From the NCBI GenBank assembly GCA_029557965.1, contig JAKQIM010000026.1, forward strand, positions 1 through 64,000: 64,000 bases of DNA, written 5' to 3'. The position numbers and the translations under genes are program-made. Positions 1 through 64,000 of the stretch are shown piece after piece. Position 1 is the first letter of the stretch. Every line of letters starts with the position of its first letter. This DNA is from Chloroflexota bacterium (GTDB lineage Bacteria > Chloroflexota > Anaerolineae > Anaerolineales > UBA4823). A model generated the notes under the pieces. It was not told the DNA's origin. It was given only the letters and a program-made list of their open reading frames with translations, and did not search any database.

Positions 1-796
1 CCAGCACTTGGGTTTGCTGTTCATACTTCGCCAAACGCGGCAGGCAATCTTCACTGAGCTTTTTCAATGCCTTGCGCTGCGCTCGGGTTTCCTTCTTCGG
101 TATGTTCTGTTGTCGCAGCCGTTCATTTAGCTTGTCTATCCGCTGCTTCAGCCTTTCTGAATCGATTTCGCCGCTCTTGCCTTCACCACGTTCCGGTAGG
201 TCTTCATCCCCATATTCGGCTTGCTCCTGGGCATTCTCTTCTTCGATCTGCTTCAACAAGTCCTTGATCTGTTCCCGCACCCGTTTATCATAGCGCTCTT
301 TCCGTTTAGCCCACACCACTTTGTGTTTGTTCCCATCTGCCTCTACCTTCGTCCCATCTGCAAAGTAGTGCTCCAATTTCACGTAACCCGCTTCAATCAG
401 ATACTCCAATACTTCTGCAAACACCTCATCAATCATGCCCTTCATTCGGCTGCCCCGAAATTCGTTGATCGTTCGAAAGTCCGGCCGGTTTTCACCACTC
501 AACCACATGAAGTGAATATTCTCCCGCAGTGCAGCGGCTATTTTGCGCGATGAGTAGATCTTGCTGCAATAACCATATACCAGTACTTTCAGCATCATCC
601 GAGGATGGTAACTCGAACTCCCCCCACCTTTGTATCTCGCCATCAGCGCATCTAGATCTAATTGTTCGATGACGCGGTTCACCACTCGCACCAGATGTTC
701 TGGCTCGATCAGCTCATCGTAGCTTGGCGGCAGCAGATGCGGCTGGTTCATCATATACGGCTTGAAAACGGGGGCGGCTGGTTTTCTATGTCTCAT
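1..796 (-). CDS. IS1182-family transposase, N-terminal part (cut by window edge)
   Basis: An open frame of about 265 codons runs on the minus strand from an ATG at 796 off the left edge. It reads as the N-terminal half of an IS1182-type DDE transposase: an opening MRHRKPAAPVFKPY followed by a typical region (SYHPRMMLKVLVYGY, then IHFMWLSG, then DFRTINEFRGSRM), then the DGTKVEADGNKHKVVW block with the first catalytic Asp context, then a charged helical insertion. The C-terminal catalytic residues lie outside the window, so activity cannot be judged. No stop or frameshift is seen in the visible part. The IS end lies about 70 bp upstream of the start codon. Confidence 0.85.
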   Translation of the reverse strand, partial: MRHRKPAAPVFKPYMMNQPHLLPPSYDELIEPEHLVRVVNRVIEQLDLDALMARYKGGGSSSYHPRMMLKVLVYGYCSKIYSSRKIAAALRENIHFMWLSGENRPDFRTINEFRGSRMKGMIDEVFAEVLEYLIEAGYVKLEHYFADGTKVEADGNKHKVVWAKRKERYDKRVREQIKDLLKQIEEENAQEQAEYGDEDLPERGEGKSGEIDSERLKQRIDKLNERLRQQNIPKKETRAQRKALKKLSEDCLPRLAKYEQQTQVL

Positions 797-830
797 ACCC
801 CCTATTGAATCACACTTTCTTTAAACGCGA

Positions 831-866
831 AAGGGGCTGCCCATATTTACTTTTTGGACAGCCCCT
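831..866. repeat. Putative terminal inverted repeat of the IS1182-type element
   Basis: Reading from 865 leftwards on the minus strand gives GGGGCTGTCCAAAAAGTAAA, the kind of end found on many IS1182/IS4-like elements. An AAAGGGGCTG/CAGCCCCTTT dyad (830-839 and 859-868) overlaps it and could act as a hairpin that shields the transposase from outside transcription. The boundary is therefore placed near 865. The other end and any target duplication are off the window. Confidence 0.55.
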
Positions 867-892
867 TTTTGATTCTTTGTGGATTTTGCCAA

Positions 893-2119
893 TCAGGGCA
901 GGTTGAAGGCCCAGCGCCAGGTGCCCTCCTCGGGCTGGGTGAGGGCTGAGGCCTGGCCGATGACCTGGAACCAGGTGTTGCCGGGTTTGAAGGGGTAGGC
1001 GCTGCCATCGGGGTAGGTCAGGTACAGCACCGAGTTGGTGGTGGGGCGGTTCCAGGTCACTTCGTAGACCTGGCCGTCGCGGAAGGCGTAAGCATTTCCG
1101 GTGCCGCTGAGCAAGATCTCGATGATCTCGTTGGGGGGGCGCTGGAAATACTCGTGGCGGGCCACGATGACCACCACGTTCTGCGCACTGACCTGCTCGT
1201 CGTTCAGGCGGTCGGTGAGCGGGGCGTATTCTTCGCCCTGACCCTGGTCGTAAACGTTATCCTGGAAGCGCAGGTAGGCCCCGCTGGCGGGGTCATAATC
1301 CCAGCGCACGTAGCTGTCGCCAGAGTAGCGCACGTAGAGCTGGCTGCCCTCTGCTCCATCGGCCGGCGTGGCGGTGTTGAAGGTCATGCCGGCCAGATCC
1401 TGGCGGCCGTTTTCGACGCCCAGGGCTGTGAAGTGCTGGCTGATGGCCTGGGTGCTGCCGAGCAGGTAGTTGCCGCCGGTGGGCTCAAAGCGGCAGAGCG
1501 GGGTGGAGGCGGTGGGCGGGCAGCTTGCCAATGCGCCTTCTAGCAGCAGGCGGTTGGAGTACTCGGCATTGAACAGGCGTTGGTTGATCAGTTGATCGGC
1601 GCTGCCGTAGGCGAAAACGCTCTGGTACATGCGCACCAGCTCGTGGTCTGGCAGGCGGCCTGAGCGGATGGGGCCGATCAGCTCGGCATCGTTGCCGTAG
1701 AAGATGGCGTGGAAGCGGGTGTAGCCGCCGTTGTGGTAGTAATCGTACACAATATCGGCCAGCGAGATGCCCCAGGCCGGGCGGTTGGAGCGCGGCACGA
1801 TGTTGATCTTGGCCGCGATCGGGCGGCGATCCAGCAGGCTGGGGTCGGCAGGGGGCAGGCCGGTGAGCGGGTTGATATCCAGGGGCATGTTCTGCGGCCC
1901 GTAGATCACCGGGGCCGGGGTATCGGTGGGCGGCGCGGTGGTGGCGCTGGGGGCCAGGGTGGGCGTTTCGGTGGGCGGCACCGGGCTGGGGGTGTGGGTG
2001 CTGGTGGCCGCGGGCGCGGGGATGGTGGGTTCGAGGGTGGCGGTGGGGGCGGGGGTGGCTTGCCCACAGGCTGCCAGCAGCAGCAGGGCTGCCAGGCCGA
2101 TCAGGATACGTTTGGTCAT
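893..2119 (-). CDS. DUF3048 (YerB-like) lipoprotein
   Basis: A 408-residue predicted lipoprotein. The start at 2119 was chosen because a GGAGG lies about 6 nt upstream and the protein then begins with a signal peptide ending in a lipobox-like LLLLAACG. Residues 22-75 are a Pro/Thr-rich linker (surface spacer). The rest shows both DUF3048 halves: INPLTGLPPAD, RRPIAAKIN, ADIVYDYYHNGGYTRFHAIF and GPIRSGR in the N half, and the NVVVIVARH and VYEVTWNRP stretches in the C half. The family (Bacillus YerB relatives) has no settled biochemical function. It is transcribed away from the DUF2085 gene, and its 3' end abuts the IS end, which may have separated it from former downstream genes. Confidence 0.85.
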   Translation of the reverse strand: MTKRILIGLAALLLLAACGQATPAPTATLEPTIPAPAATSTHTPSPVPPTETPTLAPSATTAPPTDTPAPVIYGPQNMPLDINPLTGLPPADPSLLDRRPIAAKINIVPRSNRPAWGISLADIVYDYYHNGGYTRFHAIFYGNDAELIGPIRSGRLPDHELVRMYQSVFAYGSADQLINQRLFNAEYSNRLLLEGALASCPPTASTPLCRFEPTGGNYLLGSTQAISQHFTALGVENGRQDLAGMTFNTATPADGAEGSQLYVRYSGDSYVRWDYDPASGAYLRFQDNVYDQGQGEEYAPLTDRLNDEQVSAQNVVVIVARHEYFQRPPNEIIEILLSGTGNAYAFRDGQVYEVTWNRPTTNSVLYLTYPDGSAYPFKPGNTWFQVIGQASALTQPEEGTWRWAFNLP

Positions 2120-2201
2120 TTTTACCTCCAAGGTGTTCATTGAGCGGATATCATACCGCATTTGGTTTTCTTTGCCAATCTGGGGATCGGCAATCAATTG
2201 C

Positions 2202-2229
2202 TTGCTTTTTTGTTAAAAAGCCCTATAAT
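2202..2229 (+). promoter_or_regulatory. Sigma70-like promoter of the DUF2085 gene, leaderless type
   Basis: TTGCTT at 2202-2207, a 16-nt spacer and a perfect TATAAT at 2224-2229. The ATG at 2238 is only 8 nt after the -10 box, so transcription should begin at or beside the start codon. No Shine-Dalgarno is present, which agrees with a leaderless mRNA. Confidence 0.6.
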
Positions 2230-2237
2230 CAGGTGTT

Positions 2238-3074
2238 ATGGAGCACGTAAAACAGGCCGGCAACATGGCGCGACCATCTTGGAAATGGATCGTATATATT
2301 GTAGTGGCACTGATGTTGTTGGGATGGGTTTTGAATGTTCCGGCCGGCCTTTTGGGCAAGGCGGATGCGGTGGGGTATGCAGTTTGTCACCGGATTGATG
2401 AACGCTCCTTTCACATAGGGGAACGGGCGCTGCCTTTGTGTGTCCGCTGCAGCGGACAATACCTGGGGGCCGGGCTGGGCCTGGCTTACCAGTTTGCCAT
2501 TGGCCGCCGGCGCACGGGTTGGCCGAGCCGGCTGGCCCTGGCCCTTTTTGCTTTGTTTGTGGTGGCTTACGGTATCGATGGGGTGAATTCTTACATCCAC
2601 CTGCCTCCCCTGATGGCGGCTTTCCCTGAGCTGCCGCGTTTGTACGAGCCCAATAACATCCTGCGCCTGTTCACCGGCACGGGGGTGGGGCTGGGGGTGG
2701 CGGCTTTGCTTTATCCGGCTTTTCACAGCGCGGTGTGGAAGCAGAGCGACCCTCGCCCGGCCTTGGGCGGGCTGCGGGAGCTGGGTGGTTTGTTGGCGTT
2801 GGCTGTTGGTCTGGACCTGTTGGTCTTGACCGAAAGTGTGTGGGTGCTTTACCCGCTGGCGTTGTTCAGCACGGGTACTGTGCTGGTGCTTTTGACGGTT
2901 GTCTATGCCATGATCTTTGTGATGGCATTCCGGAAAGAGAACCATTTTGAAAACTTGAGAGAACTGGCCCTGCCACTGGTGGGCGGTTTTGGGTGCGCGC
3001 TGGCGCAGATTGCGCTGCTGGACCTGGGCCGCTACTGGCTGACCGGGACGTGGGCGGGGTTCTTCTCGGGTTAA
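2238..3074 (+). CDS. DUF2085 integral membrane protein
   Basis: A 278-residue membrane protein with about five or six hydrophobic segments. It carries the family signature of DUF2085: CHRIDERSFHIGERALPLC, then VRCSGQYLGAGLG near residues 53-84, with Cys/His/Arg residues whose role is unknown. The start at 2238 is the first ATG after a promoter and lacks a Shine-Dalgarno; ATG 2265 is an alternative. It is followed 28 nt later by the DUF4126 gene and probably heads a four-gene membrane-protein operon (2238-4299). Function unknown; a metal or small-molecule membrane role is only a guess. Confidence 0.85.
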   Translation: MEHVKQAGNMARPSWKWIVYIVVALMLLGWVLNVPAGLLGKADAVGYAVCHRIDERSFHIGERALPLCVRCSGQYLGAGLGLAYQFAIGRRRTGWPSRLALALFALFVVAYGIDGVNSYIHLPPLMAAFPELPRLYEPNNILRLFTGTGVGLGVAALLYPAFHSAVWKQSDPRPALGGLRELGGLLALAVGLDLLVLTESVWVLYPLALFSTGTVLVLLTVVYAMIFVMAFRKENHFENLRELALPLVGGFGCALAQIALLDLGRYWLTGTWAGFFSG

Positions 3075-3102
3075 GTTCGTTCTACGAGAAAGGTTGTGTA
3101 AG

Positions 3103-3684
3103 ATGGATGTACTTGGGGTTTTTTCGGCTTTTGGTCTTTCAGCCAGCGCGGGGTTGAACGCATATATCCCGCTGTTGGTGGTGGCTTTGATGGGCAAGTT
3201 CACCGGCCTGATCAAGCTCAGCGCGCCCTGGGATGCGCTGACCAACTGGTGGGTGATCGGCCTGCTGGTGGTGCTTTCGGTGGTAGAGTTCTTCGCGGAT
3301 AAGGTTCCGGCGGTCAACCACGTCAACGACATCATCCAGACCTTCATCCGCCCGGCAGCGGGGGCCGTCTTGTTTGCAGCCAGCGCCCAGGTGGTGACGG
3401 ATGTCAACCCGGTCCTGTCGATGGTGATGGGGGTGCTGGTGGCGGGCGGCGTGCATGCCGTGAAGTCGGCAGCGGTGCGCCCGATGGTGACTGCCACCAC
3501 AGGCGGGGCGGCGAATACGCCGGTCTCGATCGCAGAAGATGTGCTCTCGACCATTCTATCTCTCACGGCGGCAGTGATGCCGATTTTGATCGGGGCGATC
3601 ATTTTAATGGTGATCGTGCTGGCCATCTGGCTGATCTGGCGACGGGTGAGTGCAGAACGTGCTTTGGCAAATCGAGTAAAATAA
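3103..3684 (+). CDS. DUF4126 membrane protein
   Basis: A 193-residue hydrophobic protein matching DUF4126: the opening FSAFGLSASAGLNAYIPLL, the soluble-looking VEFFADKVPAVNHVNDIIQT segment, then AAGAVLFAASA and a glycine/alanine-rich VLVAGGVHAVKSA helix. Four to five membrane segments are visible. The start at ATG 3103 is preferred over the upstream TTG at 3094 because GAGAAAGG lies about 9 nt before it. It sits between the DUF2085 and DUF4190 genes on the same strand with short gaps. No enzymatic role is known for the family. Confidence 0.85.
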   Translation: MDVLGVFSAFGLSASAGLNAYIPLLVVALMGKFTGLIKLSAPWDALTNWWVIGLLVVLSVVEFFADKVPAVNHVNDIIQTFIRPAAGAVLFAASAQVVTDVNPVLSMVMGVLVAGGVHAVKSAAVRPMVTATTGGAANTPVSIAEDVLSTILSLTAAVMPILIGAIILMVIVLAIWLIWRRVSAERALANRVK

Positions 3685-3700
3685 TACATGGAGGTTCACA

Positions 3701-4063
3701 ATGTCTTACGATAATAATTATTCATCAAGCGGCGCCCCCGTCGCACCACCCAATAATACGATGGCGGTCATCAGCCTGATCGCCGGTTTGTTGGGGCTGT
3801 CGATCCTGCCGACGATTGGCAGTATTGCGGCATTGATCACCGGCTACATGGCGAAGAACGAGATCCGCGCCAGCGGTGGTGCACAGGGCGGCGAGGGGAT
3901 GGCAACCGCCGGAATCATCTTGGGCTGGATTGGCGTTGGGCTGACGGTTGTGGGCCTGTGCATTGCCTGCTTCTTCATCCTGCTGCCGCTGGTCTTGGTG
4001 CCCTTGGGCCTTTCGATGGAGGAGTATAACTGGCTGATGCCAGCTTTGCTGAACGTGTTCTAG
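3701..4063 (+). CDS. DUF4190 small membrane protein
   Basis: A 120-residue protein with a short Gly/Ser/Pro-rich N terminus and two hydrophobic hairpins (residues 22-50 and 68-105). The pattern NTMAVISLIAGLLGL, ALITGYMAKNEIRASGG and GMATAGIILGWIGV is the DUF4190 signature. A GGAGG precedes the ATG by 7 nt. It lies 16 nt after the DUF4126 stop and 35 nt before the next small gene, so co-transcription is likely. Such proteins commonly sit beside other small envelope proteins; function unknown. Confidence 0.85.
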   Translation: MSYDNNYSSSGAPVAPPNNTMAVISLIAGLLGLSILPTIGSIAALITGYMAKNEIRASGGAQGGEGMATAGIILGWIGVGLTVVGLCIACFFILLPLVLVPLGLSMEEYNWLMPALLNVF

Positions 4064-4098
4064 CACCATCATTCTCAATTCATTGTATGGAGGTTAAC

Positions 4099-4299
4099 AT
4101 GGATAATTTTGGTACCCCAATCACCCCGATGCCCGCCGAACCGAAGAAGAATAACACGACCATGATCATTATCATCGTGGTGGTTGTGCTTCTGCTGTGC
4201 TGCTGCTGTGCCCTGGCGGCGGTGCTGTGGCAGTATGGCGACGCGATCCTGTACGAACTGGAAAACATGACGCGCACCCTGTTCAACCTGGTGATCTAG
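4099..4299 (+). CDS. 66-residue single-span membrane protein with a Cys4 run
   Basis: Start chosen at ATG 4099, which has GGAGG 5 nt upstream; the in-frame ATG at 4087 has none. The protein has a polar Pro/Lys N terminus, one transmembrane helix (about residues 21-45: isoleucine/valine-rich, then LLLCCCCALAAVLW), and a short amphipathic tail. The four consecutive cysteines lie inside the membrane segment. Not recognised as a named family. It ends the 2238-4299 operon and is followed by a strong hairpin. Confidence 0.7.
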   Translation: MDNFGTPITPMPAEPKKNNTTMIIIIVVVVLLLCCCCALAAVLWQYGDAILYELENMTRTLFNLVI

Positions 4300-4324
4300 T
4301 TTTGTAAACATCGATAAGGGAATG

Positions 4325-4364
4325 AGGGTGTTTTGTGCAGGTGGGCATTGGCACAAAACACCCT
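4325..4364. terminator. Perfect 14-bp hairpin between convergent genes
   Basis: AGGGTGTTTTGTGC at 4325-4338 is perfectly complementary to 4351-4364, with a 12-nt loop. It sits between the stops of a plus-strand and a minus-strand gene, so it probably works as a bidirectional terminator, although neither side has a long T tract. Confidence 0.6.
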
Positions 4365-4428
4365 GGTTCTCTCTTCTTGACAGCCCGGCCATTGAAATGG
4401 GGGAATGCGGCAGGCTGTCTTGTATGGT

Positions 4429-5250
4429 TTAGCGCATCCCGGTGTTGTAGTTGATCGTCACCGGTGTGAATGCACCCTCTTGCACAATCACAGTTTGTTC
4501 GGCCGCCTTGGGGTAGGGATTCCCGTTTTCGGGCTGTAAAGTATAGCTTCCTGGGGGCAGGGTGACCTTGAAGAAGCCCTGGCTGTCGCTTTCGAAGACG
4601 GTGACCAGGCTGCCGCTGCTATCCAGCACCAGCACGCTGGCCTGGTAGGGTTTATCGAGGCAGTCGGGGTTATCCAGGGTGACGGGCCCGGCGCAGTTGG
4701 GGCTGATCAGGATCTGGCCTGTGATGCCATTTTGGCCCGCGGCGGGCGGCAGGAGGCGGTAATTTGAGCCATCCTGGTTGGTGCGGCATTCGTATTCACC
4801 TTGGGGTGTGGTGAACACGAGGCGATAGCCGGGCACCATCACATCGGCGCACATCATGCCACGCACTTGAACGCCCAGGCAAGAATTGGGCCACATGGTT
4901 TCGGTGGATTCTTTCAACAGCACCTGGGCTGTATCCACGGCCAGTTCTTGGGCCAGCTTTTCTTGCAGGGTCGAGACGAAATCGGGCAGGTTGGCTGCCT
5001 GCTGGGTGGCCAGGTTGAGCGCGGCCTGGCTGGGAGGGGTGCCCGGCTGGGGGGTGGGACGGCTGGCAGGCGGGGTGGCCGTGGGGCTGGCGGCTGTTTC
5101 GTCACCGCTGCTGCCGGCGGCCTCGGTCACCTTGATGGTTGGCACCAGGCTGCCGCTGGGGACGCTGCCGGCCTGGGGCGCGACGGCGCAGGCCCCCAGT
5201 AAGATTGACAGCAGGGTGAGGATGATGAACCAATCGATTTTCTTAGACAT
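4429..5250 (-). CDS. Lipoprotein with C-terminal carboxypeptidase-regulatory-like domain
   Basis: A 273-residue predicted lipoprotein. The start at 5250 has GGAGG upstream and gives MSKKIDWF followed by a hydrophobic stretch ending ILLGAC (lipobox Cys). A Ser/Thr/Pro-rich linker follows (about residues 20-75). The middle domain (AALNLATQQAANL through QVRGMMCADVMVPGYRLVFT) is unassigned but resembles a conserved Anaerolineae extracellular module. The C terminus (about residues 175-273) is a beta-sandwich of the carboxypeptidase-regulatory/prealbumin type: SVLVLDSSGSLVTVF, then GFFKVTLPPGSYTLQP. Probably a cell-surface structural or binding protein; no enzyme motif seen. Confidence 0.65.
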   Translation of the reverse strand: MSKKIDWFIILTLLSILLGACAVAPQAGSVPSGSLVPTIKVTEAAGSSGDETAASPTATPPASRPTPQPGTPPSQAALNLATQQAANLPDFVSTLQEKLAQELAVDTAQVLLKESTETMWPNSCLGVQVRGMMCADVMVPGYRLVFTTPQGEYECRTNQDGSNYRLLPPAAGQNGITGQILISPNCAGPVTLDNPDCLDKPYQASVLVLDSSGSLVTVFESDSQGFFKVTLPPGSYTLQPENGNPYPKAAEQTVIVQEGAFTPVTINYNTGMR

Positions 5251-5329
5251 AATCTGCCTCCATGAGCCTCTTGGCCCGAATTCACGTTGTGTTATGTAGA
5301 CGCCCGGGGCAAAGAAATGGTTCCGGGGC

Positions 5330-6373
<1,044 letters not shown>

Positions 6374-6383
6374 GGGCGGGTCC

Positions 6384-8126
6384 TTAGAATTCTCCCACAT
6401 CGGCAATGCGCAGGCGTTCGATAGCCAGGATGCCGGTGCTGGTGATGAGCATCAAGATGGTGCTGAGGGCCAGGGCCTGCCCATAGTTCAGGCCGCCGGG
6501 CTGGCCCAAGAAGCGGTAAATTGCTACCGGCACGGTGGGGAATTCGGGGCGGGCGATAAGGGCGGTAGCGCCAAACTCGCCCAGGGAGATGGTGAAGGCA
6601 TAGGTGGCGGCTACCAGCAGGGCGCGGCCCACCAGGGGGATGTCGATGTAGCGCAACACAGCCAGGGGCGGCGCGCCGAGCATGGCGGCGGCCTGGTGCA
6701 GGCGGGGGCGGATGGCGCGCAAGGCGGGCACCAGGCTGCGGATGACGAAGGGGAAGGCCACCAGGGTATGGGCCAGGGGGATGAGCAGCCAGGAAGCGCG
6801 CAGGTCGAGGGGGGGCTCATCCAGGGCAACGATGAAGCCCAGGCCCAGGGTGACGGCTGAGGTGCCCAGGGGCAGCATGAGCAGGGGGTCGAGCAGGCGG
6901 TTGAGCAGTAGGTGGGGGTGGCGCGCCAGGGCCCATGCGGCGGGCAGGCCAAGGCTGAGCGCCAGGAGGACGGTGGCGCCGGCATAGCCCAGCGAAATGC
7001 CAATGGCGGTGGCAGGTGGGGCGTAAAAGAGCGATTGGCGGCGGTTGATGCTGAGCTGGCGGTAGAAATCGAGGGTCAGGCCGGGGGCCTGGGTGCCTTG
7101 CTGGTTGCGTTCGGGCTCCAGGCGGGTGACCGAGCGCAGGGCCAGGGCGCCCAGGGGGGCGGTCAAGAGGCCCAGCATGGCGGCGACCACCACCCCCGCC
7201 AGGAGGCGGCTGCGCCAGGTGAGGAGGCGCTTTTGGGTGTAGGTGCGTGGGCGCAGGCCCAGGGGCCGCGCCAGGCGGCCAGAGAGGCGAGTGTAGATGA
7301 TGGTGAGGGCCAGGGTGCAGCCAAGCTGGAGCAGAGAGAGGCTGGCGGCCGTGGGCAGGTTGAACAGGTTGATGGCCTGGTAGTAGATCTCTACTTCAAG
7401 GGTGGCAAAGCGCGGCCCACCCAGCACCAGGATGACGCCGAAGGATGTGAAGTCAAAGATGAAGACCAGCAGGGCGGCGGCGGCGATGGCAGGCGATAGG
7501 AGCGGCAGGGTCACCCGGCGCAGGGCCTGCCAGGGTGTGGCCCCCAGCACCTGGGCAGCTTGTCCCAGGCGGGGGTCAAGGTGCGACCAGAAATCGCCCA
7601 CGGTGCGCAGGACGATGGATGTGTTGTAAAAGACATGTGCCACCAGGATGGCTGCCAGGGTGTTGGTGAATTGAATGGGCGGCTGGGCCAGGTCAAAGAG
7701 GGCCATCAGGCCCAGGTTGACCCAGCCGTTGGTCCCCAGCAAGGCATTGAAGGCCGCGGCGACCACCAGGGTGGGCATGACGAAGGGGATGCCAGACAGG
7801 GCCTGCAAGAGGGCTTTGCCGCGGAACTGGTAGCGGGCCAGCAGGTAGGCGCCCGGCAGGCCAAAGGCAAGCGTCAGCAGGGTGGATAAGGCGGCCTGCC
7901 CCACGGTGAAGCCCAGCAAGCGCAGCACGTAGGGCGAGGTGATGGTTTGGATGAATGCCGCCGCCCAGTTCCCCTCATCCCTGGCGAAGCTGAGCTGCAA
8001 GATGCTGCCCAGGGGGTAGAAGAAGAACAACCCCAAAAAGGCCAGCGGCGCCAGCCAAAGCAGCCAGACCAGCCCGGCGCGCTTAGCGGAGGATGGTTTC
8101 AGTCCAGGCTTGGATCCATTGTTCAC
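6384..8126 (-). CDS. thiP: ABC transporter permease, ThiP-like double-domain
   Basis: A 580-residue permease with two tandem binding-protein-dependent transport domains, the arrangement seen in ThiP and FbpB proteins. The EAA-type loops are visible: LGATPWQALRRVTLPLLSPAIAAA near residue 205 and LGAPPLAVLRYIDIPLVGRALLVA near residue 505. About twelve membrane helices are expected. The frame opens at a GTG (8126) that lies inside the 3' end of the binding-protein gene, giving a 44-nt overlap; a start slightly further in cannot be excluded. Position between thiB and thiQ in a TPP-riboswitch operon points to thiamine uptake. Confidence 0.85.
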   Translation of the reverse strand: MNNGSKPGLKPSSAKRAGLVWLLWLAPLAFLGLFFFYPLGSILQLSFARDEGNWAAAFIQTITSPYVLRLLGFTVGQAALSTLLTLAFGLPGAYLLARYQFRGKALLQALSGIPFVMPTLVVAAAFNALLGTNGWVNLGLMALFDLAQPPIQFTNTLAAILVAHVFYNTSIVLRTVGDFWSHLDPRLGQAAQVLGATPWQALRRVTLPLLSPAIAAAALLVFIFDFTSFGVILVLGGPRFATLEVEIYYQAINLFNLPTAASLSLLQLGCTLALTIIYTRLSGRLARPLGLRPRTYTQKRLLTWRSRLLAGVVVAAMLGLLTAPLGALALRSVTRLEPERNQQGTQAPGLTLDFYRQLSINRRQSLFYAPPATAIGISLGYAGATVLLALSLGLPAAWALARHPHLLLNRLLDPLLMLPLGTSAVTLGLGFIVALDEPPLDLRASWLLIPLAHTLVAFPFVIRSLVPALRAIRPRLHQAAAMLGAPPLAVLRYIDIPLVGRALLVAATYAFTISLGEFGATALIARPEFPTVPVAIYRFLGQPGGLNYGQALALSTILMLITSTGILAIERLRIADVGEF

Positions 8127-9123
8127 GGTTGGCTGCGATCTCCTCAGGGCTGATGGATGCGGGCCGGGCGGGGATATCTAAGAAGCGGGTGAAGGCATCG
8201 TCCAGTTGGGCCTGGGGGTTGACCGGGAAGACGAACATTTGCAGGGGCATGTCTTCTTGGAAGGCGACGGAGAGCATGAAGTCGACCCATTTTTCGGCCA
8301 GTTGGCGGTTGGGCGTGCCGCGCAAGATGCCCACGAATTCGATCTGCCGGAAGCAGGTATCGTCGGCGGTGACTGCGGCGGTGGGTGGGGTGTCGAGCGG
8401 CTCTTCGGCGTAGATTACCTCAAAGGGTGGGCTGGAGTTGTACGAGAGCACAATCGGCCGGCTGCCCCCCCAGCGGCTGAACTGGCTGTTGTAGGCGGTT
8501 TCCCAGTCGTTGACCACCAGCAGGTCGTTATCTACCAGGCCCTGCCAGTAATCTAGGTAACCCTCAGGGCCAAAGCGGCTGATGGTGGCGAGCAAGAAGG
8601 CCAGGCCCGGGGAGGAGGTGGCAGGGTTCTCGACCACCAGCAGACTTTTATATTGCGGTTCGAGCAGGTCTTCCAGGCTTTGCGGAACAGGAATGGCATG
8701 TTCTTCAAGGTAGGCGATATCGTAATTCAGGCACACGTCGCTATAATCGACCGGCAGGGCGCCGTTCTCGGGATCGAGCTTGAATTGATCGGGGATGGTG
8801 CTGAGCGCCGGGGCGTTGTAAGGCTCGAAGATGTCTTCATCCAGGGCACGGCTTAAGAAGGTGTTATCGACCCCGTAGAGCACGTCGGCCAGGGGGTTGT
8901 TCTTAGAAAGGATGGCCTTGTTGAGCGCAGAGCCGGTATCGCCGGAGGCGATGAACTGGACTTTGACGTTGTTGGCGGTTTCAAAGGCCGCGATCACATC
9001 TTCAGAAACGGCGAAGGAATCGTGTACCATCACGGTAAGGGTTTGCGGGCCGGCGGAGGTGGGGGCGGCGGTGCAAGCGGCCAGCAAGATACATACCAAT
9101 ACAAATAGGGGAAGCTTTTTCAT
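8083..9123 (-). CDS. thiB: Thiamine ABC transporter substrate-binding lipoprotein, ThiB-like
   Basis: A 346-residue periplasmic-type binding protein. The signal peptide ends in the lipobox LLAAC (Cys 17). The mature part follows the ThiB/iron-binding fold: TLTVMVHDSFAVSEDVIAAFE at the start, PLADVLYGVDNTFLSRAL, VDYSDVCLNYD, ENPATSSPGLAFLLAT and the C-terminal NPQAQLDDAF. These are close to ThiB-type sequences known to bind thiamine, its phosphates or precursors. AAAGGAGA precedes the ATG. Its ATG overlaps the stop of the pyrophosphokinase gene (ATGA), so both are translated together under the TPP riboswitch. Confidence 0.88.
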   Translation of the reverse strand: MKKLPLFVLVCILLAACTAAPTSAGPQTLTVMVHDSFAVSEDVIAAFETANNVKVQFIASGDTGSALNKAILSKNNPLADVLYGVDNTFLSRALDEDIFEPYNAPALSTIPDQFKLDPENGALPVDYSDVCLNYDIAYLEEHAIPVPQSLEDLLEPQYKSLLVVENPATSSPGLAFLLATISRFGPEGYLDYWQGLVDNDLLVVNDWETAYNSQFSRWGGSRPIVLSYNSSPPFEVIYAEEPLDTPPTAAVTADDTCFRQIEFVGILRGTPNRQLAEKWVDFMLSVAFQEDMPLQMFVFPVNPQAQLDDAFTRFLDIPARPASISPEEIAANREQWIQAWTETILR

Positions 9124-9803
9124 TTACAGTTACTCTCCTTTGATGGGTGGGTGGGGGAATGGATCAGGATGCATACCAATAAACCTTCTTGCAGGGTCAG
9201 GCTGGCGTGTTCTTCTAGAAATACGTTGCTGACCCCGCGCGGCGAGCCGAATTCAAGGGTGCCGTCGTTGAGGGGGTATTCCAGGCCAAAGGTGGTGATG
9301 CCCCGCGCCGGCCCGCATAGCGGCAAAAGGGAAAGGGTATCGCGGGGTTGGCCGTAAAAGTGGTGCTGTTGGCCGGGTTGAAGGAGGCAGATCTCTTGTA
9401 GGCCGTCGATGAGGCGGATATCTAGGGCGCGGTAGGCGGGATGGGCCATCAGGAAGAGATTGGCAAGGGTCATATCCCAGCGCGCCCCCAGTGCGCCGTA
9501 GATGAGGACCTGTCCCGCGCCGCGGCGGAGGGCCTCGCTGAGGGCCAGTTCAAGGTCGGTTTCATCTTTGTGCTGGGGGTGGCGGATCAACTCGGCGCCT
9601 GCGGCCTGCAGGACCTGAAGCTGCTGGGGCTCAAGCGAATCAAAATCGCCGATCACCAAGTGGGGTGCCAGGCCCAACGCCAGGCAGTGCCTGGCGCCGC
9701 CATCGGCGGCGATCAGCAGGTCGCCGGGGGCGGGCTGGATGGCCGCGCCGGTAGAAAGGTGCAGTTGGCCGTTGGCAAAGATGATGGCACGCCTGGTTGA
9801 CAT
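9120..9803 (-). CDS. thiN: Thiamine pyrophosphokinase
   Basis: A 227-residue enzyme transferring pyrophosphate from ATP to thiamine to give TPP. Family motifs are clear: IIFANGQL, AADGGARHCLALG, VIGDFDSLEP and HKDETDLELAL, which contain the metal and ATP ligands, then the C-terminal thiamine-binding beta-sandwich (GITTFGLEYPLNDGTLEFGSPRGVSN, typical of the family). The start at 9803 is fixed by AGGAGG about 9 nt upstream; longer readings run into the riboswitch. It is first in the operon thiN-thiB-thiP-thiQ, so imported thiamine is immediately converted to the cofactor that represses the operon. Confidence 0.93.
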   Translation of the reverse strand: MSTRRAIIFANGQLHLSTGAAIQPAPGDLLIAADGGARHCLALGLAPHLVIGDFDSLEPQQLQVLQAAGAELIRHPQHKDETDLELALSEALRRGAGQVLIYGALGARWDMTLANLFLMAHPAYRALDIRLIDGLQEICLLQPGQQHHFYGQPRDTLSLLPLCGPARGITTFGLEYPLNDGTLEFGSPRGVSNVFLEEHASLTLQEGLLVCILIHSPTHPSKESNCK

Positions 9804-9854
9804 TAAAGAAAAACCTCCTGCCAGGCTGGAGGAGGGGTGGGGGTAGATGGCGCA

Positions 9855-9950
9855 TGCAATTCCTCCGCCGGCATTATCCGGATCAGGTTCGCGGGTCGAG
9901 AGCTGTGGCTCTCCTCTCAGCCTGGCAAAACAGGCTCCCCGTGCAGGGTT
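9855..9950 (-). promoter_or_regulatory. TPP riboswitch (THI element)
   Basis: On the minus strand the conserved THI blocks occur in order: ACGGGGAGCC, GGCTGAGAG, CGACCCGCGAACCTGATCCG and GATAATGCCGGCGGAGGAAT. This matches the classical TPP aptamer, including the CTGAGA pyrimidine-sensing loop and the pyrophosphate-side GCCGGCGGAGG helix. Downstream, CCTCC (9829-9833 area) can pair with the AGGAGG that serves thiN, so a translational off-switch is likely. The four genes that follow are all thiamine-related. Confidence 0.95.
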
Positions 9951-9962
9951 ACTGCAAGAAAG

Positions 9963-9992
9963 AGTATAAGCCCATCCTTTACAAATTGTCAA
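9963..9992 (-). promoter_or_regulatory. Promoter of the thiamine operon
   Basis: On the minus strand TTGACA (plus 9987-9992), an 18-nt spacer and TATACT (plus 9963-9968) lie just upstream of the riboswitch aptamer. The placement leaves only a few nucleotides before the first aptamer helix. Confidence 0.7.
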
Positions 9993-10017
9993 TATTGCAA
10001 GCCGGGGCGCAATCTAT

Positions 10018-10046
10018 TTGACGCAAACCTCGCTTGCATGTATAAT
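10018..10046 (+). promoter_or_regulatory. Promoter of the ten-gene signalling/lipid operon
   Basis: TTGACG at 10018-10023, a 17-nt spacer and TATAAT at 10041-10046. It points away from the thi promoter and leads into the DUF4388 gene with a leader of about 105 nt. No second comparable promoter was noticed before 25259, which supports one long transcript. Confidence 0.65.
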
Positions 10047-10157
10047 TTTTGAGAAGTCAGGTTTTTGATATTCCTGATGCACACCCGGGTAGATGTTTTT
10101 TGTGATCAGGTCTCGAAGTTTGTATCGGCGTGGGTAAAGGCGGTTGGAGGCCAGCAT

Positions 10158-10979
10158 ATGGCATTAAAGGGTAATTTGCGTGATTTTTCGATCACTCAAC
10201 TGCTGAATTTGATTAACGTTGCCCAGAAAACAGGCACATTGGTTATTGAAGGCCCGTCGGAGGAAATATGGGTGTGTTTCCGAGATGGGAAATTGGCGTT
10301 TGCCCGGGATGGGCAAGAGGACGGCAGCCTGGCCTCGGTGCTGTTCCGGGAGAAGAAAATCTCTGCCGCTCAATTCCGCGCCATCAAAGAGCGGGCGGGG
10401 GCGATGTCGGATAAAGAATTGGGGCTGTTGTTGATCAACGCCAATTACATCTCCCAGCAAGACATCCTGGCGAGTTTGCAGAATTATTTTGTGGGCATTG
10501 TGAACCGCCTGTTCACCTGGGTAGAAGGGTTGTTCCGCTTTGAGAACAACATGATGCCGCCGGATGATAAGATCACGGTGCGCATCAGCCTTGAGAACCT
10601 GATCATTGACGGTTCGCGCCGGGTGCGCGAATGGGAACAACTGCAAGACGAAATCCCCAGCCTGGATATGGCGCTAAAGTTCACTGACCGCCCGGGGACG
10701 AACCTGCGGAATGTGAACCTGAGCGTGGAAGAATGGCGCGTGGTTTCGTATATCAATCCAAAGAATTCCATCCGGCAAATTGCCAAGACCACCAATAAGA
10801 GTGAGCTTGAAATTCGCCGGATCGTTTACGGCTTACTGCAAGCCGGGCTGGTAGAGTTGATCCGCCCGGCGGGAATGCCGGTGCCGGTGCCTCAGGGTCG
10901 CCCGGCGCTGCCGCAGGCAAGTAAAGATGAACAGAAATCACTCATTAATCGGATCATTGGCCGCATTCGTTCGATTTAA
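10158..10979 (+). CDS. DUF4388 domain protein with C-terminal winged-helix-like region
   Basis: A 273-residue soluble protein. The start at 10158 has GGAGG 7 nt upstream; the longer frame from 10065 lacks one. Residues 1-110 form a DUF4388 (PatA-like) domain: ALKGNLRDFSITQLLNLINVAQKTGTLVIE, then FRDGKLAFA and ELGLLLINANYIS. A second alpha/beta part follows (FTWVEGLFRFEN). Residues 195-240 look like a winged helix (VVSYINPKNSIRQIAKTT, then LEIRRIVYGLLQAGLVEL). DUF4388 proteins are found in gliding, taxis and GTPase-linked signalling loci. It opens the operon and lies 24 nt before a small GTPase, its probable partner. Confidence 0.8.
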   Translation: MALKGNLRDFSITQLLNLINVAQKTGTLVIEGPSEEIWVCFRDGKLAFARDGQEDGSLASVLFREKKISAAQFRAIKERAGAMSDKELGLLLINANYISQQDILASLQNYFVGIVNRLFTWVEGLFRFENNMMPPDDKITVRISLENLIIDGSRRVREWEQLQDEIPSLDMALKFTDRPGTNLRNVNLSVEEWRVVSYINPKNSIRQIAKTTNKSELEIRRIVYGLLQAGLVELIRPAGMPVPVPQGRPALPQASKDEQKSLINRIIGRIRSI

Positions 10980-11003
10980 TTGTTTTTTATAAGGGAATTG
11001 GCT

Positions 11004-11543
11004 ATGCAAACTGTGAAAATGGTGGTAACCGGGCCTTTCAATTCTGGTAAGACAGAATTCATCCGGTCTGTGAGCGAGATTGACGTGGTTTCGACGGAAC
11101 GTAAGATCAGTTCCGATTCGGAACGCGTCAAAGATCAGACCACCGTGGCGATGGATTTTGGCCGTATCACGGTTGACGACAACCTGGTGCTCTATCTGTT
11201 TGGCACGCCTGGACAACGCCGCTTCGACTTCATGTGGGAGATCTTGTCTGAGGGCATGCTGGGCTTTATCGTGATGGTAGACAGCACCCGTCCTGAAACC
11301 TTCCGTGAGGCGCGCAATATCCTGGAAACATTCCGTGCATATGCACCAACCCCTTATGTGGTTGTGGCAAACAAGCAAGACTGCAAGGATGCCTGGGACC
11401 TGGAAGATATGCGTATTGCGCTGCGCCTGGATGGACGGGTAAAGTTTTTGCCTTGCGTGGCAACGGATAAAGAGTCGGTCAAGAATGCTTTGCTTGAGCT
11501 GTTGTACAGTATCCTAGAGGAAATGGAAAAGGGCGAGGGATAA
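11004..11543 (+). CDS. Ras-like small GTPase (COG2229/MglA-like)
   Basis: A 179-residue P-loop GTPase. G1 is TGPFNSGKTEFI, G2 is a Thr-rich QTTVAMDFG, G3 is LFGTPGQRRF (Gly in place of the usual Asp, as is common in the bacterial COG2229 group), and G4 is VVANKQD. Single domain, no membrane anchor. AAGGGA lies upstream of ATG 11004. Related GTPases in Streptomyces conservons and Myxococcus polarity systems act downstream of sensor kinases with a roadblock partner. Here the partner may be the DUF4388 protein, and the kinase may be the giant GAF protein further down the operon. Confidence 0.85.
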   Translation: MQTVKMVVTGPFNSGKTEFIRSVSEIDVVSTERKISSDSERVKDQTTVAMDFGRITVDDNLVLYLFGTPGQRRFDFMWEILSEGMLGFIVMVDSTRPETFREARNILETFRAYAPTPYVVVANKQDCKDAWDLEDMRIALRLDGRVKFLPCVATDKESVKNALLELLYSILEEMEKGEG

Positions 11544-11576
11544 ACCACACCCCTTGACCTGGTCTGGTTTGCGGCT

Positions 11577-12485
11577 GTGTCATCATTCACTACTGATCAG
11601 GGCATTGTTCATTACGAAGTCTACGGACGCGGGCGCCCGGTAATTTTGCTGCACGGGTGGCTGGGCTCTTGGGGTTTGTGGCAAGAGACCATGGCCTACC
11701 TGGGGCGGTATTACCGTACCTATGCGCTCGATTTTTGGGGTTTTGGCGAATCGGGCACCAAGCGCGATACCTATGCGGTACAAGATTTTGTCAGCCTGGT
11801 GGACCAATTCATGGAACAGTTGGGGATCAACCAGGCGCCTTTGGTGGGCCACAGCATGGGGGGCACGGTCAGCCTTTCGGTGGCGATCAAGTATCCGGCG
11901 CGGGTGCGCAAGGTGGTGGTGGTGGGCTCGCCGATCGTGGGCAGCTCGCTTTCGCTGCTGCTCAAATTAATGGGACGCCGGCCGATTGCCTTCATCACCT
12001 ATAATAACATGTGGGCATTTAAGCTGGGCTTCCGCATGATGGCGCCCTTGTTTTCCAGGGATCGTAACTGGGCGAATATGATGGATCGAGACGTATCGAG
12101 ACTGACCCTCGAATCCTTCTTGATGAGCATTGCCTCGCTGCGGCGGACGGATCTGCGCCCTCTGTTGGGCCAGGTGAAGATCCCAGCCATGGGTATGTTT
12201 GGGCACCGGGATATTGTGGTGCACCCCAACCAGTGGAAGCCGATGTTGGAAGGGATCCCGCACGCGCGGATCGAACGCTTCCCTGATGCGGGCCACTTCA
12301 TTATGCTTGATGAGCCGCAGCGCTTCATGGAAACGCTGCGCGATTTCTTAGACAGCCCCATTGCGCAGCCGGGCAGCGAACAGCCTGCGGCAACTGGGCG
12401 AACAGCCGCCAGCGAGCCCGGCGCGGTTGTACCTGGCTCTGGTTCACCCCCCTCTGTGAAAAGTTCGACACCCCCGGCAGTATGA
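11577..12485 (+). CDS. Alpha/beta-fold hydrolase with intact triad
   Basis: A 302-residue alpha/beta hydrolase starting at GTG 11577. The oxyanion region is VILLHGWLGSW, the nucleophile elbow is VGHSMGG (Ser93), Asp212 is in GHRDIVVHP, and His240 is in DAGHFIMLDEP. Substrate is not evident; the fold covers esterases, lipases and C-C hydrolases. A disordered Pro/Ser/Ala-rich tail (about residues 263-302) follows. Its stop overlaps the V4R gene start (ATGA). A clear paralogue with Ser93 replaced by Gly lies at 24464-25252 and closes the same operon. Confidence 0.85.
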   Translation: MSSFTTDQGIVHYEVYGRGRPVILLHGWLGSWGLWQETMAYLGRYYRTYALDFWGFGESGTKRDTYAVQDFVSLVDQFMEQLGINQAPLVGHSMGGTVSLSVAIKYPARVRKVVVVGSPIVGSSLSLLLKLMGRRPIAFITYNNMWAFKLGFRMMAPLFSRDRNWANMMDRDVSRLTLESFLMSIASLRRTDLRPLLGQVKIPAMGMFGHRDIVVHPNQWKPMLEGIPHARIERFPDAGHFIMLDEPQRFMETLRDFLDSPIAQPGSEQPAATGRTAASEPGAVVPGSGSPPSVKSSTPPAV

Positions 12486-13114
12486 ATGCGGAAATGAAAG
12501 CAGCTTACTACTATCCGAATAAGCTGGGGCGAATCATCCTCCTATCCATGGAGGAGATCATCGGCCGCACCGGTGTGAATGCGATCTTGAACCAGGCCAA
12601 CCTGGCAGAGCTGATCAACCATTACCCGCCCAATGACCTGGATCTGGCGGTGCGTTTTGAAGATGTGGCCCGGATGCAGGTGGCCTTGGATGCCATTTAC
12701 GGGCCGCGCGGCGGGCGGGGCCTGGCATTAAGGGCCGGGCGGGCCTGCCTGAAGCACGGCTTGCGCGAGTTCGGGCCGCTGTTAGGTTTGACTGACCTGG
12801 CTTTCCGCCTGCTACCGCTGGAAGAAAAGCTGCGCACCGGTGCGGCGATCTTTGCCGATATCTTTAACCAGTATTCAGACCAAAAGGTGGTGGTTAAAGA
12901 AGAAGCAGATAAGATTTTGTGGATCATTGAGCGCTGCCCGGTGTGCTGGCAGCGCAAGGCCGACAGCCCGGTGTGCCACCTGGCGGTGGGCTTGCTGCAA
13001 GAAGCCTTGTATTGGGTCAGCGGCGGCAAGTATTTTGATGTAGAAGAGACCCGCTGTATCGCCCAGGGCGACGATGCCTGTGTGATCACGATTGGGAAGC
13101 AGGCGTTGGATTAG
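12482..13114 (+). CDS. V4R (4-vinyl reductase) domain protein
   Basis: A 210-residue protein. The C-terminal part (about residues 140-205) carries the V4R signature with conserved cysteines and acidic residues: ERCPVCWQRKADSPVCHLAVG, then EETRCIAQGDDACVITI. V4R domains bind small molecules, often hydrocarbons or metals, in sensory regulators and occur in BchJ-related proteins. The N-terminal region (MEEIIGRTGVNAILNQANL) is helical and matches the lead-in seen in other V4R proteins. Translationally coupled to the upstream hydrolase and followed 39 nt later by the hexapeptide transferase gene. It may bind the lipid-like product or substrate of the operon; that is inference. Confidence 0.75.
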   Translation: MNAEMKAAYYYPNKLGRIILLSMEEIIGRTGVNAILNQANLAELINHYPPNDLDLAVRFEDVARMQVALDAIYGPRGGRGLALRAGRACLKHGLREFGPLLGLTDLAFRLLPLEEKLRTGAAIFADIFNQYSDQKVVVKEEADKILWIIERCPVCWQRKADSPVCHLAVGLLQEALYWVSGGKYFDVEETRCIAQGDDACVITIGKQALD

Positions 13115-13153
13115 CTTGAGTGCGGTAAATCGGATGGTGGTTTTGGGAGCACT

Positions 13154-14431
13154 ATGCTAAAAATCATTTTACAGGATCCTCGATACCTGACGCCGTTCAA
13201 CGAGCGAGCCAGGGATATTCGCATCATGAACAAGCCTTTGTGGCTGTCGCAGCGTGATGTGTTGATGCCCTATACGCATCGCGAGTTAGAGCTGCCGTTT
13301 GGGGCCTCGCTGCCGCAGACGAACGAGGAGTGTATCGTTTACCGCGATAACCTGTTTTTTGACGCGTTCTATATCCAGGCTTTTATCGAGAAAGCCAAGG
13401 AAGTGGGCGGGGCCTGCCGGGCAGCTTTTACCACCGATGACCCGTCTTTTCGTGAGCACGCCCTGCCGCTTTCGGTCTCGTATACCCCCGAAGGCGAATA
13501 TTACCTGGCTGACCTGTGGTACTATCCCAATGGGCCAGGCGAGCCAGCCAAAGCGTTGTGCGTGGATACGCTGCCGATCGAGGCGGGGTATTATCACGTG
13601 CCCACCTACATGGCATACGAGCAGGGCGACCTGACCTTTCAGGTGCCTCGCCGCAGCTTGCTGGCGCTCGATACCTGGGTGCACATCTTCATTGCTGATG
13701 TGGTTTACGGTTTATTCGCACGCGGAGCGCGCTTTGAGCACAGGTTAGACAACAACTTGTTCTTTAAGCTAAGCGTTTTGGCAAGGGCCATGTACGAAGG
13801 CAAACAGGTGCTGGATTGCTCGAAGGTGGTGCAGATCGGCAAGAACTGCACGATCGACCCCAGCGCGGTCATCCACGGACCGACCTCGATCGGGGATAAT
13901 GTCACGATCGGGGCGGGGGTGGCAATTGAGAACTGCGTGATTGGGGATAACGTGAACGTGGGGCAGGGCTGCCAGTTGATGCTGTCGGTGGTGGGCGATG
14001 GAGCCTTCTTGCCGTTCCGGGCTGCTTTGTTCATGACCACCTTTATGGATAACAGCATGGTGGCGCAGAACACCTGCCTGCAGATGTGCGTGGTGGGGCG
14101 CAACACGTTCATCGGGGCGGGCTCAACCTTTACCGATTACAATCTTCTGCCATCACCCATCCGGGCGATGGATGGGCATGGCAAGCTGGGGCATGCCAAC
14201 CGGCCGGTGCTGGGGGGCTGCGTGGGGCATAACTGTCGCCTGGGGGCAGGCATGATCGTCTTCCCGGCGCGCACGATCGAGTCGGATGTGGTGGTGTTCG
14301 CATCTAAAGAGAGGCGGGTGATTGATAAGGATCTCCATTTTGAGGACAGCGACCATCATGGGCTAAAGTTCTCCAAGCTCCATCCCCGGTTATACCCACG
14401 GCCAGGTGAAGCGAGCGAGGAGTCCTGGTAG
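13154..14431 (+). CDS. Left-handed beta-helix (hexapeptide) transferase-like protein, GlmU-like layout
   Basis: A 425-residue protein. The N terminus (about 1-215) begins LKIILQDPRYLTPFNERARDIRI, which recalls the N-terminal domain of GlmU-like sugar-nucleotide proteins, but no nucleotidyltransferase GxGxR motif is seen. Residues 225-390 hold hexapeptide repeats (IGKNCTIDPSAVIHGPTSIG, then IGDNVNVGQGCQLMLSVV, then LGAGMIVFPARTI) forming a left-handed beta-helix typical of acyl- or acetyltransferases. Start ATG 13154 with GGGAG upstream. It ends 3 nt before the reductase-like gene. A role as an acyltransferase on a sugar or lipid is plausible but unproven. Confidence 0.6.
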   Translation: MLKIILQDPRYLTPFNERARDIRIMNKPLWLSQRDVLMPYTHRELELPFGASLPQTNEECIVYRDNLFFDAFYIQAFIEKAKEVGGACRAAFTTDDPSFREHALPLSVSYTPEGEYYLADLWYYPNGPGEPAKALCVDTLPIEAGYYHVPTYMAYEQGDLTFQVPRRSLLALDTWVHIFIADVVYGLFARGARFEHRLDNNLFFKLSVLARAMYEGKQVLDCSKVVQIGKNCTIDPSAVIHGPTSIGDNVTIGAGVAIENCVIGDNVNVGQGCQLMLSVVGDGAFLPFRAALFMTTFMDNSMVAQNTCLQMCVVGRNTFIGAGSTFTDYNLLPSPIRAMDGHGKLGHANRPVLGGCVGHNCRLGAGMIVFPARTIESDVVVFASKERRVIDKDLHFEDSDHHGLKFSKLHPRLYPRPGEASEESW

Positions 14432-14434
14432 CCT

Positions 14435-15526
14435 GTGGATACCTTTGCGTTCATTATTCATCCAATTGATCCCAAGCGTGACATTAGCCGGAAATACCCC
14501 TTCTTAGCCCGAATCGTCAACGACTGGATCATTTATGAGGTAGCACCCTTCTTTCCGCCGGTTTACCTGTCTGAGGTGAATGGGATCACCTCGGCGGCGA
14601 CCGGGAAGGAGATCAAAGGCTGGTTGATTGCCTGTCCATTGGTACCAAAACACTTTTTTCGGTTGCCAGAAAAGCGAGTCTATCGTAAGATTATAGAAAC
14701 TGGTCGTTTAGCTGAGAAACTTGGTGCTAAAATATTAGGGCTAGGAGCATTTACATCGGTCGTTGGGGATGCGGGCACCACAATTGCAAAGGCGCTGGAC
14801 ATCCCCGTCACAACAGGAGATTCGTACACGGTGGCAGTGGCTGTGCGGGCCATCCGGCAGGCGGCAGAGATGATGGGCATCCGGCTGGGAAGTGCTACGG
14901 CAGCGGTTGTGGGCGCCACGGGTGCGATTGGTAAAGCTTGTTCGGCGTTATTGGCAAATGAGGTGGCTGATCTGTATATGGTTGCACGCCACGAATCCGA
15001 ACTGGCACAATATCGAGAGCAGATGATTGCAGGTGGTGCGAGCGCCAACCTGCATGTTAGCACGAATATCGATGTGTTGCGAGAGGCGCAGTTGATCTTG
15101 ACCGTGACAAGTGCCGTACACAGCGTGATCGAGCCAGAGCATTTGCAGCCGGGGAGCGTGGTTTGTGACGTGGCCCGGCCGCGAGATGTATCGCAGCAGA
15201 TTGCGGCGGCGCGGGATGACGTGTTGGTGATCGATGGCGGGATGATCGACGTGCCCGGAGATGTAGATTTCCACTTTAACTTTGGTTTTCCGCCCGGCAA
15301 AGCATATGCTTGCATGGCCGAGACGATGGCTCTGACACTGGAGGGCCGCCTGGAGGATTACACTTTAGGGAAAGGGATTACACTGGATCGTATTAATGAA
15401 ATTACAGCCATCGCTGACCGGCATGGCTTTAAGCTCAGCGGCTTTCGCTCTTTTGAGCGGCCGGTAACTGAGGAACAAATCGAACGTGTGCGCCAGAATG
15501 CCAAACAGAGAAGAGGGCATTCTTAA
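14435..15526 (+). CDS. Acyl-ACP reductase-like (AAR-type) oxidoreductase
   Basis: A 363-residue protein starting at GTG 14435. It resembles cyanobacterial long-chain acyl-ACP reductase, which makes fatty aldehydes from acyl-ACP with NADPH. Shared features are GLGAFTSVVGDAG, the dinucleotide motif VVGATGAIGKACSALLA, the aldehyde-pocket region VTTGDSYT, and PPGKAYACMAETMALTLEG with Cys293, placed almost exactly where the catalytic Cys294 of the Synechococcus enzyme lies. No aldehyde-deformylating oxygenase is adjacent. Bases 14640-14770 are AT-richer than their surroundings. A shikimate-dehydrogenase-like reductase of another substrate is the main alternative. Confidence 0.72.
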   Translation: MDTFAFIIHPIDPKRDISRKYPFLARIVNDWIIYEVAPFFPPVYLSEVNGITSAATGKEIKGWLIACPLVPKHFFRLPEKRVYRKIIETGRLAEKLGAKILGLGAFTSVVGDAGTTIAKALDIPVTTGDSYTVAVAVRAIRQAAEMMGIRLGSATAAVVGATGAIGKACSALLANEVADLYMVARHESELAQYREQMIAGGASANLHVSTNIDVLREAQLILTVTSAVHSVIEPEHLQPGSVVCDVARPRDVSQQIAAARDDVLVIDGGMIDVPGDVDFHFNFGFPPGKAYACMAETMALTLEGRLEDYTLGKGITLDRINEITAIADRHGFKLSGFRSFERPVTEEQIERVRQNAKQRRGHS

Positions 15527-15545
15527 TTTTTTATGGGAGGCTGAT

Positions 15546-16433
15546 ATGGGAAAAGCCCGACTACTGATTGTAGAAGACGATAGTGACATCTCAAACATGC
15601 TGCAAATATACTTCACAGGCCAGGGCTACGAAGTGGATGTGGCACCACGCGGGTCGGCGGCGTTGGAGAAAACACGCATCAACCTGCCGCACCTGATCGT
15701 GTTGGACATCATGCTGCCTGATATCGATGGCTTTGAGGTATGCCGCATCTTGCGGACCAACACACGCACCAGCCATGTGCCGATCATCTTCCTGACTCAG
15801 AAGGATGAGCGCAGTGATAAGCTGGCGGGCCTGGAGTTGGGGGCAGATGACTACATCACCAAGCCCTTCGATATTGAAGAGCTCAAACTGCGTGTGCAGC
15901 GTGCCATCTCGCGTGCAGAACAGCAAAGCCTGACAGACCCGCGTTCGGGCCTGCCTGCCGGCCGCTTGATCGAAGAACAGCTTCGCCGCATCATCCGCCA
16001 GCAGAATTGGGCCTTCATGGATGTGCGCGTGAATCACTTCGAGCCGTTCAAAGAAGCTTATGGCTTCGTGGCTGGTGATGACGTGCTGCGCTTTGCGGCC
16101 ATGCTGATCGGCGAGGTGCTGGATACCAAAGGCACCCCCAACGATTTCATTGGCCATGCCGGCGGTGATAACTTTGTGGTCATCACGGCTGAAGAGACGG
16201 CTGCCATGATCTGCGAGACCCTCAAAACCCGCTTTGCAGAAGAGGTCTTGTCGCATTACAGTTTCATTGACCGTGAGCAAGGGTTCATTCGCACGGTGAA
16301 TAAAGAAGGGCAGCCCGAAGAGGCACCTTTGATGAAGCTGGCGATTGGCGTTGTGTCGCCAAGTGAATACCAGTTTGCAGATATTCGCGAGATCACCGAG
16401 CTGGCTGCTGAAGCCCGGCGCAAAGATAGCTAG
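15546..16433 (+). CDS. Response regulator with degenerate GGDEF domain
   Basis: A 295-residue protein. REC domain at residues 1-125 with the acidic pocket VEDD, phospho-acceptor Asp54 in IVLDIMLPD and Lys in ITKPFD. The C-terminal part (about 130-290) has the length and layout of a diguanylate cyclase (DPRSGLPAGRLIEEQL, then EAYGFVAGDDVLRFAA) but its signature reads AGGDNF at 205-210 instead of GG(D/E)EF, so the metal-binding Glu is Asn. It probably does not make c-di-GMP and may act as a GTP sensor or docking module. Start ATG 15546 with GGAGG upstream. Confidence 0.8.
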   Translation: MGKARLLIVEDDSDISNMLQIYFTGQGYEVDVAPRGSAALEKTRINLPHLIVLDIMLPDIDGFEVCRILRTNTRTSHVPIIFLTQKDERSDKLAGLELGADDYITKPFDIEELKLRVQRAISRAEQQSLTDPRSGLPAGRLIEEQLRRIIRQQNWAFMDVRVNHFEPFKEAYGFVAGDDVLRFAAMLIGEVLDTKGTPNDFIGHAGGDNFVVITAEETAAMICETLKTRFAEEVLSHYSFIDREQGFIRTVNKEGQPEEAPLMKLAIGVVSPSEYQFADIREITELAAEARRKDS

Positions 16434-16474
16434 AGCAGGGTGGGTCTGCTGACGGCCTGATTCTCCCTGCCCCT

Positions 16475-19400
16475 ATGGGGTTTGTTTTGCATATGTTTGG
16501 CTCGGATTCGCTCACCTTTGGCGTTACAGTGGTTATCCTGGCGTTGGCCTTAGCCGGGGTGGCTTTGCTGTTCTTGCGCGTGGTGCCGCGAATCCTGGCA
16601 CTTCAACAGCCTCCATCTTCTTCTCTTCTTACAATTGATATCCCGGCTTCGGATGACGCCGTGCTGCTGGTCGAAATTGGCGGGCGCGTGCGTTATACCA
16701 ATCCGGTGGCGCGCGATTGGCTTGGCTATGGCGATGAAGAGCCTAACCTGGAACGCCTGGCCCGGCGCACTCGACCGAGCGACCTGTTCTTAGGATTGTG
16801 CGGTTCTGAGGGGCAGGCGCGCTTTTCGCTTGACGGTCGTTTTGTAGAAGGCACTTCTTATTTTGTGCCGCCCAGCAATGGCAAGAGCGGCGCGTACCTG
16901 GTGTCGCTGCGCAGGCCGCAGGTGACGGCGATCACCAATGGCGAAGCGGATGCTTCGGAGCATACCCTGCACATCTTTGCCGAGCTGAGCCAGACGATGG
17001 CCTCTAGCCTGGACCTGGAGACCACGCTGTATGCTATTCTGGAGAGCGTGGAACGCCTGATCCCATCTGATTTTCCTGAGATCACGGTTTGGGATGCGGC
17101 GAAAAAGAATTTACAGCCCTTCCACTTTATTGGTATGCCGGGGGTGGATCGCCGCCTGGAAGAAACGCAAGAACGTTATGCGCCCGATAAGGGTTATTCG
17201 GGCTACCTGGTGACAGAGCGTAAGCCGCTTTTGATCAACGATGTAGATTCCTTCCGTGAGGTGCGCCCCTCAGTTGTTCGTAAGCAGTATCCCTTCAATT
17301 CGTACATGGGTGTGCCGCTGGTAGTAGCCAACGAGCTGGTTGGAACGCTGGAACTGGCCTCTTTGGGTAAGCAGGCTTTCAACGAGTCAGACCTGGAGGT
17401 GCTGCGTGTTTTATCGGGCCAGGCGGCTGTGGCGCTGCATAATGCGATCCTGTTCCAGGGTGAACAGCGGCGCATCTTAGAGCTTTCGGGCCTGGCGAAG
17501 CTGGCGCAGGCCACGGGGCTGGTGCGCGACACCCAAGACTTCTTTGCTCGCCTGATCGAGGGGATTGAGCCCCTAGTAGACGCCCATACGATCGGCTTTT
17601 TGACTTATGACGAGTCAAAACGCCGCCTGCAGGCGCAAGCGCCGTTCAAGGGCATCCCGGTTGAATTTGTGGCGCTTTACGAGGTGCCCATCCCGCCGGG
17701 CAGCCCGGCTGAGGATGTGCTGCTGGCGCAGGAGATGATTGTTGCCCCGCAGGCTACGGAAGATGAGCGCCTGGTGGCGCTGGACCTGGCGCATCTGGCA
17801 CAGGCGGCGGGCATCCAAAACACGATCTTGATGCCGCTGACCTCTGTGGGGCGCTTCTTGGGTTATTTGCAGGTGGCTGATAAGCGCGATGGCCAGCCAT
17901 TCAACCAGGATGACCTGCGGGTGCTGACGATTGTGGCGGGGCAGGCGGCGACGGTGATTGAAAATGCCACCCTGGTGCGGCAGTCTCAAGAACGTGCTCA
18001 GCGTTCTGAAGCCATGCGCCGGATTGCCTCTTTGACCGGCTCTGTGGCAACGGTGGATGAGATCTTATCGTTCTCGCTGCGAGAACTGCTCCACCTGCTG
18101 CGGGCCGATGCCGGGGCGATCTTCTTGCTGGACGAGAACCGGGCCGAGTTGCGCGTGCACAAAGAGTCGCTGCATGGTATTGAGGCTGAGACGGTGGGGC
18201 GCATGGGGCGTATTTCGATGAACGACCCCGATTTCCGCCTGACCGTGACCGCCACGCAAAGGCCTTTCTTCAGCGATGATCTTTCTGAAGAAGCCATGCC
18301 CATGCAAACCTATGCCAACATTGCCACGGCCTTCGGGATGAAGTCGGCGATCATTGTGCCGATCGTGATCCGTGAGCATGGGATTGGCGAATTGATGCTG
18401 GGCAGCCGGTCGAAAGATTTCTTTGACCGGAGCGACCTGATCTTGATCTCGACCACTGCCAGCCAACTGGCAGCGGCGGTTGAGAAATCTACCCTTTATA
18501 CGCAGACGGACGAGAGCCTGCGCCGCCGGGTGGAGCAGCTTTTGGCCCTGACGCGCGTCAGCCGGGAGCTGAACACCAACCTGAAGCTTGAATCGCTGCT
18601 CCAACTGGTTTACGATGAGCTGCTGCACACCACCCAGGCGGGCTGCGGTACCATTTCATTGTTTGAGCTGCAAGACCGCTCGACGGGCAAGCCGCGCCTG
18701 CTGCTTTCATTGGGTGATCCGGCAGAGACTGAGCTGAGCCACCTGGAGCAGTTGGTGCTGACAAAAGAAGAGCCGATCATCGTGGACGATTATGACCATC
18801 CAGATGAGGCGCTGGGCAGCGATGTAAAGCCGCCGCATGAAGGGATCCGCTCTTCACTGGTGGTGCCGATTGCTTACCAGGATGACCTGGCGGGCCTGAT
18901 CCATTTGCACTCTCGAACGGTTGGGCATTTTGATATGACGGCCCTGGATATCACCCAGGCCCTGGCTACGCAGGCTTCCATTGCCATTGGCAATGCCATT
19001 CGCTTCCAAGAACAGAAGCGGCGCAATGAGCTGTTGAACCAACGCGTTGAAACGATGTCGAAGCTGGTGGAGGCTTCTCAGGTGCTTTCGCCAGACCAGC
19101 CGTTGGAGGATGCCCTGGAGGCGATTGCATACGGCATTCAGGATTCCACGCCCTTTAATGTGGTTTTGATCAGCGTGTACAACGCCGAGGGCAATAATTT
19201 GATCCGCGTGGCGGGGGCGGGCCTGCCGCTGGCTACCATGGAAGAGTTCCGCAGCCGGCCCCAGCCCTGGGCCTCGATTAAAGAGATGCTGGACCCGCAG
19301 TTCAAGTATGATTACGCCTACTTCATCCCGTTCGAAAAACGCCCGGTGACGCCAACCGACCTGCACTCGGTGACGGTTTTGCCGCTGGACGAGAGCAGTG

Positions 19401-22400
19401 TGAGCAATGAACAGGCCTGGCATCCGAAAGACTTCTTGCTGATCCCGCTCTTTACCAAGGGCGAGCGCCCGCTGGGCATGATCAGCGTGGATGCGCCGCG
19501 CACCGGGCTGCGCCCCGACCGGCCGACGATTGAGACTCTGGGCGTGTTTGCCAGCCAGGCGGCGCTGACCATCGAGAGCCACCAAGAGCTGCGCAGGCTG
19601 GAAGAACAGGCGCGGGAATTGCAGAATGAGACCGCCCGGGCGCGCCAGGCCCTCGAAGCCTCGCAAACTTATGTGCCGGTTTTGATGCACAAAGACCTTG
19701 AACAGACCATTGCTATCCAGGGATTGAACCAGCGTGGGCGCCGCATCCAGGCGGCTTTGGATATTGCCGAGCTGATCAACCGCCAGGCAAGCCGCGACGA
19801 TGTGCTGCTGACGCTGGGACGTGAAGTGTTGACCCGCATGGATTTGGATATGGTGCTGGTGGGCGAGATCAGCGCGGGCGGGCCGCATTTGCTATACACA
19901 TTGGGGGCCCTCTCGTCGCCTGGCTTGAACGTTGAGTCGCTGTTGGGCCAGCGCAACCCGCTGCGATCGGCGTTGCAGGGCGGCGAGATCATCCTGGTTT
20001 CTAACGTCGAGGAAAGCGCAGATTGGAAGTCTTCACCGCTCTTGGCTTCGCTGGAGGCCAAGGCTTTCGTCAGCCTGCCGATCTTGGTGAATGAGCAGGT
20101 GGACGCGGCGCTCTTGGGGGTCAGCCGTTCGATGATGAACCCGCCAACCGCCGAAGACCAGCACCTGTACAACCTGTTATGCCGCCAGGCGGCGATCTCT
20201 TTGGAGAATTTACGCCTGCTGACAGAAACCAACCGCCGCTTGCAAGAAGTGAACCTGCTGTTAGAGTTCAGCCGCCAGCTTGGCACCCTCGATTCGGCCA
20301 GTGTGCTGCGCACGCTGGTAGAAAGTGCCCTGCAGGTGGTGCCTAATGCGCACGCCGGCATGGTGGCCCTCTGGCAGGCAGAACAAGATGCCTTGGTGGT
20401 GCAGGCGGCCTCTGGTTATATTGATAATAACCGTATTCTTGAGATTCCCTATAAGGCCGGGCAGGCGCTGCCGGGGCAGGCGTTTGAGCGGGGCGAGGCC
20501 ATGCGGGTGGACGAGGTGGATTTTGCCCGCGATTACAACCTGCCCTCTGAGTATTTGCTGATCTACCGCGATGCCACCGAGGGCCGCCTGCCGGTTTCGA
20601 GCCTGTTGGTGCCCATCCAGACCGGTGATAATAAGCTGGGCGTCTTGGTGCTGGATAATTTCAAGGCTTCGTCAGCTTTCACGGTTGAGGACCAGGCTTT
20701 GATCGCTTCACTGGCGCGCCAGACGGCCCTGACGCTGGAAAACGTGCGCTTGTACCAGGCATCAGAACAGCGCGCGGTGCAGCTCTTGGCGCTGACGCAG
20801 GTAGCCGGTACGATCACTTCGAGCTTGCAGACCACGGACCTGATCAACTCTTTGCTAGACCAGGCCAAGAACATTTTGCCGTACGATACGGGGACGCTCT
20901 GGCTGCGCCAGGGCGACAAACTGACCGTGCGCGCGGCGCGCGGCTTTGAAGACAGCGAGCAGCGCATTGGATTATCGGTGGCGGTGGCTGACAGCTTGCT
21001 GTTGAAAGAAATGGTGAACACCAGCCAGCCTCTGTGCGTGGGCGATGTGCGCGAAGACCCGCGCTTCCCATCCTTGATCGAACACCAGTACCTGTCGTGG
21101 TTGGGTGTGCCGTTGATCTCGCAAGGCGAGGTGGTGGGGGTGATTGCGCTGGAAAAGACCGAGCCCGATTTCTACGGGCCAGAGCATATTGCCTCGGCGG
21201 TGACGTTTGCGGGGCAGGCGGCGGTTGGCCTGGTGAACGCGAACCTGTACGAAGAAAGCGTGCGGCGGGCGGCCGAATTGGATGAGCGCACCCAACGCTT
21301 GAGCCTATTGAACCGCCTGTCGGCAGAGTTGAGCGGTTCGCTGGATGTGGAATATATTGTGAGCGTGGCAATTGGCGAGCTGGCCCGGGCGGTGCCCTGC
21401 ACGATGGTGTCGGGCGTGCTCTTCGATACCGATGAACGCGCCATGGTGCTCGCAGAAACGCCCCAGGTGGCTGTCAAGTATCCGGTTGCCCTGCCTGAAA
21501 ATGAAGTATATAGCCGTATTCGCGAATCTTTGGGCGTTTACTCGGTGGAAGATGTGACCGAGGAAAGCTTGCTGGCTTCGCTCAAGGCATTCTTTAAAAA
21601 GCGCTCGACGCGGGCTTTGTTGATCTTGCCGTTGGTGACCGGCAATTACCTGCACGGCATGATGTGGATCCAGGCAGATAAGCCTTACCGCTATGATGCG
21701 GATGAGGTGGAGACGGCACTGACGATTGCCAACCAGGTGGTGGTGGCGATCCAGAATGCCCGCCTGTTTGCAGAGACCGAACGCTTGTTCGCCGAGACCC
21801 AGCAGCGCAGCGAAGAGCTGGGGACGCTGTTTGACATGGGTGTCAACATTACCCAGGTGCTCGATCAGCAGAAGTTGATCGATACCACCTTTGAGAATAC
21901 GATCCGCTTGCTAAAGGCTGATTCAGTGGGCCTGGTGATGACAGGCGATACCGAGAACCTGGTCATTCGAGCCCTGGATCAGGGCGAAAAAGTTGGCCCA
22001 ATGGCCATCCCGCGTTCGGGGAACAGCTTCAGCGAATATGTGCTGCAGAACGGCGAGCCTCTGGTCATCCGCGATATGGATACGGAGCGTGAGACTTTGC
22101 CGGTGAAGGGCTATACGATTGGTTCGCCGGTCAAGAGCTGGTTGGGCGTGCCGCTGACGGTGCGTGGAACAACGAACGGCGTTCTATCGGTGCATGCTTA
22201 CCATCCTCATGCCTTTGGCGATGCACAGTCGCAGTTGCTCAGCCAGGTGGGTAACCAGTTGGCTGTGGCGTTGGATAATGCCCGCTTGTTTGAGACGGTG
22301 CAGACTTACGCCGCCGACCTGGCCAAGCGCGTTTCTGAACGCACGCAAGAGCTGGAGATTGAGCACAACCGCACGCAAACCCTGCTCAACATCATCACCG

Positions 22401-24040
22401 AGCTCTCTGCCAGCCTGGACCTGGACCTGGTGTTGAATCGCACCCTGGCTGTTTTGAACGAGGCCATCAGCGCAGAGCACAGCCTGATCATGCTGGTGCG
22501 TCCGGATGATGAAATGCTGTACCTGCGGGCTTCGCTGGGCTATACGGCCCCGCCGCCCAAGGGTGGCAAGGCTTCTTCCATCCGGCCGAACGAAGGGTTG
22601 GCGGGTTGGGTTTTGGTCAACCGGCAGGCCACGATGGTGCCAGATCTGCTGGAGGATGAGCGCTGGCTGCATAAATCGGAACAGCCTAACCAGCACCGCA
22701 GCGCCCTGGCTGTGCCGTTGATGATGGGTGAAGAAAGCCTGGGCGTGCTGATGCTTTACCACCGCCAGCCGAACCGTTTTGACGGCGGGCAGCTTGACCT
22801 GGTGACGGCAACCGCCAAGCAGATTGCTGTGGCGATCAATAACGCCCAGTTGTATAACCTGATCCGCAACCAGGCTGAGCAGTTGGGCGATATGTTGCGC
22901 ACGCAGCACATTGAGACCAGCCGCTCGCAGGCTATCTTGGAAGCCGTGGCAGATGGTGTGCTGGTGACGGATGCAAACCGGGAGATCACCCTGTTCAACA
23001 TCTCGGCTGAGCGCATCTTGGGGTTGGACCGCTTTGATGTGTTGGGCCGCAGTTTGGAGCATTTCATCGGTTTGTTTGGTAAGGCCGGGCAAACCTGGGT
23101 TAAGACCATTCGCACCTGGTCAGATGATCCCATGTCGTACCGCTCGGGCGAGTCTTACGCAGAGCAGATCGAGCTGGATAACCGCCGGGTCGTGGCGGTG
23201 CACCTCTCGCCGGTGCTGTTGCGCAACGACTTCTTGGGGACGGTGTCGATCTTCAGAGATATTACCCACATGGTTGAGGTGGACCGCTTGAAGTCGGAAT
23301 TTGTGGCGACGGTGAGCCATGAGCTGCGCACGCCGATGACCTCGATCAAGGGGTACGTGGAGATCATGTTGATGGGGGCAGCGGGCAAGCTGAGCGAACA
23401 GCAGGAACACTTCTTGCAGGTGGTCAAGTCAAACACCGAGCGCCTGGCGATCCTGGTCAACGATCTACTGGATATCTCGCGCATCGAGGCGGGGCGGGTG
23501 TCGCTCTCCTTCCAGCCTTTGGACCTGCACAAGATCACCCAGCAAGCGGTTGAGACGATCACCCAGCGCATGAAGGACGAGAGCCGCCCGATGAAGGTGG
23601 AGACCGACCTGGCGCCCGATCTGCCGGTGGCTTACGGCGACGAGGAACGGGTGCAGCAGATCTTAGATAACCTGGTGGAGAACGCGTACCAATACACCCC
23701 TGAGGGAGGCCAAATCCTGATCCGGGTGCACCAGGTGGAAAATGATGTTCAGTTTGATGTGAAGGACAATGGGATTGGTATTTTACCAGAAGACCAGCCG
23801 CGGGTGTTTGAGCGCTTCTTCCGCGGGGAGGACCCCCTGGTGCTGGCAACCTCGGGCACGGGGTTGGGGCTTTCGATCGTCCAGCACCTGGTTGAGATGC
23901 ACCGCGGGCGCATCTGGTTTGAGAGTGCGGGTGTGCCGGGGATGGGAACGGTCTTTTCATTTGCTATACCGATCTACACTGATGAAGACGCTGTTGAGCC
24001 GGTTGATGTACAGGGACGCGACGATGACATCATCCAATAA
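16475..24040 (+). CDS. Giant sensor histidine kinase with about eleven GAF domains
   Basis: A 2521-residue protein, far longer than usual kinases. Residues 13-38 form one transmembrane helix; a short PAS-like region follows. About eleven GAF modules are inferred from the repeated closing helix (A-x-x-NAxLF type) near residues 320, 494, 667, 836, 1029, 1241, 1419, 1582, 1757, 1929 and 2118. A PAS domain (ILEAVADGVLVTD) starts near 2154, HisKA has the phospho-acceptor in SHELRTPM (His2282), and the ATPase domain shows DNLVENAYQYTPEGG and GTGLGLSIV near 2398-2465. No obvious chromophore Cys pattern was traced. It precedes a single-domain REC, its likely phosphate acceptor. Start choice (16475 or 16493) is uncertain. 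Confidence 0.9.
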   Translation: MGFVLHMFGSDSLTFGVTVVILALALAGVALLFLRVVPRILALQQPPSSSLLTIDIPASDDAVLLVEIGGRVRYTNPVARDWLGYGDEEPNLERLARRTRPSDLFLGLCGSEGQARFSLDGRFVEGTSYFVPPSNGKSGAYLVSLRRPQVTAITNGEADASEHTLHIFAELSQTMASSLDLETTLYAILESVERLIPSDFPEITVWDAAKKNLQPFHFIGMPGVDRRLEETQERYAPDKGYSGYLVTERKPLLINDVDSFREVRPSVVRKQYPFNSYMGVPLVVANELVGTLELASLGKQAFNESDLEVLRVLSGQAAVALHNAILFQGEQRRILELSGLAKLAQATGLVRDTQDFFARLIEGIEPLVDAHTIGFLTYDESKRRLQAQAPFKGIPVEFVALYEVPIPPGSPAEDVLLAQEMIVAPQATEDERLVALDLAHLAQAAGIQNTILMPLTSVGRFLGYLQVADKRDGQPFNQDDLRVLTIVAGQAATVIENATLVRQSQERAQRSEAMRRIASLTGSVATVDEILSFSLRELLHLLRADAGAIFLLDENRAELRVHKESLHGIEAETVGRMGRISMNDPDFRLTVTATQRPFFSDDLSEEAMPMQTYANIATAFGMKSAIIVPIVIREHGIGELMLGSRSKDFFDRSDLILISTTASQLAAAVEKSTLYTQTDESLRRRVEQLLALTRVSRELNTNLKLESLLQLVYDELLHTTQAGCGTISLFELQDRSTGKPRLLLSLGDPAETELSHLEQLVLTKEEPIIVDDYDHPDEALGSDVKPPHEGIRSSLVVPIAYQDDLAGLIHLHSRTVGHFDMTALDITQALATQASIAIGNAIRFQEQKRRNELLNQRVETMSKLVEASQVLSPDQPLEDALEAIAYGIQDSTPFNVVLISVYNAEGNNLIRVAGAGLPLATMEEFRSRPQPWASIKEMLDPQFKYDYAYFIPFEKRPVTPTDLHSVTVLPLDESSVSNEQAWHPKDFLLIPLFTKGERPLGMISVDAPRTGLRPDRPTIETLGVFASQAALTIESHQELRRLEEQARELQNETARARQALEASQTYVPVLMHKDLEQTIAIQGLNQRGRRIQAALDIAELINRQASRDDVLLTLGREVLTRMDLDMVLVGEISAGGPHLLYTLGALSSPGLNVESLLGQRNPLRSALQGGEIILVSNVEESADWKSSPLLASLEAKAFVSLPILVNEQVDAALLGVSRSMMNPPTAEDQHLYNLLCRQAAISLENLRLLTETNRRLQEVNLLLEFSRQLGTLDSASVLRTLVESALQVVPNAHAGMVALWQAEQDALVVQAASGYIDNNRILEIPYKAGQALPGQAFERGEAMRVDEVDFARDYNLPSEYLLIYRDATEGRLPVSSLLVPIQTGDNKLGVLVLDNFKASSAFTVEDQALIASLARQTALTLENVRLYQASEQRAVQLLALTQVAGTITSSLQTTDLINSLLDQAKNILPYDTGTLWLRQGDKLTVRAARGFEDSEQRIGLSVAVADSLLLKEMVNTSQPLCVGDVREDPRFPSLIEHQYLSWLGVPLISQGEVVGVIALEKTEPDFYGPEHIASAVTFAGQAAVGLVNANLYEESVRRAAELDERTQRLSLLNRLSAELSGSLDVEYIVSVAIGELARAVPCTMVSGVLFDTDERAMVLAETPQVAVKYPVALPENEVYSRIRESLGVYSVEDVTEESLLASLKAFFKKRSTRALLILPLVTGNYLHGMMWIQADKPYRYDADEVETALTIANQVVVAIQNARLFAETERLFAETQQRSEELGTLFDMGVNITQVLDQQKLIDTTFENTIRLLKADSVGLVMTGDTENLVIRALDQGEKVGPMAIPRSGNSFSEYVLQNGEPLVIRDMDTERETLPVKGYTIGSPVKSWLGVPLTVRGTTNGVLSVHAYHPHAFGDAQSQLLSQVGNQLAVALDNARLFETVQTYAADLAKRVSERTQELEIEHNRTQTLLNIITELSASLDLDLVLNRTLAVLNEAISAEHSLIMLVRPDDEMLYLRASLGYTAPPPKGGKASSIRPNEGLAGWVLVNRQATMVPDLLEDERWLHKSEQPNQHRSALAVPLMMGEESLGVLMLYHRQPNRFDGGQLDLVTATAKQIAVAINNAQLYNLIRNQAEQLGDMLRTQHIETSRSQAILEAVADGVLVTDANREITLFNISAERILGLDRFDVLGRSLEHFIGLFGKAGQTWVKTIRTWSDDPMSYRSGESYAEQIELDNRRVVAVHLSPVLLRNDFLGTVSIFRDITHMVEVDRLKSEFVATVSHELRTPMTSIKGYVEIMLMGAAGKLSEQQEHFLQVVKSNTERLAILVNDLLDISRIEAGRVSLSFQPLDLHKITQQAVETITQRMKDESRPMKVETDLAPDLPVAYGDEERVQQILDNLVENAYQYTPEGGQILIRVHQVENDVQFDVKDNGIGILPEDQPRVFERFFRGEDPLVLATSGTGLGLSIVQHLVEMHRGRIWFESAGVPGMGTVFSFAIPIYTDEDAVEPVDVQGRDDDIIQ

Positions 24041-24069
24041 ACACTCACGGCAGGATGGTAGAGGGAAAA

Positions 24070-24453
24070 ATGGCGAAAATATTGATTGCTGAAGATGAAC
24101 GCGACATCCGGGATTTGATCACCTTTACGCTGCGTTTTGCGGGCTATGAGGTGGTGCCGACGGCGAACGGTGAAGAGGCTTACCTGACGGCCAAGGATAT
24201 GGAGCAAAAGCCAGACCTGATCATGATGGACGTGCGCATGCCCAGGATGACTGGCTATGAGGCTTGCAAGGCGATGAAGGCCGAGCCATCGATCGCGGGC
24301 ATCCCGGTGGTGTTCCTGTCTGCAAAGGGGCAGGAATCAGAGGTCAACACAGGGATGGACGTGGGCGCGGATGAGTACATTTTGAAGCCGTTTTCGCCCG
24401 ATCAATTAATGGATCGGGTGAAGACGATCCTTAAAAAATACGGCAAGGGATAG
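24070..24453 (+). CDS. Single-domain response regulator (CheY-like)
   Basis: A 127-residue REC domain: acidic pocket AEDE, phospho-acceptor Asp54 in IMMDVRMP, Thr/Ser switch in VVFLSAKG and Lys in YILKPFS. There is no output domain. ATG 24070 has GAGGGA upstream; the 24055 start would lack it. It lies 29 nt after the giant kinase and 10 nt before the second alpha/beta hydrolase, so it is the natural phosphotransfer partner. With no DNA-binding part, its output must be through protein contacts, for example with the GTPase or the degenerate GGDEF protein of the same operon. Confidence 0.92.
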   Translation: MAKILIAEDERDIRDLITFTLRFAGYEVVPTANGEEAYLTAKDMEQKPDLIMMDVRMPRMTGYEACKAMKAEPSIAGIPVVFLSAKGQESEVNTGMDVGADEYILKPFSPDQLMDRVKTILKKYGKG

Positions 24454-24463
24454 TGAGTGGCCA

Positions 24464-25252
24464 ATGAGCATCGTTACACTGGATGGTGAAATAATCCATT
24501 ATGAGGTGCTGGGGCGGGGCCGGCCGTTGTTCTTTTTGCACGGCTGGGTTGGCTCTTGGCGCTATTGGATTCCGACCATGCAGGCAGCTTCGATTACCTA
24601 CCGGGCGTATGCCATCGATATGTGGGGGTTTGGCGATACGGCGAAGCGCGCAGAGCGCTATACGCTCGAACAGCAGGTGAAACTGTTAGACAGTTTCATG
24701 GAGGCGCTGGGTATTGCGAAGATTGCCATTGTGGGGCACGGGTTGGGGGCGGTTGTGGGCCTGAACTTTGTGGTCAAGAATCCACAGTTGGTAGATCGGG
24801 CGCTGCTGACGGGATTCCCGTTGGGGAATTCGGCGGTGAGTGCGCGCTTGCGATCTGCGCCATTGCCCGAGCTGGTGGACTGGCTTTTGGGCAAGACGCC
24901 GGGCACCGACGCGGCGCGGGCAGAGGCCAATAAGACGGATCCACAGGCGGTGCGCGTGTCGCTGGATGATATGGACGCGCTCAACCTGCTGGACCAGACG
25001 ATGCGCATGACTACGCCGTGCTTGTTTGTGCATGGGCAAAACGATCCGGCAGTAGAGGCGCCGCCGGTGGAGTTGTTGAACACATTGCCAGATAACACAC
25101 ATGAGGTGATCTTTGATGCGACGGGGCATTTCCCGATGCTGGACGATGCGAATAAGTTCAACCGTTTGCTGGCCGATTTCCTGTCGCTGCCTTCGGGGGT
25201 AAGCCCGCGCGACTTGCAGTTGAAGGAAGAGTGGAAGCGGCGGGTGAGGTAA
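24464..25252 (+). CDS. Alpha/beta-hydrolase paralogue lacking the nucleophile Ser (Ser93 to Gly)
   Basis: A 262-residue alpha/beta-hydrolase fold protein, paralogous to the one at 11577-12485 (shared IIHYEVLGRGRPLFFLHGW, AIDMWGFGDT and LDSFMEALGI). The nucleophile elbow reads VGHGLGAVV: codon GGG at 24740-24742 gives Gly93 exactly where the paralogue has Ser93. The Asp (HGQNDP) and His (DATGHFPML) positions are kept. It is therefore predicted to lack esterase activity and may serve as a binding or regulatory subunit. Last gene of the operon; the tRNA-Asn promoter begins 7 nt after its stop. Confidence 0.85.
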   Translation: MSIVTLDGEIIHYEVLGRGRPLFFLHGWVGSWRYWIPTMQAASITYRAYAIDMWGFGDTAKRAERYTLEQQVKLLDSFMEALGIAKIAIVGHGLGAVVGLNFVVKNPQLVDRALLTGFPLGNSAVSARLRSAPLPELVDWLLGKTPGTDAARAEANKTDPQAVRVSLDDMDALNLLDQTMRMTTPCLFVHGQNDPAVEAPPVELLNTLPDNTHEVIFDATGHFPMLDDANKFNRLLADFLSLPSGVSPRDLQLKEEWKRRVR

Positions 25253-25258
25253 CTATCC

Positions 25259-25287
25259 TTGACATGCTTACCGGTTGCGCTTATAAT
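25259..25287 (+). promoter_or_regulatory. Consensus sigma70-type promoter of tRNA-Asn
   Basis: TTGACA (25259-25264), a 17-nt spacer and TATAAT (25282-25287): a perfect match to the consensus, as expected for a stable-RNA gene. It begins 7 nt after the preceding stop codon. Confidence 0.9.
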
Positions 25288-25310
25288 GGCGGTCGCTTGA
25301 CGCAAAACAT

Positions 25311-25384
25311 TCCTCGATAGCTCAATTCGGCAGAGCGGGCGGCTGTTAACCGCTAGGTTCTAGGTTCGAGTCCTAGTCGAGGAG
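25311..25384 (+). tRNA. tRNA-Asn (anticodon GTT)
   Basis: Seventy-four nucleotides fold as a cloverleaf: acceptor TCCTCGA/TCGAGGA, anticodon loop CTGTTAA with GTT, and the T-loop GGTTCGAGTCC. CCA is not encoded. It has its own consensus promoter and is followed by a strong terminator. Confidence 0.97.
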
Positions 25385-25406
25385 CCTGAGTACCTTAGTA
25401 CATTAA

Positions 25407-25447
25407 CAACTCTCCACCTGATATCGGGTGGAGAGTTGTGTTTTCTC
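25407..25447 (+). terminator. Rho-independent terminator after tRNA-Asn
   Basis: CAACTCTCCACC (25407-25418) pairs perfectly with 25427-25438 across an 8-nt loop, followed by TGTTTTCT. It ends the tRNA transcript. Confidence 0.88.
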
Positions 25448-25467
25448 TAGGTGAGGTGAAGCGCGTC

Positions 25468-25860
25468 GTAGTGGCTGTGGAAAGGTGGGGGGTGAATGAC
25501 GCGCCGGTTGCAGCCTCTGATGTGTACCGCGCGGCGGTGAATACGGCGTTGGTTGTGCCGGCGCCGGGGGTATTGGCCAACGATGTGGATATTGATTCGA
25601 TGGCACTGACGGCGATCCTGGACAGCCCGCCGTTGAGCGGAACACTACAGCTTGAAGTGAACGGGGCGTTCACGTACTGGCCTGACCCGGGCTTTACGGG
25701 CCAAGACGCGTTCACCTACCGGGCCTACGATGGAGGGCTGGAGTCGAACCCGGTCAGGGTGGAAATCTGGGTGCAGGATGACCAGCCCCAGAGCCGGTTT
25801 TACCTGCCGCTCGTCTTGGGAGGGCAGCGGCGCCCTGATGGCATCAGTGTCGGGGAATAA
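25468..25860 (+). pseudogene. 3' remnant of a cadherin-like/VCBS-repeat surface protein
   Basis: The frame reads as one late repeat of a large secreted protein: GVNDAPVAASDVYRAA, then PGVLANDVDIDS, then GTLQLEVNGAFTYWPDPGF and DAFTYRAYDGGL, the standard Ig-like/cadherin-like/VCBS repeat. It is followed by a tail with FYLPLVLGG, a stretch often seen near the C terminus of Chloroflexota exported proteins. There is no signal peptide, and the only in-frame start candidates (GTG 25438 and later) lie in or next to the tRNA terminator. It is best read as a truncated gene end left beside the tRNA. A short expressed protein is possible but unlikely. Confidence 0.6.
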
Positions 25861-25977
25861 GGCTGGCATTTTTCGTGAATGGTGATGGGATTTCACGCAT
25901 TCTCAGTTGCGTATTCCTATCATGTCGACTATACTCAGGCCTTGATCTATCGTCTATCCGGATCAAGGAGAATTTCT

Positions 25978-26667
25978 ATGCCAGATCTCAAATATATTTA
26001 CCAGCACCAGGCTGAGCAGTACCAGCGGCTGGTGGCGCATGAGGATTGCCAGGGCAATTTGCTTCCGGCCATTGAGGCCATCATGCCGTTGGAAGGGCAG
26101 GATGTGGTTGAGACGGGGGCCGGCACCGGGCGGCTGACCATGTTGATGGCGCCGCTGGTGCGTTCGCTGCGCGCCTTTGATCTATCTGAGCAGATGCTGA
26201 AGGTGGCCCAGAAACGGGTGGAGGCGGCGGGCTTTTGCCATGTGCGCCTGGCGGCGGCCGATCACCGGCGTTTGCCGGTGGCAGAGGCCAGCGCGGACCT
26301 GGTGATTGCAGGCTGGAGCGTGTGCTACGTGGCGCTCGACAGCGGCCCGGATTGGCGGGCTGTGCTTAAACAGACGCTGCGAGATTTTCAGCGCTATTTG
26401 CGACCCGGGGGGAAGATCATTTTGATTGAAACGTTGGGCACGGGCTGCGAGCAGCCGCGGCGCATCCCGGTCTTGAGCGAGTACCTGGATGCCTTGGATG
26501 GGCTGGGCTTTGGTATGCGTTGGGTGCGCACCGATTATCATTTTGATGATGCCGGGCAGGCCCAGGAACTGGTGAGTTTCTTCTTTGGGGATGAGATGTT
26601 GTCCAATTTGCAAGGGGTCGTTTTGCCTGAGTGCACCGGCCTGTGGTGGTTAGAAAAGGAGCTCTGA
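25978..26667 (+). CDS. SAM-dependent class I methyltransferase
   Basis: A 229-residue methyltransferase. Motif I is DVVETGAGTGRLT, the acidic loop after beta2 is AFDLSEQMLKVA, followed by LPVAEASADLVIAGWSVCYVAL (motif II/III region) and LRPGGKIILIETLGTG. AAGGAG lies 7 nt before ATG 25978. The substrate is not evident; the family covers small-molecule and ubiquinone-type methylases. Its stop lies 5 nt before the GH13 gene start, so the two are likely co-transcribed, but this does not reveal the substrate. Confidence 0.85.
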   Translation: MPDLKYIYQHQAEQYQRLVAHEDCQGNLLPAIEAIMPLEGQDVVETGAGTGRLTMLMAPLVRSLRAFDLSEQMLKVAQKRVEAAGFCHVRLAAADHRRLPVAEASADLVIAGWSVCYVALDSGPDWRAVLKQTLRDFQRYLRPGGKIILIETLGTGCEQPRRIPVLSEYLDALDGLGFGMRWVRTDYHFDDAGQAQELVSFFFGDEMLSNLQGVVLPECTGLWWLEKEL

Positions 26668-26672
26668 TACGA

Positions 26673-28241
26673 ATGACGGATGATTTTTTGTGGTGGCAAG
26701 ACGGGGTGATCTACCAGATTTACCCGCGCTCGTTTGCCGATTCAGATGGGGATGGGCTGGGCGACCTGCCGGGAATCATGGCGCGGTTGGATTATTTGCA
26801 AGAGCTGGGTGTGGACGCCATTTGGCTTTCGCCTTTTTATCCCACGCCCGATAAGGATTTTGGTTACGACATCAGCGATTACCAGGATGTGGACCCGCGC
26901 TTTGGCAGCCTGGCAGATTTTGACCGCCTGGTTGAAGAGGCGCACCGGCGCGGCATACGCCTGATCTTGGATATGGTATTGAACCACACCTCAGACCAGC
27001 ATGCCTGGTTCCAGGAGGCGCGCCGCAGCCGGGATGACGCCCGCCGCGATTGGTACATCTGGCGCGACCAGCCCAACAACTGGCAGGCGGCTTTTGGCGG
27101 GCCGGCCTGGACGCTGGACCCGCTGACGGGGCAGTATTACCTGCACTCGTTCACCAAAGAACAGCCGGACTTGAATTGGCGCAACCCATTGGTGCGCCAG
27201 GCCCTGCTGGATGTCTTCCGCTTCTGGCTGGAACGCGGGGCAGATGGCTTCCGCCTGGATGTGTTCAACGCCTATTTTAAGCACCCCCACTTGCCGGATA
27301 ACCCGCGCAAGCTGGGTCTGCGCGGATTTGACCGCCAGCACCACATCTACGATATGGATCAGCCGGAGATGATGCCGCTGTTGAATGAGCTGCGCCACCT
27401 GCTGGATACATACCCTGAGCGCTATGCGGTGGGCGAGACGTACATGGCAACGCCGCAAAAGACGGTCTCGTACTGCGGGCCCGATAAGCTGCACGCCGCC
27501 TTCAGCTTCGATTTTACGTCATCGAACTTGCTCTATCCCTGGAATGCGGTTTGGGTGCGGCAGAAGATTGAGGGGCGTGAGGATGTGTTTGGCGCGGCGG
27601 GCATTTGGCCGACGACGGTGATGAGCAACCATGATCTGCCGCGAGCCGCCAGCCGCTACAGCCGTGGGGCAGGGGATGATGCACAGGCCCACATGGCAAT
27701 GGCCCTGCTGCTTACCCTGCGGGGGACGCCCTTCATTTATTATGGGGAAGAGATTGGTATGCGTGATATCGCTCTCAAGCGCAGCGAGATCTTAGACCCA
27801 CCGGGAAAGAAGTTTTGGCCTTTCTATAAAGGGCGCGATGGCTGCCGGGCGCCGATGCAGTGGGATGCTTCGGCGCAGGCAGGATTTTCGACGGTCCAGC
27901 CGTGGCTGCCCCTGCACCCCGATTACCCGCTGCGCAATGTAGAGGCGCAGCGCGCCGACCCAGGTTCGCTGTTCAACTTTACCAAGAAGCTGTTGGCCCT
28001 GCGCAAAGAGATGCCCGCACTGCGCCGCGGCGACCTGGTGTTCTTGGAAGATACGCCGCCCAGCGTGCTGGCTTACCGGCGTGAGACAGCCGGGGAAGAG
28101 GTGTTGGTGGCGATCAATTTTGGCCATTCTCCCGCCAGCTTCAGGCTTCCGGATGGAAAGTGGGAGGTGGTTTTGGCCAGCGGAACCCCTGAACCACCCG
28201 GCAGCCTGGGGCCGGGGCAGGTGTGTGTGATGACCAATTGA
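26673..28241 (+). CDS. GH13 alpha-glucosidase / oligo-1,6-glucosidase
   Basis: A 522-residue cytoplasmic GH13 enzyme hydrolysing alpha-glucosidic bonds of maltose- or isomaltose-type oligosaccharides. Landmarks are WWQDGVIYQIYPRSF, GYDISDYQDVDPRFG, LDMVLNHTS, the nucleophile Asp196 in GFRLDVFN, the acid/base Glu255 in AVGETYM, and the third Asp in VMSNHDLPR. The C-terminal beta domain is present, so it is full length. No signal peptide. AAGGAG upstream. Its stop codon at 28239-28241 directly abuts the stop of the convergent CSLREA gene with no intergenic base. Confidence 0.93.
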   Translation: MTDDFLWWQDGVIYQIYPRSFADSDGDGLGDLPGIMARLDYLQELGVDAIWLSPFYPTPDKDFGYDISDYQDVDPRFGSLADFDRLVEEAHRRGIRLILDMVLNHTSDQHAWFQEARRSRDDARRDWYIWRDQPNNWQAAFGGPAWTLDPLTGQYYLHSFTKEQPDLNWRNPLVRQALLDVFRFWLERGADGFRLDVFNAYFKHPHLPDNPRKLGLRGFDRQHHIYDMDQPEMMPLLNELRHLLDTYPERYAVGETYMATPQKTVSYCGPDKLHAAFSFDFTSSNLLYPWNAVWVRQKIEGREDVFGAAGIWPTTVMSNHDLPRAASRYSRGAGDDAQAHMAMALLLTLRGTPFIYYGEEIGMRDIALKRSEILDPPGKKFWPFYKGRDGCRAPMQWDASAQAGFSTVQPWLPLHPDYPLRNVEAQRADPGSLFNFTKKLLALRKEMPALRRGDLVFLEDTPPSVLAYRRETAGEEVLVAINFGHSPASFRLPDGKWEVVLASGTPEPPGSLGPGQVCVMTN

Positions 28242-31200
28242 TCAATATGGCTTGGGGTTGGCCTCTTGGATGGTGTCGTGCACAGTGATGACTCCGGTAC
28301 TGCCATCCAGGTCAAAGACGTACCACCAGTCGCCGGTGCCTGAGGTGGGAACGTAGTAATTGGCGATCAGGCCGGTTGAGTCATACACCTGCACGTGCGC
28401 GCCGGAGTTTGTGATCAGGCCATCGCCGGCGTATTTGTAAACAGCATAGCGATAGTTGCCCTCGAAGCGTTCTTTGATGGTGATCGTCTCGGGTCCATAG
28501 CTGTATTGGTCATCGATGTCCAGGCAGGCGTAGGGGCTGGCAGAACAGTTCCCTTTGTTGGAAAAATAGATGTGGTAAGGATGACTGGGGGGCAGCCAAA
28601 GGTGGGAATCGATGTCTCTGGGGTTAGCGCCCCAGGTAAGGACGATGCGCATCTCACCCTGGGCCAGGGTGGGCGACAGAATATAGTTAAGCGACGAGGC
28701 CTGGTTGATGACGATAATAACCGTCTGGTCGAGGGAGAAATAACCCTCTGCAGAAGCGCGCAGGGTTTGCGAACCGGGAAGAAGTCCTGAAAGGGTGTAA
28801 TTCCCGGCGCCATCGGTTGTGGTGCAGGGGCTGCCGCCGGCATGACACACGCTGGCCCCGCCAATGCCCATCCCGGTAACGGCGCTGGTGACTTGCCCGG
28901 TAACGCTGCCGTATTGGACGGTGGAGACAAGATCAAAATCCAGGTTGAAATCATTGTTATCGAGCAAGATCGTTTCTTCTTTGTCATAATACCCCCCTGC
29001 AGAAGCTCGCAAGGTTTGTTCTCCAATCGGAACCGTATTAAATACATAAAACCCAGCGGAATCTGTGGTGGCGCACGGGCCAGCAGGCAAAATGCATACG
29101 GTGGCTCCTCCAATGCCAGTGTGTGTCGCGGCATCATAGACGCTTCCGGTAATATCGCCATATCTATTGATATTCCGGAAAATGATCGGTAAGTGAGCAT
29201 AATAGGCGAAGACGGTTACGGAAGTTATATCCTTTTGCGTGCCGGCGGAGTTTGTGGCAGTGAGGGTGGCATCATATATGCTGGGGTGGGCGTAGGTGTG
29301 GGTGACGGTAATCCCGCTGGCGCTAGTTCCATCCCCAAAATCCCAGGAATAAGTAACCCCGGTGCCGCCGGCAAGGGTGGCGGAGAAGGTGGTGGTTTGA
29401 CCGATGAGGGTGGGGCTGTCGTTGCTGGCTTGCAGGCCGGTGATCGGCACGTCAGCAACATATTGGTTGAACCCATACCCTGTGAGGTTGACAGAGTTTT
29501 GCGCCTGACCACTGAGCCACCTCCAGCCGGCGGTGGTGTAGGTATGGGTCACGGTAGAACCGCTGCCAGTGGCGCCATCGCCAAAATCCCAGGTATAGAT
29601 AACATTGGTGCCCTGGATAACGGTGGCTGTGAAATGGGCGGGTACGCCAACCTGGATAGGGGAATCTCCCTGAATGTGGTACCCGTAGATCGGTATGTCG
29701 CTGATGGCAACGATCAGCGAGTTGCTTATTGCAGCCCGGTAATTAACCGCGTTGATGGTGAGGGTGTAAACGCCTGGCGTACCCCAGGTGAAGAAAGCGG
29801 TGTCGCTCAAGCCGGCAGTGTGGGTGACGGTCTGTTGGCCTTCGCTCAGCCAGGTGTACGTGATTGGAAGCGTTGCGGAACTTGGGCTAATGACAGCGGT
29901 GAAGGTGTATGGATTGCCTGCCAGGCCAGTCTCGGGCCCGCTGATTCTGAGCTCAGACGGCCCTATGCTGAAGATATTCGTGCCGGCCTGGGCCGATGCC
30001 TGGTATAGGGCGGGATTGGTGAGCGAGGTGACGGTGATATTCACGGTGTCGGTCAGATACCAGGGGGCATGCAGGGGGATGAAGACAGAAACAGTGAAGG
30101 TGGCGGCATCGTCCGGCGCCAGCGGGCCAAGTTGGAGGGCAGAAAGCTCGCTATGCCAGGCAGATGGCCCGAGGGCCAGGGCATAGGTATCGGTAAGAGG
30201 GGACCAATTGTAGAACTTCAGGCTGTATTCTGTGACGACACCGGGCACGCCAGAGCCGGATTGTGTGCGTGGGTAGAGGTAAACACCGGCCGGGAATTCA
30301 TATGCCCCCATATCACAAGTTACCTCGCCATCTTGATCGCTGTCAAGTGGGCGGGGAACACCGCGCTGGTCGGTCGGGGGGCAGGCAGCGTTATCGCCGG
30401 CCTCGACGGCGGGACTGTTCAAGGGCAAGGCATGTGTCCAGGTAGGGCCGCCGTTATCATGCAAAGGCTCCAACAGCGGATCAATGCCTGGCAGGGAGTG
30501 GTTGGCGGGAGCGAAGCCGCAGGAGGTGTCTGAAGACAAGTTGTACCCACCATCGGTGAGGTTACCGGCGCAGTCGCTGCTCGGTGAATTGGCGGCGACG
30601 ATGGTATTGGTCAAAACCATACTGCCGCCAGTGTGATTGATCCCGCTGCCGGTGGTGGCGCTGTTGGAAAAGATCGTGGTGTTCACAATGGTGACTGTGC
30701 CATCCTGGTTGTTGATCCCGCCTCCGTACGTGGCGCTGTTGCCAGAAAAGGTGCTGTTGAGAACGGCAAGGGCGGCCAGGTGGTTGTTAACCGCTCCGCC
30801 TGAGATGGAATGGTTGTCCCAAAAGGTGCTGTTGGCGATGTTCAACAGGCCGCCGGAGTGATAGACGGCCCCGCCCGCACCGTTGTTCGGCGAGGTGTTG
30901 TTAGAGAAGGTGGTGTTGAGGATGGTCAGGGAGCCGCTGTTGGCCACCCCACCTGCCCCGTTATACAGCGTATAGTTGCCCGAGAAAACGTTGTTGTCAA
31001 TGGTCATCGTCCCCTGATTGCGAATGGCGCCGCCGCAGGAGGCTTGCCCCTTGCAGTAACCATCAGTATTGTTGCCGATGAAGGTGTTGTTGATAAGTGT
31101 CATTGGGCCATCGCTGTAAATGGCTCCCCCACCTTCAGTGGCTGTGTTAGAGATAAAGATGCTGTCTTGGATGATAAACGAAGGGGCGGTGGATAAGAAA

Positions 31201-31913
31201 ACAGCACCGCTGCCCATATTCACCGTGATGCGGTTGTTCAAAAAAGTGCTGCGTTGGATGATGGTCACACTTTCGTGAACGGCTACACCAGCGCTGTAAC
31301 CGGTGGCAGTATTTCCTTCAAAGCGGCTATCCAAGATGGTCAGGCTCCCGCCTTCGCTATAGATGGCTCCCCCATATGGAAAGTAGAAGGCAATAACGCC
31401 ATTCCTGATAAATGCACACTGTCTGATGGTCAAATTGCCACCACCATTATACAGACCAGCGCCGGTAGTGTTTTGAGGGGTGCGGCCATTCGCAACGGTC
31501 AACCCCTCAAGCCTCAGGTCGATTGCTCCATCCACAAAAAAGACGCGCGTGTTACCGCCCCCGCTGACGGCGATTTTCTCACCACCGTTAATTACCAGGG
31601 GGCCGCCGCTGGCCAGGAGATCGAGCTGGCTGCCTACCGTAACCGTGCCCGCCACGCTAAAGGTGATGGTGTCGGTGAGCACCATGCCGGCTGGGCAGGC
31701 GTCTACGGCGGCATTGGTGTTGGCGGCCTGGATGGCCTCGCGCAAGGCGCAGTCGCCATCGGTGTTGAGCTCGTCAGCCAGGGTGTTAACGAGGATGGCT
31801 GTTTGAGGGGATGTAGTCCTGGCATGGGCAGAGGCCTCTATGACGGAGAGAAAGGCAGACAACGCTAACAGCGCGGTCAACAGGGGGATCAAGAGTCGCA
31901 GTGCCTTGTTCAT
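28242..31913 (-). CDS. Giant secreted CSLREA / beta-helix / PKD surface protein
   Basis: A 1223-residue exported protein. Residues 1-30 are a signal peptide. A CSLREA module follows ([20 protein letters not shown], about 41-75), then a right-handed beta-helix with many NSTFxxN-type turns (about 80-530), a linker starting near 540, three Ig/PKD-like domains (about 655-900; two with TWDFGDG or SWDFGDG), an LPIIFRN stretch near 905, two carboxypeptidase-regulatory-like repeats (about 915-1065), and a C-terminal domain with DIDSHLWLP resembling YfaP-type modules. GGAAGGAAG precedes the ATG. Likely an adhesin or glycan-binding surface protein; no catalytic motif seen. Confidence 0.88.
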
Positions 31914-32052
31914 TTTGCACTTCCTTCCATGACCTCTCGAGGATATGAAATTGTGTCTGGTTGGGGATAAACAAATACACCACTGGCAGGAGCCGGGTTA
32001 ATTTGATTATACGACTGAATCTTGAATTGGCAAGCAGGGAGAAAATATCAAA

Positions 32053-32096
32053 AAACAGGTGTAGTGTGGCGTCAAAGCATTACACTACACCTGTTT
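32053..32096 (-). terminator. Rho-independent terminator of the fmdB-like gene
   Basis: A perfect 15-bp dyad (32053-32067 and 32082-32096) with a 14-nt loop. Read on the minus strand the stem ends in a TTTTTTGATATTTT tract, placed just after the stop of the zinc-ribbon gene. Confidence 0.85.
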
Positions 32097-32113
32097 ATAA
32101 ATTCAATAATAGC

Positions 32114-32416
32114 TTATTCTTCTGATTTAGCGCTGCTGACAGTCGTTTCGCTCTTGGTAGGCTCAGACTTCTTTTCGGTTTCGCTCTTCTTCTCGCCTTC
32201 AGAAGCCGGTTTGTTGGTGCGGCCCTGGCCCGAGGGAGAGCGGTGGTCGGTGGCGTAGAAGCCAGACCCTTTGAATACAATGCCAACAGGGGTGAAGACC
32301 TTGCGCAGGCTCTTTTTGTTGCACTCAGGGCAGCGGGTGAGGACGGGGTCGTTGAAGCCCTGTTTGTGTTCGAAGCGCACACCGCACTTATCGCATTGGT
32401 AGGTATAAATCGGCAT
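32114..32416 (-). CDS. FmdB-family zinc ribbon protein
   Basis: A 100-residue protein with the FmdB-type N terminus: MPIYTYQCDKCGVRFEHKQG, then CPECNKKSLRKVFTPVGIVFKGSGFY. The two CxxC pairs should bind one zinc. The last 40 residues are a Ser/Lys/Glu-rich disordered tail. FmdB proteins are small regulators named for the formamidase locus, but in most genomes their role is unknown. GGAG lies upstream of the ATG, and a TATAAT-like box (minus strand, 32457-32462) is about 40 nt away. Monocistronic: a terminator follows. Confidence 0.9.
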   Translation of the reverse strand: MPIYTYQCDKCGVRFEHKQGFNDPVLTRCPECNKKSLRKVFTPVGIVFKGSGFYATDHRSPSGQGRTNKPASEGEKKSETEKKSEPTKSETTVSSAKSEE

Positions 32417-32522
32417 TCCAGTTTCTCCGGCTGATGAGGTCCATCAGCAACGTGACATTATAGCGCGCCCGACCTTCTCTGGCAAGACTTTATGAAGAAG
32501 GTTCTAACAAACTGTTAACACG

Positions 32523-34373
32523 CTAGGGCCTGGGCGTGCGGGTGGGGTAGCGGGTGGAGGTGGGCTTGGGCGTGGAGGTGAAGGTGGGCGGCGGCGTGGC
32601 CGTGGCGGTGGATGTGCGCGTGGGGCGCGGCGTGGCAGTGGGGGTGTTGGTGCGGGTGGGTGGGATGATGGCTGCCAGGTGTTCTTGGGCAAAAGTGCGC
32701 CAATCGGCGGGCACGGCCTCTTCGGGCAGGGCCAGCAGGGCTTCCCAATCGGTCTTGGCATCCAGTGTGTTGAAGGCCTGCTCTGAAACCTGGGCGCGGT
32801 GATAATAAATGTAAGCCCGCTGGCTGTCTTCGGTGACCCACTGCTGGGCACTGCTGAACTGGCGGTAAGCCATGGTCAGGCGTTCATCAGCCCACAAGGC
32901 ATGGGCAAGCTGGATGCTGTAATCGTAAGAATTCGGCACCAGGTTGAGCGCGATCACCAGGTCATTGACGGCGGCCTGGTAATCTTCTAAGATCATGTAC
33001 GCCGAGCCGCGATAGTAATAGGCGTCGGCGAAGTTGGGATTGATGGCAATGGCTTTGTCGAAGCGTTCGACCGCCTGGTCGTAGATCTCGGCTTCAAAGT
33101 AAGACAGGCCAGCCAGGGTCCAGGCCAGGGAATTCTCGGTCTCGTAGCGCAGGTAAATGTTGATGTAGTACAGGGCCTGGTCTGGATCTTCATTGAGCAT
33201 GTAGGCCTGGCCGAGCACCAGGTAGGCGGGCAGCAGGGTGCGGTCTGATTCGTAAGCCAGCTTGGCCATTTCTAGGGCGCTGGTGTAATCGCCTTCCAGG
33301 ATAAAGGCCTGGGCGTTGAGCATGTAGATGCGCGGCGCACCGGGGAATAATGCCTCGGCAGCCATCAGGTCTGCCCGGGCAGCATCCACCTCGCCCTCGC
33401 TCAGCAGGTAAGCGGCGCGTTCGAGGTAGGCATCTACATAGTCGGGATCTAACTCAATGGCCTTATCCAGGTCATCGATGACCACGGTTGAAGGGTCGAT
33501 GCCCAGGTTAGCCAGGGCGCGGCCCATGTAGTTGGGGGCAAAATTGGCGTTGACGGCGATGCCCTGGTTGTAAGCGCGGATGGCATCCTGGTACTTGCCT
33601 GTCAGGCGGTAAGCCTCGCCCTGGTGGAAGTATAAATCGACCGCATCCGGTTCGGCGGTGACGGCCTGACCGATGAAGTCTAGCATGCTGGTGTAATTGC
33701 CGCGCTCGTAAGAGCTGATGCCGGCGCGGTAAGCTTCAACCACGGGGTGCGGGGTGTTGACGTACATGGGGACGGGGGTGTAGGTTTCGTCCAGGAACAT
33801 CCACAACGGGGTAGGCCCGACGAATGTGGGGGTGGGTGAGCGCACGACGCGGGTGGCGGTTGAGGTGGGGGTAAGGGTGGGGGCCGGGGTGCGGGTGACC
33901 ACGGGGGTGACGCGAATGAAGACCACTTCTTCGGGCTGGCGGGTGGCCCCATAAATGCCCAGCGAGACGAGCCCGATCAGCAGGGCGGCGGCAGCAAGGA
34001 TGCTGACCATGCGTGTGACGGGATTTTCCCACACGCGTTTGAAGATATTCTTGGGCGGCTCCAGCTCTTTGTTCAGATCATCAGCCCACTTGCGATGGAT
34101 GGGTGGGACGGGGGTTACATCTTCAGCGGGTGGGCGGGCGCCCATCAAGACCAGCCCGCGGCGGGCGGCCTCGTTATTGGGATCGGCCTTGAGGGCCGAT
34201 TCGAGGCAGAAGACGCGTTCGCCGGGGTTATCGACCACGGTGCTCATCCACAACCAGTAATCGACGTTAGAGGCGTTGCTGCGAATGAGGCGCGTCAGCA
34301 GGTCGCGGGCCCGGCTGCGCTCGCCTTTTTCAATCGCTTCCATTGCTTCTTGGAACATCTTGTCTTGGGCCAT
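32523..34373 (-). CDS. Membrane-anchored TPR protein with Pro/Thr-rich tail
   Basis: A 616-residue protein starting at 34373. Residues 1-80 form a short helical repeat module (MFQEAMEAIEKGERSRARD, DYWLWMSTVV, ALKADPNNEAARRGL) that recurs in Anaerolineae proteins. One transmembrane helix follows near 121-142, then a Thr/Pro-rich spacer. About residues 200-570 hold at least eight TPR units (for example DQAVERFDKAIAINPNFADAYYYRG). The last 45 residues are again Pro/Thr-rich. It is likely an envelope scaffold with the TPRs outside. It is divergent from the LysM gene, with a long dyad between them. Confidence 0.85.
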   Translation of the reverse strand: MAQDKMFQEAMEAIEKGERSRARDLLTRLIRSNASNVDYWLWMSTVVDNPGERVFCLESALKADPNNEAARRGLVLMGARPPAEDVTPVPPIHRKWADDLNKELEPPKNIFKRVWENPVTRMVSILAAAALLIGLVSLGIYGATRQPEEVVFIRVTPVVTRTPAPTLTPTSTATRVVRSPTPTFVGPTPLWMFLDETYTPVPMYVNTPHPVVEAYRAGISSYERGNYTSMLDFIGQAVTAEPDAVDLYFHQGEAYRLTGKYQDAIRAYNQGIAVNANFAPNYMGRALANLGIDPSTVVIDDLDKAIELDPDYVDAYLERAAYLLSEGEVDAARADLMAAEALFPGAPRIYMLNAQAFILEGDYTSALEMAKLAYESDRTLLPAYLVLGQAYMLNEDPDQALYYINIYLRYETENSLAWTLAGLSYFEAEIYDQAVERFDKAIAINPNFADAYYYRGSAYMILEDYQAAVNDLVIALNLVPNSYDYSIQLAHALWADERLTMAYRQFSSAQQWVTEDSQRAYIYYHRAQVSEQAFNTLDAKTDWEALLALPEEAVPADWRTFAQEHLAAIIPPTRTNTPTATPRPTRTSTATATPPPTFTSTPKPTSTRYPTRTPRP

Positions 34374-34436
34374 AAGAATACCTGGCATGAGTCTAGCACA
34401 GCCCGCCAAATGCGGCAAGTGGATTTAACGAAGAAA

Positions 34437-34479
34437 TTGGGGTGTGAACGGGCAGTTTCACCGTCCGTTCACACCCCAA
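34437..34479. promoter_or_regulatory. Perfect 15-bp dyad between divergent genes (candidate operator)
   Basis: TTGGGGTGTGAACGG (34437-34451) is perfectly complementary to 34465-34479, with a 13-nt spacer. It lies between the starts of the TPR (minus) and LysM (plus) genes, not after a stop codon, so it is not a terminator of either. A TATAAT (34497-34502) begins 17 nt after it. Confidence 0.5.
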
Positions 34480-34496
34480 ACCCCAAAAAGTGCAGT

Positions 34497-34502
34497 TATA
34501 AT
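34497..34502 (+). promoter_or_regulatory. -10 box of the LysM gene, leaderless type
   Basis: A perfect TATAAT ends 6 nt before the ATG at 34509, so the transcript should start at the start codon. No convincing -35 is seen at 17 nt; the dyad occupies that position, which may suit an activator. Confidence 0.5.
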
Positions 34503-34508
34503 CGGGGC

Positions 34509-35606
34509 ATGGGTATGATGAACACGTTGATCTGGCGATTGGCGGCCACAATGACCCTGGCATGGGGTTTGGCGGCCTGCCAGGCGGTCGCGCCGGTTGT
34601 TACGCCAACGCCCAGTGCCAGTCCGCCGGGCGTGTTAACGCCTTATCACACGCCCGGGCCCAGCAGCACACCCACCCTGCCCGCGCCGCTGCCCAGCCTG
34701 GAAGCCCTGCCGGTGACCCCTGCACCCAGCCCCACGCCTTTCACCCACGCCGTGGCGAAGGGCGAGACCATGCTGGGAATTGCCTACCAGTACAGCATTT
34801 CGCTCGAAGATTTGCTGGCGGCCAACCCTGGGGTTGACCCGCAGTTCCTTTCGGTGGGCACGCAGTTGGTCATTCCGTTGGGCGGGGAGGTGGCCGCAGT
34901 CCAGCCGACTGCCACCCCGATGGCGGTGGGCTGGCAGGGGCCGGTGTGCCACCGCAGTGCAGATGGCGGGGCCTGGTGTTTTGTGCTGGCGCAGAACGAG
35001 CAGATCTATGGGCTGGAAAATCTTTCGGCATGGATTGGGCTGTTCGATGAACAGGGCCGGCCCGTGGCCGGGCAGGTGGCGATTGGGGGGCTGAATTTAC
35101 TGCCTGCTGGGCGGGCGCTGCCCCTGGGGACGTATTTCTCGCCGCCGCTGCCCGAGGTCTTTGGGGCGCAGTTTGAGCCATTGACGGCGCTGGCGGTGCT
35201 GGATGGCAATGCACGCTACCTGTTGGTTGAGGCCAGAGAGCTGGCGTTTGAAATTGCCGGGGATGGAGGGCAGGCCGTGAGCAGCGGAGAGATCTGGCTG
35301 GCCGGCCCGGCGCCATCGCTGGTGTGGGTAGAGGCGGTAGCTTACGATGCCAGTGGGCAGGTAGTGGGGGTGCGCAAGTGGGAGACAGCCCAACCGTGCA
35401 CGGGCCTGTTCCCCACGGCTACGCCCACGGGCGTGGCAACGGCTACGCCGGATGCATCCGTTCTGACACCAGTTCCTGGCGAGGCAACCGCCACGCCCGG
35501 CCCGGCCGGAATGCCAGGCTTTGGGTTTTGCACCCGCTTTGAGCTGGCAGTGTACAGCCTGGGGCCGGCGATCCAGAGGGTGGAGATCCTGGTCGAAGCA
35601 AGATAA
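34509..35606 (+). CDS. LysM-domain lipoprotein
   Basis: A 365-residue predicted lipoprotein. The signal peptide ends in a lipobox-like GLAAC. Residues 25-75 are a Pro/Thr/Ser linker. One LysM domain (about 78-122: HAVAKGETMLGIAYQYSISL, then NPGVDPQFLSVGTQLVIP) should bind peptidoglycan. The remaining 230 residues are an unassigned beta-rich module with a second Pro/Thr linker (about 300-335). Alternative starts ATG 34515 and 34518 cannot be excluded. Next to the divergent TPR protein, it suggests a pair of envelope proteins under shared control. Confidence 0.85.
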   Translation: MGMMNTLIWRLAATMTLAWGLAACQAVAPVVTPTPSASPPGVLTPYHTPGPSSTPTLPAPLPSLEALPVTPAPSPTPFTHAVAKGETMLGIAYQYSISLEDLLAANPGVDPQFLSVGTQLVIPLGGEVAAVQPTATPMAVGWQGPVCHRSADGGAWCFVLAQNEQIYGLENLSAWIGLFDEQGRPVAGQVAIGGLNLLPAGRALPLGTYFSPPLPEVFGAQFEPLTALAVLDGNARYLLVEARELAFEIAGDGGQAVSSGEIWLAGPAPSLVWVEAVAYDASGQVVGVRKWETAQPCTGLFPTATPTGVATATPDASVLTPVPGEATATPGPAGMPGFGFCTRFELAVYSLGPAIQRVEILVEAR

Positions 35607-35616
35607 ATGCGGGTAT

Positions 35617-36483
35617 TCATTGGCCGGAGGGCGAAACCTGGGCACCGGGGGGGAAGGGGCCGGCGCTGCGTTCAAAAGAGAAGCCCGCCGCGCCGCGATG
35701 CCCGCCGCCGCCGAATTTTTCGGCAATCTGTGCCACATCCACTTGATCTGAATACAAGGTGACAAAGGTGATCACGTGCCCGTTTTGCGGAGCTTCGACA
35801 TAGCAGTAGCCGATGGCGTACCCTAGCTGGCGGATATGCTGGCCCAGGTCGCCATCGCCGCGGCGGTTGATGACAAGGGTGTTGTGCCCTTCGAAGGTCA
35901 CCGGGTAGCCATAGCGGCTGACGGCGCGGCGCATCTCGCGCAGGCGGGCGGCCAATAAGAGCGTGCCTTGTGAAACCAGCGCCTGGACGGCCTGGGGGTC
36001 GTCATCTAGCAGGGGCTTCCAGAGGTCGTCGTTATCGGGGCGGGTTTCTTGCTGGTGCAGGCCCTCGTTAAAGGCGCCCGAATCGGGCTCAAGGTTGGCC
36101 CATACGTCCCGGTCTCCGACGAGGGTGATGGCGCGCGGCAGGGGCTGGGCGGGGAAGAAATAACGCCAGGCCAGCACACAGCCGGCGGCGCCAACCTGGC
36201 GTAAGCCGGGCCAGGGGGCGGCGCTGCCCGCCAGCTCATCCAGGGCCGATTGGTGATGGTCGATCCAGGTGAAGGTGCGGCCCTCAGCCAGGCGCAGCAT
36301 ATCTGGCTGCGAGAGGGAAAAGTCGACCATGAGGATGTGCTGAGCACGGTCGACCAGCTTCCAGGGGACGGGATCGCCGTAATTGATCTCGTGCAGCCTG
36401 ACATCTGGCCCAAGGGCGCGGCGCACCACCGCAGCAGCGGCGCGCCCATCGGCGTCATTGTGATGAAAGCATAGGGTATTCAT
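35617..36483 (-). CDS. DHH-family phosphoesterase
   Basis: A 288-residue DHH phosphoesterase. Motifs are FHHNDADGRAAAA (metal site), MVDFSLS, the DHH signature in WIDHHQSAL, GDRDVW, and the C-terminal DHHA1 glycine loop FGGGGHRGAAGF. Family members cleave small phosphodiesters such as nanoRNA, pAp or cyclic dinucleotides; the shorter layout here does not settle which. Its ATG overlaps the stop of the M50 protease (TAATG), so they are co-translated. The family requires Mn2+ or similar. Confidence 0.85.
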   Translation of the reverse strand: MNTLCFHHNDADGRAAAAVVRRALGPDVRLHEINYGDPVPWKLVDRAQHILMVDFSLSQPDMLRLAEGRTFTWIDHHQSALDELAGSAAPWPGLRQVGAAGCVLAWRYFFPAQPLPRAITLVGDRDVWANLEPDSGAFNEGLHQQETRPDNDDLWKPLLDDDPQAVQALVSQGTLLLAARLREMRRAVSRYGYPVTFEGHNTLVINRRGDGDLGQHIRQLGYAIGYCYVEAPQNGHVITFVTLYSDQVDVAQIAEKFGGGGHRGAAGFSFERSAGPFPPGAQVSPSGQ

Positions 36484-37676
36484 TAGAACAAGGGTAACGA
36501 GACCAGGGGGACGGGGGTGAAGACCAGGATGAAAACGATGATCCCCAGGATGGCAACGGCTTTGCGCCGGGCATCCAGGGTGGTGATCTGGTCAAGGGGC
36601 TCGGCATGGAAACGGCCAAAGGCAAAGATGAGAAAAGCCCACAGCCACCAGCCGTTCCACACCACGCCCAGGAGCACCAGGGCGCCCAGGATGATGGGTA
36701 AGATGCTGCGCATGCGTTTGCCGCCCAGCAGGACGTACAGGACGTGCCCACCGTCCAACTGCCCGGCCGGGATCAGGTTCAGGGCGGTGACCAGGAGCCC
36801 CGCCCAGCCGGCCCAGGCCACCGGGTGCAGGCTGACGTCATAACCGCCGGTGGGCAGGGGGGCGCCGGTGAAGAAATAGCGCAGCCAGTAGATGGCCGGC
36901 TGGAGGCCGGAATAACCTGCGGGCTGGGGCAGCATCTGCCCGTGGACGAGATACTTCAACAGCAGGTAGAGGATGGAGTTGCCCTCGAAGATCTGGCCTT
37001 CGGGCAGGGTGAGCGGAATCTGCTGCACGGGAGAGAGGGCCAGCCCAAGGATGAGCACCGGGATGGCAACCACCAGCCCGGCCAGGGGCCCGGCGATGCC
37101 GATATCCAGCAGGGTGCGGCGGTTTTTGGGCGGTTCTTTGAGCTGGATAAAGGCGCCCATGGTGCCAAAATAGCTGAAGGGGAAGGGGATGAAATAGGGC
37201 AGGGTGACGTCCGTCTTATGGTAGCGCCCCACCAGGTAGTGGCCGAATTCGTGGGCTGTCAGGATGGCCAATAGCGCCGCAGCAAAGGGCCAGCCGCTGA
37301 GCACAAAACGCAGGCCTTCAACCGGGTTGCTGGGCAGGGCCTGCGCGGGGCTGAAGAGGGCGCCGGTGAGCATGACGCTGAATACGGTGAGGATGAACAG
37401 GACTACGTTGACCCATTTCTTGGATGGCTTGGTATGGACCACGCCTTCCACCAGGATGACAGCGTGGCGGCCCTCTTCCAGGCGGAAGAGGGGGGTGATC
37501 TCGAGAGGGCGCAGGGCCTGGGCCAGGTCGTCGTAGGCGGCGGGGGTGTCTTCGTTATAGATGCGCCCGCGGTAGCGGACGATGAAGCCCTGCTTTTGCT
37601 CGCCCCAGGTCACGTCTTCGATGCGCATGATGCGGCTGACGAGGGGGGTGAGTTGGTCGTTCTCAACCGGCAGCAT
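36483..37676 (-). CDS. Site-2-type membrane metalloprotease (peptidase M50)
   Basis: A 397-residue polytopic membrane protein. Zinc motif HEFGH at residues 142-146 and the second conserved motif NLIPAGQLDGGH near 300 identify an M50 intramembrane protease. About eight membrane helices. The N-terminal 85 residues form a soluble domain without PDZ features, as in the group of larger M50 proteins with a YdbC/EGY1-like layout (FPFSYFGTMGAFIQLKEPP is conserved there). Substrates may be membrane-bound regulators. It lies just downstream of selC on the same strand and overlaps the DHH gene. Confidence 0.88.
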   Translation of the reverse strand: MLPVENDQLTPLVSRIMRIEDVTWGEQKQGFIVRYRGRIYNEDTPAAYDDLAQALRPLEITPLFRLEEGRHAVILVEGVVHTKPSKKWVNVVLFILTVFSVMLTGALFSPAQALPSNPVEGLRFVLSGWPFAAALLAILTAHEFGHYLVGRYHKTDVTLPYFIPFPFSYFGTMGAFIQLKEPPKNRRTLLDIGIAGPLAGLVVAIPVLILGLALSPVQQIPLTLPEGQIFEGNSILYLLLKYLVHGQMLPQPAGYSGLQPAIYWLRYFFTGAPLPTGGYDVSLHPVAWAGWAGLLVTALNLIPAGQLDGGHVLYVLLGGKRMRSILPIILGALVLLGVVWNGWWLWAFLIFAFGRFHAEPLDQITTLDARRKAVAILGIIVFILVFTPVPLVSLPLF

Positions 37677-37728
37677 TCTTTCTCCGTTCTACGCGGCGGG
37701 AGAAACCCCGCCTCTCTTAAAAATAAGG

Positions 37729-37822
37729 CGGGAGTGGATGGGGGTCGAACCCACCGCGGCCCGCAACGCGACCCGCCACCGGTTTTGAAGACCGGGGAGC
37801 CCACCGGGACTCAACCACTCCC
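37729..37822 (-). tRNA. selC: tRNA-Sec (anticodon TCA)
   Basis: About 94 nt on the minus strand fold as a selenocysteine tRNA: an 8-bp acceptor GGGAGTGG/CCACTCCC, a long D stem (GAGTCCCGGTGGGCTC), an anticodon arm CCGGT-CTTCAAA-ACCGG with TCA, a long extra arm (GGCGGGTCGCGTTGCGGGCCGC region), and T loop GTTCGAC. Discriminator G follows. The 8-bp acceptor and long variable arm separate it from suppressor tRNAs. It implies selA/selB/selD and at least one selenoprotein elsewhere in the genome. Confidence 0.93.
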
Positions 37823-37837
37823 AAGAAGTGCGCTGGA

Positions 37838-37867
37838 ATTATACCTTAAGATTGCTTCACCCGGCAA
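37838..37867 (-). promoter_or_regulatory. Candidate promoter of selC
   Basis: On the minus strand TTGCCG (plus 37862-37867), an 18-nt spacer and TATAAT (plus 37838-37843), 15 nt before the tRNA 5' end. The -35 lies inside the dyad at 37851-37886. Confidence 0.6.
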
Positions 37868-37886
37868 AAGCATCGGGTGAAGCAAT
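37851..37886. promoter_or_regulatory. Perfect 13-bp dyad in the divergent selC/SAM-enzyme region
   Basis: ATTGCTTCACCCG (37851-37863) pairs perfectly with 37874-37886 across 10 nt. It lies between two divergent genes and overlaps the candidate selC -35 box, so an operator is more natural than a terminator. Confidence 0.45.
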
Positions 37887-37925
37887 GACAGAAGATGCTG
37901 ACTTGAAACTGGGGGAATCCCCACC

Positions 37926-37954
37926 TTGACTCTTTATGGTGGTGGTGCTATATT
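37926..37954 (+). promoter_or_regulatory. Promoter of the SAM hydroxide adenosyltransferase gene
   Basis: TTGACT (37926-37931), a 17-nt spacer and TATATT (37949-37954), giving a leader of about 60 nt. The leader contains a TTTGGGC/GCCCAAA hairpin and a CGGCC-AGGA-GGCCG hairpin that holds the Shine-Dalgarno. Confidence 0.7.
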
Positions 37955-38020
37955 CGAACGCATTTGGGCAGCCGGAAGCCCAAACTGGACTAGACAGCTT
38001 TCGCGGCCAGGAGGCCGAAA

Positions 38021-38815
38021 ATGCGCGTCATCACCTTGATAACTGATTTTGGGCTCAAAGACGGTAACGTCGGCGTAATGAAAGGGGTCATCTGGGGGAT
38101 TGCCCCGCGCGCCCAAATTGCAGATATCAGCCATTTGATCACCCCGCAAAATGTACCTGAGGCAGCCCTGGTCTTGCTGCGCTCGGCTCTTTACTTTCCT
38201 CCTGAGACCATTCACCTTGTGGTGGTTGACCCCGGCGTGGGCACGGCGCGGCGCGCCATGGCGGCGCAGGTGGGGCCTTATTATTACGTGGGGCCAGATA
38301 ACGGCACGCTGACCCTGTTATGGGAACGCGCCAGGCAGTTGAACTGGGCGTTGTCTTGCGTGCACCTGGATCAGAAGCAGTACTGGCTGCCAGAGGTGAG
38401 CCATGTGTTCCACGGGCGGGATATCTTTGCGCCGGTGGCGGCCCACCTGGCAAATGGAACAGCGTTAAGCGAGCTGGGGAGGCATTTTGACGATCCCGTG
38501 CTGCTGGACCTGCCGCCGCCGCAGCGCACTGCCCAGGGTTGGCGCGGCGAGGTGATCCATGTGGATCATTTTGGCAATCTTGCCACCAATATCCGGCTTG
38601 AGCACCTGGGGCAGGCAGAGAACGTGGTGCTGCGCCTGGCAGGTGTGGAAGTGGATGGATTGGTGCAAACGTTTGGGGATCGCCCGCCGGGCAGCCTGGT
38701 GGCTTTGTATGGCAGCACGGGCAGCCTGCTGGTCTGCATGGTCAATGGGAATGCGGCAGAACATTTGCGGGCGGGCCCGGGTGCGGTGGTAGAAGTGATC
38801 CTACAAAAGACATAA
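38021..38815 (+). CDS. SAM hydroxide adenosyltransferase (DUF62 family)
   Basis: A 264-residue enzyme of the fluorinase/chlorinase/DUF62 fold that hydrolyses S-adenosylmethionine to adenosine and methionine. Family landmarks: ITLITDFGLKDGNVGVMKGV, VVVDPGVGTARRA, the YYYVGPDNGTLT loop, and HVFHGRDIFAPVAAHL, where the Arg/His/Asp water-activating residues lie, then DHFGNLATNI in the C-terminal domain. No halide-specific loop is evident, so hydroxide is the likely nucleophile. Monocistronic with its own promoter and a structured leader; the next gene, glnA, has a separate Shine-Dalgarno. Confidence 0.9.
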   Translation: MRVITLITDFGLKDGNVGVMKGVIWGIAPRAQIADISHLITPQNVPEAALVLLRSALYFPPETIHLVVVDPGVGTARRAMAAQVGPYYYVGPDNGTLTLLWERARQLNWALSCVHLDQKQYWLPEVSHVFHGRDIFAPVAAHLANGTALSELGRHFDDPVLLDLPPPQRTAQGWRGEVIHVDHFGNLATNIRLEHLGQAENVVLRLAGVEVDGLVQTFGDRPPGSLVALYGSTGSLLVCMVNGNAAEHLRAGPGAVVEVILQKT

Positions 38816-38859
38816 CGACCAAGGTCGTTTCAGATTGAGATTAGATAAGGAGAATGAAA

Positions 38860-40197
38860 ATGGATAAGAAAGCTTTGTTGGCGCGAGTGAAAGAAGACGG
38901 CGTTAAGTTCATTTCGCTACAGTTTACCGATGTCACCGGAACGGTCAAAAGCCTGGATATCCCCCTGGAACGGCTGGAAACAGCCCTGGACGATGGGATC
39001 TGGTTCGATGGCTCGTCGGTGGAAGGGTTCGCCCGCATCCAGGAAAGCGATATGCGCCTGGTATTGGATATGAACACCTATGCTGTGCTGCCCTGGACGC
39101 CGGCTGAGATGCGCCGGGCGCGCATCTTCTGCGATATCTACCAGACAGATACCCAGCCTTTCCTGGGTGATCCGCGCGGGACGCTCAAGCGCATGCTGCA
39201 GCGGGTAAGCGAACGCGGCTGGAAGTTCAACGTGGGGCCGGAACCGGAATTCTTCTTGTTCCGCCGCAACGGGCCCGATAGTGTTCACCCGGTGCCGCAC
39301 GATATTGGCAGTTACTTCGATTTCTCGGCCAATGACGACGCGGTGCGGGTGCGCACCGAGCTGATGGATGCCCTGGCGAGCATGGGTCTGGAAGTGGAGA
39401 TGGGCCATCACGAGGTGGCGATCGGGCAGCACGAGATCGACTTCCGCTTCGATGATGCCCTGCGCACGGCAGACAATGTGCTCACCTTGAAGTACACCGT
39501 CAAGGCCATTGCGGCGCAGCACGGGCTGATCGCGTCTTTCATGCCCAAGCCGATCTTCGGCATCAACGGTTCTGGTATGCACTGCCACCAATCCCTGTTC
39601 GATGCCCAGGGCAAGAATTTGTTCCACGACGCCAAAGACGAGTTCTTGCTTTCGCCGGTGGCGTATCAATTCATTGCCGGTCAACTGCAGCATGCCCGGG
39701 CGCTTTCGGCGGTGGTAGCGCCCTCGGTGAATTCGTACAAGCGCCTGGTGCCGGGTTACGAGGCGCCGGTCTACATTGGCTGGGCGCAGGTCAACCGTTC
39801 GGCCTTGATCCGCATCCCGCGCGGCGGGCCCGCCCGCGAGAAGGCCACTCGGGCCGAGCTGCGCTGCCCGGATCCGGCGGCCAACCCGTACCTGGCCTTT
39901 GCGGCTATGCTGGGGGCGGCCCTGGATGGGATCGACCGCAAGCTGGAATGCCCCAAGCCGTTGAACAACATCAACGTCTATCACCTGACCCCGGTGGAGC
40001 GGCAGGCACTGGGCGTGACCGAGCTGCCCGGTTCTTTGGCTGAGGCGCTGCGCGAGCTGGATAAGGATGAGGTGCTCAAAGAGGCTTTGGGGCCGGTGGT
40101 TTACGAGGCCTTCCAGCGCGCCAAGTGGGCCGAGGTGGAAGAATCCCGCATGCGGGTGACGGATTGGGAATTGGAACGCTATCTCGAGACGATCTAA
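38860..40197 (+). CDS. glnA: Glutamine synthetase, type I
   Basis: A 445-residue GSI enzyme joining ammonia to glutamate with ATP. Motifs: FDGSSVEGFARIQESDM, VGPEPEFFLF, HHEVAIGQHEIDFRF, GINGSGMHCHQSLF, VNSYKRLVPGYEAP and IRIPRGGPAREKATRAELRCPDP. The adenylylation loop and Tyr of the GSI-beta form are not seen, so it is the feedback-type GSI-alpha. Start at ATG 38860: AAGGAG at 38847-38852 leaves 7 nt, whereas ATG 38854 would be too close. A short dyad (AACGACC/GGTCGTT, about 38814-38830) lies before it. Followed by a good terminator. Confidence 0.95.
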   Translation: MDKKALLARVKEDGVKFISLQFTDVTGTVKSLDIPLERLETALDDGIWFDGSSVEGFARIQESDMRLVLDMNTYAVLPWTPAEMRRARIFCDIYQTDTQPFLGDPRGTLKRMLQRVSERGWKFNVGPEPEFFLFRRNGPDSVHPVPHDIGSYFDFSANDDAVRVRTELMDALASMGLEVEMGHHEVAIGQHEIDFRFDDALRTADNVLTLKYTVKAIAAQHGLIASFMPKPIFGINGSGMHCHQSLFDAQGKNLFHDAKDEFLLSPVAYQFIAGQLQHARALSAVVAPSVNSYKRLVPGYEAPVYIGWAQVNRSALIRIPRGGPAREKATRAELRCPDPAANPYLAFAAMLGAALDGIDRKLECPKPLNNINVYHLTPVERQALGVTELPGSLAEALRELDKDEVLKEALGPVVYEAFQRAKWAEVEESRMRVTDWELERYLETI

Positions 40198-40236
40198 GCG
40201 TATTGGGAATCAGTAAGGCCGCGCAAGCGGCGCGAG

Positions 40237-40270
40237 AAGTGCGAAGGCGGGGGGCTTTCGCACTTTTTGT
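40237..40270 (+). terminator. Rho-independent terminator of glnA
   Basis: AAGTGCGAA (40237-40245) pairs with TTCGCACTT (40257-40265), with an inner GGC/GCC-type continuation, followed by TTTTTGTT. Confidence 0.85.
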
Positions 40271-40437
40271 TATGCAGGGTTGTAATGCATAATGCAAGGG
40301 CGCGAAGAAGGGTGTACGCTGAAATGTAATGCAGAAGCTTAACGCAAGGGCGCAAAGGGCTCATGGTAGAATTTGGTTGAGTTTGGATAATGCCAGATCG
40401 TTTCTGTTTGCCGCACCCGCCTTCTGTCAGGCTATAG
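40271..40437. repeat. Intergenic patch with two related TGTAATGCA...GCAAGGGCGC units
   Basis: Two imperfect copies, 40281-40307 and 40325-40357, share TGTAATGCA and GCAAGGGCGC(A/G)AAG. The second carries a small insertion. No coding frame with a start and family match is seen. Short GCAAGGGCGC-type intergenic repeats of this flavour recur in environmental genomes, but copy number in this genome cannot be judged here. Confidence 0.45.
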
Positions 40438-40479
40438 ATGGGCCCGCAATCGATGTTTGATATGGGATTGAGAAATACT

Positions 40480-40875
40480 ATGGATATTAAAATAGAGACT
40501 TACACACCACCCAATACACCACAACCTATTGGACCTTACAGTCATATCACAAAGGTCGGTCAATTCATCACTATTGGCGGAACTGCTGGGGTTGACCCAG
40601 CTACTGGCCAGCTTGCCGGAGCAGATATCTACTCCCAAACAAAGCAAATCCTGGAGTCATTTCAAGTAATGTTGCAGTATGTGAACTCGGGTTTAGATCA
40701 TATTCTCCACGTAAACATTTTCTTGCAGGACATGCGGGATTTCGAGGAGATGAACCGTGCCTATATTGATATGATGGGAGAGCATCGCCCTGCACGAACT
40801 GTGATTGGAGTCAATGAACTCCCGAAACCGGGTGTTCTCCTTACGATGAATCTGACAGCAGTAATCAAAGGATAG
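40480..40875 (+). CDS. ridA: RidA/YjgF-family deaminase
   Basis: A 131-residue protein of the RidA family, which hydrolyses reactive enamine/imine intermediates to 2-ketoacids and ammonia. Features: PIGPYSHITKVGQFITIGGTAG, QTKQILESFQVML, HVNIFLQDMRDFEEMNRAY and HRPARTVIGVNELP with the catalytic Arg of the PAR motif. The start is taken at ATG 40480 to fit the usual 125-130 residues; ATG 40438, 40453 and 40462 are alternatives and none has a strong Shine-Dalgarno. Base composition is clearly AT-richer than its neighbours, which hints at recent transfer together with the debris around it. Confidence 0.85.
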   Translation: MDIKIETYTPPNTPQPIGPYSHITKVGQFITIGGTAGVDPATGQLAGADIYSQTKQILESFQVMLQYVNSGLDHILHVNIFLQDMRDFEEMNRAYIDMMGEHRPARTVIGVNELPKPGVLLTMNLTAVIKG

Positions 40876-40897
40876 TGCTTTCGGTAAGTTACGATTA

Positions 40898-41061
40898 GCC
40901 TATCCCTTCACCTCTGACAGCAAAGATGCCACCGAGAATGTCATCACCCCCAGGTTGTGCCCGGCTATCCGTTTACGCCTCAGGGCCAGATGCGCATGCT
41001 GGCAGATGTGATGCGCATGGCGCGTAGTGTGCCAAACGGGCGCTGCCTGGGCGTCTTCTGA
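40898..41061 (+). pseudogene. Decayed C-terminal fragment of a GH53 endo-beta-1,4-galactanase
   Basis: Two frames carry pieces of one family. From 40898 the frame gives AYPFTSDSKDATENVI, like the strand carrying the GH53 ETAYPFT motif. After a one-frame shift near 40950, bases to 41061 give PGYPFTPQGQMRMLADVMRM, then ARSVPNGRCLGVF and a stop. GH53 enzymes have the same order (AYPxT, NxI, YPxTPxGQxxFL, VPxGxGLGVFYWEP). The expected YWEP is lost to a TGA. No start codon or N-terminal part remains. Identification is by recalled family pattern only. Confidence 0.6.
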
Positions 41062-41108
41062 CTGTTCAAGCGGCCTTAATCGTCTTTCTATTCACGTGCA
41101 AATTGAGC

Positions 41109-41942
41109 TCAAGGTAATAAACCCAGGCCCTGGAGAATATCCAGGGCGATTTGTTTTGCTTCAACGCCGGTTGTCTTCTCGCCAGCGCTTCCGATGTTCA
41201 TGGCGAAGAAGTAGACGTTGTCATTTTTCTCTACATAACCGATAAACCAACTGATGGATACCCCATCCACTTCTCCTGAGCCGGTCTTCCCGCTCAATTG
41301 GTAGGCATCTGTGGTTTCCAACAGCAGGATTTCCTTGACGATGCTCATCGACCGCTCAGAGAAAGGCAGTTCATCCTGGTACAGGCGCTGCAGCAGCTCA
41401 ATCTGCTCATCGGCAGAGATCCTTAACCCGCCTGCCAGCCAAAACAGGTCGGCCGGGCCGGAGATATCCTGGTTCCCATAGCCCATCAGGTCTATATAAT
41501 ATTGTTCCTTCTCAATGCCCACCCGCCGGGCCAGCTCCTGGTAATACCAGACGACAGAATTCTGGATGGCCGTCTTCAGCGAATGATCTTGATTCCATGC
41601 TGGGGTGTCATATGCTGTGCCATCCCATTCGATGACGTAGTTTTCATCAGGGATAACGCCGGTTTCCAGCCCAATCAACGAATTGATGATCTTGTACGTG
41701 GAAGCAGGCAGGAATCTTTCGGCGCACCGGTCGGGGTTATAACGGAGGTACTGCTTATCGTTGCGGTTGTACAGTACAAATGCACCTGTGAAACCACGAA
41801 AATAGGATTCTAGCTCTGGCTTCAATTCCACACCCGGCGTGATGGTTGGCTGTGAAGTTGGCGTGAAAGAAGCTTTGGCACAGCCGGCCAAAAGCGTGCC
41901 CGCCAGAATGAGGCTGATCCAGAAACGTATTTGAGTATTCAT
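41109..41942 (-). CDS. Class D (OXA-type) beta-lactamase, lipoprotein
   Basis: A 277-residue penicillin-recognising enzyme. The signal peptide ends in the lipobox LLAGC (Cys21). All class D motifs are present: Ser81-x-x-Lys84 in PASTYKI, Ser129-Val-Val131, Tyr155-Gly-Asn157, and Lys219-Thr-Gly in LSGKTGSG. Trp in the WFIGYVE strand matches the family. It probably hydrolyses beta-lactams at the outer face of the membrane; a sensor role like BlaR/MecR is less likely because there is no second membrane part. It starts 12 nt after the biotin-carrier stop, so it is likely read from the transcarboxylase operon. Confidence 0.9.
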   Translation of the reverse strand: MNTQIRFWISLILAGTLLAGCAKASFTPTSQPTITPGVELKPELESYFRGFTGAFVLYNRNDKQYLRYNPDRCAERFLPASTYKIINSLIGLETGVIPDENYVIEWDGTAYDTPAWNQDHSLKTAIQNSVVWYYQELARRVGIEKEQYYIDLMGYGNQDISGPADLFWLAGGLRISADEQIELLQRLYQDELPFSERSMSIVKEILLLETTDAYQLSGKTGSGEVDGVSISWFIGYVEKNDNVYFFAMNIGSAGEKTTGVEAKQIALDILQGLGLLP

Positions 41943-41954
41943 CTTGCTAAGCGA

Positions 41955-42428
41955 TCACTCAATAATCGCCAGAACCTGGCGCATTTCGACGGTATCACCT
42001 TTCTTGACGGTGATTTCTTTGATCACGCCTGACTTCTTGGCATGCAGCTCATTTTGCATCTTCATGGCTTCCAAGACGATGACCACGTCGCCGGCCTGAA
42101 CCGGGTCTCCTACTTCCTTGTTGACCTTGATGATCAGGCCAGGCATGACGGCGGTAATGGCCCCGGCCTCATCCGCGGCAGCCGCGGCGGCCTTGCGCGC
42201 CCTGGTGGGTTTAGGTTCTTCCAGCCCATAGGTCTCAATCTTGTAGGCGATCCCGTCCACGGTGGCTGCATCGCCGCGCACTTCCACCTGGTGTGGGTTA
42301 CCTCCCACATTGATGGCGGTACCGCTGAGACCCCACGGGAACTCCTGGCCATTGACCAGGATCAGCTCGCCCTTGCGCTCGATCTCATAGGGCACGCCTT
42401 CCAAAGTTAGCTTGAATTTGTTGATCAT
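41955..42428 (-). CDS. Biotin carboxyl carrier subunit (1.3S-like)
   Basis: A 157-residue biotinyl carrier. The C-terminal lipoyl/biotinyl fold has VMPGLIIKVNKEVGDPVQAGD and the biotinylated Lys123 in EAMKMQNE. The N-terminal 70 residues are a small beta domain, linked by an Ala-rich hinge. It moves the carboxyl group between the two carboxyltransferase subunits. The ATG overlaps the stop of the 5S-like gene (ATGA). In oxaloacetate decarboxylases this domain is usually fused to the alpha subunit; here it is separate, as in the propionibacterial transcarboxylase. Confidence 0.9.
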   Translation of the reverse strand: MINKFKLTLEGVPYEIERKGELILVNGQEFPWGLSGTAINVGGNPHQVEVRGDAATVDGIAYKIETYGLEEPKPTRARKAAAAAADEAGAITAVMPGLIIKVNKEVGDPVQAGDVVIVLEAMKMQNELHAKKSGVIKEITVKKGDTVEMRQVLAIIE

Positions 42429-43924
42429 CGCCAGCCTCCCTGTCCGAACCGGCGGCCTGAAATCTTCCAGGGTGAGACACCAACCGCCGGCCCGGCAGCC
42501 GCCTTGATGGCTTTGAGGGTTTCCTTTTCTTCTTGCTGCTTAAAGATAGCCACTGCGATTGCCGCGGCGGTTTCTTCCTTCCCGCCGAGGCCCTTGGCTC
42601 GTCGTTCAAGGAAGGGCCGCGCGATCTGCGGGAACAGGGCATAGGAGATGACATCCTCCTCGGATTTCGCCAGCTCGCCGATTTCATTCTTGGCCTTTTC
42701 CCAGCCCGGGCTGAGCATATCGGCTGGCCGGCAGGTGATGGGCTGTTCATCGCCGATGGCCTTACGTTGGACTTCGGGATCGATGGGCGCAGGCGCCTTG
42801 CCATAGTAACCGCGAATGTATTGTTTGACTTCCTCAGGGATGACCTTATAACGCTCACCCATCAGCACATTGAAGGTGGCCTGGGTGCCCACGATCTGGC
42901 TGGAGGGTGTGACCAGAGGGGGATAGCCCAGCTCTTTACGCACGCGCGGGATTTCATCCAGCACGTCATAGTATTTATCCATCGCATTTTGCTGGCGCAG
43001 TTGGCTTACCAGGTTCGAGAGCATGCCGCCCGGCACCTGGAACTGGAGCACATTCACATCCACCGCGGCCACGCCAGCCTCGAAAGCCGCATATTTTTTG
43101 CGGATATCGGTCATGCTGCGCGAGATTTCTGCCAGCGCGCCCAGGTCAAGCCCGGTATCGTATTCGGTTCCCTTGAGAATAGCCACCAGCGTTTCGGTGG
43201 GGGGCTGGGAGGTGGAGAGGGACATGGATGAGATGGCGGTGTCGATCACATCCACGCCGGCTTCCACGGCTTTGAGCAATACGGCTGTGCCCATACCGCT
43301 GGTGTAGTGGGTGTGCAACTGCACCGGCAGGCCCACTTCTTTCTTGAGCGCTGCCACCAGCTCATAGGCCGCGTACGGGGTGATCAACCCGGCCATATCC
43401 TTGATGCAGATCGAATCGGCTCCCAGGTTGGCCAGGTCTTTCCCCATCTGGACGAAAGTCGAGATCTCGTGTACCGGGCTGATGGTGTAACTGATGGCGC
43501 CTTGCACATGCCCGCCAACCTGCTTGGCATATTTCATGGCTGGCGCCATATTGCGCAGATCATTCAGCGCATCAAAGATGCGGAACACATCCAGTCCATT
43601 GCGCCGCGTGGCGGCGATGAAGTGCTCCAGAATATCGTCGGGGTAGTGTTTGTACCCAACCACATTCTGCCCGCGCAGCAGCATTTGCAGGCGTGTGTTG
43701 GGCATCAGCTTGCGCAGGGTGCGCAGGCGTTCCCAGGGGTCTTCGCCCAAGAAACGCATGGCGCTGTCGAAGGTGGCCCCGCCCCAGACCTCTGCTGACC
43801 AGTAGCCAATCTTATCCATTTGCTGGGCAATACGGGTCATATCTTCGGTGCGCATGCGTGTGGCAAGCAGGGACTGGTGGGCATCGCGCAAGATCGTATC
43901 GCAAATCATTACTTTATTGGGCAT
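42425..43924 (-). CDS. Pyruvate/oxaloacetate carboxyltransferase subunit (5S / OadA / PycB-like)
   Basis: A 499-residue TIM-barrel carboxyltransferase that moves CO2 between biotin and pyruvate. Landmarks: ICDTILRDAHQSLLATRM, the metal/carboxyl-Lys segment DSICIKDMAG, LHTHYTSGMG with metal-binding His residues, and the C-terminal conserved PADMLSPGWE region. No fused biotinyl domain. AGGGTAA-type spacing before the start at 43924; the cupin stop is 5 nt upstream. With separate 12S-like and 1.3S-like partners and no membrane OadB/GcdB nearby, it fits methylmalonyl-CoA:pyruvate transcarboxylase best. Oxaloacetate decarboxylase alpha is the alternative. Confidence 0.88.
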   Translation of the reverse strand: MPNKVMICDTILRDAHQSLLATRMRTEDMTRIAQQMDKIGYWSAEVWGGATFDSAMRFLGEDPWERLRTLRKLMPNTRLQMLLRGQNVVGYKHYPDDILEHFIAATRRNGLDVFRIFDALNDLRNMAPAMKYAKQVGGHVQGAISYTISPVHEISTFVQMGKDLANLGADSICIKDMAGLITPYAAYELVAALKKEVGLPVQLHTHYTSGMGTAVLLKAVEAGVDVIDTAISSMSLSTSQPPTETLVAILKGTEYDTGLDLGALAEISRSMTDIRKKYAAFEAGVAAVDVNVLQFQVPGGMLSNLVSQLRQQNAMDKYYDVLDEIPRVRKELGYPPLVTPSSQIVGTQATFNVLMGERYKVIPEEVKQYIRGYYGKAPAPIDPEVQRKAIGDEQPITCRPADMLSPGWEKAKNEIGELAKSEEDVISYALFPQIARPFLERRAKGLGGKEETAAAIAVAIFKQQEEKETLKAIKAAAGPAVGVSPWKISGRRFGQGGWR

Positions 43925-43929
43925 GGCGA

Positions 43930-44268
43930 TTACCCTCCCAATTCCATATCGTGAACCTGGAACATTTCCTTCGGTTTGAACATCAGGACCAGGGCGCCGT
44001 TCTGTGATTTAGGATTGTGCGTGGTGTAAGCGCGTACCACGACGGTGTCGTGCTTTTTCAGGACAGCAGTTGGCTGGTTATGGAATTCGATTTGGACCTC
44101 ACCCTCCAACACAATGTACATTTCATCCTGGGTGTGCCGGTGCCAGTGGCTTTCGCCTTTGAATTGTAACAGGTAGGCTGCGTGATCGTTGACCTGTCCA
44201 ACTTCCAGGTGCATGAAGGGGACGGTCAAAAGATTGGCTAATTCGTCAATCGAAACGATACTCGACAT
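43930..44268 (-). CDS. Small cupin-domain protein
   Basis: A 112-residue single cupin. Metal ligands fit HWHRHTQDEMYIVLEG (His, His, Glu) and a later His in AYTTHNP. AAGGAG lies 8 nt before ATG 44268. It sits between the 12S- and 5S-like carboxyltransferase genes on the same strand, with only 5 nt to the latter, so it belongs to that operon. Such lone cupins can bind metals or act as sensors or isomerases. Its job in a carboxyl-transfer operon is unknown. Confidence 0.82.
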   Translation of the reverse strand: MSSIVSIDELANLLTVPFMHLEVGQVNDHAAYLLQFKGESHWHRHTQDEMYIVLEGEVQIEFHNQPTAVLKKHDTVVVRAYTTHNPKSQNGALVLMFKPKEMFQVHDMELGG

Positions 44269-44365
44269 GGTAGGCTCCTTATTTGATGAATCATCGTTCG
44301 CGTGGCGGGCGCAGCTTGCGGCGGATTGACGGGATGCGGGCAATGCACAACTGCGCCCCTACACT

Positions 44366-45916
44366 TTACAGGGGAATATTGCCATGCTTCTTGGGTGGGT
44401 TGGCGTCGCGCTTGTTTTGTAAGATGCCCAAAGCCCGGGCCAGCCGTGGGCGGGTCTCGAGCGGCTCGATGACATCATCGATATACCCTCGCGAGGCAGC
44501 CACGTAGGGGTTGGAAAACTTGTCGGTATATTCCTTGATCAACCCGGCGCGTTTGGCGGCCGGATCGTCTGCCTTCTTGATCTCATCCCTGAAAACGATA
44601 TTGACCGCGCCATCTGAGCCCATTACGGCGATTTCAGCGCCAGGCCAGGCTGCTACGTAATCGCCGCGGATATGCTTGCTGTTCATCACGCAGTATGCGC
44701 CGCCATAGGCCTTGCGGGTGATCACGGTCAGCTTGGGGACGGTAGCCTCGCAGAAGGCGTACAGCAGCTTGGCCCCATGTGCAATGATGCCGCCGTGTTC
44801 CTGGTCTACCCCTGGCAAGAAGCCGGGAACATCTTCGAAGACCACCAGCGGGATGTTGAAACAATCGCAAAAGCGCACAAAACGAGCCCCTTTGATGGAT
44901 GCCTTGATATCTAACACGCCTGCCAGCACCATGGGCTGGTTGGCGACAATGCCAATCGAATGACCATCCAGCCGGGCGAAACCGACGACGATGTTCTGGG
45001 CATAGCCCTCCTGGATTTCGTAGAATTCGCCGTTATCCACCACCAATTGGATGACTTCCCGGATATCGTAGGGCTTGTTCGGCTCATCGGGCGCGATCTC
45101 ATTGAGCTTCTTATCTGTGCGCTCAGCCGGGTCGCCTGTATCCAGGTGCGGCGGATCTTCCATGTTGTTGGATGGCAGGTAAGCCATCAATTGCCGAATG
45201 GACTCGAACATTTCATCTTCATCCTGGGCGATCACATGGCAAACACCGCTCTTACTGCCGTGCACCTTTGCGCCGCCCAGGTCATCCGATGTCACTTCCT
45301 GGCGGGTGACGGTCTTCACCACATCCGGGCCGGTGATGAACATGTAACTTGTGTTCTTGACCATGAAGATAAAGTCAGTCAGAGCGGGGCTGTAAACAGC
45401 ACCGCCCGCACACGGCCCAAGGATGGCACTGATCTGGGGCACCACGCCGGAGGCCAGCGTATTCTTCAAAAAGATATCGGCATACCCTCCCAGGCTGGCA
45501 ACACCTTCTTGAATGCGCGCCCCGCCCGAGTCATTCAGGCCGATCAGCGGCACGCCGTTTTTCATTGCCAGGTCCATGATCTTGCATACTTTGGCGGCAT
45601 GAACCTCGCCCAGCGTGCCGCCGATGACCGTAAAATCCTGGCTGAACACATACACCGGGCGCCCATCGATGGTGCCCGACCCTGTCACCACGCTGTCGGC
45701 AAGGTATTTCTTCTCGTCCATGTTGAAATCTGTGGTGCGGTGGGTGACAAACATATCCAGCTCGAGGAAAGAGCCTTTATCGAGCAGCTTCTCAATGCGC
45801 TCGCGGGCGGTCAGCTTGCCTTTGGCATGCTGGGCGTCAATGCGACCCTGTCCGCCGCCGAGCTGGGCCTCTTTTCTTAACTCATACAAGCGTTCGATTT
45901 TCGCTTGTGCCGTCAT
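44366..45916 (-). CDS. Acyl-CoA carboxyltransferase subunit (12S / methylmalonyl-CoA CT-like)
   Basis: A 516-residue carboxyltransferase of the propionyl-CoA carboxylase beta/12S/MmdA group. Landmarks: [16 protein letters not shown], the oxyanion loop [67 protein letters not shown] and [15 protein letters not shown]. It exchanges CO2 between biotin and (methyl)malonyl-CoA. It leads the operon with cupin, 5S-like and 1.3S-like genes. CAGGAGA precedes the ATG. No biotin carboxylase gene lies here, which argues for carboxyl transfer or decarboxylation rather than an ATP-driven carboxylase. Confidence 0.92.
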
Positions 45917-46196
45917 ATGGTCTCCTGTTTATGGTAGGATAAGGTGAGGGGAATAAGGGGAGTAATCGCAAAGCCGCCCATCCTGGACGCTAACTTCCAT
46001 TCTAGCATTATTGATGTTGGAATGGAGGTGGATAAAAGTCATGAGATTGGGAGGATTGATGGTTACCAGGCTAGACGGTGTGGATGGGCAGTATGCCTTA
46101 CGACAGCGAGCCATTTCCCTTCACAGCGGCCAGAGCAACGGTGTTAAGGAGATGGCAATCAGAATCATGTCCGCCTGGGCCGGCGCGATGCCCGGC
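45917..46196. other. Intergenic region before the transcarboxylase operon
   Basis: About 280 bases between the start of the 12S-like gene and the end of the queuosine-precursor transporter. It holds a 7-bp dyad TCCATTC/GAATGGA around 45997-46026 and a CTAGAAT-like -10 on the minus strand near 46000, but no convincing -35. A plus-strand frame crossing it has no family match. No RNA gene seen. Confidence 0.4.
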
Positions 46197-46931
46197 TTAG
46201 CGCCTAAAAGGGTTGAAGTTGGTGTGGGTATCGTAGACATCCACACCCTCGCTGCGCTTGAGAGCGTGGACTGCCAGGTAGGTGAGGGGGGTCATGAGGG
46301 CTTCAACGGCGCATTTGAAAATGTAGTTGGTCAGCGCGAGGGTCAGGAAAAGGCTCCAGGGGAAGACGCCGAAGAGGCAGGCCACGGCCACGAAGACGGC
46401 CGAGTCGACCAGTTCGCCCACCAGGGTGCTGCCGATGGTGCGGGCCCACAGCCAGCGGCCGCGGGTAAGCACTTTCATGCGCGCCAGGGTGAAGGAATTG
46501 GAGAAAGAGCCGCTCCAGTAGCCTGCCAGGCTGCCGAGGACGATGCCGCCGCTGCTCATGCCGCCCAGGATGGCGGTGTAGGCGGCCTGCCCGGCGTATT
46601 CTTGCCAGGTGGCTTCACCGGGCAAGATGCTCACCAGCCACAGCACCAGAGAGCTGAGCCCCAGGCAGAAGAAGCCGGTCCAGATCACGCGCCGGGCGCG
46701 GCGGTAGCCATAGACTTCGGTCAGGATGTCGCCGAAGATGTAGCTGATGGGGAAGAGCAGGGTGCCGCCATCGAAGGCCAGGCGCACACCCAAGAGGCTG
46801 AAGCCCAGGTCGATGATCTTGGCGGATGAAGCAACGTTGCTGATGATCAGCACCGCCACAAAGACGGCCATCACCAGGTCGAAATAGCGCGGGGTGGTGT
46901 GGTTGGTCTGTGGGGGCAGATGTTGGCTCAT
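46197..46931 (-). CDS. yhhQ: Queuosine precursor transporter (VUT/YhhQ family)
   Basis: A 244-residue membrane protein of the VUT family. Landmarks: VLIISNVASSAKII, FDGGTLLFPISYIFGDILTEVYGYRRARRVIW, and ARTIGSTLVGELVDSAVF; six to seven helices. E. coli YhhQ imports preQ0/preQ1; other members import related queuosine precursors. The start at 46931 overlaps the stop of the TtuA-like gene (ATGA), so the longer open frame is not used. queA, which acts on the same pathway after insertion into tRNA, lies 5 kb away. Confidence 0.88.
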   Translation of the reverse strand: MSQHLPPQTNHTTPRYFDLVMAVFVAVLIISNVASSAKIIDLGFSLLGVRLAFDGGTLLFPISYIFGDILTEVYGYRRARRVIWTGFFCLGLSSLVLWLVSILPGEATWQEYAGQAAYTAILGGMSSGGIVLGSLAGYWSGSFSNSFTLARMKVLTRGRWLWARTIGSTLVGELVDSAVFVAVACLFGVFPWSLFLTLALTNYIFKCAVEALMTPLTYLAVHALKRSEGVDVYDTHTNFNPFRR

Positions 46932-47866
46932 GTCTCGCCTGGCTGGAGCTTGCTGGTCATGCGGCAGAAGGTGCATTCGCCGGGGGCGGTGGTGGGTTGG
47001 CCGCAGGCAGGGCAGGTGTGCAGCAGGGGCCGGTCGGGGTCGGCATCTGGCGAGAAGAGCCCGGCGGCCTTGGCCCGCAAAAAGGACAGGTAGAAGTTGA
47101 GCTTGGCGCCGGGGCGCTCGGATTCGAGTTGGTTCAGCAGGTCTTTGTAATAGAGCGAGGTGGCCCCCACGGCAAAGGGGCACTCATCATAGATGTATTC
47201 GATGCCGCCCAGCCAGGCGTAAGCGGCCATCTCGCGCTCGTAGATGCGGCAGAGGGGCTTGACCTTGCGTACCAGGCCCTCGTCCCGGGCCTCGAGCACG
47301 GGACCCTGGCGCAGCAGGTAAGAGCCGGCCCAGGTGAGGGTGTTGCCAAAGAGCACGGCGGCTTCATCATCCAGGTTGTGGCCGGTAGCCAGCACCTGGT
47401 AGCCGCCCTGGCGCGCCACACGGTTCATGATGTGGCGCTTGGCCAACCCGCACACCGAGCAAGCCTTGCCGCGCCCGCGCTGGGCGCGCTCGGCAATCTG
47501 CGGGATGCCGGCGCCGTACTCGGCGGCCACATCCACCACGTGCAGGTGCAGGCCGCGGGAACCGGCAAACTGCTCAGACAGGCGGCGGGATTCGGCGGAA
47601 TAGTTCACCCCGCCATCGATGCCCAGGCTGATGTACAGGCCATCGACGGCATAGCCCAGCTTGTGCAGGATATCCCACAACGAAAGCGAATCTTTGCCGC
47701 CCGAGACGGCCACCAGCAGGCGATCCTGGTGGCTGAACATCTTGTATTTTTCGATGGCGCGTTCAACCTGCTGGGGCAGCCAGGCCAGGTAATCAGCCTG
47801 GCAGAGCGCCAGTTTGTGATGGCGCATGTGGAAGACGGCTTTGCCGCCGCACTTATCGCATTTCAT
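46928..47866 (-). CDS. TtuA/TtcA-family tRNA thiolation enzyme
   Basis: A 312-residue PP-loop ATPase. N-terminal zinc site with C3xxC6 and C22; PP-loop SGGKDS at 55-60; CSVCG near 130 matching the Fe-S ligands of TtuA/TtcA; NLDDEAAVLFGN; and a C-terminal zinc knuckle CPACG...CTFC. The two zinc sites flanking the PP-loop core fit TtuA (2-thiolation of 5-methyluridine 54) or cytoplasmic CTU1 rather than TtcA. TtuA is tied to tRNA heat stability; no sulfur carrier gene is adjacent. Its ATG overlaps the stop of the Ser/Thr kinase gene. Confidence 0.85.
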   Translation of the reverse strand: MKCDKCGGKAVFHMRHHKLALCQADYLAWLPQQVERAIEKYKMFSHQDRLLVAVSGGKDSLSLWDILHKLGYAVDGLYISLGIDGGVNYSAESRRLSEQFAGSRGLHLHVVDVAAEYGAGIPQIAERAQRGRGKACSVCGLAKRHIMNRVARQGGYQVLATGHNLDDEAAVLFGNTLTWAGSYLLRQGPVLEARDEGLVRKVKPLCRIYEREMAAYAWLGGIEYIYDECPFAVGATSLYYKDLLNQLESERPGAKLNFYLSFLRAKAAGLFSPDADPDRPLLHTCPACGQPTTAPGECTFCRMTSKLQPGET

Positions 47867-50118
47867 CAGGGAGCTGGCCGCAAGGCAGGCTGCGGGCTGT
47901 CCTTTGGGTTGGTGAAGAAGTTTTCTGGCAGGGGGATGGGGGCGTACTGCGTGCCGGTGCCCAGGCTGCCAACCGAGATGTAATACAGCTCGATGACGCT
48001 GTTCTCGCCCAGGCCAATGTCCTGGAATGCAAATGCAATGTGGGTGCCATCGGGGCTGAAGTTGGGGTCGCGGTAACAGCAAGAGCCGCGCACGGGGTTG
48101 GCCTTGGGCACGATGGTGTGCAGGTCCATGTCGTAAAAGTACAGGTCGCCGAAGCCCTCGTTGCGCACGAAGCCGACCAGGGCGAAGAGGGAGGTGCCGT
48201 TCCAGCCAACGTGATCCAGCTCGGGGTAGTTGCGGTAGCCGCTCATGGTGAAGCGTTGGGCGGGGAATTCGTCGATCTTGCGCACGTTGGTCTCGCAGGT
48301 TGAGATATCGAGCACGTAGACCTCGTCTTCACGGCGGCCTTCGACCGCGCCCACCAATACCAGGGCCATGTGCTGCATATCTTCAGACCACAAAGCCTCT
48401 TCCACTAAATATGCTGCGCCGGTGCTGGAAGCGTAAGGGGCCATGGCGGCACAAACCGACATATCGCGGATGCCGGTCCAATAATCGACCTGGCTGAGGC
48501 GCTCGGGGTCGTTGGGGACGATGAACAACTGCTGGAAGACGCTGATGGCGGCCAGGCTGCCATCGGGCGAGAGGCGGAAGAGCTCGAGGGTGCCAGAATT
48601 CAGGCAGACGACATCGTCGACGCGGCCGGTGTCTATCGCCACCTGGCGCACGCACAGGCCAGAGACGAAGATCACGGCCGAGCCATCGGGGGTCCACTGC
48701 AGCATATCTTTCCGGCCGCCATCGGTAGTGAGCTGGGTCAGGCCGGTGCCATCCAGGTTCACCACCCAAACGTCATTGTTGCGCAAGAAGGCGACCATAT
48801 CTGAACCGCCGATGACCGGCGCGGCGGGGAGGGGGGTGAAGGTTGCGGTGGGGGTGGGCGGGAGGGGCGTCTCAGAGGGGGCGGTGGTGGCGGTGGGCGG
48901 CACCTCGGTAGGTTGGGGGGTGCTGCTGGGCGGCAGGGCAGTTTCTGATGGCGCCAGGGTGGGCGTGGCTGAAGGGAGCTCGGCCACAACCGGAACGGTG
49001 GCAGAAGGGGCAGTGGTGATGGTGGGGGTGGGGGGTTTCAGGCCCAGGGCGACAATCAGCGAGCCGCCAAATACCACTGCCAGCACGGCTGCCACCAAGA
49101 GGATGCCGCCGCCAATCCAAACCCAAATGGGGATGCTGCGCCGGGCGGGAGCGGCAGGGGCCGCAGCCGGGGGAGGTGTGGGGGTCCTGACGCCTTTCTT
49201 GGCGGGGGCCCCCACCGTGGTGGCATTGGCCGCCGGGCGGATGCGCGTGGCGGCGTACTGGGTCTTGGCGGGTGCGGGGCCAATGTGGGTGGCATTGGCT
49301 GCATTTTTTGCCACTTCTTCAGCGGCATCGGCTAATTCCTGGCTGGTTTGGAAGCGGTCGTCGGGGTCTTTGGCCATGGCCTTTTCGATGACGGCATCAA
49401 AGGCAGGCGGCAGGTCGGCTTTTTCTCCCAGCAAGCTGGGCACCGGCTCGAGGATGTGCATCATCATCAGCTTGGCGGCGGTATCGGCGTTGTAAGGGGT
49501 TTTGCCAGCCAAGACCTGGAACAAGATCACGCCCAAGGCGTAAATATCGCTGCGCCCGTCGATTTCCATGCCGCCCTGCACTTGCTCGGGGCTCATGTAA
49601 GCCGGGGTGCCCAAGATGGCGCCCCCGGTGAGGGTGGCGCTGGTGGACTGTTTCAGGCGGGCGATGCCGAAATCGGAGAGAAAGGCGTTGCCATACTGGT
49701 CGAACAAGATGTTGCCGGGCTTCATATCGCGGTGGATGATGCCTTTGGAATGGGCGGCATCCAGGGCGGGGGCCAGGCGGCTGACCATCTTGACCACTTC
49801 ATTGACGGGCATGGGGCCTTGCTTGACCTTATCGGCCAGAGAGCCGCCCGACATGTAGCGCATGACGATGTAGGGTTGGCCTTCTTCTTCGCCAAAATCA
49901 TACACCGGCACAATGGCGGGGTGTTCGAGCAGGGCCACCATCTTGGCTTCGCGATCAAAGCGGGTTTTGAACTGCGGGTCGTGCAAAAATTCGCGCGGCA
50001 AAACCTTGATGGCAACTTCGCGCTCGAAGCGTGGGTCATAGGCTTTGAAAACCGAGGCCATGCCCCCGCGCCCCAGCTCCCCTTTGATCTCGTAGCGGCC
50101 AAATTTTTCAGTGGTCAT
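47866..50118 (-). CDS. Receptor-like Ser/Thr protein kinase with TolB-like sensor
   Basis: A 750-residue protein. The N-terminal kinase (residues 8-270) is of the PknB type: [13 protein letters not shown], the catalytic Lys in [36 protein letters not shown] Pro/Ala/Thr linker leads to one transmembrane helix (about 335-360), a Pro/Thr-rich stalk, then a C-terminal beta-propeller-like region with TolB-type repeats ([42 protein letters not shown]). It probably senses an extracellytoplasmic cue. Its 3' end overlaps the tRNA-thiolase start. Confidence 0.9.
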
Positions 50119-50125
50119 GTCAGAA

Positions 50126-50155
50126 AGTATAGCACCTAAGTAAAGATAAAAACAA
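50126..50155 (-). promoter_or_regulatory. Promoter of the Ser/Thr kinase operon, leaderless type
   Basis: On the minus strand TTGTTT (plus 50150-50155), an 18-nt spacer and TATACT (plus 50126-50131). The ATG at 50118 lies 7 nt after the -10 and has no Shine-Dalgarno. Confidence 0.55.
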
Positions 50156-50217
50156 CTTTTCTCGGTTGAATTTTAAGGCACAACCGAGCATTGTGGCAAG
50201 AGTCAAAAATGTAAGTT

Positions 50218-50844
50218 TTAGGCAGTGCCAAACTGGCGGTCGCCGGCATCGCCCAGCCCGGGCACGATGTAGCCGCGTTCATTCAACCGCTCGTCAATGG
50301 CAGCCAGGTAGATGGGCACGTCGGGGTGGTGCTGCTGCATGTTCTCAATGCCTTGCGGCGCACCAATGATGCCTACGAACTTGATCTTGGTGACGCCCCA
50401 GCGCTTGAGGATATCGACTGTGGCAACGGCTGACCCGCCGGTGGCGAGCATGGGGTCGAGCACCAGGCAAACCTGGACGGTGGGCTCGATGGGCAGCTTG
50501 TTGTAATATTCCACCGGCTTGAGGGTTTTTTCATCGCGATAGAGGCCGATGTGCCAGACTTCAGCCGAGGGCATCAATGCCCACACGCCTTCGACCATGC
50601 CCAGCCCGGCGCGCAGGATGGGCACCAGGCCGATCTTGGCCTGCAAGGCCTGGCATTTGGCCAGGGCCAGGGGGGTTTGCACTTCAATCGGGCGCAGTTC
50701 AAGGTCCAGGGTGGCTTCGTAGGTCAACAGAGAGGCAATTTCGGGCACCAGCTCGCGGAACTTTTTGGGTTCAGTGTCTACATTGCGCAGCAGGGCCAGC
50801 TTATGGGCAACCAGGGGGTGACGAGAAGGAAAAACGTTGGACAT
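50218..50844 (-). CDS. upp: Uracil phosphoribosyltransferase
   Basis: A 208-residue enzyme making UMP from uracil and PRPP. Landmarks are [26 protein letters not shown], the PRPP loop [20 protein letters not shown] and the C-terminal uracil-binding [13 protein letters not shown]. Length is normal. GGAG lies upstream of the ATG at 50844. It faces away from ruvB, with which it shares a short divergent region. The nearby pyrimidine-nucleoside phosphorylase could supply its uracil. Confidence 0.96.
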
Positions 50845-50913
50845 AGGGTATCTACTCCAAGTATAAGATTAGGCATATTATATCCCGTTTGCTTTGAAGG
50901 GATATGTTTCGGT

Positions 50914-50919
50914 TATAAT
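50914..50919 (+). promoter_or_regulatory. -10 box of ruvB, leaderless type
   Basis: TATAAT at 50914-50919 ends 6 nt before the ruvB ATG (50926). The -35 is weak (TTTGAA-like at 50893-50898). No Shine-Dalgarno lies in front of the start. Confidence 0.5.
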
Positions 50920-50925
50920 CATTCT

Positions 50926-51954
50926 ATGACTGATGAGACCCCAAAACGCCTGGTGAACCCTGAACCGCAACCGGATGACCGCCTGGACCAATCCTTAAGA
51001 CCGCATACGTTAAACGATCTGATCGGCCAGGAACGGGTAAAAGAGAACTTGTCGATTTTGATCGCCGCGGCCCGCCAGCGCGGCGACCCGTTGGATCATG
51101 TGTTGTTTTACGGGCCGCCCGGCCTGGGTAAGACCACGCTGGCGCATGTTCTGTCAAATGAGATGAGCGTCAACATCAAGGTCACCTCGGGTCCGGCGAT
51201 CGAGCGCCCCGGCGACCTGGCGGCGATCCTGACCAACCTGCGGGCAGGGGATATCCTGTTCATCGACGAAGTCCACCGCCTGGGGCGGGCCGTGGAAGAG
51301 GTGTTGTACCCGGCGATGGAAGACTTTGCCCTGGATATTGTGATTGGCAAGGGGCCTTCGGCGCGTTCGATCCGTTTGAAGCTGCCGCGCTTCACGGTCA
51401 TCGGGGCCACCACGCGCCTGGCGCTGCTCACTGCGCCGCTGAGGGCGCGCTTTGGGGCGGTGTATCACCTGGATTTCTATGGGCTGGAGGCCATGCAGGC
51501 CATTGTCCAGCGGGCGGCGCGGGTATTGGGCGTACCGGCGGATGAAGAAGGGGTGGATGAGATTGCCCGGCGCGGGCGCGGAACGCCGCGCGTGGCCTTG
51601 CGCCTGCTGAGGCGGGTGCGCGACTTTGCCCAGGTGCGGGCAGATGGGTCCATCACGCGGGCGGTAGCCAAAAATGCCCTGGACCTGCTCAACGTAGATC
51701 CGCTTGGCCTGGATGAGATGGACCGGCGGGTACTGTTGACGGTGATCGAGAAATATCGCGGCGGGCCCGTGGGGCTGAGCACGATTGCAGCTTCGATCAG
51801 CGAAGAGCCCGATACGATCATGGACGTGGTTGAGCCGTACCTGTTACAGCTCGGTTTCTTAGAGCGCACCTCGCAGGGGCGGATGGCAACGGCGCGGGCT
51901 TATGAGCACCTGGGTATCGCAATGCCCGCCGAAGAGCAGTCACGGTTGTTCTAA
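50926..51954 (+). CDS. ruvB: Holliday junction branch-migration ATPase RuvB
   Basis: A 342-residue AAA+ motor that drives branch migration with RuvA. Landmarks: [19 protein letters not shown], Walker [12 protein letters not shown], Walker B FIDEVHRL, sensor [17 protein letters not shown], and the C-terminal winged helix ([18 protein letters not shown], then [13 protein letters not shown]). Length is standard. The start at 50926 is leaderless by position. Its TAA shares a base with the queA ATG (TAATG), so ruvB-queA-udgB form one transcript. Confidence 0.96.
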
Positions 51955-52982
51955 TGAAAACTGACGATTTCGATTACGATCTTCCGGTTGAGTGCATTGC
52001 TCAAACCCCGTTGGAGCCGCGCGATGCCTCGCGCCTGTTGGTATTAGACCGCCAGCGAGACAGCCTGGAGCACACCACCTTTCGAGAGGTGGGGCGCTAT
52101 CTGAGACCGGGCGACCTGTTGGTGCTGAATGAGACGCGCGTGATCCTGGCGCGCCTGTTTGGGCGCAAGCTGCCCGGCGGCGGGCGGGTGGAGCTGCTGC
52201 TGTTAAAGCGCATCGATGAGCAGACCTGGGAGGCGTTGGCGGGCGGCAAGGGGCTGACCACGGGCAAGCAGGTGCAGGTGGTTGACAGGGCCGGCGAAGC
52301 GCTGGCGCTGTGGGTGGAGATCGATGCCGTGCTGGAAGGGCCGCTGCGCCGGGTGCGCTTCAGCGCGCCGCCGGAACCTTACCTGGCCCAGGCCGGGCAT
52401 GTGCCGCTGCCGCCTTACATCCATGCCCCGCTGGCAGACCCTGAACGTTACCAGACGGTGTATGCCCGCCAAACCGGCTCGGCAGCGGCGCCCACGGCAG
52501 GATTGCATTTCACACCCCGCCTGATCGAAGAACTGACCGGGCGGGGGATTGGGCTGGCTAATGTGACGCTGCACGTGGGCCTGGATACCTTTGCCCCGGT
52601 GACCGAAGATGATCCCCAACAGCATGCCATCCATACCGAGTGGTGCCAGGTGAGCGCTGAAACCGTGCAGGCGATCCGGGTAGCGCGGCAAGCAGGCGGG
52701 CGGGTGATTGCGGTGGGCACTACCTCGGTGCGCACATTAGAGACTTGCGCCGCGGCCGGCCAACCGGAGCCTTACAGCGGCCCAACCTCGCTGTATATCC
52801 TGCCGGGTTACCCATTCCACCTGGTGGATGCCATGATCACCAATTTCCATTTGCCGCGCTCCACGCTGATCATGCTGGTGAGCGCGTTTGCCGGGCGAGA
52901 GCGGGTCTTGGATGCCTACGAGACTGCCAAGCGAGAAGGCTACCGCTTCTATTCGTTTGGGGATGCGATGTTGATCTTGTAA
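51954..52982 (+). CDS. queA: tRNA preQ1(34) S-adenosylmethionine ribosyltransferase-isomerase
   Basis: A 342-residue enzyme that transfers and rearranges the ribosyl part of SAM onto preQ1 in tRNA to give epoxyqueuosine. Landmarks: FDYDLPVECIAQTPLEPRDASRLL, LLVLNETRVILARLFG, GSAAAPTAGLHFT, HVGLDTFAPV and the C-terminal TNFHLPRSTLIMLVSAFAG. Standard length. Overlaps ruvB by one base and is followed 12 nt later by the uracil-DNA glycosylase gene. The ruvB-queA order is common in bacteria. It links functionally to the yhhQ transporter at 46197. Confidence 0.96.
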   Translation: MKTDDFDYDLPVECIAQTPLEPRDASRLLVLDRQRDSLEHTTFREVGRYLRPGDLLVLNETRVILARLFGRKLPGGGRVELLLLKRIDEQTWEALAGGKGLTTGKQVQVVDRAGEALALWVEIDAVLEGPLRRVRFSAPPEPYLAQAGHVPLPPYIHAPLADPERYQTVYARQTGSAAAPTAGLHFTPRLIEELTGRGIGLANVTLHVGLDTFAPVTEDDPQQHAIHTEWCQVSAETVQAIRVARQAGGRVIAVGTTSVRTLETCAAAGQPEPYSGPTSLYILPGYPFHLVDAMITNFHLPRSTLIMLVSAFAGRERVLDAYETAKREGYRFYSFGDAMLIL

Positions 52983-52994
52983 GAGAAAGAATGT

Positions 52995-53672
52995 ATGGCT
53001 GCGATTGATGATCTGAATCAAATATTGTTGGTCTGCCGCAAATGCCCCCGCCTGGTGGCCTGGCGCGAGCAGGTGGCGCGCGAGAAGCGGCGTGCATACC
53101 GAGATTGGGAATATTGGGGCAAGCCGGTGCCGGGGTTTGGCGACCCTGAAGCGCGGTTGTTGGTGGTGGGGCTGGCGCCGGGCGCACACGGCTCTAACCG
53201 CACCGGGCGCATGTTCACGGGCGATGCCTCGGGTGATTTTCTGTATCCTGCCCTGCACCGGGCGGGGTTTGCCAACCAGCCGGGCGCAAGCCGCCTGGAT
53301 GATGGGCTGGCGCTGCACGACCTGTTCATTTCGGCGGTCTGCCGCTGCGCGCCGCCGGATAACAAGCCCGCACCCGGTGAGATTGCCAACTGCCTGCCTT
53401 ACCTGGCGCAAGAGATGGAAATATTGAAAAATGTACAGGGGGTGGTGGCTTTGGGGAAGATCGCCTTTGACCAGGTGCTGCGCCTGTATAACGCCCAGGG
53501 CAATCCAGGCGGCAGGCTGGAATTTGCCCACGGCGCTTTTTATACCTTGGGCGGCGGCAAGCCCTGGCTGTTGGCTTCTTACCACCCCAGCCGCCAGAAT
53601 ACACAAACCGGCCGCCTGACGGCTGCTATGTTCGACCAGATCTGGTTAGAGGCCCGTTCCAGGTTAGCGTAG
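52995..53672 (+). CDS. udgB: Family 5 uracil-DNA glycosylase (UDGb type)
   Basis: A 225-residue Fe-S uracil-DNA glycosylase removing uracil and hypoxanthine from DNA. Landmarks are the first cluster Cys pair CRKC (14, 17), motif I VVGLAPGAHGSNRTGRMFTGD with Ala in the position that marks family 5, SAVCRCAPPDNKPAP with later cluster cysteines, and motif II SYHPSRQN. The start is at ATG 52995, with GAGAAAG upstream. It ends the ruvB-queA-udgB run; its last bases overlap the 3' end of the convergent hypothetical gene by 9 bp. Confidence 0.92.
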   Translation: MAAIDDLNQILLVCRKCPRLVAWREQVAREKRRAYRDWEYWGKPVPGFGDPEARLLVVGLAPGAHGSNRTGRMFTGDASGDFLYPALHRAGFANQPGASRLDDGLALHDLFISAVCRCAPPDNKPAPGEIANCLPYLAQEMEILKNVQGVVALGKIAFDQVLRLYNAQGNPGGRLEFAHGAFYTLGGGKPWLLASYHPSRQNTQTGRLTAAMFDQIWLEARSRLA

Positions 53673-54206
53673 GGCAAACAAGACGGAGGCCGGGCGGATG
53701 AAGATCATGGGCGTGCGCACGACGCCCATATTGGGAATGGCCGGGTTGGTGATCTCAGCATCGTAGATGGTGATGAAGGTTTCTTTGATGGTGGTGAGAT
53801 GCAGGGCCATGTTGGTGGTGGCTGCCATGCGCATGTTGGCCTGGATGCGGAAAGAGCCCAGCATGGTCAAGATGGGGTCCATTTTGCGGTTGGGTTCGGT
53901 GGCATCGTAATCCAGGCTCTCTTGGACGGGCGGGAGGGCGTGGATGGCCAAGATTTGCGGAACGGATATGAACAACTCGGGGGCAGCCAATGTTTGGATC
54001 GAACCGCCCGCCAGCAGCAGTACCTGGGCTTTGTAGAGCCTCAGGTAGTCGATGGGGGTGGCGGCGCGCAGCCAGGTGGCGATGCGGATGGACTGCTTGA
54101 TGATCGTTTCGCCGCGCACCACCCCGTTAGGGATGTACACCATGACTGGCAGTACTTTGTCTTCGGGGCCTAACTGGTAAGAATGGGATTGAGGGGTGTC
54201 TGTCAT
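53664..54206 (-). CDS. Conserved hypothetical protein
   Basis: A 180-residue soluble protein; not securely assigned to a family. It has alternating beta strands: KVLPVMVYIPNGVVRGE, then TPIDYLRLYKAQVLLLAGG, then FRIQANMRMAATTNMALHL and RTPMIFIRPASVLFAL. The IPNGVVRGExxxKxxxR pattern recalls DUF6812-type proteins found in Chloroflexota, but that is from memory. GGAGG lies upstream of ATG 54206. No membrane segment or catalytic signature is seen. It is divergent from the pyrimidine phosphorylase gene. Confidence 0.7.
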   Translation of the reverse strand: MTDTPQSHSYQLGPEDKVLPVMVYIPNGVVRGETIIKQSIRIATWLRAATPIDYLRLYKAQVLLLAGGSIQTLAAPELFISVPQILAIHALPPVQESLDYDATEPNRKMDPILTMLGSFRIQANMRMAATTNMALHLTTIKETFITIYDAEITNPAIPNMGVVRTPMIFIRPASVLFALR

Positions 54207-54285
54207 ACTGCCTCCTTAGAATCATCTCTACCCTGGATTATAATGTCAGTTAGCAAAAAACTGCAATTCATTGGAGACCAAAAAT

Positions 54286-55578
<1,293 letters not shown>

Positions 55579-55590
<12 letters not shown>

Positions 55591-58512
55591 AACGGGAAGG
55601 GCATCGACCGCCTCGCTCAGCGAGGCGGTTTTGCCGCTTTGAATGGCGGCTGTTTCTTCGTCCGATGGCTGAGGAGCCAGTTCGGCAAGCAAGGCCTGGG
55701 CGGCCTGCTGTTCTTCAGCGTATTCTCCGGGGAAATTCGCCACCAGCCCCAAGAGCTTAAGCGCAAGCAAGCGCTGCCCTTTGTGATGCAGAAGGCAGGC
55801 GATCTCGGTCAGGGCGGGCAGGATCCAGCGGTGGGTGTTGGCGTTAACCGCCTGGTGCAGGCTTTTTAGATAACTGTTATAAGCATCCGTATTATTGCTC
55901 AGGGCGGCGTAAACCCGTCCCTGGGAGAAAGTGGCATAGGTAATGCCAAAGCTGTCGCCGATTTTGTTAAAGAGCTGAATGGCTTCTTTTAGCAGGTCGC
56001 GGGCTTTGACGTGATCCTGGGTCTGCATCGCCACGCTGGCAAGATCAGCCAGGCTGTACGCCACGCTGCGCGGCTCTCCAATCTCACGTCCAACCTGAAC
56101 GCTTTCTTCCAGGTAGCGGCGGGATTCTGCCAGGTTGCCGGTCAAAACCTCAACACTGCCCAGGTGGTTGAGCACATAGGCCAGGCGGGCCTGGGAGCCA
56201 ATCTTCTTGTACATCTCGCAGGCTTCGATAAAATAGGGGTGGGCCTCGAGGGGATGGCCCTGGTCGCGGATGATCACGCCCAGGCGATCGAGGCAGCCAG
56301 CCACCTGGCTGGGGCTGCCAACCTGGCGGTAAATGGCGAGGGCCTGCCGGGTAAGTTCGGCTGCTTGCGTGTAGTCACCGGAGGCCCAGTGGATCGTGCC
56401 AAGCTGCGACAGGGCATCGGCGCTGCTTTTCTGGTCGTCTTCCTGGCGAGCGCGTTCCAGGCATTCTTGCGCCAGCCTGCCGGTCTCGACATAGTCGCCG
56501 CGAAGCCAGGTCACGCGGGCCAGCTCAAGCTGGATCAAGGTAATGTCGCCTGGATCGCCATACTGGCGGGCCAATTCCAGGCTGCGTTCGGCAGTGGTCA
56601 AGGCTTCGTCCAGCCGCCCCAGGTCGATGTAGTTGTGGGCCTGGTTGGCCAGCAGGTGCAGCAGCAGTTGGTAATGGCTGGGCGGCCAGGGATCGGGCTG
56701 CTCCTCCAGCTTTTTGAGGGCAGTTTCAAAAGCCAGCAAGCCTTCTTGATGCCAACCGCGCAGTGAGAAAAAGAAGTGCAGGCAGGCCTGAGATTGGGCA
56801 ATCACCTCGAACTGAGATTGATCGACGGCCCACTTCCAGGCGGCGCGTAAATCCTGGATGCGTTCGCCGATCTCGTTAACGGCCTGGACTTGCTCTTGCC
56901 CCTGGATGCGCTCCAGGCGCTCTGCCAGGAAGGCGGCGTGATAATGACCGTGGCGCATCTGCACCCCGATCTCTTCATCGGGATGGGCGCTCAGTTTTTC
57001 GGCGGCATATTGGCGCAGCAGGCTGTGCATTTCATACAATTTGGCGTTGCTGCGGCGGATGAGCGATTTATCGAGCAGGGCGGTAAATAGCTGCAAGGAG
57101 GTTTGGGCCACTGCCTGGACGGCTTTCCAGTCAAAGGGCCCCTGGAAGACTGCCAGGCGGCAGAAAGCCTGCCGCTCGGGCTCGGTGAGCAGGTTCCAGG
57201 AATAATCGCAGACAGCGCGCATGCTGCGGTGCCGCTCGGGGTGGTCGCGCATGGTGGTGCTGAGGAGTTCGGAGCTGATCGTTAGCTGGTCGGCAATATC
57301 CTGGCAGGTGAAGACGCGCACCCAGGCCGAGGCCAGTTCAAGGCCCAGGGGAATCCCCTCCACCAATTGGCAGATGCGGGTGATGTGGATGCGGTCTTCG
57401 GCATTGGGCGCAAAGGCGGGATCGGTGCGGCGGGCGTTCTGCAAGAACAGCTTGACGGCACTGAAATCTTCCCAACCGGCGGCCTGGATGTCGGACGGGT
57501 AGCGCAGGCCGGTGATCTCGATGATGGTTTCGGCGCGCAGATTCAGGCGCTCACGAGAGGTGGCGAGGATTTTGACCCTGGGGGCGGTTTGCAAGATCTC
57601 AGACACCAGCTCGGCGCCATCCAAGATGTGCTCAAAGTTATCCATTACCAGTAGGATCTGTTTTTCGCGCAGGTAATTGAGCAATTGGATGCGGGGCACC
57701 TCGCGGGTGTGGAAAGAGTAATGCAGGGCTTCGGCAATGGCCGGAACCAGGAATTCGCTGGCGTTGAGGGGGGCCAGGGCCACAAAATGAGCACCGTGGC
57801 CGAAGTCATCCAGCATTTCAGCGGCGGCTTGCAGGGCCAGGCGCGTCTTGCCCATGCCGCCCGGCCCAACCAGGGTAAGCAAGCGGCAGGCGGGGTCTTC
57901 GAGGCGGGTGGTGACCTCAGCCAGCTCGGCCACGCGGCCCACGAAGGGGCTGGTTTGGGCGGGCAGGTTGTGGGGCTTGCCAGATAATGAGCGCAGGGCG
58001 GGGAATGTTTTGACCGGCAGGTCGGGGTGTTTGAGTTCGAAGACTTGCTGGGGTTCGCTGAGGTCTTTGAGCTGGTGCAGCCCGTGATCCAAAAGCTGGG
58101 CGCCGGGGGGCAGGGTGCAGCCCTGCACCACGGGCGGGGTGAGCAAGATCTGCCCGCCCCAGCCAACCGCCAGCAGGCGCACGGTGCGGTTGATCTCCAG
58201 GCCGTGGTAGTCATCGCCGCGCTGCTCTACCTGCCCGGCGTGCAAGACGGTGCGCAGGCGCAGCTCGCCAATCCCGCCCCAAGGCTGGTGAGCAACCTGC
58301 CGCTGGATCTCAAGGGCACATCCGATTGGATCCCCCCCTTCAAAGGCTGCAAAGACCCCGTCGCCGGTGTTTTTGACCACGCGGCCGCCATGTTGGCTGA
58401 CCAACCTGTCCAGCAGGGCGTCGTGACGGCGCAAAGCCGCCAGCATTTCGGGGCCATGTTGTTCCATCAAACGGGTTGAGCCTTCGATGTCGGTAAAAAG
58501 AAATACAGTCAT
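55579..58512 (-). CDS. Cyclase-domain / NB-ARC-type ATPase / TPR signalling protein
   Basis: A 977-residue regulator. Residues 1-165 are a class III nucleotide cyclase homology domain: [12 protein letters not shown] with the first metal Asp, [13 protein letters not shown] with the second, then [12 protein letters not shown] in place of the usual VNxAARL. Residues 185-470 are an STAND-type ATPase: [11 protein letters not shown], Walker [13 protein letters not shown], Walker [13 protein letters not shown], and SRERLNL. Residues 560-960 hold TPR repeats. It is a common actinobacterial/Chloroflexota layout. Catalytic cyclase activity is uncertain. It follows the panE-like gene by 1 nt. Confidence 0.9.
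55607..55633 (+). terminator. Terminator of pdp inside the convergent gene's coding region
   Basis: ACCGCCTCGC (55607-55616) and GCGAGGCGGT (55620-55629) form a tight 10-bp stem with a 3-nt loop, followed by TTTTG on the plus strand. It lies 17 nt after the pdp stop but within the last codons of the minus-strand regulator. Confidence 0.75.
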
Positions 58513-58513
58513 C

Positions 58514-59554
58514 TTATCCCAGTAACCTCAAGAGCTGGTGGGGTTGGTGGGCAAAGGCCTCGGGCTTCAATTGGCCCTGTGTCAGCGCGAGCAGGGTGTC
58601 GTTGAGCAAGCGGTTGACAGGGGTGGGGATGCCCAGGCTTTCACCGGCGCGGACTACCGCGCCATTGAGATAGTTTACCTCACTTTTGCCGCGCCCGCTG
58701 TGCAGGTCGATGTGGAATGAGGGCATCTTCCCACCGCGCCCGCGCCCCACGCCGCGTTGTAAGAGGGGGCGGGCCAGGGCTGGCGGCAGGCGCATGCCCA
58801 AAGCCAACAGGCGCACGGGGGTGCCGGGTAAATCTACCACGCGGATGCGCTGGGCCGCCATGACGCGCAGGGCCTCGCGCAGTTGCTCGATTTCCAACCG
58901 GCACAGGCCGGGGTGAGCGAAGACCTCTGCGGGGGGCAGGTCTAGAATGGCCGAGGTGGCGTTGGCGGTGAGGTTGGTGAGCATCTTGGACCACTTCATA
59001 TCGGCGGCGCGGAGATAGAGGCGGGCATTTAAGCCCGCGGCGGTGAGGATGCCGACCATGCGCTCAGAGAGAGGGTGGCCTTTGGCCACGCCCATGCCGC
59101 GCAAGCGTTCGAGGGCAATATCGCCGGCGGCGCGGCGGCCAACCGCGCTGCTGACCGTGCCGGAGATGACCTTGTCGGGGCCGATGACGGCTGCCAGGGC
59201 GGGTTCATTATCAACGCCGTTTTGCAGGCATAAGAAAGAAGGCAGTTGGCTGGTGTGCGGGGCCAGGCTTTGCAGGGCAGCCTGGGTATCGTAGGATTTG
59301 AGGGCAAAGACAGCCACGTCAAAGGGCCAGTGGGTCAGGGCTTCTTCGATCGATGCGCAGATCTTTGGCTGCGGCAGGTGGTGTTCTCCATCCGGCAGTT
59401 GCAGGCGCAGGCCGCGGGCGCGCAGCTCTTGGGCTACGGCGGGCTGTTCGAGGAAGATCACTTCTTGCCCATGCAGGGCCAGGCTGCCGCCGATATAGGT
59501 GCCAATAGCGCCCGCGCCGAAGACCAGCCAGCGCAAATCAGACCAGGAGCTCAT
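58514..59554 (-). CDS. Ketopantoate reductase-like protein (ApbA/PanE family)
   Basis: A 346-residue NADPH-dependent reductase. Landmarks: GAGAIGTYIGGSLALHG (dinucleotide site), FALKSYDTQ, LCLQNGVDNE, and the C-terminal KWSKMLTNLTANATSAIL with the conserved Lys/Asn, then PSFHIDLHSGRGKSEVNYLNG, GIPTPVNRLL. PanE makes pantoate for coenzyme A, but many homologues act on other 2-oxoacids. Its ATG overlaps the phosphatase stop (ATGA). No panB/panC genes are nearby, so pathway assignment rests on the family alone. Confidence 0.85.
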   Translation of the reverse strand: MSSWSDLRWLVFGAGAIGTYIGGSLALHGQEVIFLEQPAVAQELRARGLRLQLPDGEHHLPQPKICASIEEALTHWPFDVAVFALKSYDTQAALQSLAPHTSQLPSFLCLQNGVDNEPALAAVIGPDKVISGTVSSAVGRRAAGDIALERLRGMGVAKGHPLSERMVGILTAAGLNARLYLRAADMKWSKMLTNLTANATSAILDLPPAEVFAHPGLCRLEIEQLREALRVMAAQRIRVVDLPGTPVRLLALGMRLPPALARPLLQRGVGRGRGGKMPSFHIDLHSGRGKSEVNYLNGAVVRAGESLGIPTPVNRLLNDTLLALTQGQLKPEAFAHQPHQLLRLLG

Positions 59555-60201
59555 CGTTCTGCCTCCGGCAGGTGGGCGGTATCGTTGATGCCCAGCAGAG
59601 TCCAGCGGTGTTCGCCGGGGTGGTAGGTGAGGGTGGCAAAAGAGGTGTTTTGGAAGCGGAAACGCGGCCCGATGAAATTGGCGCTGGGGGTGATGCCCAG
59701 GATGGCATACAAGGCCATGTTGAGGATGGCGCCGTGAGAGACCACCAGGTATTGGCCAGGCGTGTGCTCAAGCAGGCTCTGAATGGCCTGCCCGGCGCGC
59801 AGGTAAAGCTCCCATTGGCTTTCGCCGGTCTGGCCGATGGGCTGGTAAAGGTGAATGAAGGGCGGGCGAGAGGCCCGGGTTTGATCGGGGTGCAGGCCAG
59901 AAAGCTGCCCGTTATCGCGCTCCATCCAATTGGAGTCGAGCTCGATTGGCGCGCCCAGGCCCTGGGCGATGATCTCGGCAGTTTGGCGGGCGCGAGCCAG
60001 GGTGCTGGAGATGACCAGGTCAAAGCGGCGGCCTTCTTTTTGCCAGCGCTCTTGCAGCAAGCGGGCCTGCTCTTGGCCGCGGGGTGAGAGCGGAAAATCA
60101 GCCTGGCCCTGGTGCAGGCCCTGGGCATTGCCCACCGACTGCCCGTGGCGCAGGAGGGTGATGGTATAGCAAGGGGGCGAAGGAGGGGATTGAAACATCA
60201 T
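59551..60201 (-). CDS. Histidine phosphatase (phosphoglycerate mutase-like)
   Basis: A 216-residue phosphatase. The catalytic RHG is in LLRHGQSVGNAQG; the second Arg/Glu sites are in SSTLARARQTAEII and METDNG-like MERDNGQL; the second His is in VVSHGAILNMALY. Substrate is unknown; the superfamily includes 2-carboxy/phosphosugar and alpha-ribazole phosphatases. Starts ATG 60201 or 60198 without a Shine-Dalgarno; a TACAAT box (minus strand, plus 60209-60214) ends 7 nt before the ATG, so a leaderless start is possible. Overlaps the panE-like gene. Confidence 0.88.
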   Translation of the reverse strand: MMFQSPPSPPCYTITLLRHGQSVGNAQGLHQGQADFPLSPRGQEQARLLQERWQKEGRRFDLVISSTLARARQTAEIIAQGLGAPIELDSNWMERDNGQLSGLHPDQTRASRPPFIHLYQPIGQTGESQWELYLRAGQAIQSLLEHTPGQYLVVSHGAILNMALYAILGITPSANFIGPRFRFQNTSFATLTYHPGEHRWTLLGINDTAHLPEAER

Positions 60202-60248
60202 AGGGGTGATTGTACCGCACAGCCGCCCGGTGCAGCGAGTTGATTCCG

Positions 60249-61576
60249 TTACATTTCGGGAAGGCGGAGGTCGCGGGCCAGCAAGTCGCCGGCTGTTTCG
60301 CGGCGCTGGATGAGGTGGGCGCGGCCGCCTGCCAGCAAAGCACAGCCGGGCGTAGGGCGCCGTTGTAGTTGGAGCCCAGGGCCAAATGGTAAGCCCCGCT
60401 GACGGGCAGGGCAATGAGCTCGCCGGGTTGAACCTGGGGCATGGGCAGGTCTTCGATCAGCACGTCGCCGCTCTGGCAGTAAGGCCCGGCCAGCCAGGCG
60501 GGTCCGCTGGGTGGGCGCAGAGGGTCTTGCACGGGCAGGGCGGTGTAACGGGTGTGGTAGAGGGCAGGGCGGGGATTATCGGCAATGCCGCCATCTAAGA
60601 GCAGCCAGCGGCGCTGGGGGGTGTGCTTGACGGCCCCCAGGCGGTAGACCGCCACGCCGGCCTGGGCTACCAGGCTGCGGCCCGGTTCAAGCTGCAGGCG
60701 CGGCAGGGGCAGGTTTCGCTGTTGGCAGCCCTGTGCCAGGGTTTGGGCGACGAGGGCCACGTAAGCGGCGATGGAAGGCTGGGGCAGGTCGTCTTCGTGA
60801 TAGGGTACGCCCCAACCGCCACCCGGCGAGAGCACAGCCGGATGCCAGCCGGTCTCATCCTGGCAGGCGGCTGCCAGGTCTAGCGTGACCTGCAAGGCGG
60901 TGGCAAGCGGGGCGGGGTCGCGGTACTGCGAGCCGAGGTGGAAATGCAGGCCCTCAAGGGGCAGGGCCTGCGCCAGGCAAAAGCGCACGGCTTGCAGAGT
61001 TTCATCGGGGCTGAGGCCGAACTTGCTGTCGGACCTGGCCGTTTGCGCATAGGCATGAGTGTCGACGGCCAGGCCGGGGCGCAGGCGCAGCCAGAGGGCA
61101 GGCAGGGAGCTGCCCGGAGCGGCTGAGGCAACCAGCGCGGCCAGGCGCTCTAATTCAAGCAGGTTGTCGACCACGATCACGGCGGCGCGCTGCAAGGCGG
61201 CCTGCAAATCGGCCGGGCTCTTGTTGACGCCGTGAACGAGGGTGCGGCGGCGCGCCAAGGCGGCCTGTTCTGCCAGGTACAGCTCGCTGGTGCCGGTGCA
61301 ATCCAGCCACAGGCCCTGGTGTTCGACCCATTGGGCCATGGCCAGGCATAAGAAGGCCTTACCGGCATAGGTGATGGCGCTGGGGCCGGGGTAATGCGCG
61401 GCCAGGGTCTGGCGGTAGCTGGCGAGGTGGGTTTTGAGGGTGGCAGCATCAAAGATGTAGAGGGGCGTGCCGTGGGTTTCGGCCAGGGCTTGCAGAGATA
61501 GGCCGGCAACGGCGATTTGGCCGTCTTCTTGGACGGCGGTTGTGACGGGGAAGAGGGCGAGGCGGTCTTCGAGCAT
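60249..61576 (-). CDS. lysA: Diaminopimelate decarboxylase with a one-base frameshift near the 3' end
   Basis: A PLP enzyme making lysine from meso-diaminopimelate. PLP Lys73 is in ITYAGKAFL, followed by HLGSQYRDP, SPGGGWGVPY, LEPGRSLVAQAG and the C-terminal CQSGDVL, VSGAYHLALGSNYNG. After RPAVL the frame is lost: at 60337-60339 the minus strand has CTTTG where CTTTTG would be needed. Adding one T restores LAGGRAHLIQRRETAGDLLA and then RDLRLPEM and TAA (60249-60251), the normal end (442 residues). Without it the protein runs on into unrelated sequence. All active-site residues lie before the shift. Either a real mutation or a sequencing/assembly error. Confidence 0.88.
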
Positions 61577-61592
61577 GGTATAGGCGATGCTT

Positions 61593-62516
61593 TTAGACGG
61601 CAGATTGGCCCCAGCCGCGGGCGCCCTGCAAGAAGGCTTTGCCGGGCTGCGGTTTTTTGCCCGCTGGTTGGAGCTCATCCAACACGAGCAGACCCTCGGC
61701 GGTGCAGAAGGCGGGCAGGCCCTGGTATACGAGGGCTGTGCCGGGCACGGTGCAAGTGTCTGGGACGGCATGGGCGCGCAGGATCTTGAGGGGCTGATCT
61801 TGCCAGGTGGTGAAAGCCCCAGGCCAGGGGTTGAAGGCACGCACGCGGCGGGCCAGGGCCTGGGCAGGTTGGTTGAAATCCAGCAGGCCGTCGGCCTTGT
61901 TGAGCATGGGGGCGTAGGTGGCCTGGGCTTCATCCTGTGCCTGGGGAGCGATTTGCCCGCTCAGGTAGGGGGGCAGGGTTTCGATGAGCAGTGCCGCGCC
62001 CAGGGCGGCCAACTTATCGCTGAGGGTGCCGGCGTTGTCATCGGGCAGGATGGGGAGGGCGCGCTGGCTGAGCATGGGGCCGGTATCGACGCCGGGATCC
62101 ATGCGCATGATGGTGACGCCGGTCTCGGGGTCGCCGTTGAGGATGGCAGCCTGGATGGGGGCGGCGCCGCGCCCGCGCGGCAGGAGGGAGGCGTGGACGT
62201 TGACACAGCCGTATTGGGGCAGATCGAGCACAGCTGGGCGCAGGATCTGGCCGAAGGCGGCGACGATGATCAGGTCAGGAGCCCAGGCCTCCAATTGAGC
62301 CAGGGCTTCGGGCTGGCGCAGGCGCTGGGGTTGGATGGTGGGCAAGCCCAATTCATCTGCCAGCCGTTTGATGGGCGGCGGGGTGAGGGCCCGGCCGCGC
62401 CCGGCAGGGCGGTCGGGCTGGGTGACCACACCGACCATGGTGTAGTGCTGTGCCAGGGCCTGCAAGGTAGGCAGGGCAAAATCGGGCGAACCCATGAAGA
62501 CGACTTTCAGGCTCAT
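61593..62516 (-). CDS. fmt: Methionyl-tRNA formyltransferase
   Basis: A 307-residue enzyme formylating initiator Met-tRNA with 10-formyltetrahydrofolate. Landmarks: VVFMGSPDFALPTLQAL, VVTQPDRPAGRGR, VAAFGQILRPAVLDLPQYGCVNVHASLLPRGRGAAPI (catalytic Asn/His) and MDPGVDTGPMLSQ with the third catalytic Asp. C-terminal OB-fold part present. The start at 62516 overlaps the PIG-L stop (ATGA). No peptide deformylase gene is adjacent. lysA starts 16 nt after its stop. Confidence 0.95.
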   Translation of the reverse strand: MSLKVVFMGSPDFALPTLQALAQHYTMVGVVTQPDRPAGRGRALTPPPIKRLADELGLPTIQPQRLRQPEALAQLEAWAPDLIIVAAFGQILRPAVLDLPQYGCVNVHASLLPRGRGAAPIQAAILNGDPETGVTIMRMDPGVDTGPMLSQRALPILPDDNAGTLSDKLAALGAALLIETLPPYLSGQIAPQAQDEAQATYAPMLNKADGLLDFNQPAQALARRVRAFNPWPGAFTTWQDQPLKILRAHAVPDTCTVPGTALVYQGLPAFCTAEGLLVLDELQPAGKKPQPGKAFLQGARGWGQSAV

Positions 62517-63274
62517 GGCTTTATCTCGGCGCGGTGCGCCTGGAGCTTTTCCCAATCTTCATCTTTAACCAGGGTGATGACGCGGTAGGATTCGGCATAG
62601 GTCATGCCCTGGTCTTTGGCGGTATCGGCGGCCCATTCTTTGAGCATGGGGGCGGGGTCCCAGTCTTTGAGCTGGCTCTTGTGGGCGCGCAGGGCGGCGA
62701 TCTTGGTCTCGATGGTGTTGGTGATGTCGATGTAGGTGCTGCTGCCTTCCCAGGTGGAGGCATATACTTTGCGCACTTTGTGGGCTTTGAGACCTTCCTG
62801 TTCGAATTCTTGGAAGAGATGGGGCTGCCCGGCGGATGGGAAGACGGCATCGAGGGCGGCCTGGGCGGCGGCGCGGTGATCGGGATGGTTGATGTAATCG
62901 CCGCTGCTCCACAGGGCAATGGGGTCGCCGCACATCACCACCTCGGGGCGGTGCTGGCGGATGAGGCGCACCAGCTTCTTGCGCAGCTCAAGGGTGGGCT
63001 GCAAGAGGCCATCAGGCTCGCGCAAGAAGGCCACTTCGGCGGCGCCGGCGATGCGGGCGGCCTCGCGCGATTCGGCTTCGCGGATCTGGGTGGCCTTTTC
63101 ACGCGTCATGCCGGGCTCGTCGATGCCCACGTCGCCGCTGGTGCACAGTGCATAGACGATGCGCGCACCGGCCTGGGCCCAAAGGGCCAGGGTGCCGACA
63201 TTGGTGAATTCTAAGTCATCGGGATGGGCGGCAACCGCCAGAACAGATTGGGGGATGTAAAGATGATCGGTCAT
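62513..63274 (-). CDS. PIG-L family deacetylase
   Basis: A 253-residue zinc-dependent N-acetylglucosaminyl deacetylase-like protein. Zinc motif AHPDDLEF near residues 16-23 (His, Asp) and second His in INHPDHRAAA near 119-127. ATPIALWSS-type loop (CGDPIALWSSGDY) follows. Members deacetylate GlcNAc conjugates in bacillithiol, mycothiol, glycopeptide or LPS pathways; the substrate here cannot be read from sequence. The start at 63274 avoids overlap with the tRNA-Leu terminator. Translationally coupled to fmt. Confidence 0.88.
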   Translation of the reverse strand: MTDHLYIPQSVLAVAAHPDDLEFTNVGTLALWAQAGARIVYALCTSGDVGIDEPGMTREKATQIREAESREAARIAGAAEVAFLREPDGLLQPTLELRKKLVRLIRQHRPEVVMCGDPIALWSSGDYINHPDHRAAAQAALDAVFPSAGQPHLFQEFEQEGLKAHKVRKVYASTWEGSSTYIDITNTIETKIAALRAHKSQLKDWDPAPMLKEWAADTAKDQGMTYAESYRVITLVKDEDWEKLQAHRAEIKP

Positions 63275-63305
63275 AGGATATGGGAGTGCACCTTCTGTGT
63301 AATGT

Positions 63306-63342
63306 AAACGGCCAGGCGGCTGGTTGCCAGGCCTGGCCGTTT
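63306..63342 (-). terminator. Terminator between tRNA-Leu and the PIG-L gene
   Basis: AAACGGCCAGGC (63306-63317) pairs perfectly with 63331-63342 across 13 nt. On the minus strand it lies just after the tRNA and ends in TTTACATT. Confidence 0.75.
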
Positions 63343-63350
63343 TGCGGGAG

Positions 63351-63434
63351 TGGGGCGAGTGGGGGTCGAACCCACACAGTGTCTCCACCGGAGGATTTTA
63401 AGTCCTCTGCGTCTGCCTATTCCGCCATCGCCCC
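63351..63434 (-). tRNA. tRNA-Leu (anticodon TAA)
   Basis: Eighty-four nucleotides on the minus strand: acceptor GGGGCGA/TCGCCCC with discriminator A, D-arm with GGCGGAATAGGCAGACGC, anticodon arm GAGGACTTAAAATCCTC with TAA, a long extra arm (class II), and T loop GTTCGAC. CCA is not encoded. Confidence 0.96.
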
Positions 63435-63485
63435 TCAGACCCCAATTAAACCACAAATCTTGAAAATTTGGGGAGCATGTCTTGA

Positions 63486-64000
63486 TTAAGTATTCTTGAA
63501 GCCGATCTCCTTATTCTGAACCGTTTCTACCTTTTTATATTTTTCCAGGTAGGCTTGCATGGCCTTTTGACTGCCGGTGCGATCGGGGGCGACGGGCGGA
63601 AACTCGTCCAGGGGGATGAGCTTAGCGGCACCTTCGTCGCTGCCTTTGGCCTGCCCACCGGTGATCTGGGCCTCGTAGAGGATTTGTATCATTGGCCCAG
63701 GCCAGGTGGTGCGGTTGATGAAGATCCAGCCCAGGCAGTCGACGATCTTGGCTTCAAAGCCGGTTTCTTCAAGTACCTCTCTGACCGCCGATTCGGCGGG
63801 ATCTTCTCCATATTCCACCAGCCCGGCGGGCAGGCCGACGCCTTCTTCACCTGGGGGGAAGATGGCGGCAATGCCCTGGTCGTTCCTGGCGACAACCACC
63901 ACTGCTACGGCATTCGAGGATAGCTGTATCCAGCCGCAGGCAGGGCAGGTGATGCGGGGCAGGTTGTCGTCAAAGATGACTTTGCGGATCAGGCGGGCGG
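63486..64000 (-). CDS. Nudix hydrolase with N-terminal zinc ribbon (partial at window edge)
   Basis: The frame stays open to the right edge, so the true start is outside. The visible N-terminal part reads RLIRKVIFDDNLPRITCPAC and then GWIQLSSNAV; CPACG is probably half of a zinc ribbon. The Nudix box is GLPAGLVEYGEDPAESAVREVLEETG (G, E, REVLEE, G positions intact), so a pyrophosphohydrolase is expected. Zinc ribbon plus Nudix resembles NudC-like NAD(H) pyrophosphatases and related housekeeping proteins, but the SQPWPFPxS motif of NudC is not seen in the visible part. Confidence 0.82.
   Translation of the reverse strand, partial: ARLIRKVIFDDNLPRITCPACGWIQLSSNAVAVVVVARNDQGIAAIFPPGEEGVGLPAGLVEYGEDPAESAVREVLEETGFEAKIVDCLGWIFINRTTWPGPMIQILYEAQITGGQAKGSDEGAAKLIPLDEFPPVAPDRTGSQKAMQAYLEKYKKVETVQNKEIGFKNT

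Follow-up and report, generated by a model that had tools for sequence, protein, structure and literature searches.

The window, a 64,000-nucleotide stretch of Chloroflexota DNA taken from an incomplete MAG (56% complete), carries ten open reading frames on the plus strand with starts at 10158, 11004, 11577 (GTG), 12482, 13154, 14435 (GTG), 15546, 16475, 24070 and 24464. From gene 1 to gene 10 the intergenic gaps are 24, 33, -4, 39, 3, 19, 41, 29 and 10 nt, so the recomputed list matches the first-pass annotation, which had given ten plus-strand genes with gaps between -4 and 41 nt. Both promoters claimed there were also located, one at the front as a putative sigma-70 promoter of the operon (10018..10046, plus strand, TTGACG-17-TATAAT, 11/12 consensus) and the other right after the last stop as the promoter of tRNA-Asn (25259..25287, plus strand, 12/12 consensus), which marks the operon end and precedes the tRNA-Asn gene at 25311-25386. 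No terminator-like site was seen between the last stop (25252) and tRNA-Asn; a strong one lies beyond tRNA-Asn at 25406-25439. Inside the operon 15 promoter-like sites score 9-10/12, compared with 8.5 expected from shuffling, which is weakly suggestive of internal promoters. For the domain set (DUF4388, GTPase, V4R, hexapeptide, REC/GGDEF, GAF kinase and hydrolases) Pfam agrees with the first-pass annotation, and NCBIfam agrees with its AAR-like label.

Gene 1 (10158..10979, plus strand) encodes a DUF4388 protein of the PATAN type (PF14332, 89.6 bits) with a C-terminal winged helix, a candidate GTPase regulator whose AF2 model has a pLDDT of 87. Its gene lies immediately 5' of the GTPase gene in 117/117 loci. 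GATOR1/SEAC/KICSTOR chains took the top ranks in Foldseek; when the protein was aligned with GATOR1 subunits in VIA-align, the match was limited to the 73-residue winged helix (Z 10.1, 2.3 A), and a role as a GATOR1-like GAP was therefore set aside and kept as a lead. For the N-terminal DUF4388 half no match came up, and this is no indication about the novelty of the fold. Gene 2 (11004..11543, plus strand) encodes a Ras-like small GTPase (ATP_bind_1 PF03029, 68.6 bits; Ras PF00071, 44.4 bits) resembling conservon CvnD and carrying the G3 motif GTPGQ. Orthologues that are 74-89% identical and keep the G1-G5 motifs occur in 78/101 genomes of the order. The protein shares 42% identity over the domain and a YLFGTPGQ-RF--MWE-L block with Streptomyces CvnD, and by this identity and motif block it can be assigned to the CvnD type (MglA group 2).

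The two-component part of the operon is dominated by gene 8 (16475..24040, plus strand), predicted to be a giant GAF-repeat sensor histidine kinase with GAF, PAS, HisKA and HATPase_c domains in Pfam. Ten GAF stretches are significant in Pfam and about 11 are counted by sequence reading, and the HisKA His-box and the GxGLG motif are present in 30/31 orthologues. On either side of it lie gene 7 (15546..16433, plus strand), a response regulator (PF00072, 98.7 bits) with a weak GGDEF domain (PF00990, 39.0 bits), and gene 9 (24070..24453, plus strand), a stand-alone receiver domain (PF00072, 98.2 bits). The phospho-Asp D54 of gene 7 is invariant in 34/34 orthologues, as is D54 of gene 9 in 32/32. 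The signature of gene 7 reads GGDNF in the window and has Asn in the fourth position in 31/34, and with its GG(D/E)EF signature degenerate in this way the protein was rejected as an active diguanylate cyclase.

Gene 4 (12482..13114, plus strand) encodes a V4R-domain protein (PF02830, 45.3 bits, cut-off 31) with conserved Cys residues at 152, 155, 165, 192 and 200; the V4R domain belongs to the Bet3/TRAPPC3 superfamily of TRAPP fold (PMC2253512). A second conserved locus, separate from the operon, contains a gene for an MglB-type roadblock protein next to a V4R paralogue (30/30) and a REC-GGDEF paralogue (26/30). The idea that roadblock proteins are absent from these genomes proved wrong, with 1-5 copies per genome in ten genomes and a roadblock gene present at G000:C46. 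Among 101 genomes, 76 hold both GTPase and roadblock, 18 neither, two the GTPase only and five the roadblock only (7 discordant), a co-occurrence with a Fisher p of 1.5e-13 that is uncorrected for phylogeny and ignores shared ancestry; the 18 genomes with neither belong to at least four families. Because its paralogue adjoins the roadblock gene in every such locus, V4R fits better in the GTPase signalling set than as the binding part of a lipid system, which is how it had been read at first.

The hydrolases are found near the two ends of the operon. Gene 3 (11577..12485, plus strand; PF00561, Abhydrolase_1, 113 bits) encodes the alpha/beta hydrolase Hyd_a, whose triad S93, D212, H240 is unchanged in 29/29 orthologues. 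Gene 10 (24464..25252, plus strand; Abhydrolase_1) encodes the pseudo-hydrolase Hyd_b, where the nucleophile Ser is replaced by Gly in a GHGLG motif; among 32 orthologues the position holds Gly in 28, Asp in three, Ala in one and Ser in none, and in the other class GHGLG or GHGMG is found, likewise without Ser. These alignments are consistent with Hyd_a being catalytically intact and Hyd_b dead across the phylum, in line with the pair of active hydrolase and inactive paralogue originally proposed. Matches in the PDB were to alpha/beta hydrolases of a general kind, among them epoxide hydrolases and arylesterases, and no specific function was assigned.

Gene 5 (13154..14431, plus strand; PF00132), which is kept across the phylum, shows a two-domain GlmU-type fold in the predicted structure (AF2/Foldseek/VIA), with a nucleotidyltransferase-fold N domain and a left-handed beta-helix (hexapeptide) C domain, and its AF2 model is best matched by ST0452 (Z 15.1, rmsd 8.4, 300 residues). 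The Gly-rich nucleotide loop of the GxGTR type is absent from gene 5, which has no Gly in its first 48 residues, and from the alignment consensus too, and none of the GlmU family cut-offs is reached. The model points to a GlmU-like protein, for sugar nucleotide or acyl transfer, and not to a lipid-specific one. Gene 6 (14435..15526, plus strand) encodes an accessory AAR/PigE-N-like acyl reductase (NCBIfam PigE, 213.7 bits; AcACP_reductase, 124.6 bits, the latter below the 449.7 family cut-off of acyl-ACP reductase TIGR04058). Its predicted catalytic Cys293 aligns with the AAR/PigE Cys and is invariant in 38/38. Distant AAR paralogues elsewhere have neighbours that resemble PlsC acyltransferase, epimerase and SCP2 genes, assignments made by reading through the sequences.

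It is clear from the relatives that the ten genes form a true operon. Order and strand are identical in 37/37 loci, with all ten genes collinear and not scattered, and flanking genes are kept in merely 0-9 of 40 loci; chance clustering is therefore excluded, and the conserved unit joining GTPase and giant kinase to enzymes that the first-pass annotation had suggested is borne out. The block is also found in 80 more public-genome loci (the best 80 of 414 relatives), some of them named, including Levilinea and Ornatilinea of the Anaerolineales. Evolutionary distances are correlated at 0.63-0.89 among the genes other than V4R and at 0.11-0.60 for V4R. Anaerolinea thermolimosa and Chloroflexus aurantiacus have the block in a reduced or split form; in A. 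thermolimosa the genes lie in two separate loci, and therefore a single transcript is not universal. Four loci (L313, L315, L316 and L319) have DUF4388-GTPase and no nearby kinase. Other genomes carry reduced, signalling-type operons that have lost hydrolase, hexapeptide protein and reductase, such as DUF4388-GTPase-V4R-REC-GGDEF-GAF kinase-REC (L314) and DUF4388-GTPase-V4R-GAF kinase-REC (L318), and the chemistry genes are thus a dispensable part of the operon.

Since the signalling genes are kept where the chemistry is lost, the core of the operon reads as a conservon-like small-GTPase/two-component hub, and we think it probable that the GTPase is switched under the control of a ligand or of phosphorylation. 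From gene content, order, co-occurrence and active-site state we infer who might regulate whom, the phosphorelay, the kind of ligand and the cellular output. The Ras-like GTPase (gene 2) would be the switch and DUF4388 (gene 1) its constant partner, while V4R (gene 4) and the roadblock protein acting in trans would control the nucleotide state of the switch or serve as ligand-dependent platforms. Small molecules of the cytosol would be sensed by gene 8, the giant GAF kinase, which would phosphorylate REC-GGDEF (gene 7) and the lone REC (gene 9), and these two would link the state of the kinase to the GTPase. Gene 10, the dead hydrolase, could belong to the kinase module as a subunit that binds a ligand or acts as an adaptor without catalysis, and Hyd_a, the GlmU-like protein and the lineage-dependent AAR-like reductase may make or process the ligand, or may themselves be the regulated output. 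The bacteria that bear the operon are a large group of filament formers, and as a guess the output could be cell polarity, filament or envelope behaviour.

The first-pass annotation had placed lipid or fatty-aldehyde chemistry at the centre, with the hydrolase, the GlmU-like protein and the reductase making an acylated or aldehyde-derived product and with the kinase, the GTPase, V4R and the dead hydrolase as its sensors or regulators. We regard such a biosynthetic or lipid-modifying operon as rather unlikely. The intact Hyd_a triad and reductase Cys speak for it, as do the neighbours of the distant AAR paralogues and the presence of the hexapeptide gene in 52/101 genomes of the order, with the reductase in 37 of these 52. 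However, the reductase is missing from the other 15/52 operon-bearing genomes, from cultured Anaerolineaceae and C. aurantiacus, whose operons are reduced or split, and from the other class, for which reason an acyl-ACP reductase was rejected as the operon centre; furthermore gene 5 has lost its nucleotidyltransferase loop, and the reduced operons hold signalling genes alone.

A more tentative reading, which we hold to be unlikely, stays within signalling and sees a bacterial TRAPP/MglB-like regulator, where a complex of V4R and roadblock, gated by a ligand, would drive exchange on the Ras-like GTPase or activate it, and the GAF kinase together with the dead hydrolase as a kind of receptor would set this complex. 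We consider it quite improbable that DUF4388-GTPase, V4R-hexapeptide and REC-GGDEF-kinase-REC-Hyd_b are two or three independent modules brought together only for co-expression, with no mechanistic coupling. The splits in A. thermolimosa, C. aurantiacus and several further genomes, and a gap of more than 150 nt before the REC-GGDEF gene in 8/36 loci, would agree with such modules, but genomes with a split still hold every module, V4R and REC-GGDEF paralogues accompany the roadblock gene, and all 52/52 genomes with the hexapeptide gene also carry the GTPase. In the other class the kinase module is located away from the DUF4388-GTPase pair, so that the two may have been distinct systems whose merger took place in Anaerolineae alone, which speaks against the hub reading. 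That the neighbourhood arose by chance or as an assembly artefact has a negligible probability: the window does come from an incomplete MAG, but the order is the same in 37/37 independent assemblies and in cultured strains.

The system appears to be undescribed, as first claimed, and we found no description of the operon in the open literature; in a paper on denitrification the genes of A. thermolimosa are listed beside a nitrite reductase gene, with the operon itself left uncommented (PMC8756737). V4R, roadblock and GTPase are treated together in an Asgard paper, and the papers found discuss the combination for eukaryotes and Asgard archaea alone, so that the TRAPP/MglB-like reading, if true, would provide its bacterial counterpart. 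With this system the link of V4R, roadblock and GTPase that underlies regulators of membrane traffic in eukaryotes would become testable in bacteria, and DUF4388, free-standing V4R and pseudo-hydrolases, all three poorly understood, would gain a context. A second, phylum-wide GTPase-kinase design with DUF4388, V4R, a trans roadblock and a dead hydrolase would yield many testable pairs.

In bacteria, couplings of a small Ras-like GTPase to a sensor kinase are known chiefly from the conservons of actinobacteria and the polarity control of myxobacteria. The Streptomyces conservon (CvnA-D: histidine kinase, roadblock, DUF742 and MglA group 2 GTPase) likewise has a sensor kinase, here gene 8 with HisKA and HATPase_c, and a CvnD-like GTPase in one operon, and in one annotated example metabolic genes follow the kinase-roadblock-DUF742-GTPase operon. 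The conservon has no response regulator whereas our operon has two, and the latter also adds DUF4388, V4R, the hydrolase pair and the hexapeptide protein. Pfam found neither DUF742 nor roadblock/LC7 among the ten operon proteins, and together with the response regulators this led us to reject the operon as a conservon. CvnA has a C-terminal LPxR motif (PMC4316618), unlike the GAF-repeat kinase described here, whose C-terminus is without it.

Other relatives share other parts. Cyanobacterial AAR and the N-terminal domain of PigE are homologous to gene 6, which keeps the catalytic Cys and is closer to PigE, and the GlmU/ST0452 nucleotidyltransferase-acyltransferases have the two-domain fold of gene 5 but differ from it in the Gly-rich loop. 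The Ras-like GTPase, roadblock and receiver proteins of the MglA-MglB-RomR polarity system (Myxococcus, Thermus) also occur in operon genomes, but the operon GTPase is distant from MglA (phmmer E 4.5e-8), has a DUF4388 partner and is encoded with a kinase. In Thermus and Deinococcus a GTPase 41-42% identical to ours is encoded with a roadblock gene in DUF4388/PATAN-GTPase-roadblock loci; DUF4388 is annotated immediately 5' of the GTPase gene in Thermus, where the GTPGQ G3 block is shared, while in Deinococcus the gene in that place bears no annotation beyond hypothetical, and these loci are short and lack kinase, V4R, hydrolases and hexapeptide protein. As in TRAPP/Ragulator-type regulators (longin/roadblock plus Bet3/TRAPPC3), a Bet3/V4R-fold protein is encoded here next to roadblock in one locus and near a small GTPase in the other. 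Taken with these systems, the operon looks like an undescribed relative of the known bacterial switch-plus-kinase systems.

The ten plus-strand genes reported by the first-pass annotation, with gaps of -4 to 41 nt, were borne out in the window, and its domain calls agreed with the Pfam and NCBIfam matches. In order they encode a DUF4388 protein, a GTPase, an active hydrolase (Hyd_a), a V4R protein, a hexapeptide/GlmU-like protein, an AAR-like reductase, a REC-GGDEF protein, a GAF kinase (with ten GAF stretches significant by Pfam and eleven by reading the repeats), a lone REC and a dead hydrolase (Hyd_b). The operon is preceded by a good promoter at 10018 and followed by a perfect one, for tRNA-Asn, at 25259. 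Since no terminator-like site was found between the last stop and tRNA-Asn (25253-25310), read-through is possible and, if it occurs, would place tRNA-Asn partly under operon control. A tRNA-SeC gene (anticodon tca) lies on the minus strand at 37727-37822, and the organism may therefore encode selenoproteins.

The relatives make clear that the ten genes belong together as one operon. When searched with the reductase, 101 genomes of the Anaerolineales gave 42 matches, and all ten proteins were mapped onto each of 40 loci taken from relatives. The genes lie on one strand and in identical order in the 37 loci with at least three of the ten genes, and the median gaps in these loci are -4 to 34 nt except across the V4R position in loci with V4R missing or unrecognised. 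The genes flanking the operon in the window are present in only 0-9 of the 40 loci. Divergent from the operon (6384-9992, minus strand) are genes read from their sequence as an ABC permease, a substrate-binding protein and a thiamine-pyrophosphokinase-like protein, the latter two being found near the operon in 8-9 of the 40 relatives.

The same gene order recurs in public genomes matched by the hexapeptide protein, for which the best 80 of 414 relatives were listed, each locus labelled Anaerolineales or other Chloroflexota; the cultured Levilinea saccharolytica, Ornatilinea apprima and Anaerolinea thermolimosa are among the matches listed. The operon spans the phylum, though in pieces. In another class of the Chloroflexota the genes for the hexapeptide protein, REC-GGDEF, GAF kinase, (REC) and Hyd_b are clustered and the DUF4388-GTPase pair lies at a separate site, while in A. 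thermolimosa the set is broken after the hexapeptide gene. Scattering of the genes in relatives had been proposed as grounds for rejecting the operon; the order proved to be kept, but because of these splits a single transcript is not universal. Variants were also seen: one contig of L. saccharolytica (NZ_LGCM01000042.1) has the operon twice, as near-identical inverted copies separated by about 15 kb, with equal identities for every gene, either a true duplication or an assembly artefact; three loci (L055, L064, L065) have two tandem REC-GGDEF genes per operon; and the largest kinase among the loci examined is a GAF-rich ORF of 3482 codons at the homologous locus in another class (L191:8716-19164).

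The suggestion that lipid-like chemistry forms the centre of the operon was not supported, as the reductase is often missing and reduced operons keep the signalling genes. The hexapeptide gene occurs in 52 of the 101 genomes, and 37 of these 52 have an orthologous reductase; it is missing from the other 15, some of which are incomplete assemblies, and in two loci (L204, L205) the genes flanking its position are directly adjacent. Genomes without the hexapeptide gene retain DUF4388-GTPase-V4R-REC-GGDEF-GAF kinase-REC (L314), the same set without REC-GGDEF (L318), or only DUF4388-GTPase. The core thus does not consist of the chemistry genes. At L261:793-2973 and L071:1195-2355 there are distant AAR-like reductases, one of them with a fused N-terminal domain of about 300 residues. 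Such paralogues cluster with genes judged by reading to be PlsC-like acyltransferase, epimerase-like and SCP2-like, possibly a lipid or ether-lipid pathway, and because they sit in lipid-looking clusters they support acyl chemistry for the reductase family, though not for the whole operon.

The active-site states across the operon genes are mutually consistent. Hyd_a retains Ser93, Asp212 and His240 in 29/29 orthologues. In Hyd_b the nucleophile position is never Ser (Gly 28, Asp 3, Ala 1), the Gly form extending to the other Chloroflexota class, including Chloroflexus aurantiacus; its His is retained and its Asp mostly so. Cys293 of the reductase is invariant (38/38), 30/31 kinase orthologues have an intact His-box and G-box, and the phospho-Asp is conserved in the two receiver domains. 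Gene 7 has a GGDNF-like form of the GGDEF motif, making catalysis by this domain unlikely. The hexapeptide protein model matches archaeal ST0452/GlmU over the whole two-domain fold (Z 15.1, 300 residues, rmsd 8.4), but the lack of a Gly-rich nucleotide loop in its N-terminal domain makes it unlikely to be a standard nucleotidyltransferase. The best matches of the DUF4388 model, GATOR1/SEAC subunits, cover only a 73-residue winged helix, and this modelled likeness may serve as a lead.

At a second locus in the window's own genome (contig C46, ~17103-18978; L277:3104-4979), a roadblock gene comes first and after it lie paralogues of the operon V4R (50%) and REC-GGDEF (44%). The V4R paralogue adjoins the roadblock gene in 30/30 loci (this genome and 29 relatives), and the REC-GGDEF paralogue follows in 26. 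The GTPase, with one close copy in most genomes, and roadblock occur together in 76 of the 101 genomes, with neither in 18, GTPase only in 2 and roadblock only in 5 (Fisher p 1.5e-13, without phylogenetic correction); the 18 double absences are spread over at least four families, with near-complete genomes among them. We infer that this roadblock protein acts in trans on the operon GTPase.

The signalling operon is genuine and widely conserved, and a search of the open literature found no description of it. What is established is the content and order of its genes, their co-occurrence and the state of their active sites; all of the regulatory arrows are ones that we infer. In the most likely mechanism, the GAF kinase would read cytosolic ligands and phosphorylate the two receiver proteins (REC-GGDEF and the lone REC), which together with V4R, DUF4388 and roadblock would determine the GTPase's nucleotide state. 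Hyd_b could be a receptor-like or adaptor part, and Hyd_a, the GlmU-like protein and the reductase may make the ligand or form the regulated output.

What kind of system this is can be read from the GTPase. A Streptomyces GTPase from an annotated kinase-roadblock-DUF742-GTPase operon, a conservon, has the block YLFGTPGQ-RF--MWE-L in common with it at 42% identity, and the GTPases of Thermus and Deinococcus that are encoded with a roadblock gene show 41-42% identity to it. The Thermus locus has DUF4388 upstream. Among the loci with enough sequence, DUF4388 lies directly upstream of the GTPase in 117/117, a count from overlapping locus sets in which some genomes appear more than once. PATAN proteins near some MglA/MglB genes, as well as conservons, have been described (PMC4316618). 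Our operon would be conservon-like in its working, but it is not a conservon, having no DUF742, no roadblock within it, and response regulators. V4R is a member of the Bet3/TRAPPC3 superfamily (PMC2253512). Roadblock, longin and TRAPPC3 proteins have been discussed as GTPase regulators in a study of Asgard archaea, the GTPase genes of the Asgard isolate MK-D1 lying generally outside operons of these genes (PMC10933270). Unlike in MK-D1, the bacterial V4R follows the GTPase or shares its operon, and the V4R paralogue is encoded next to roadblock.
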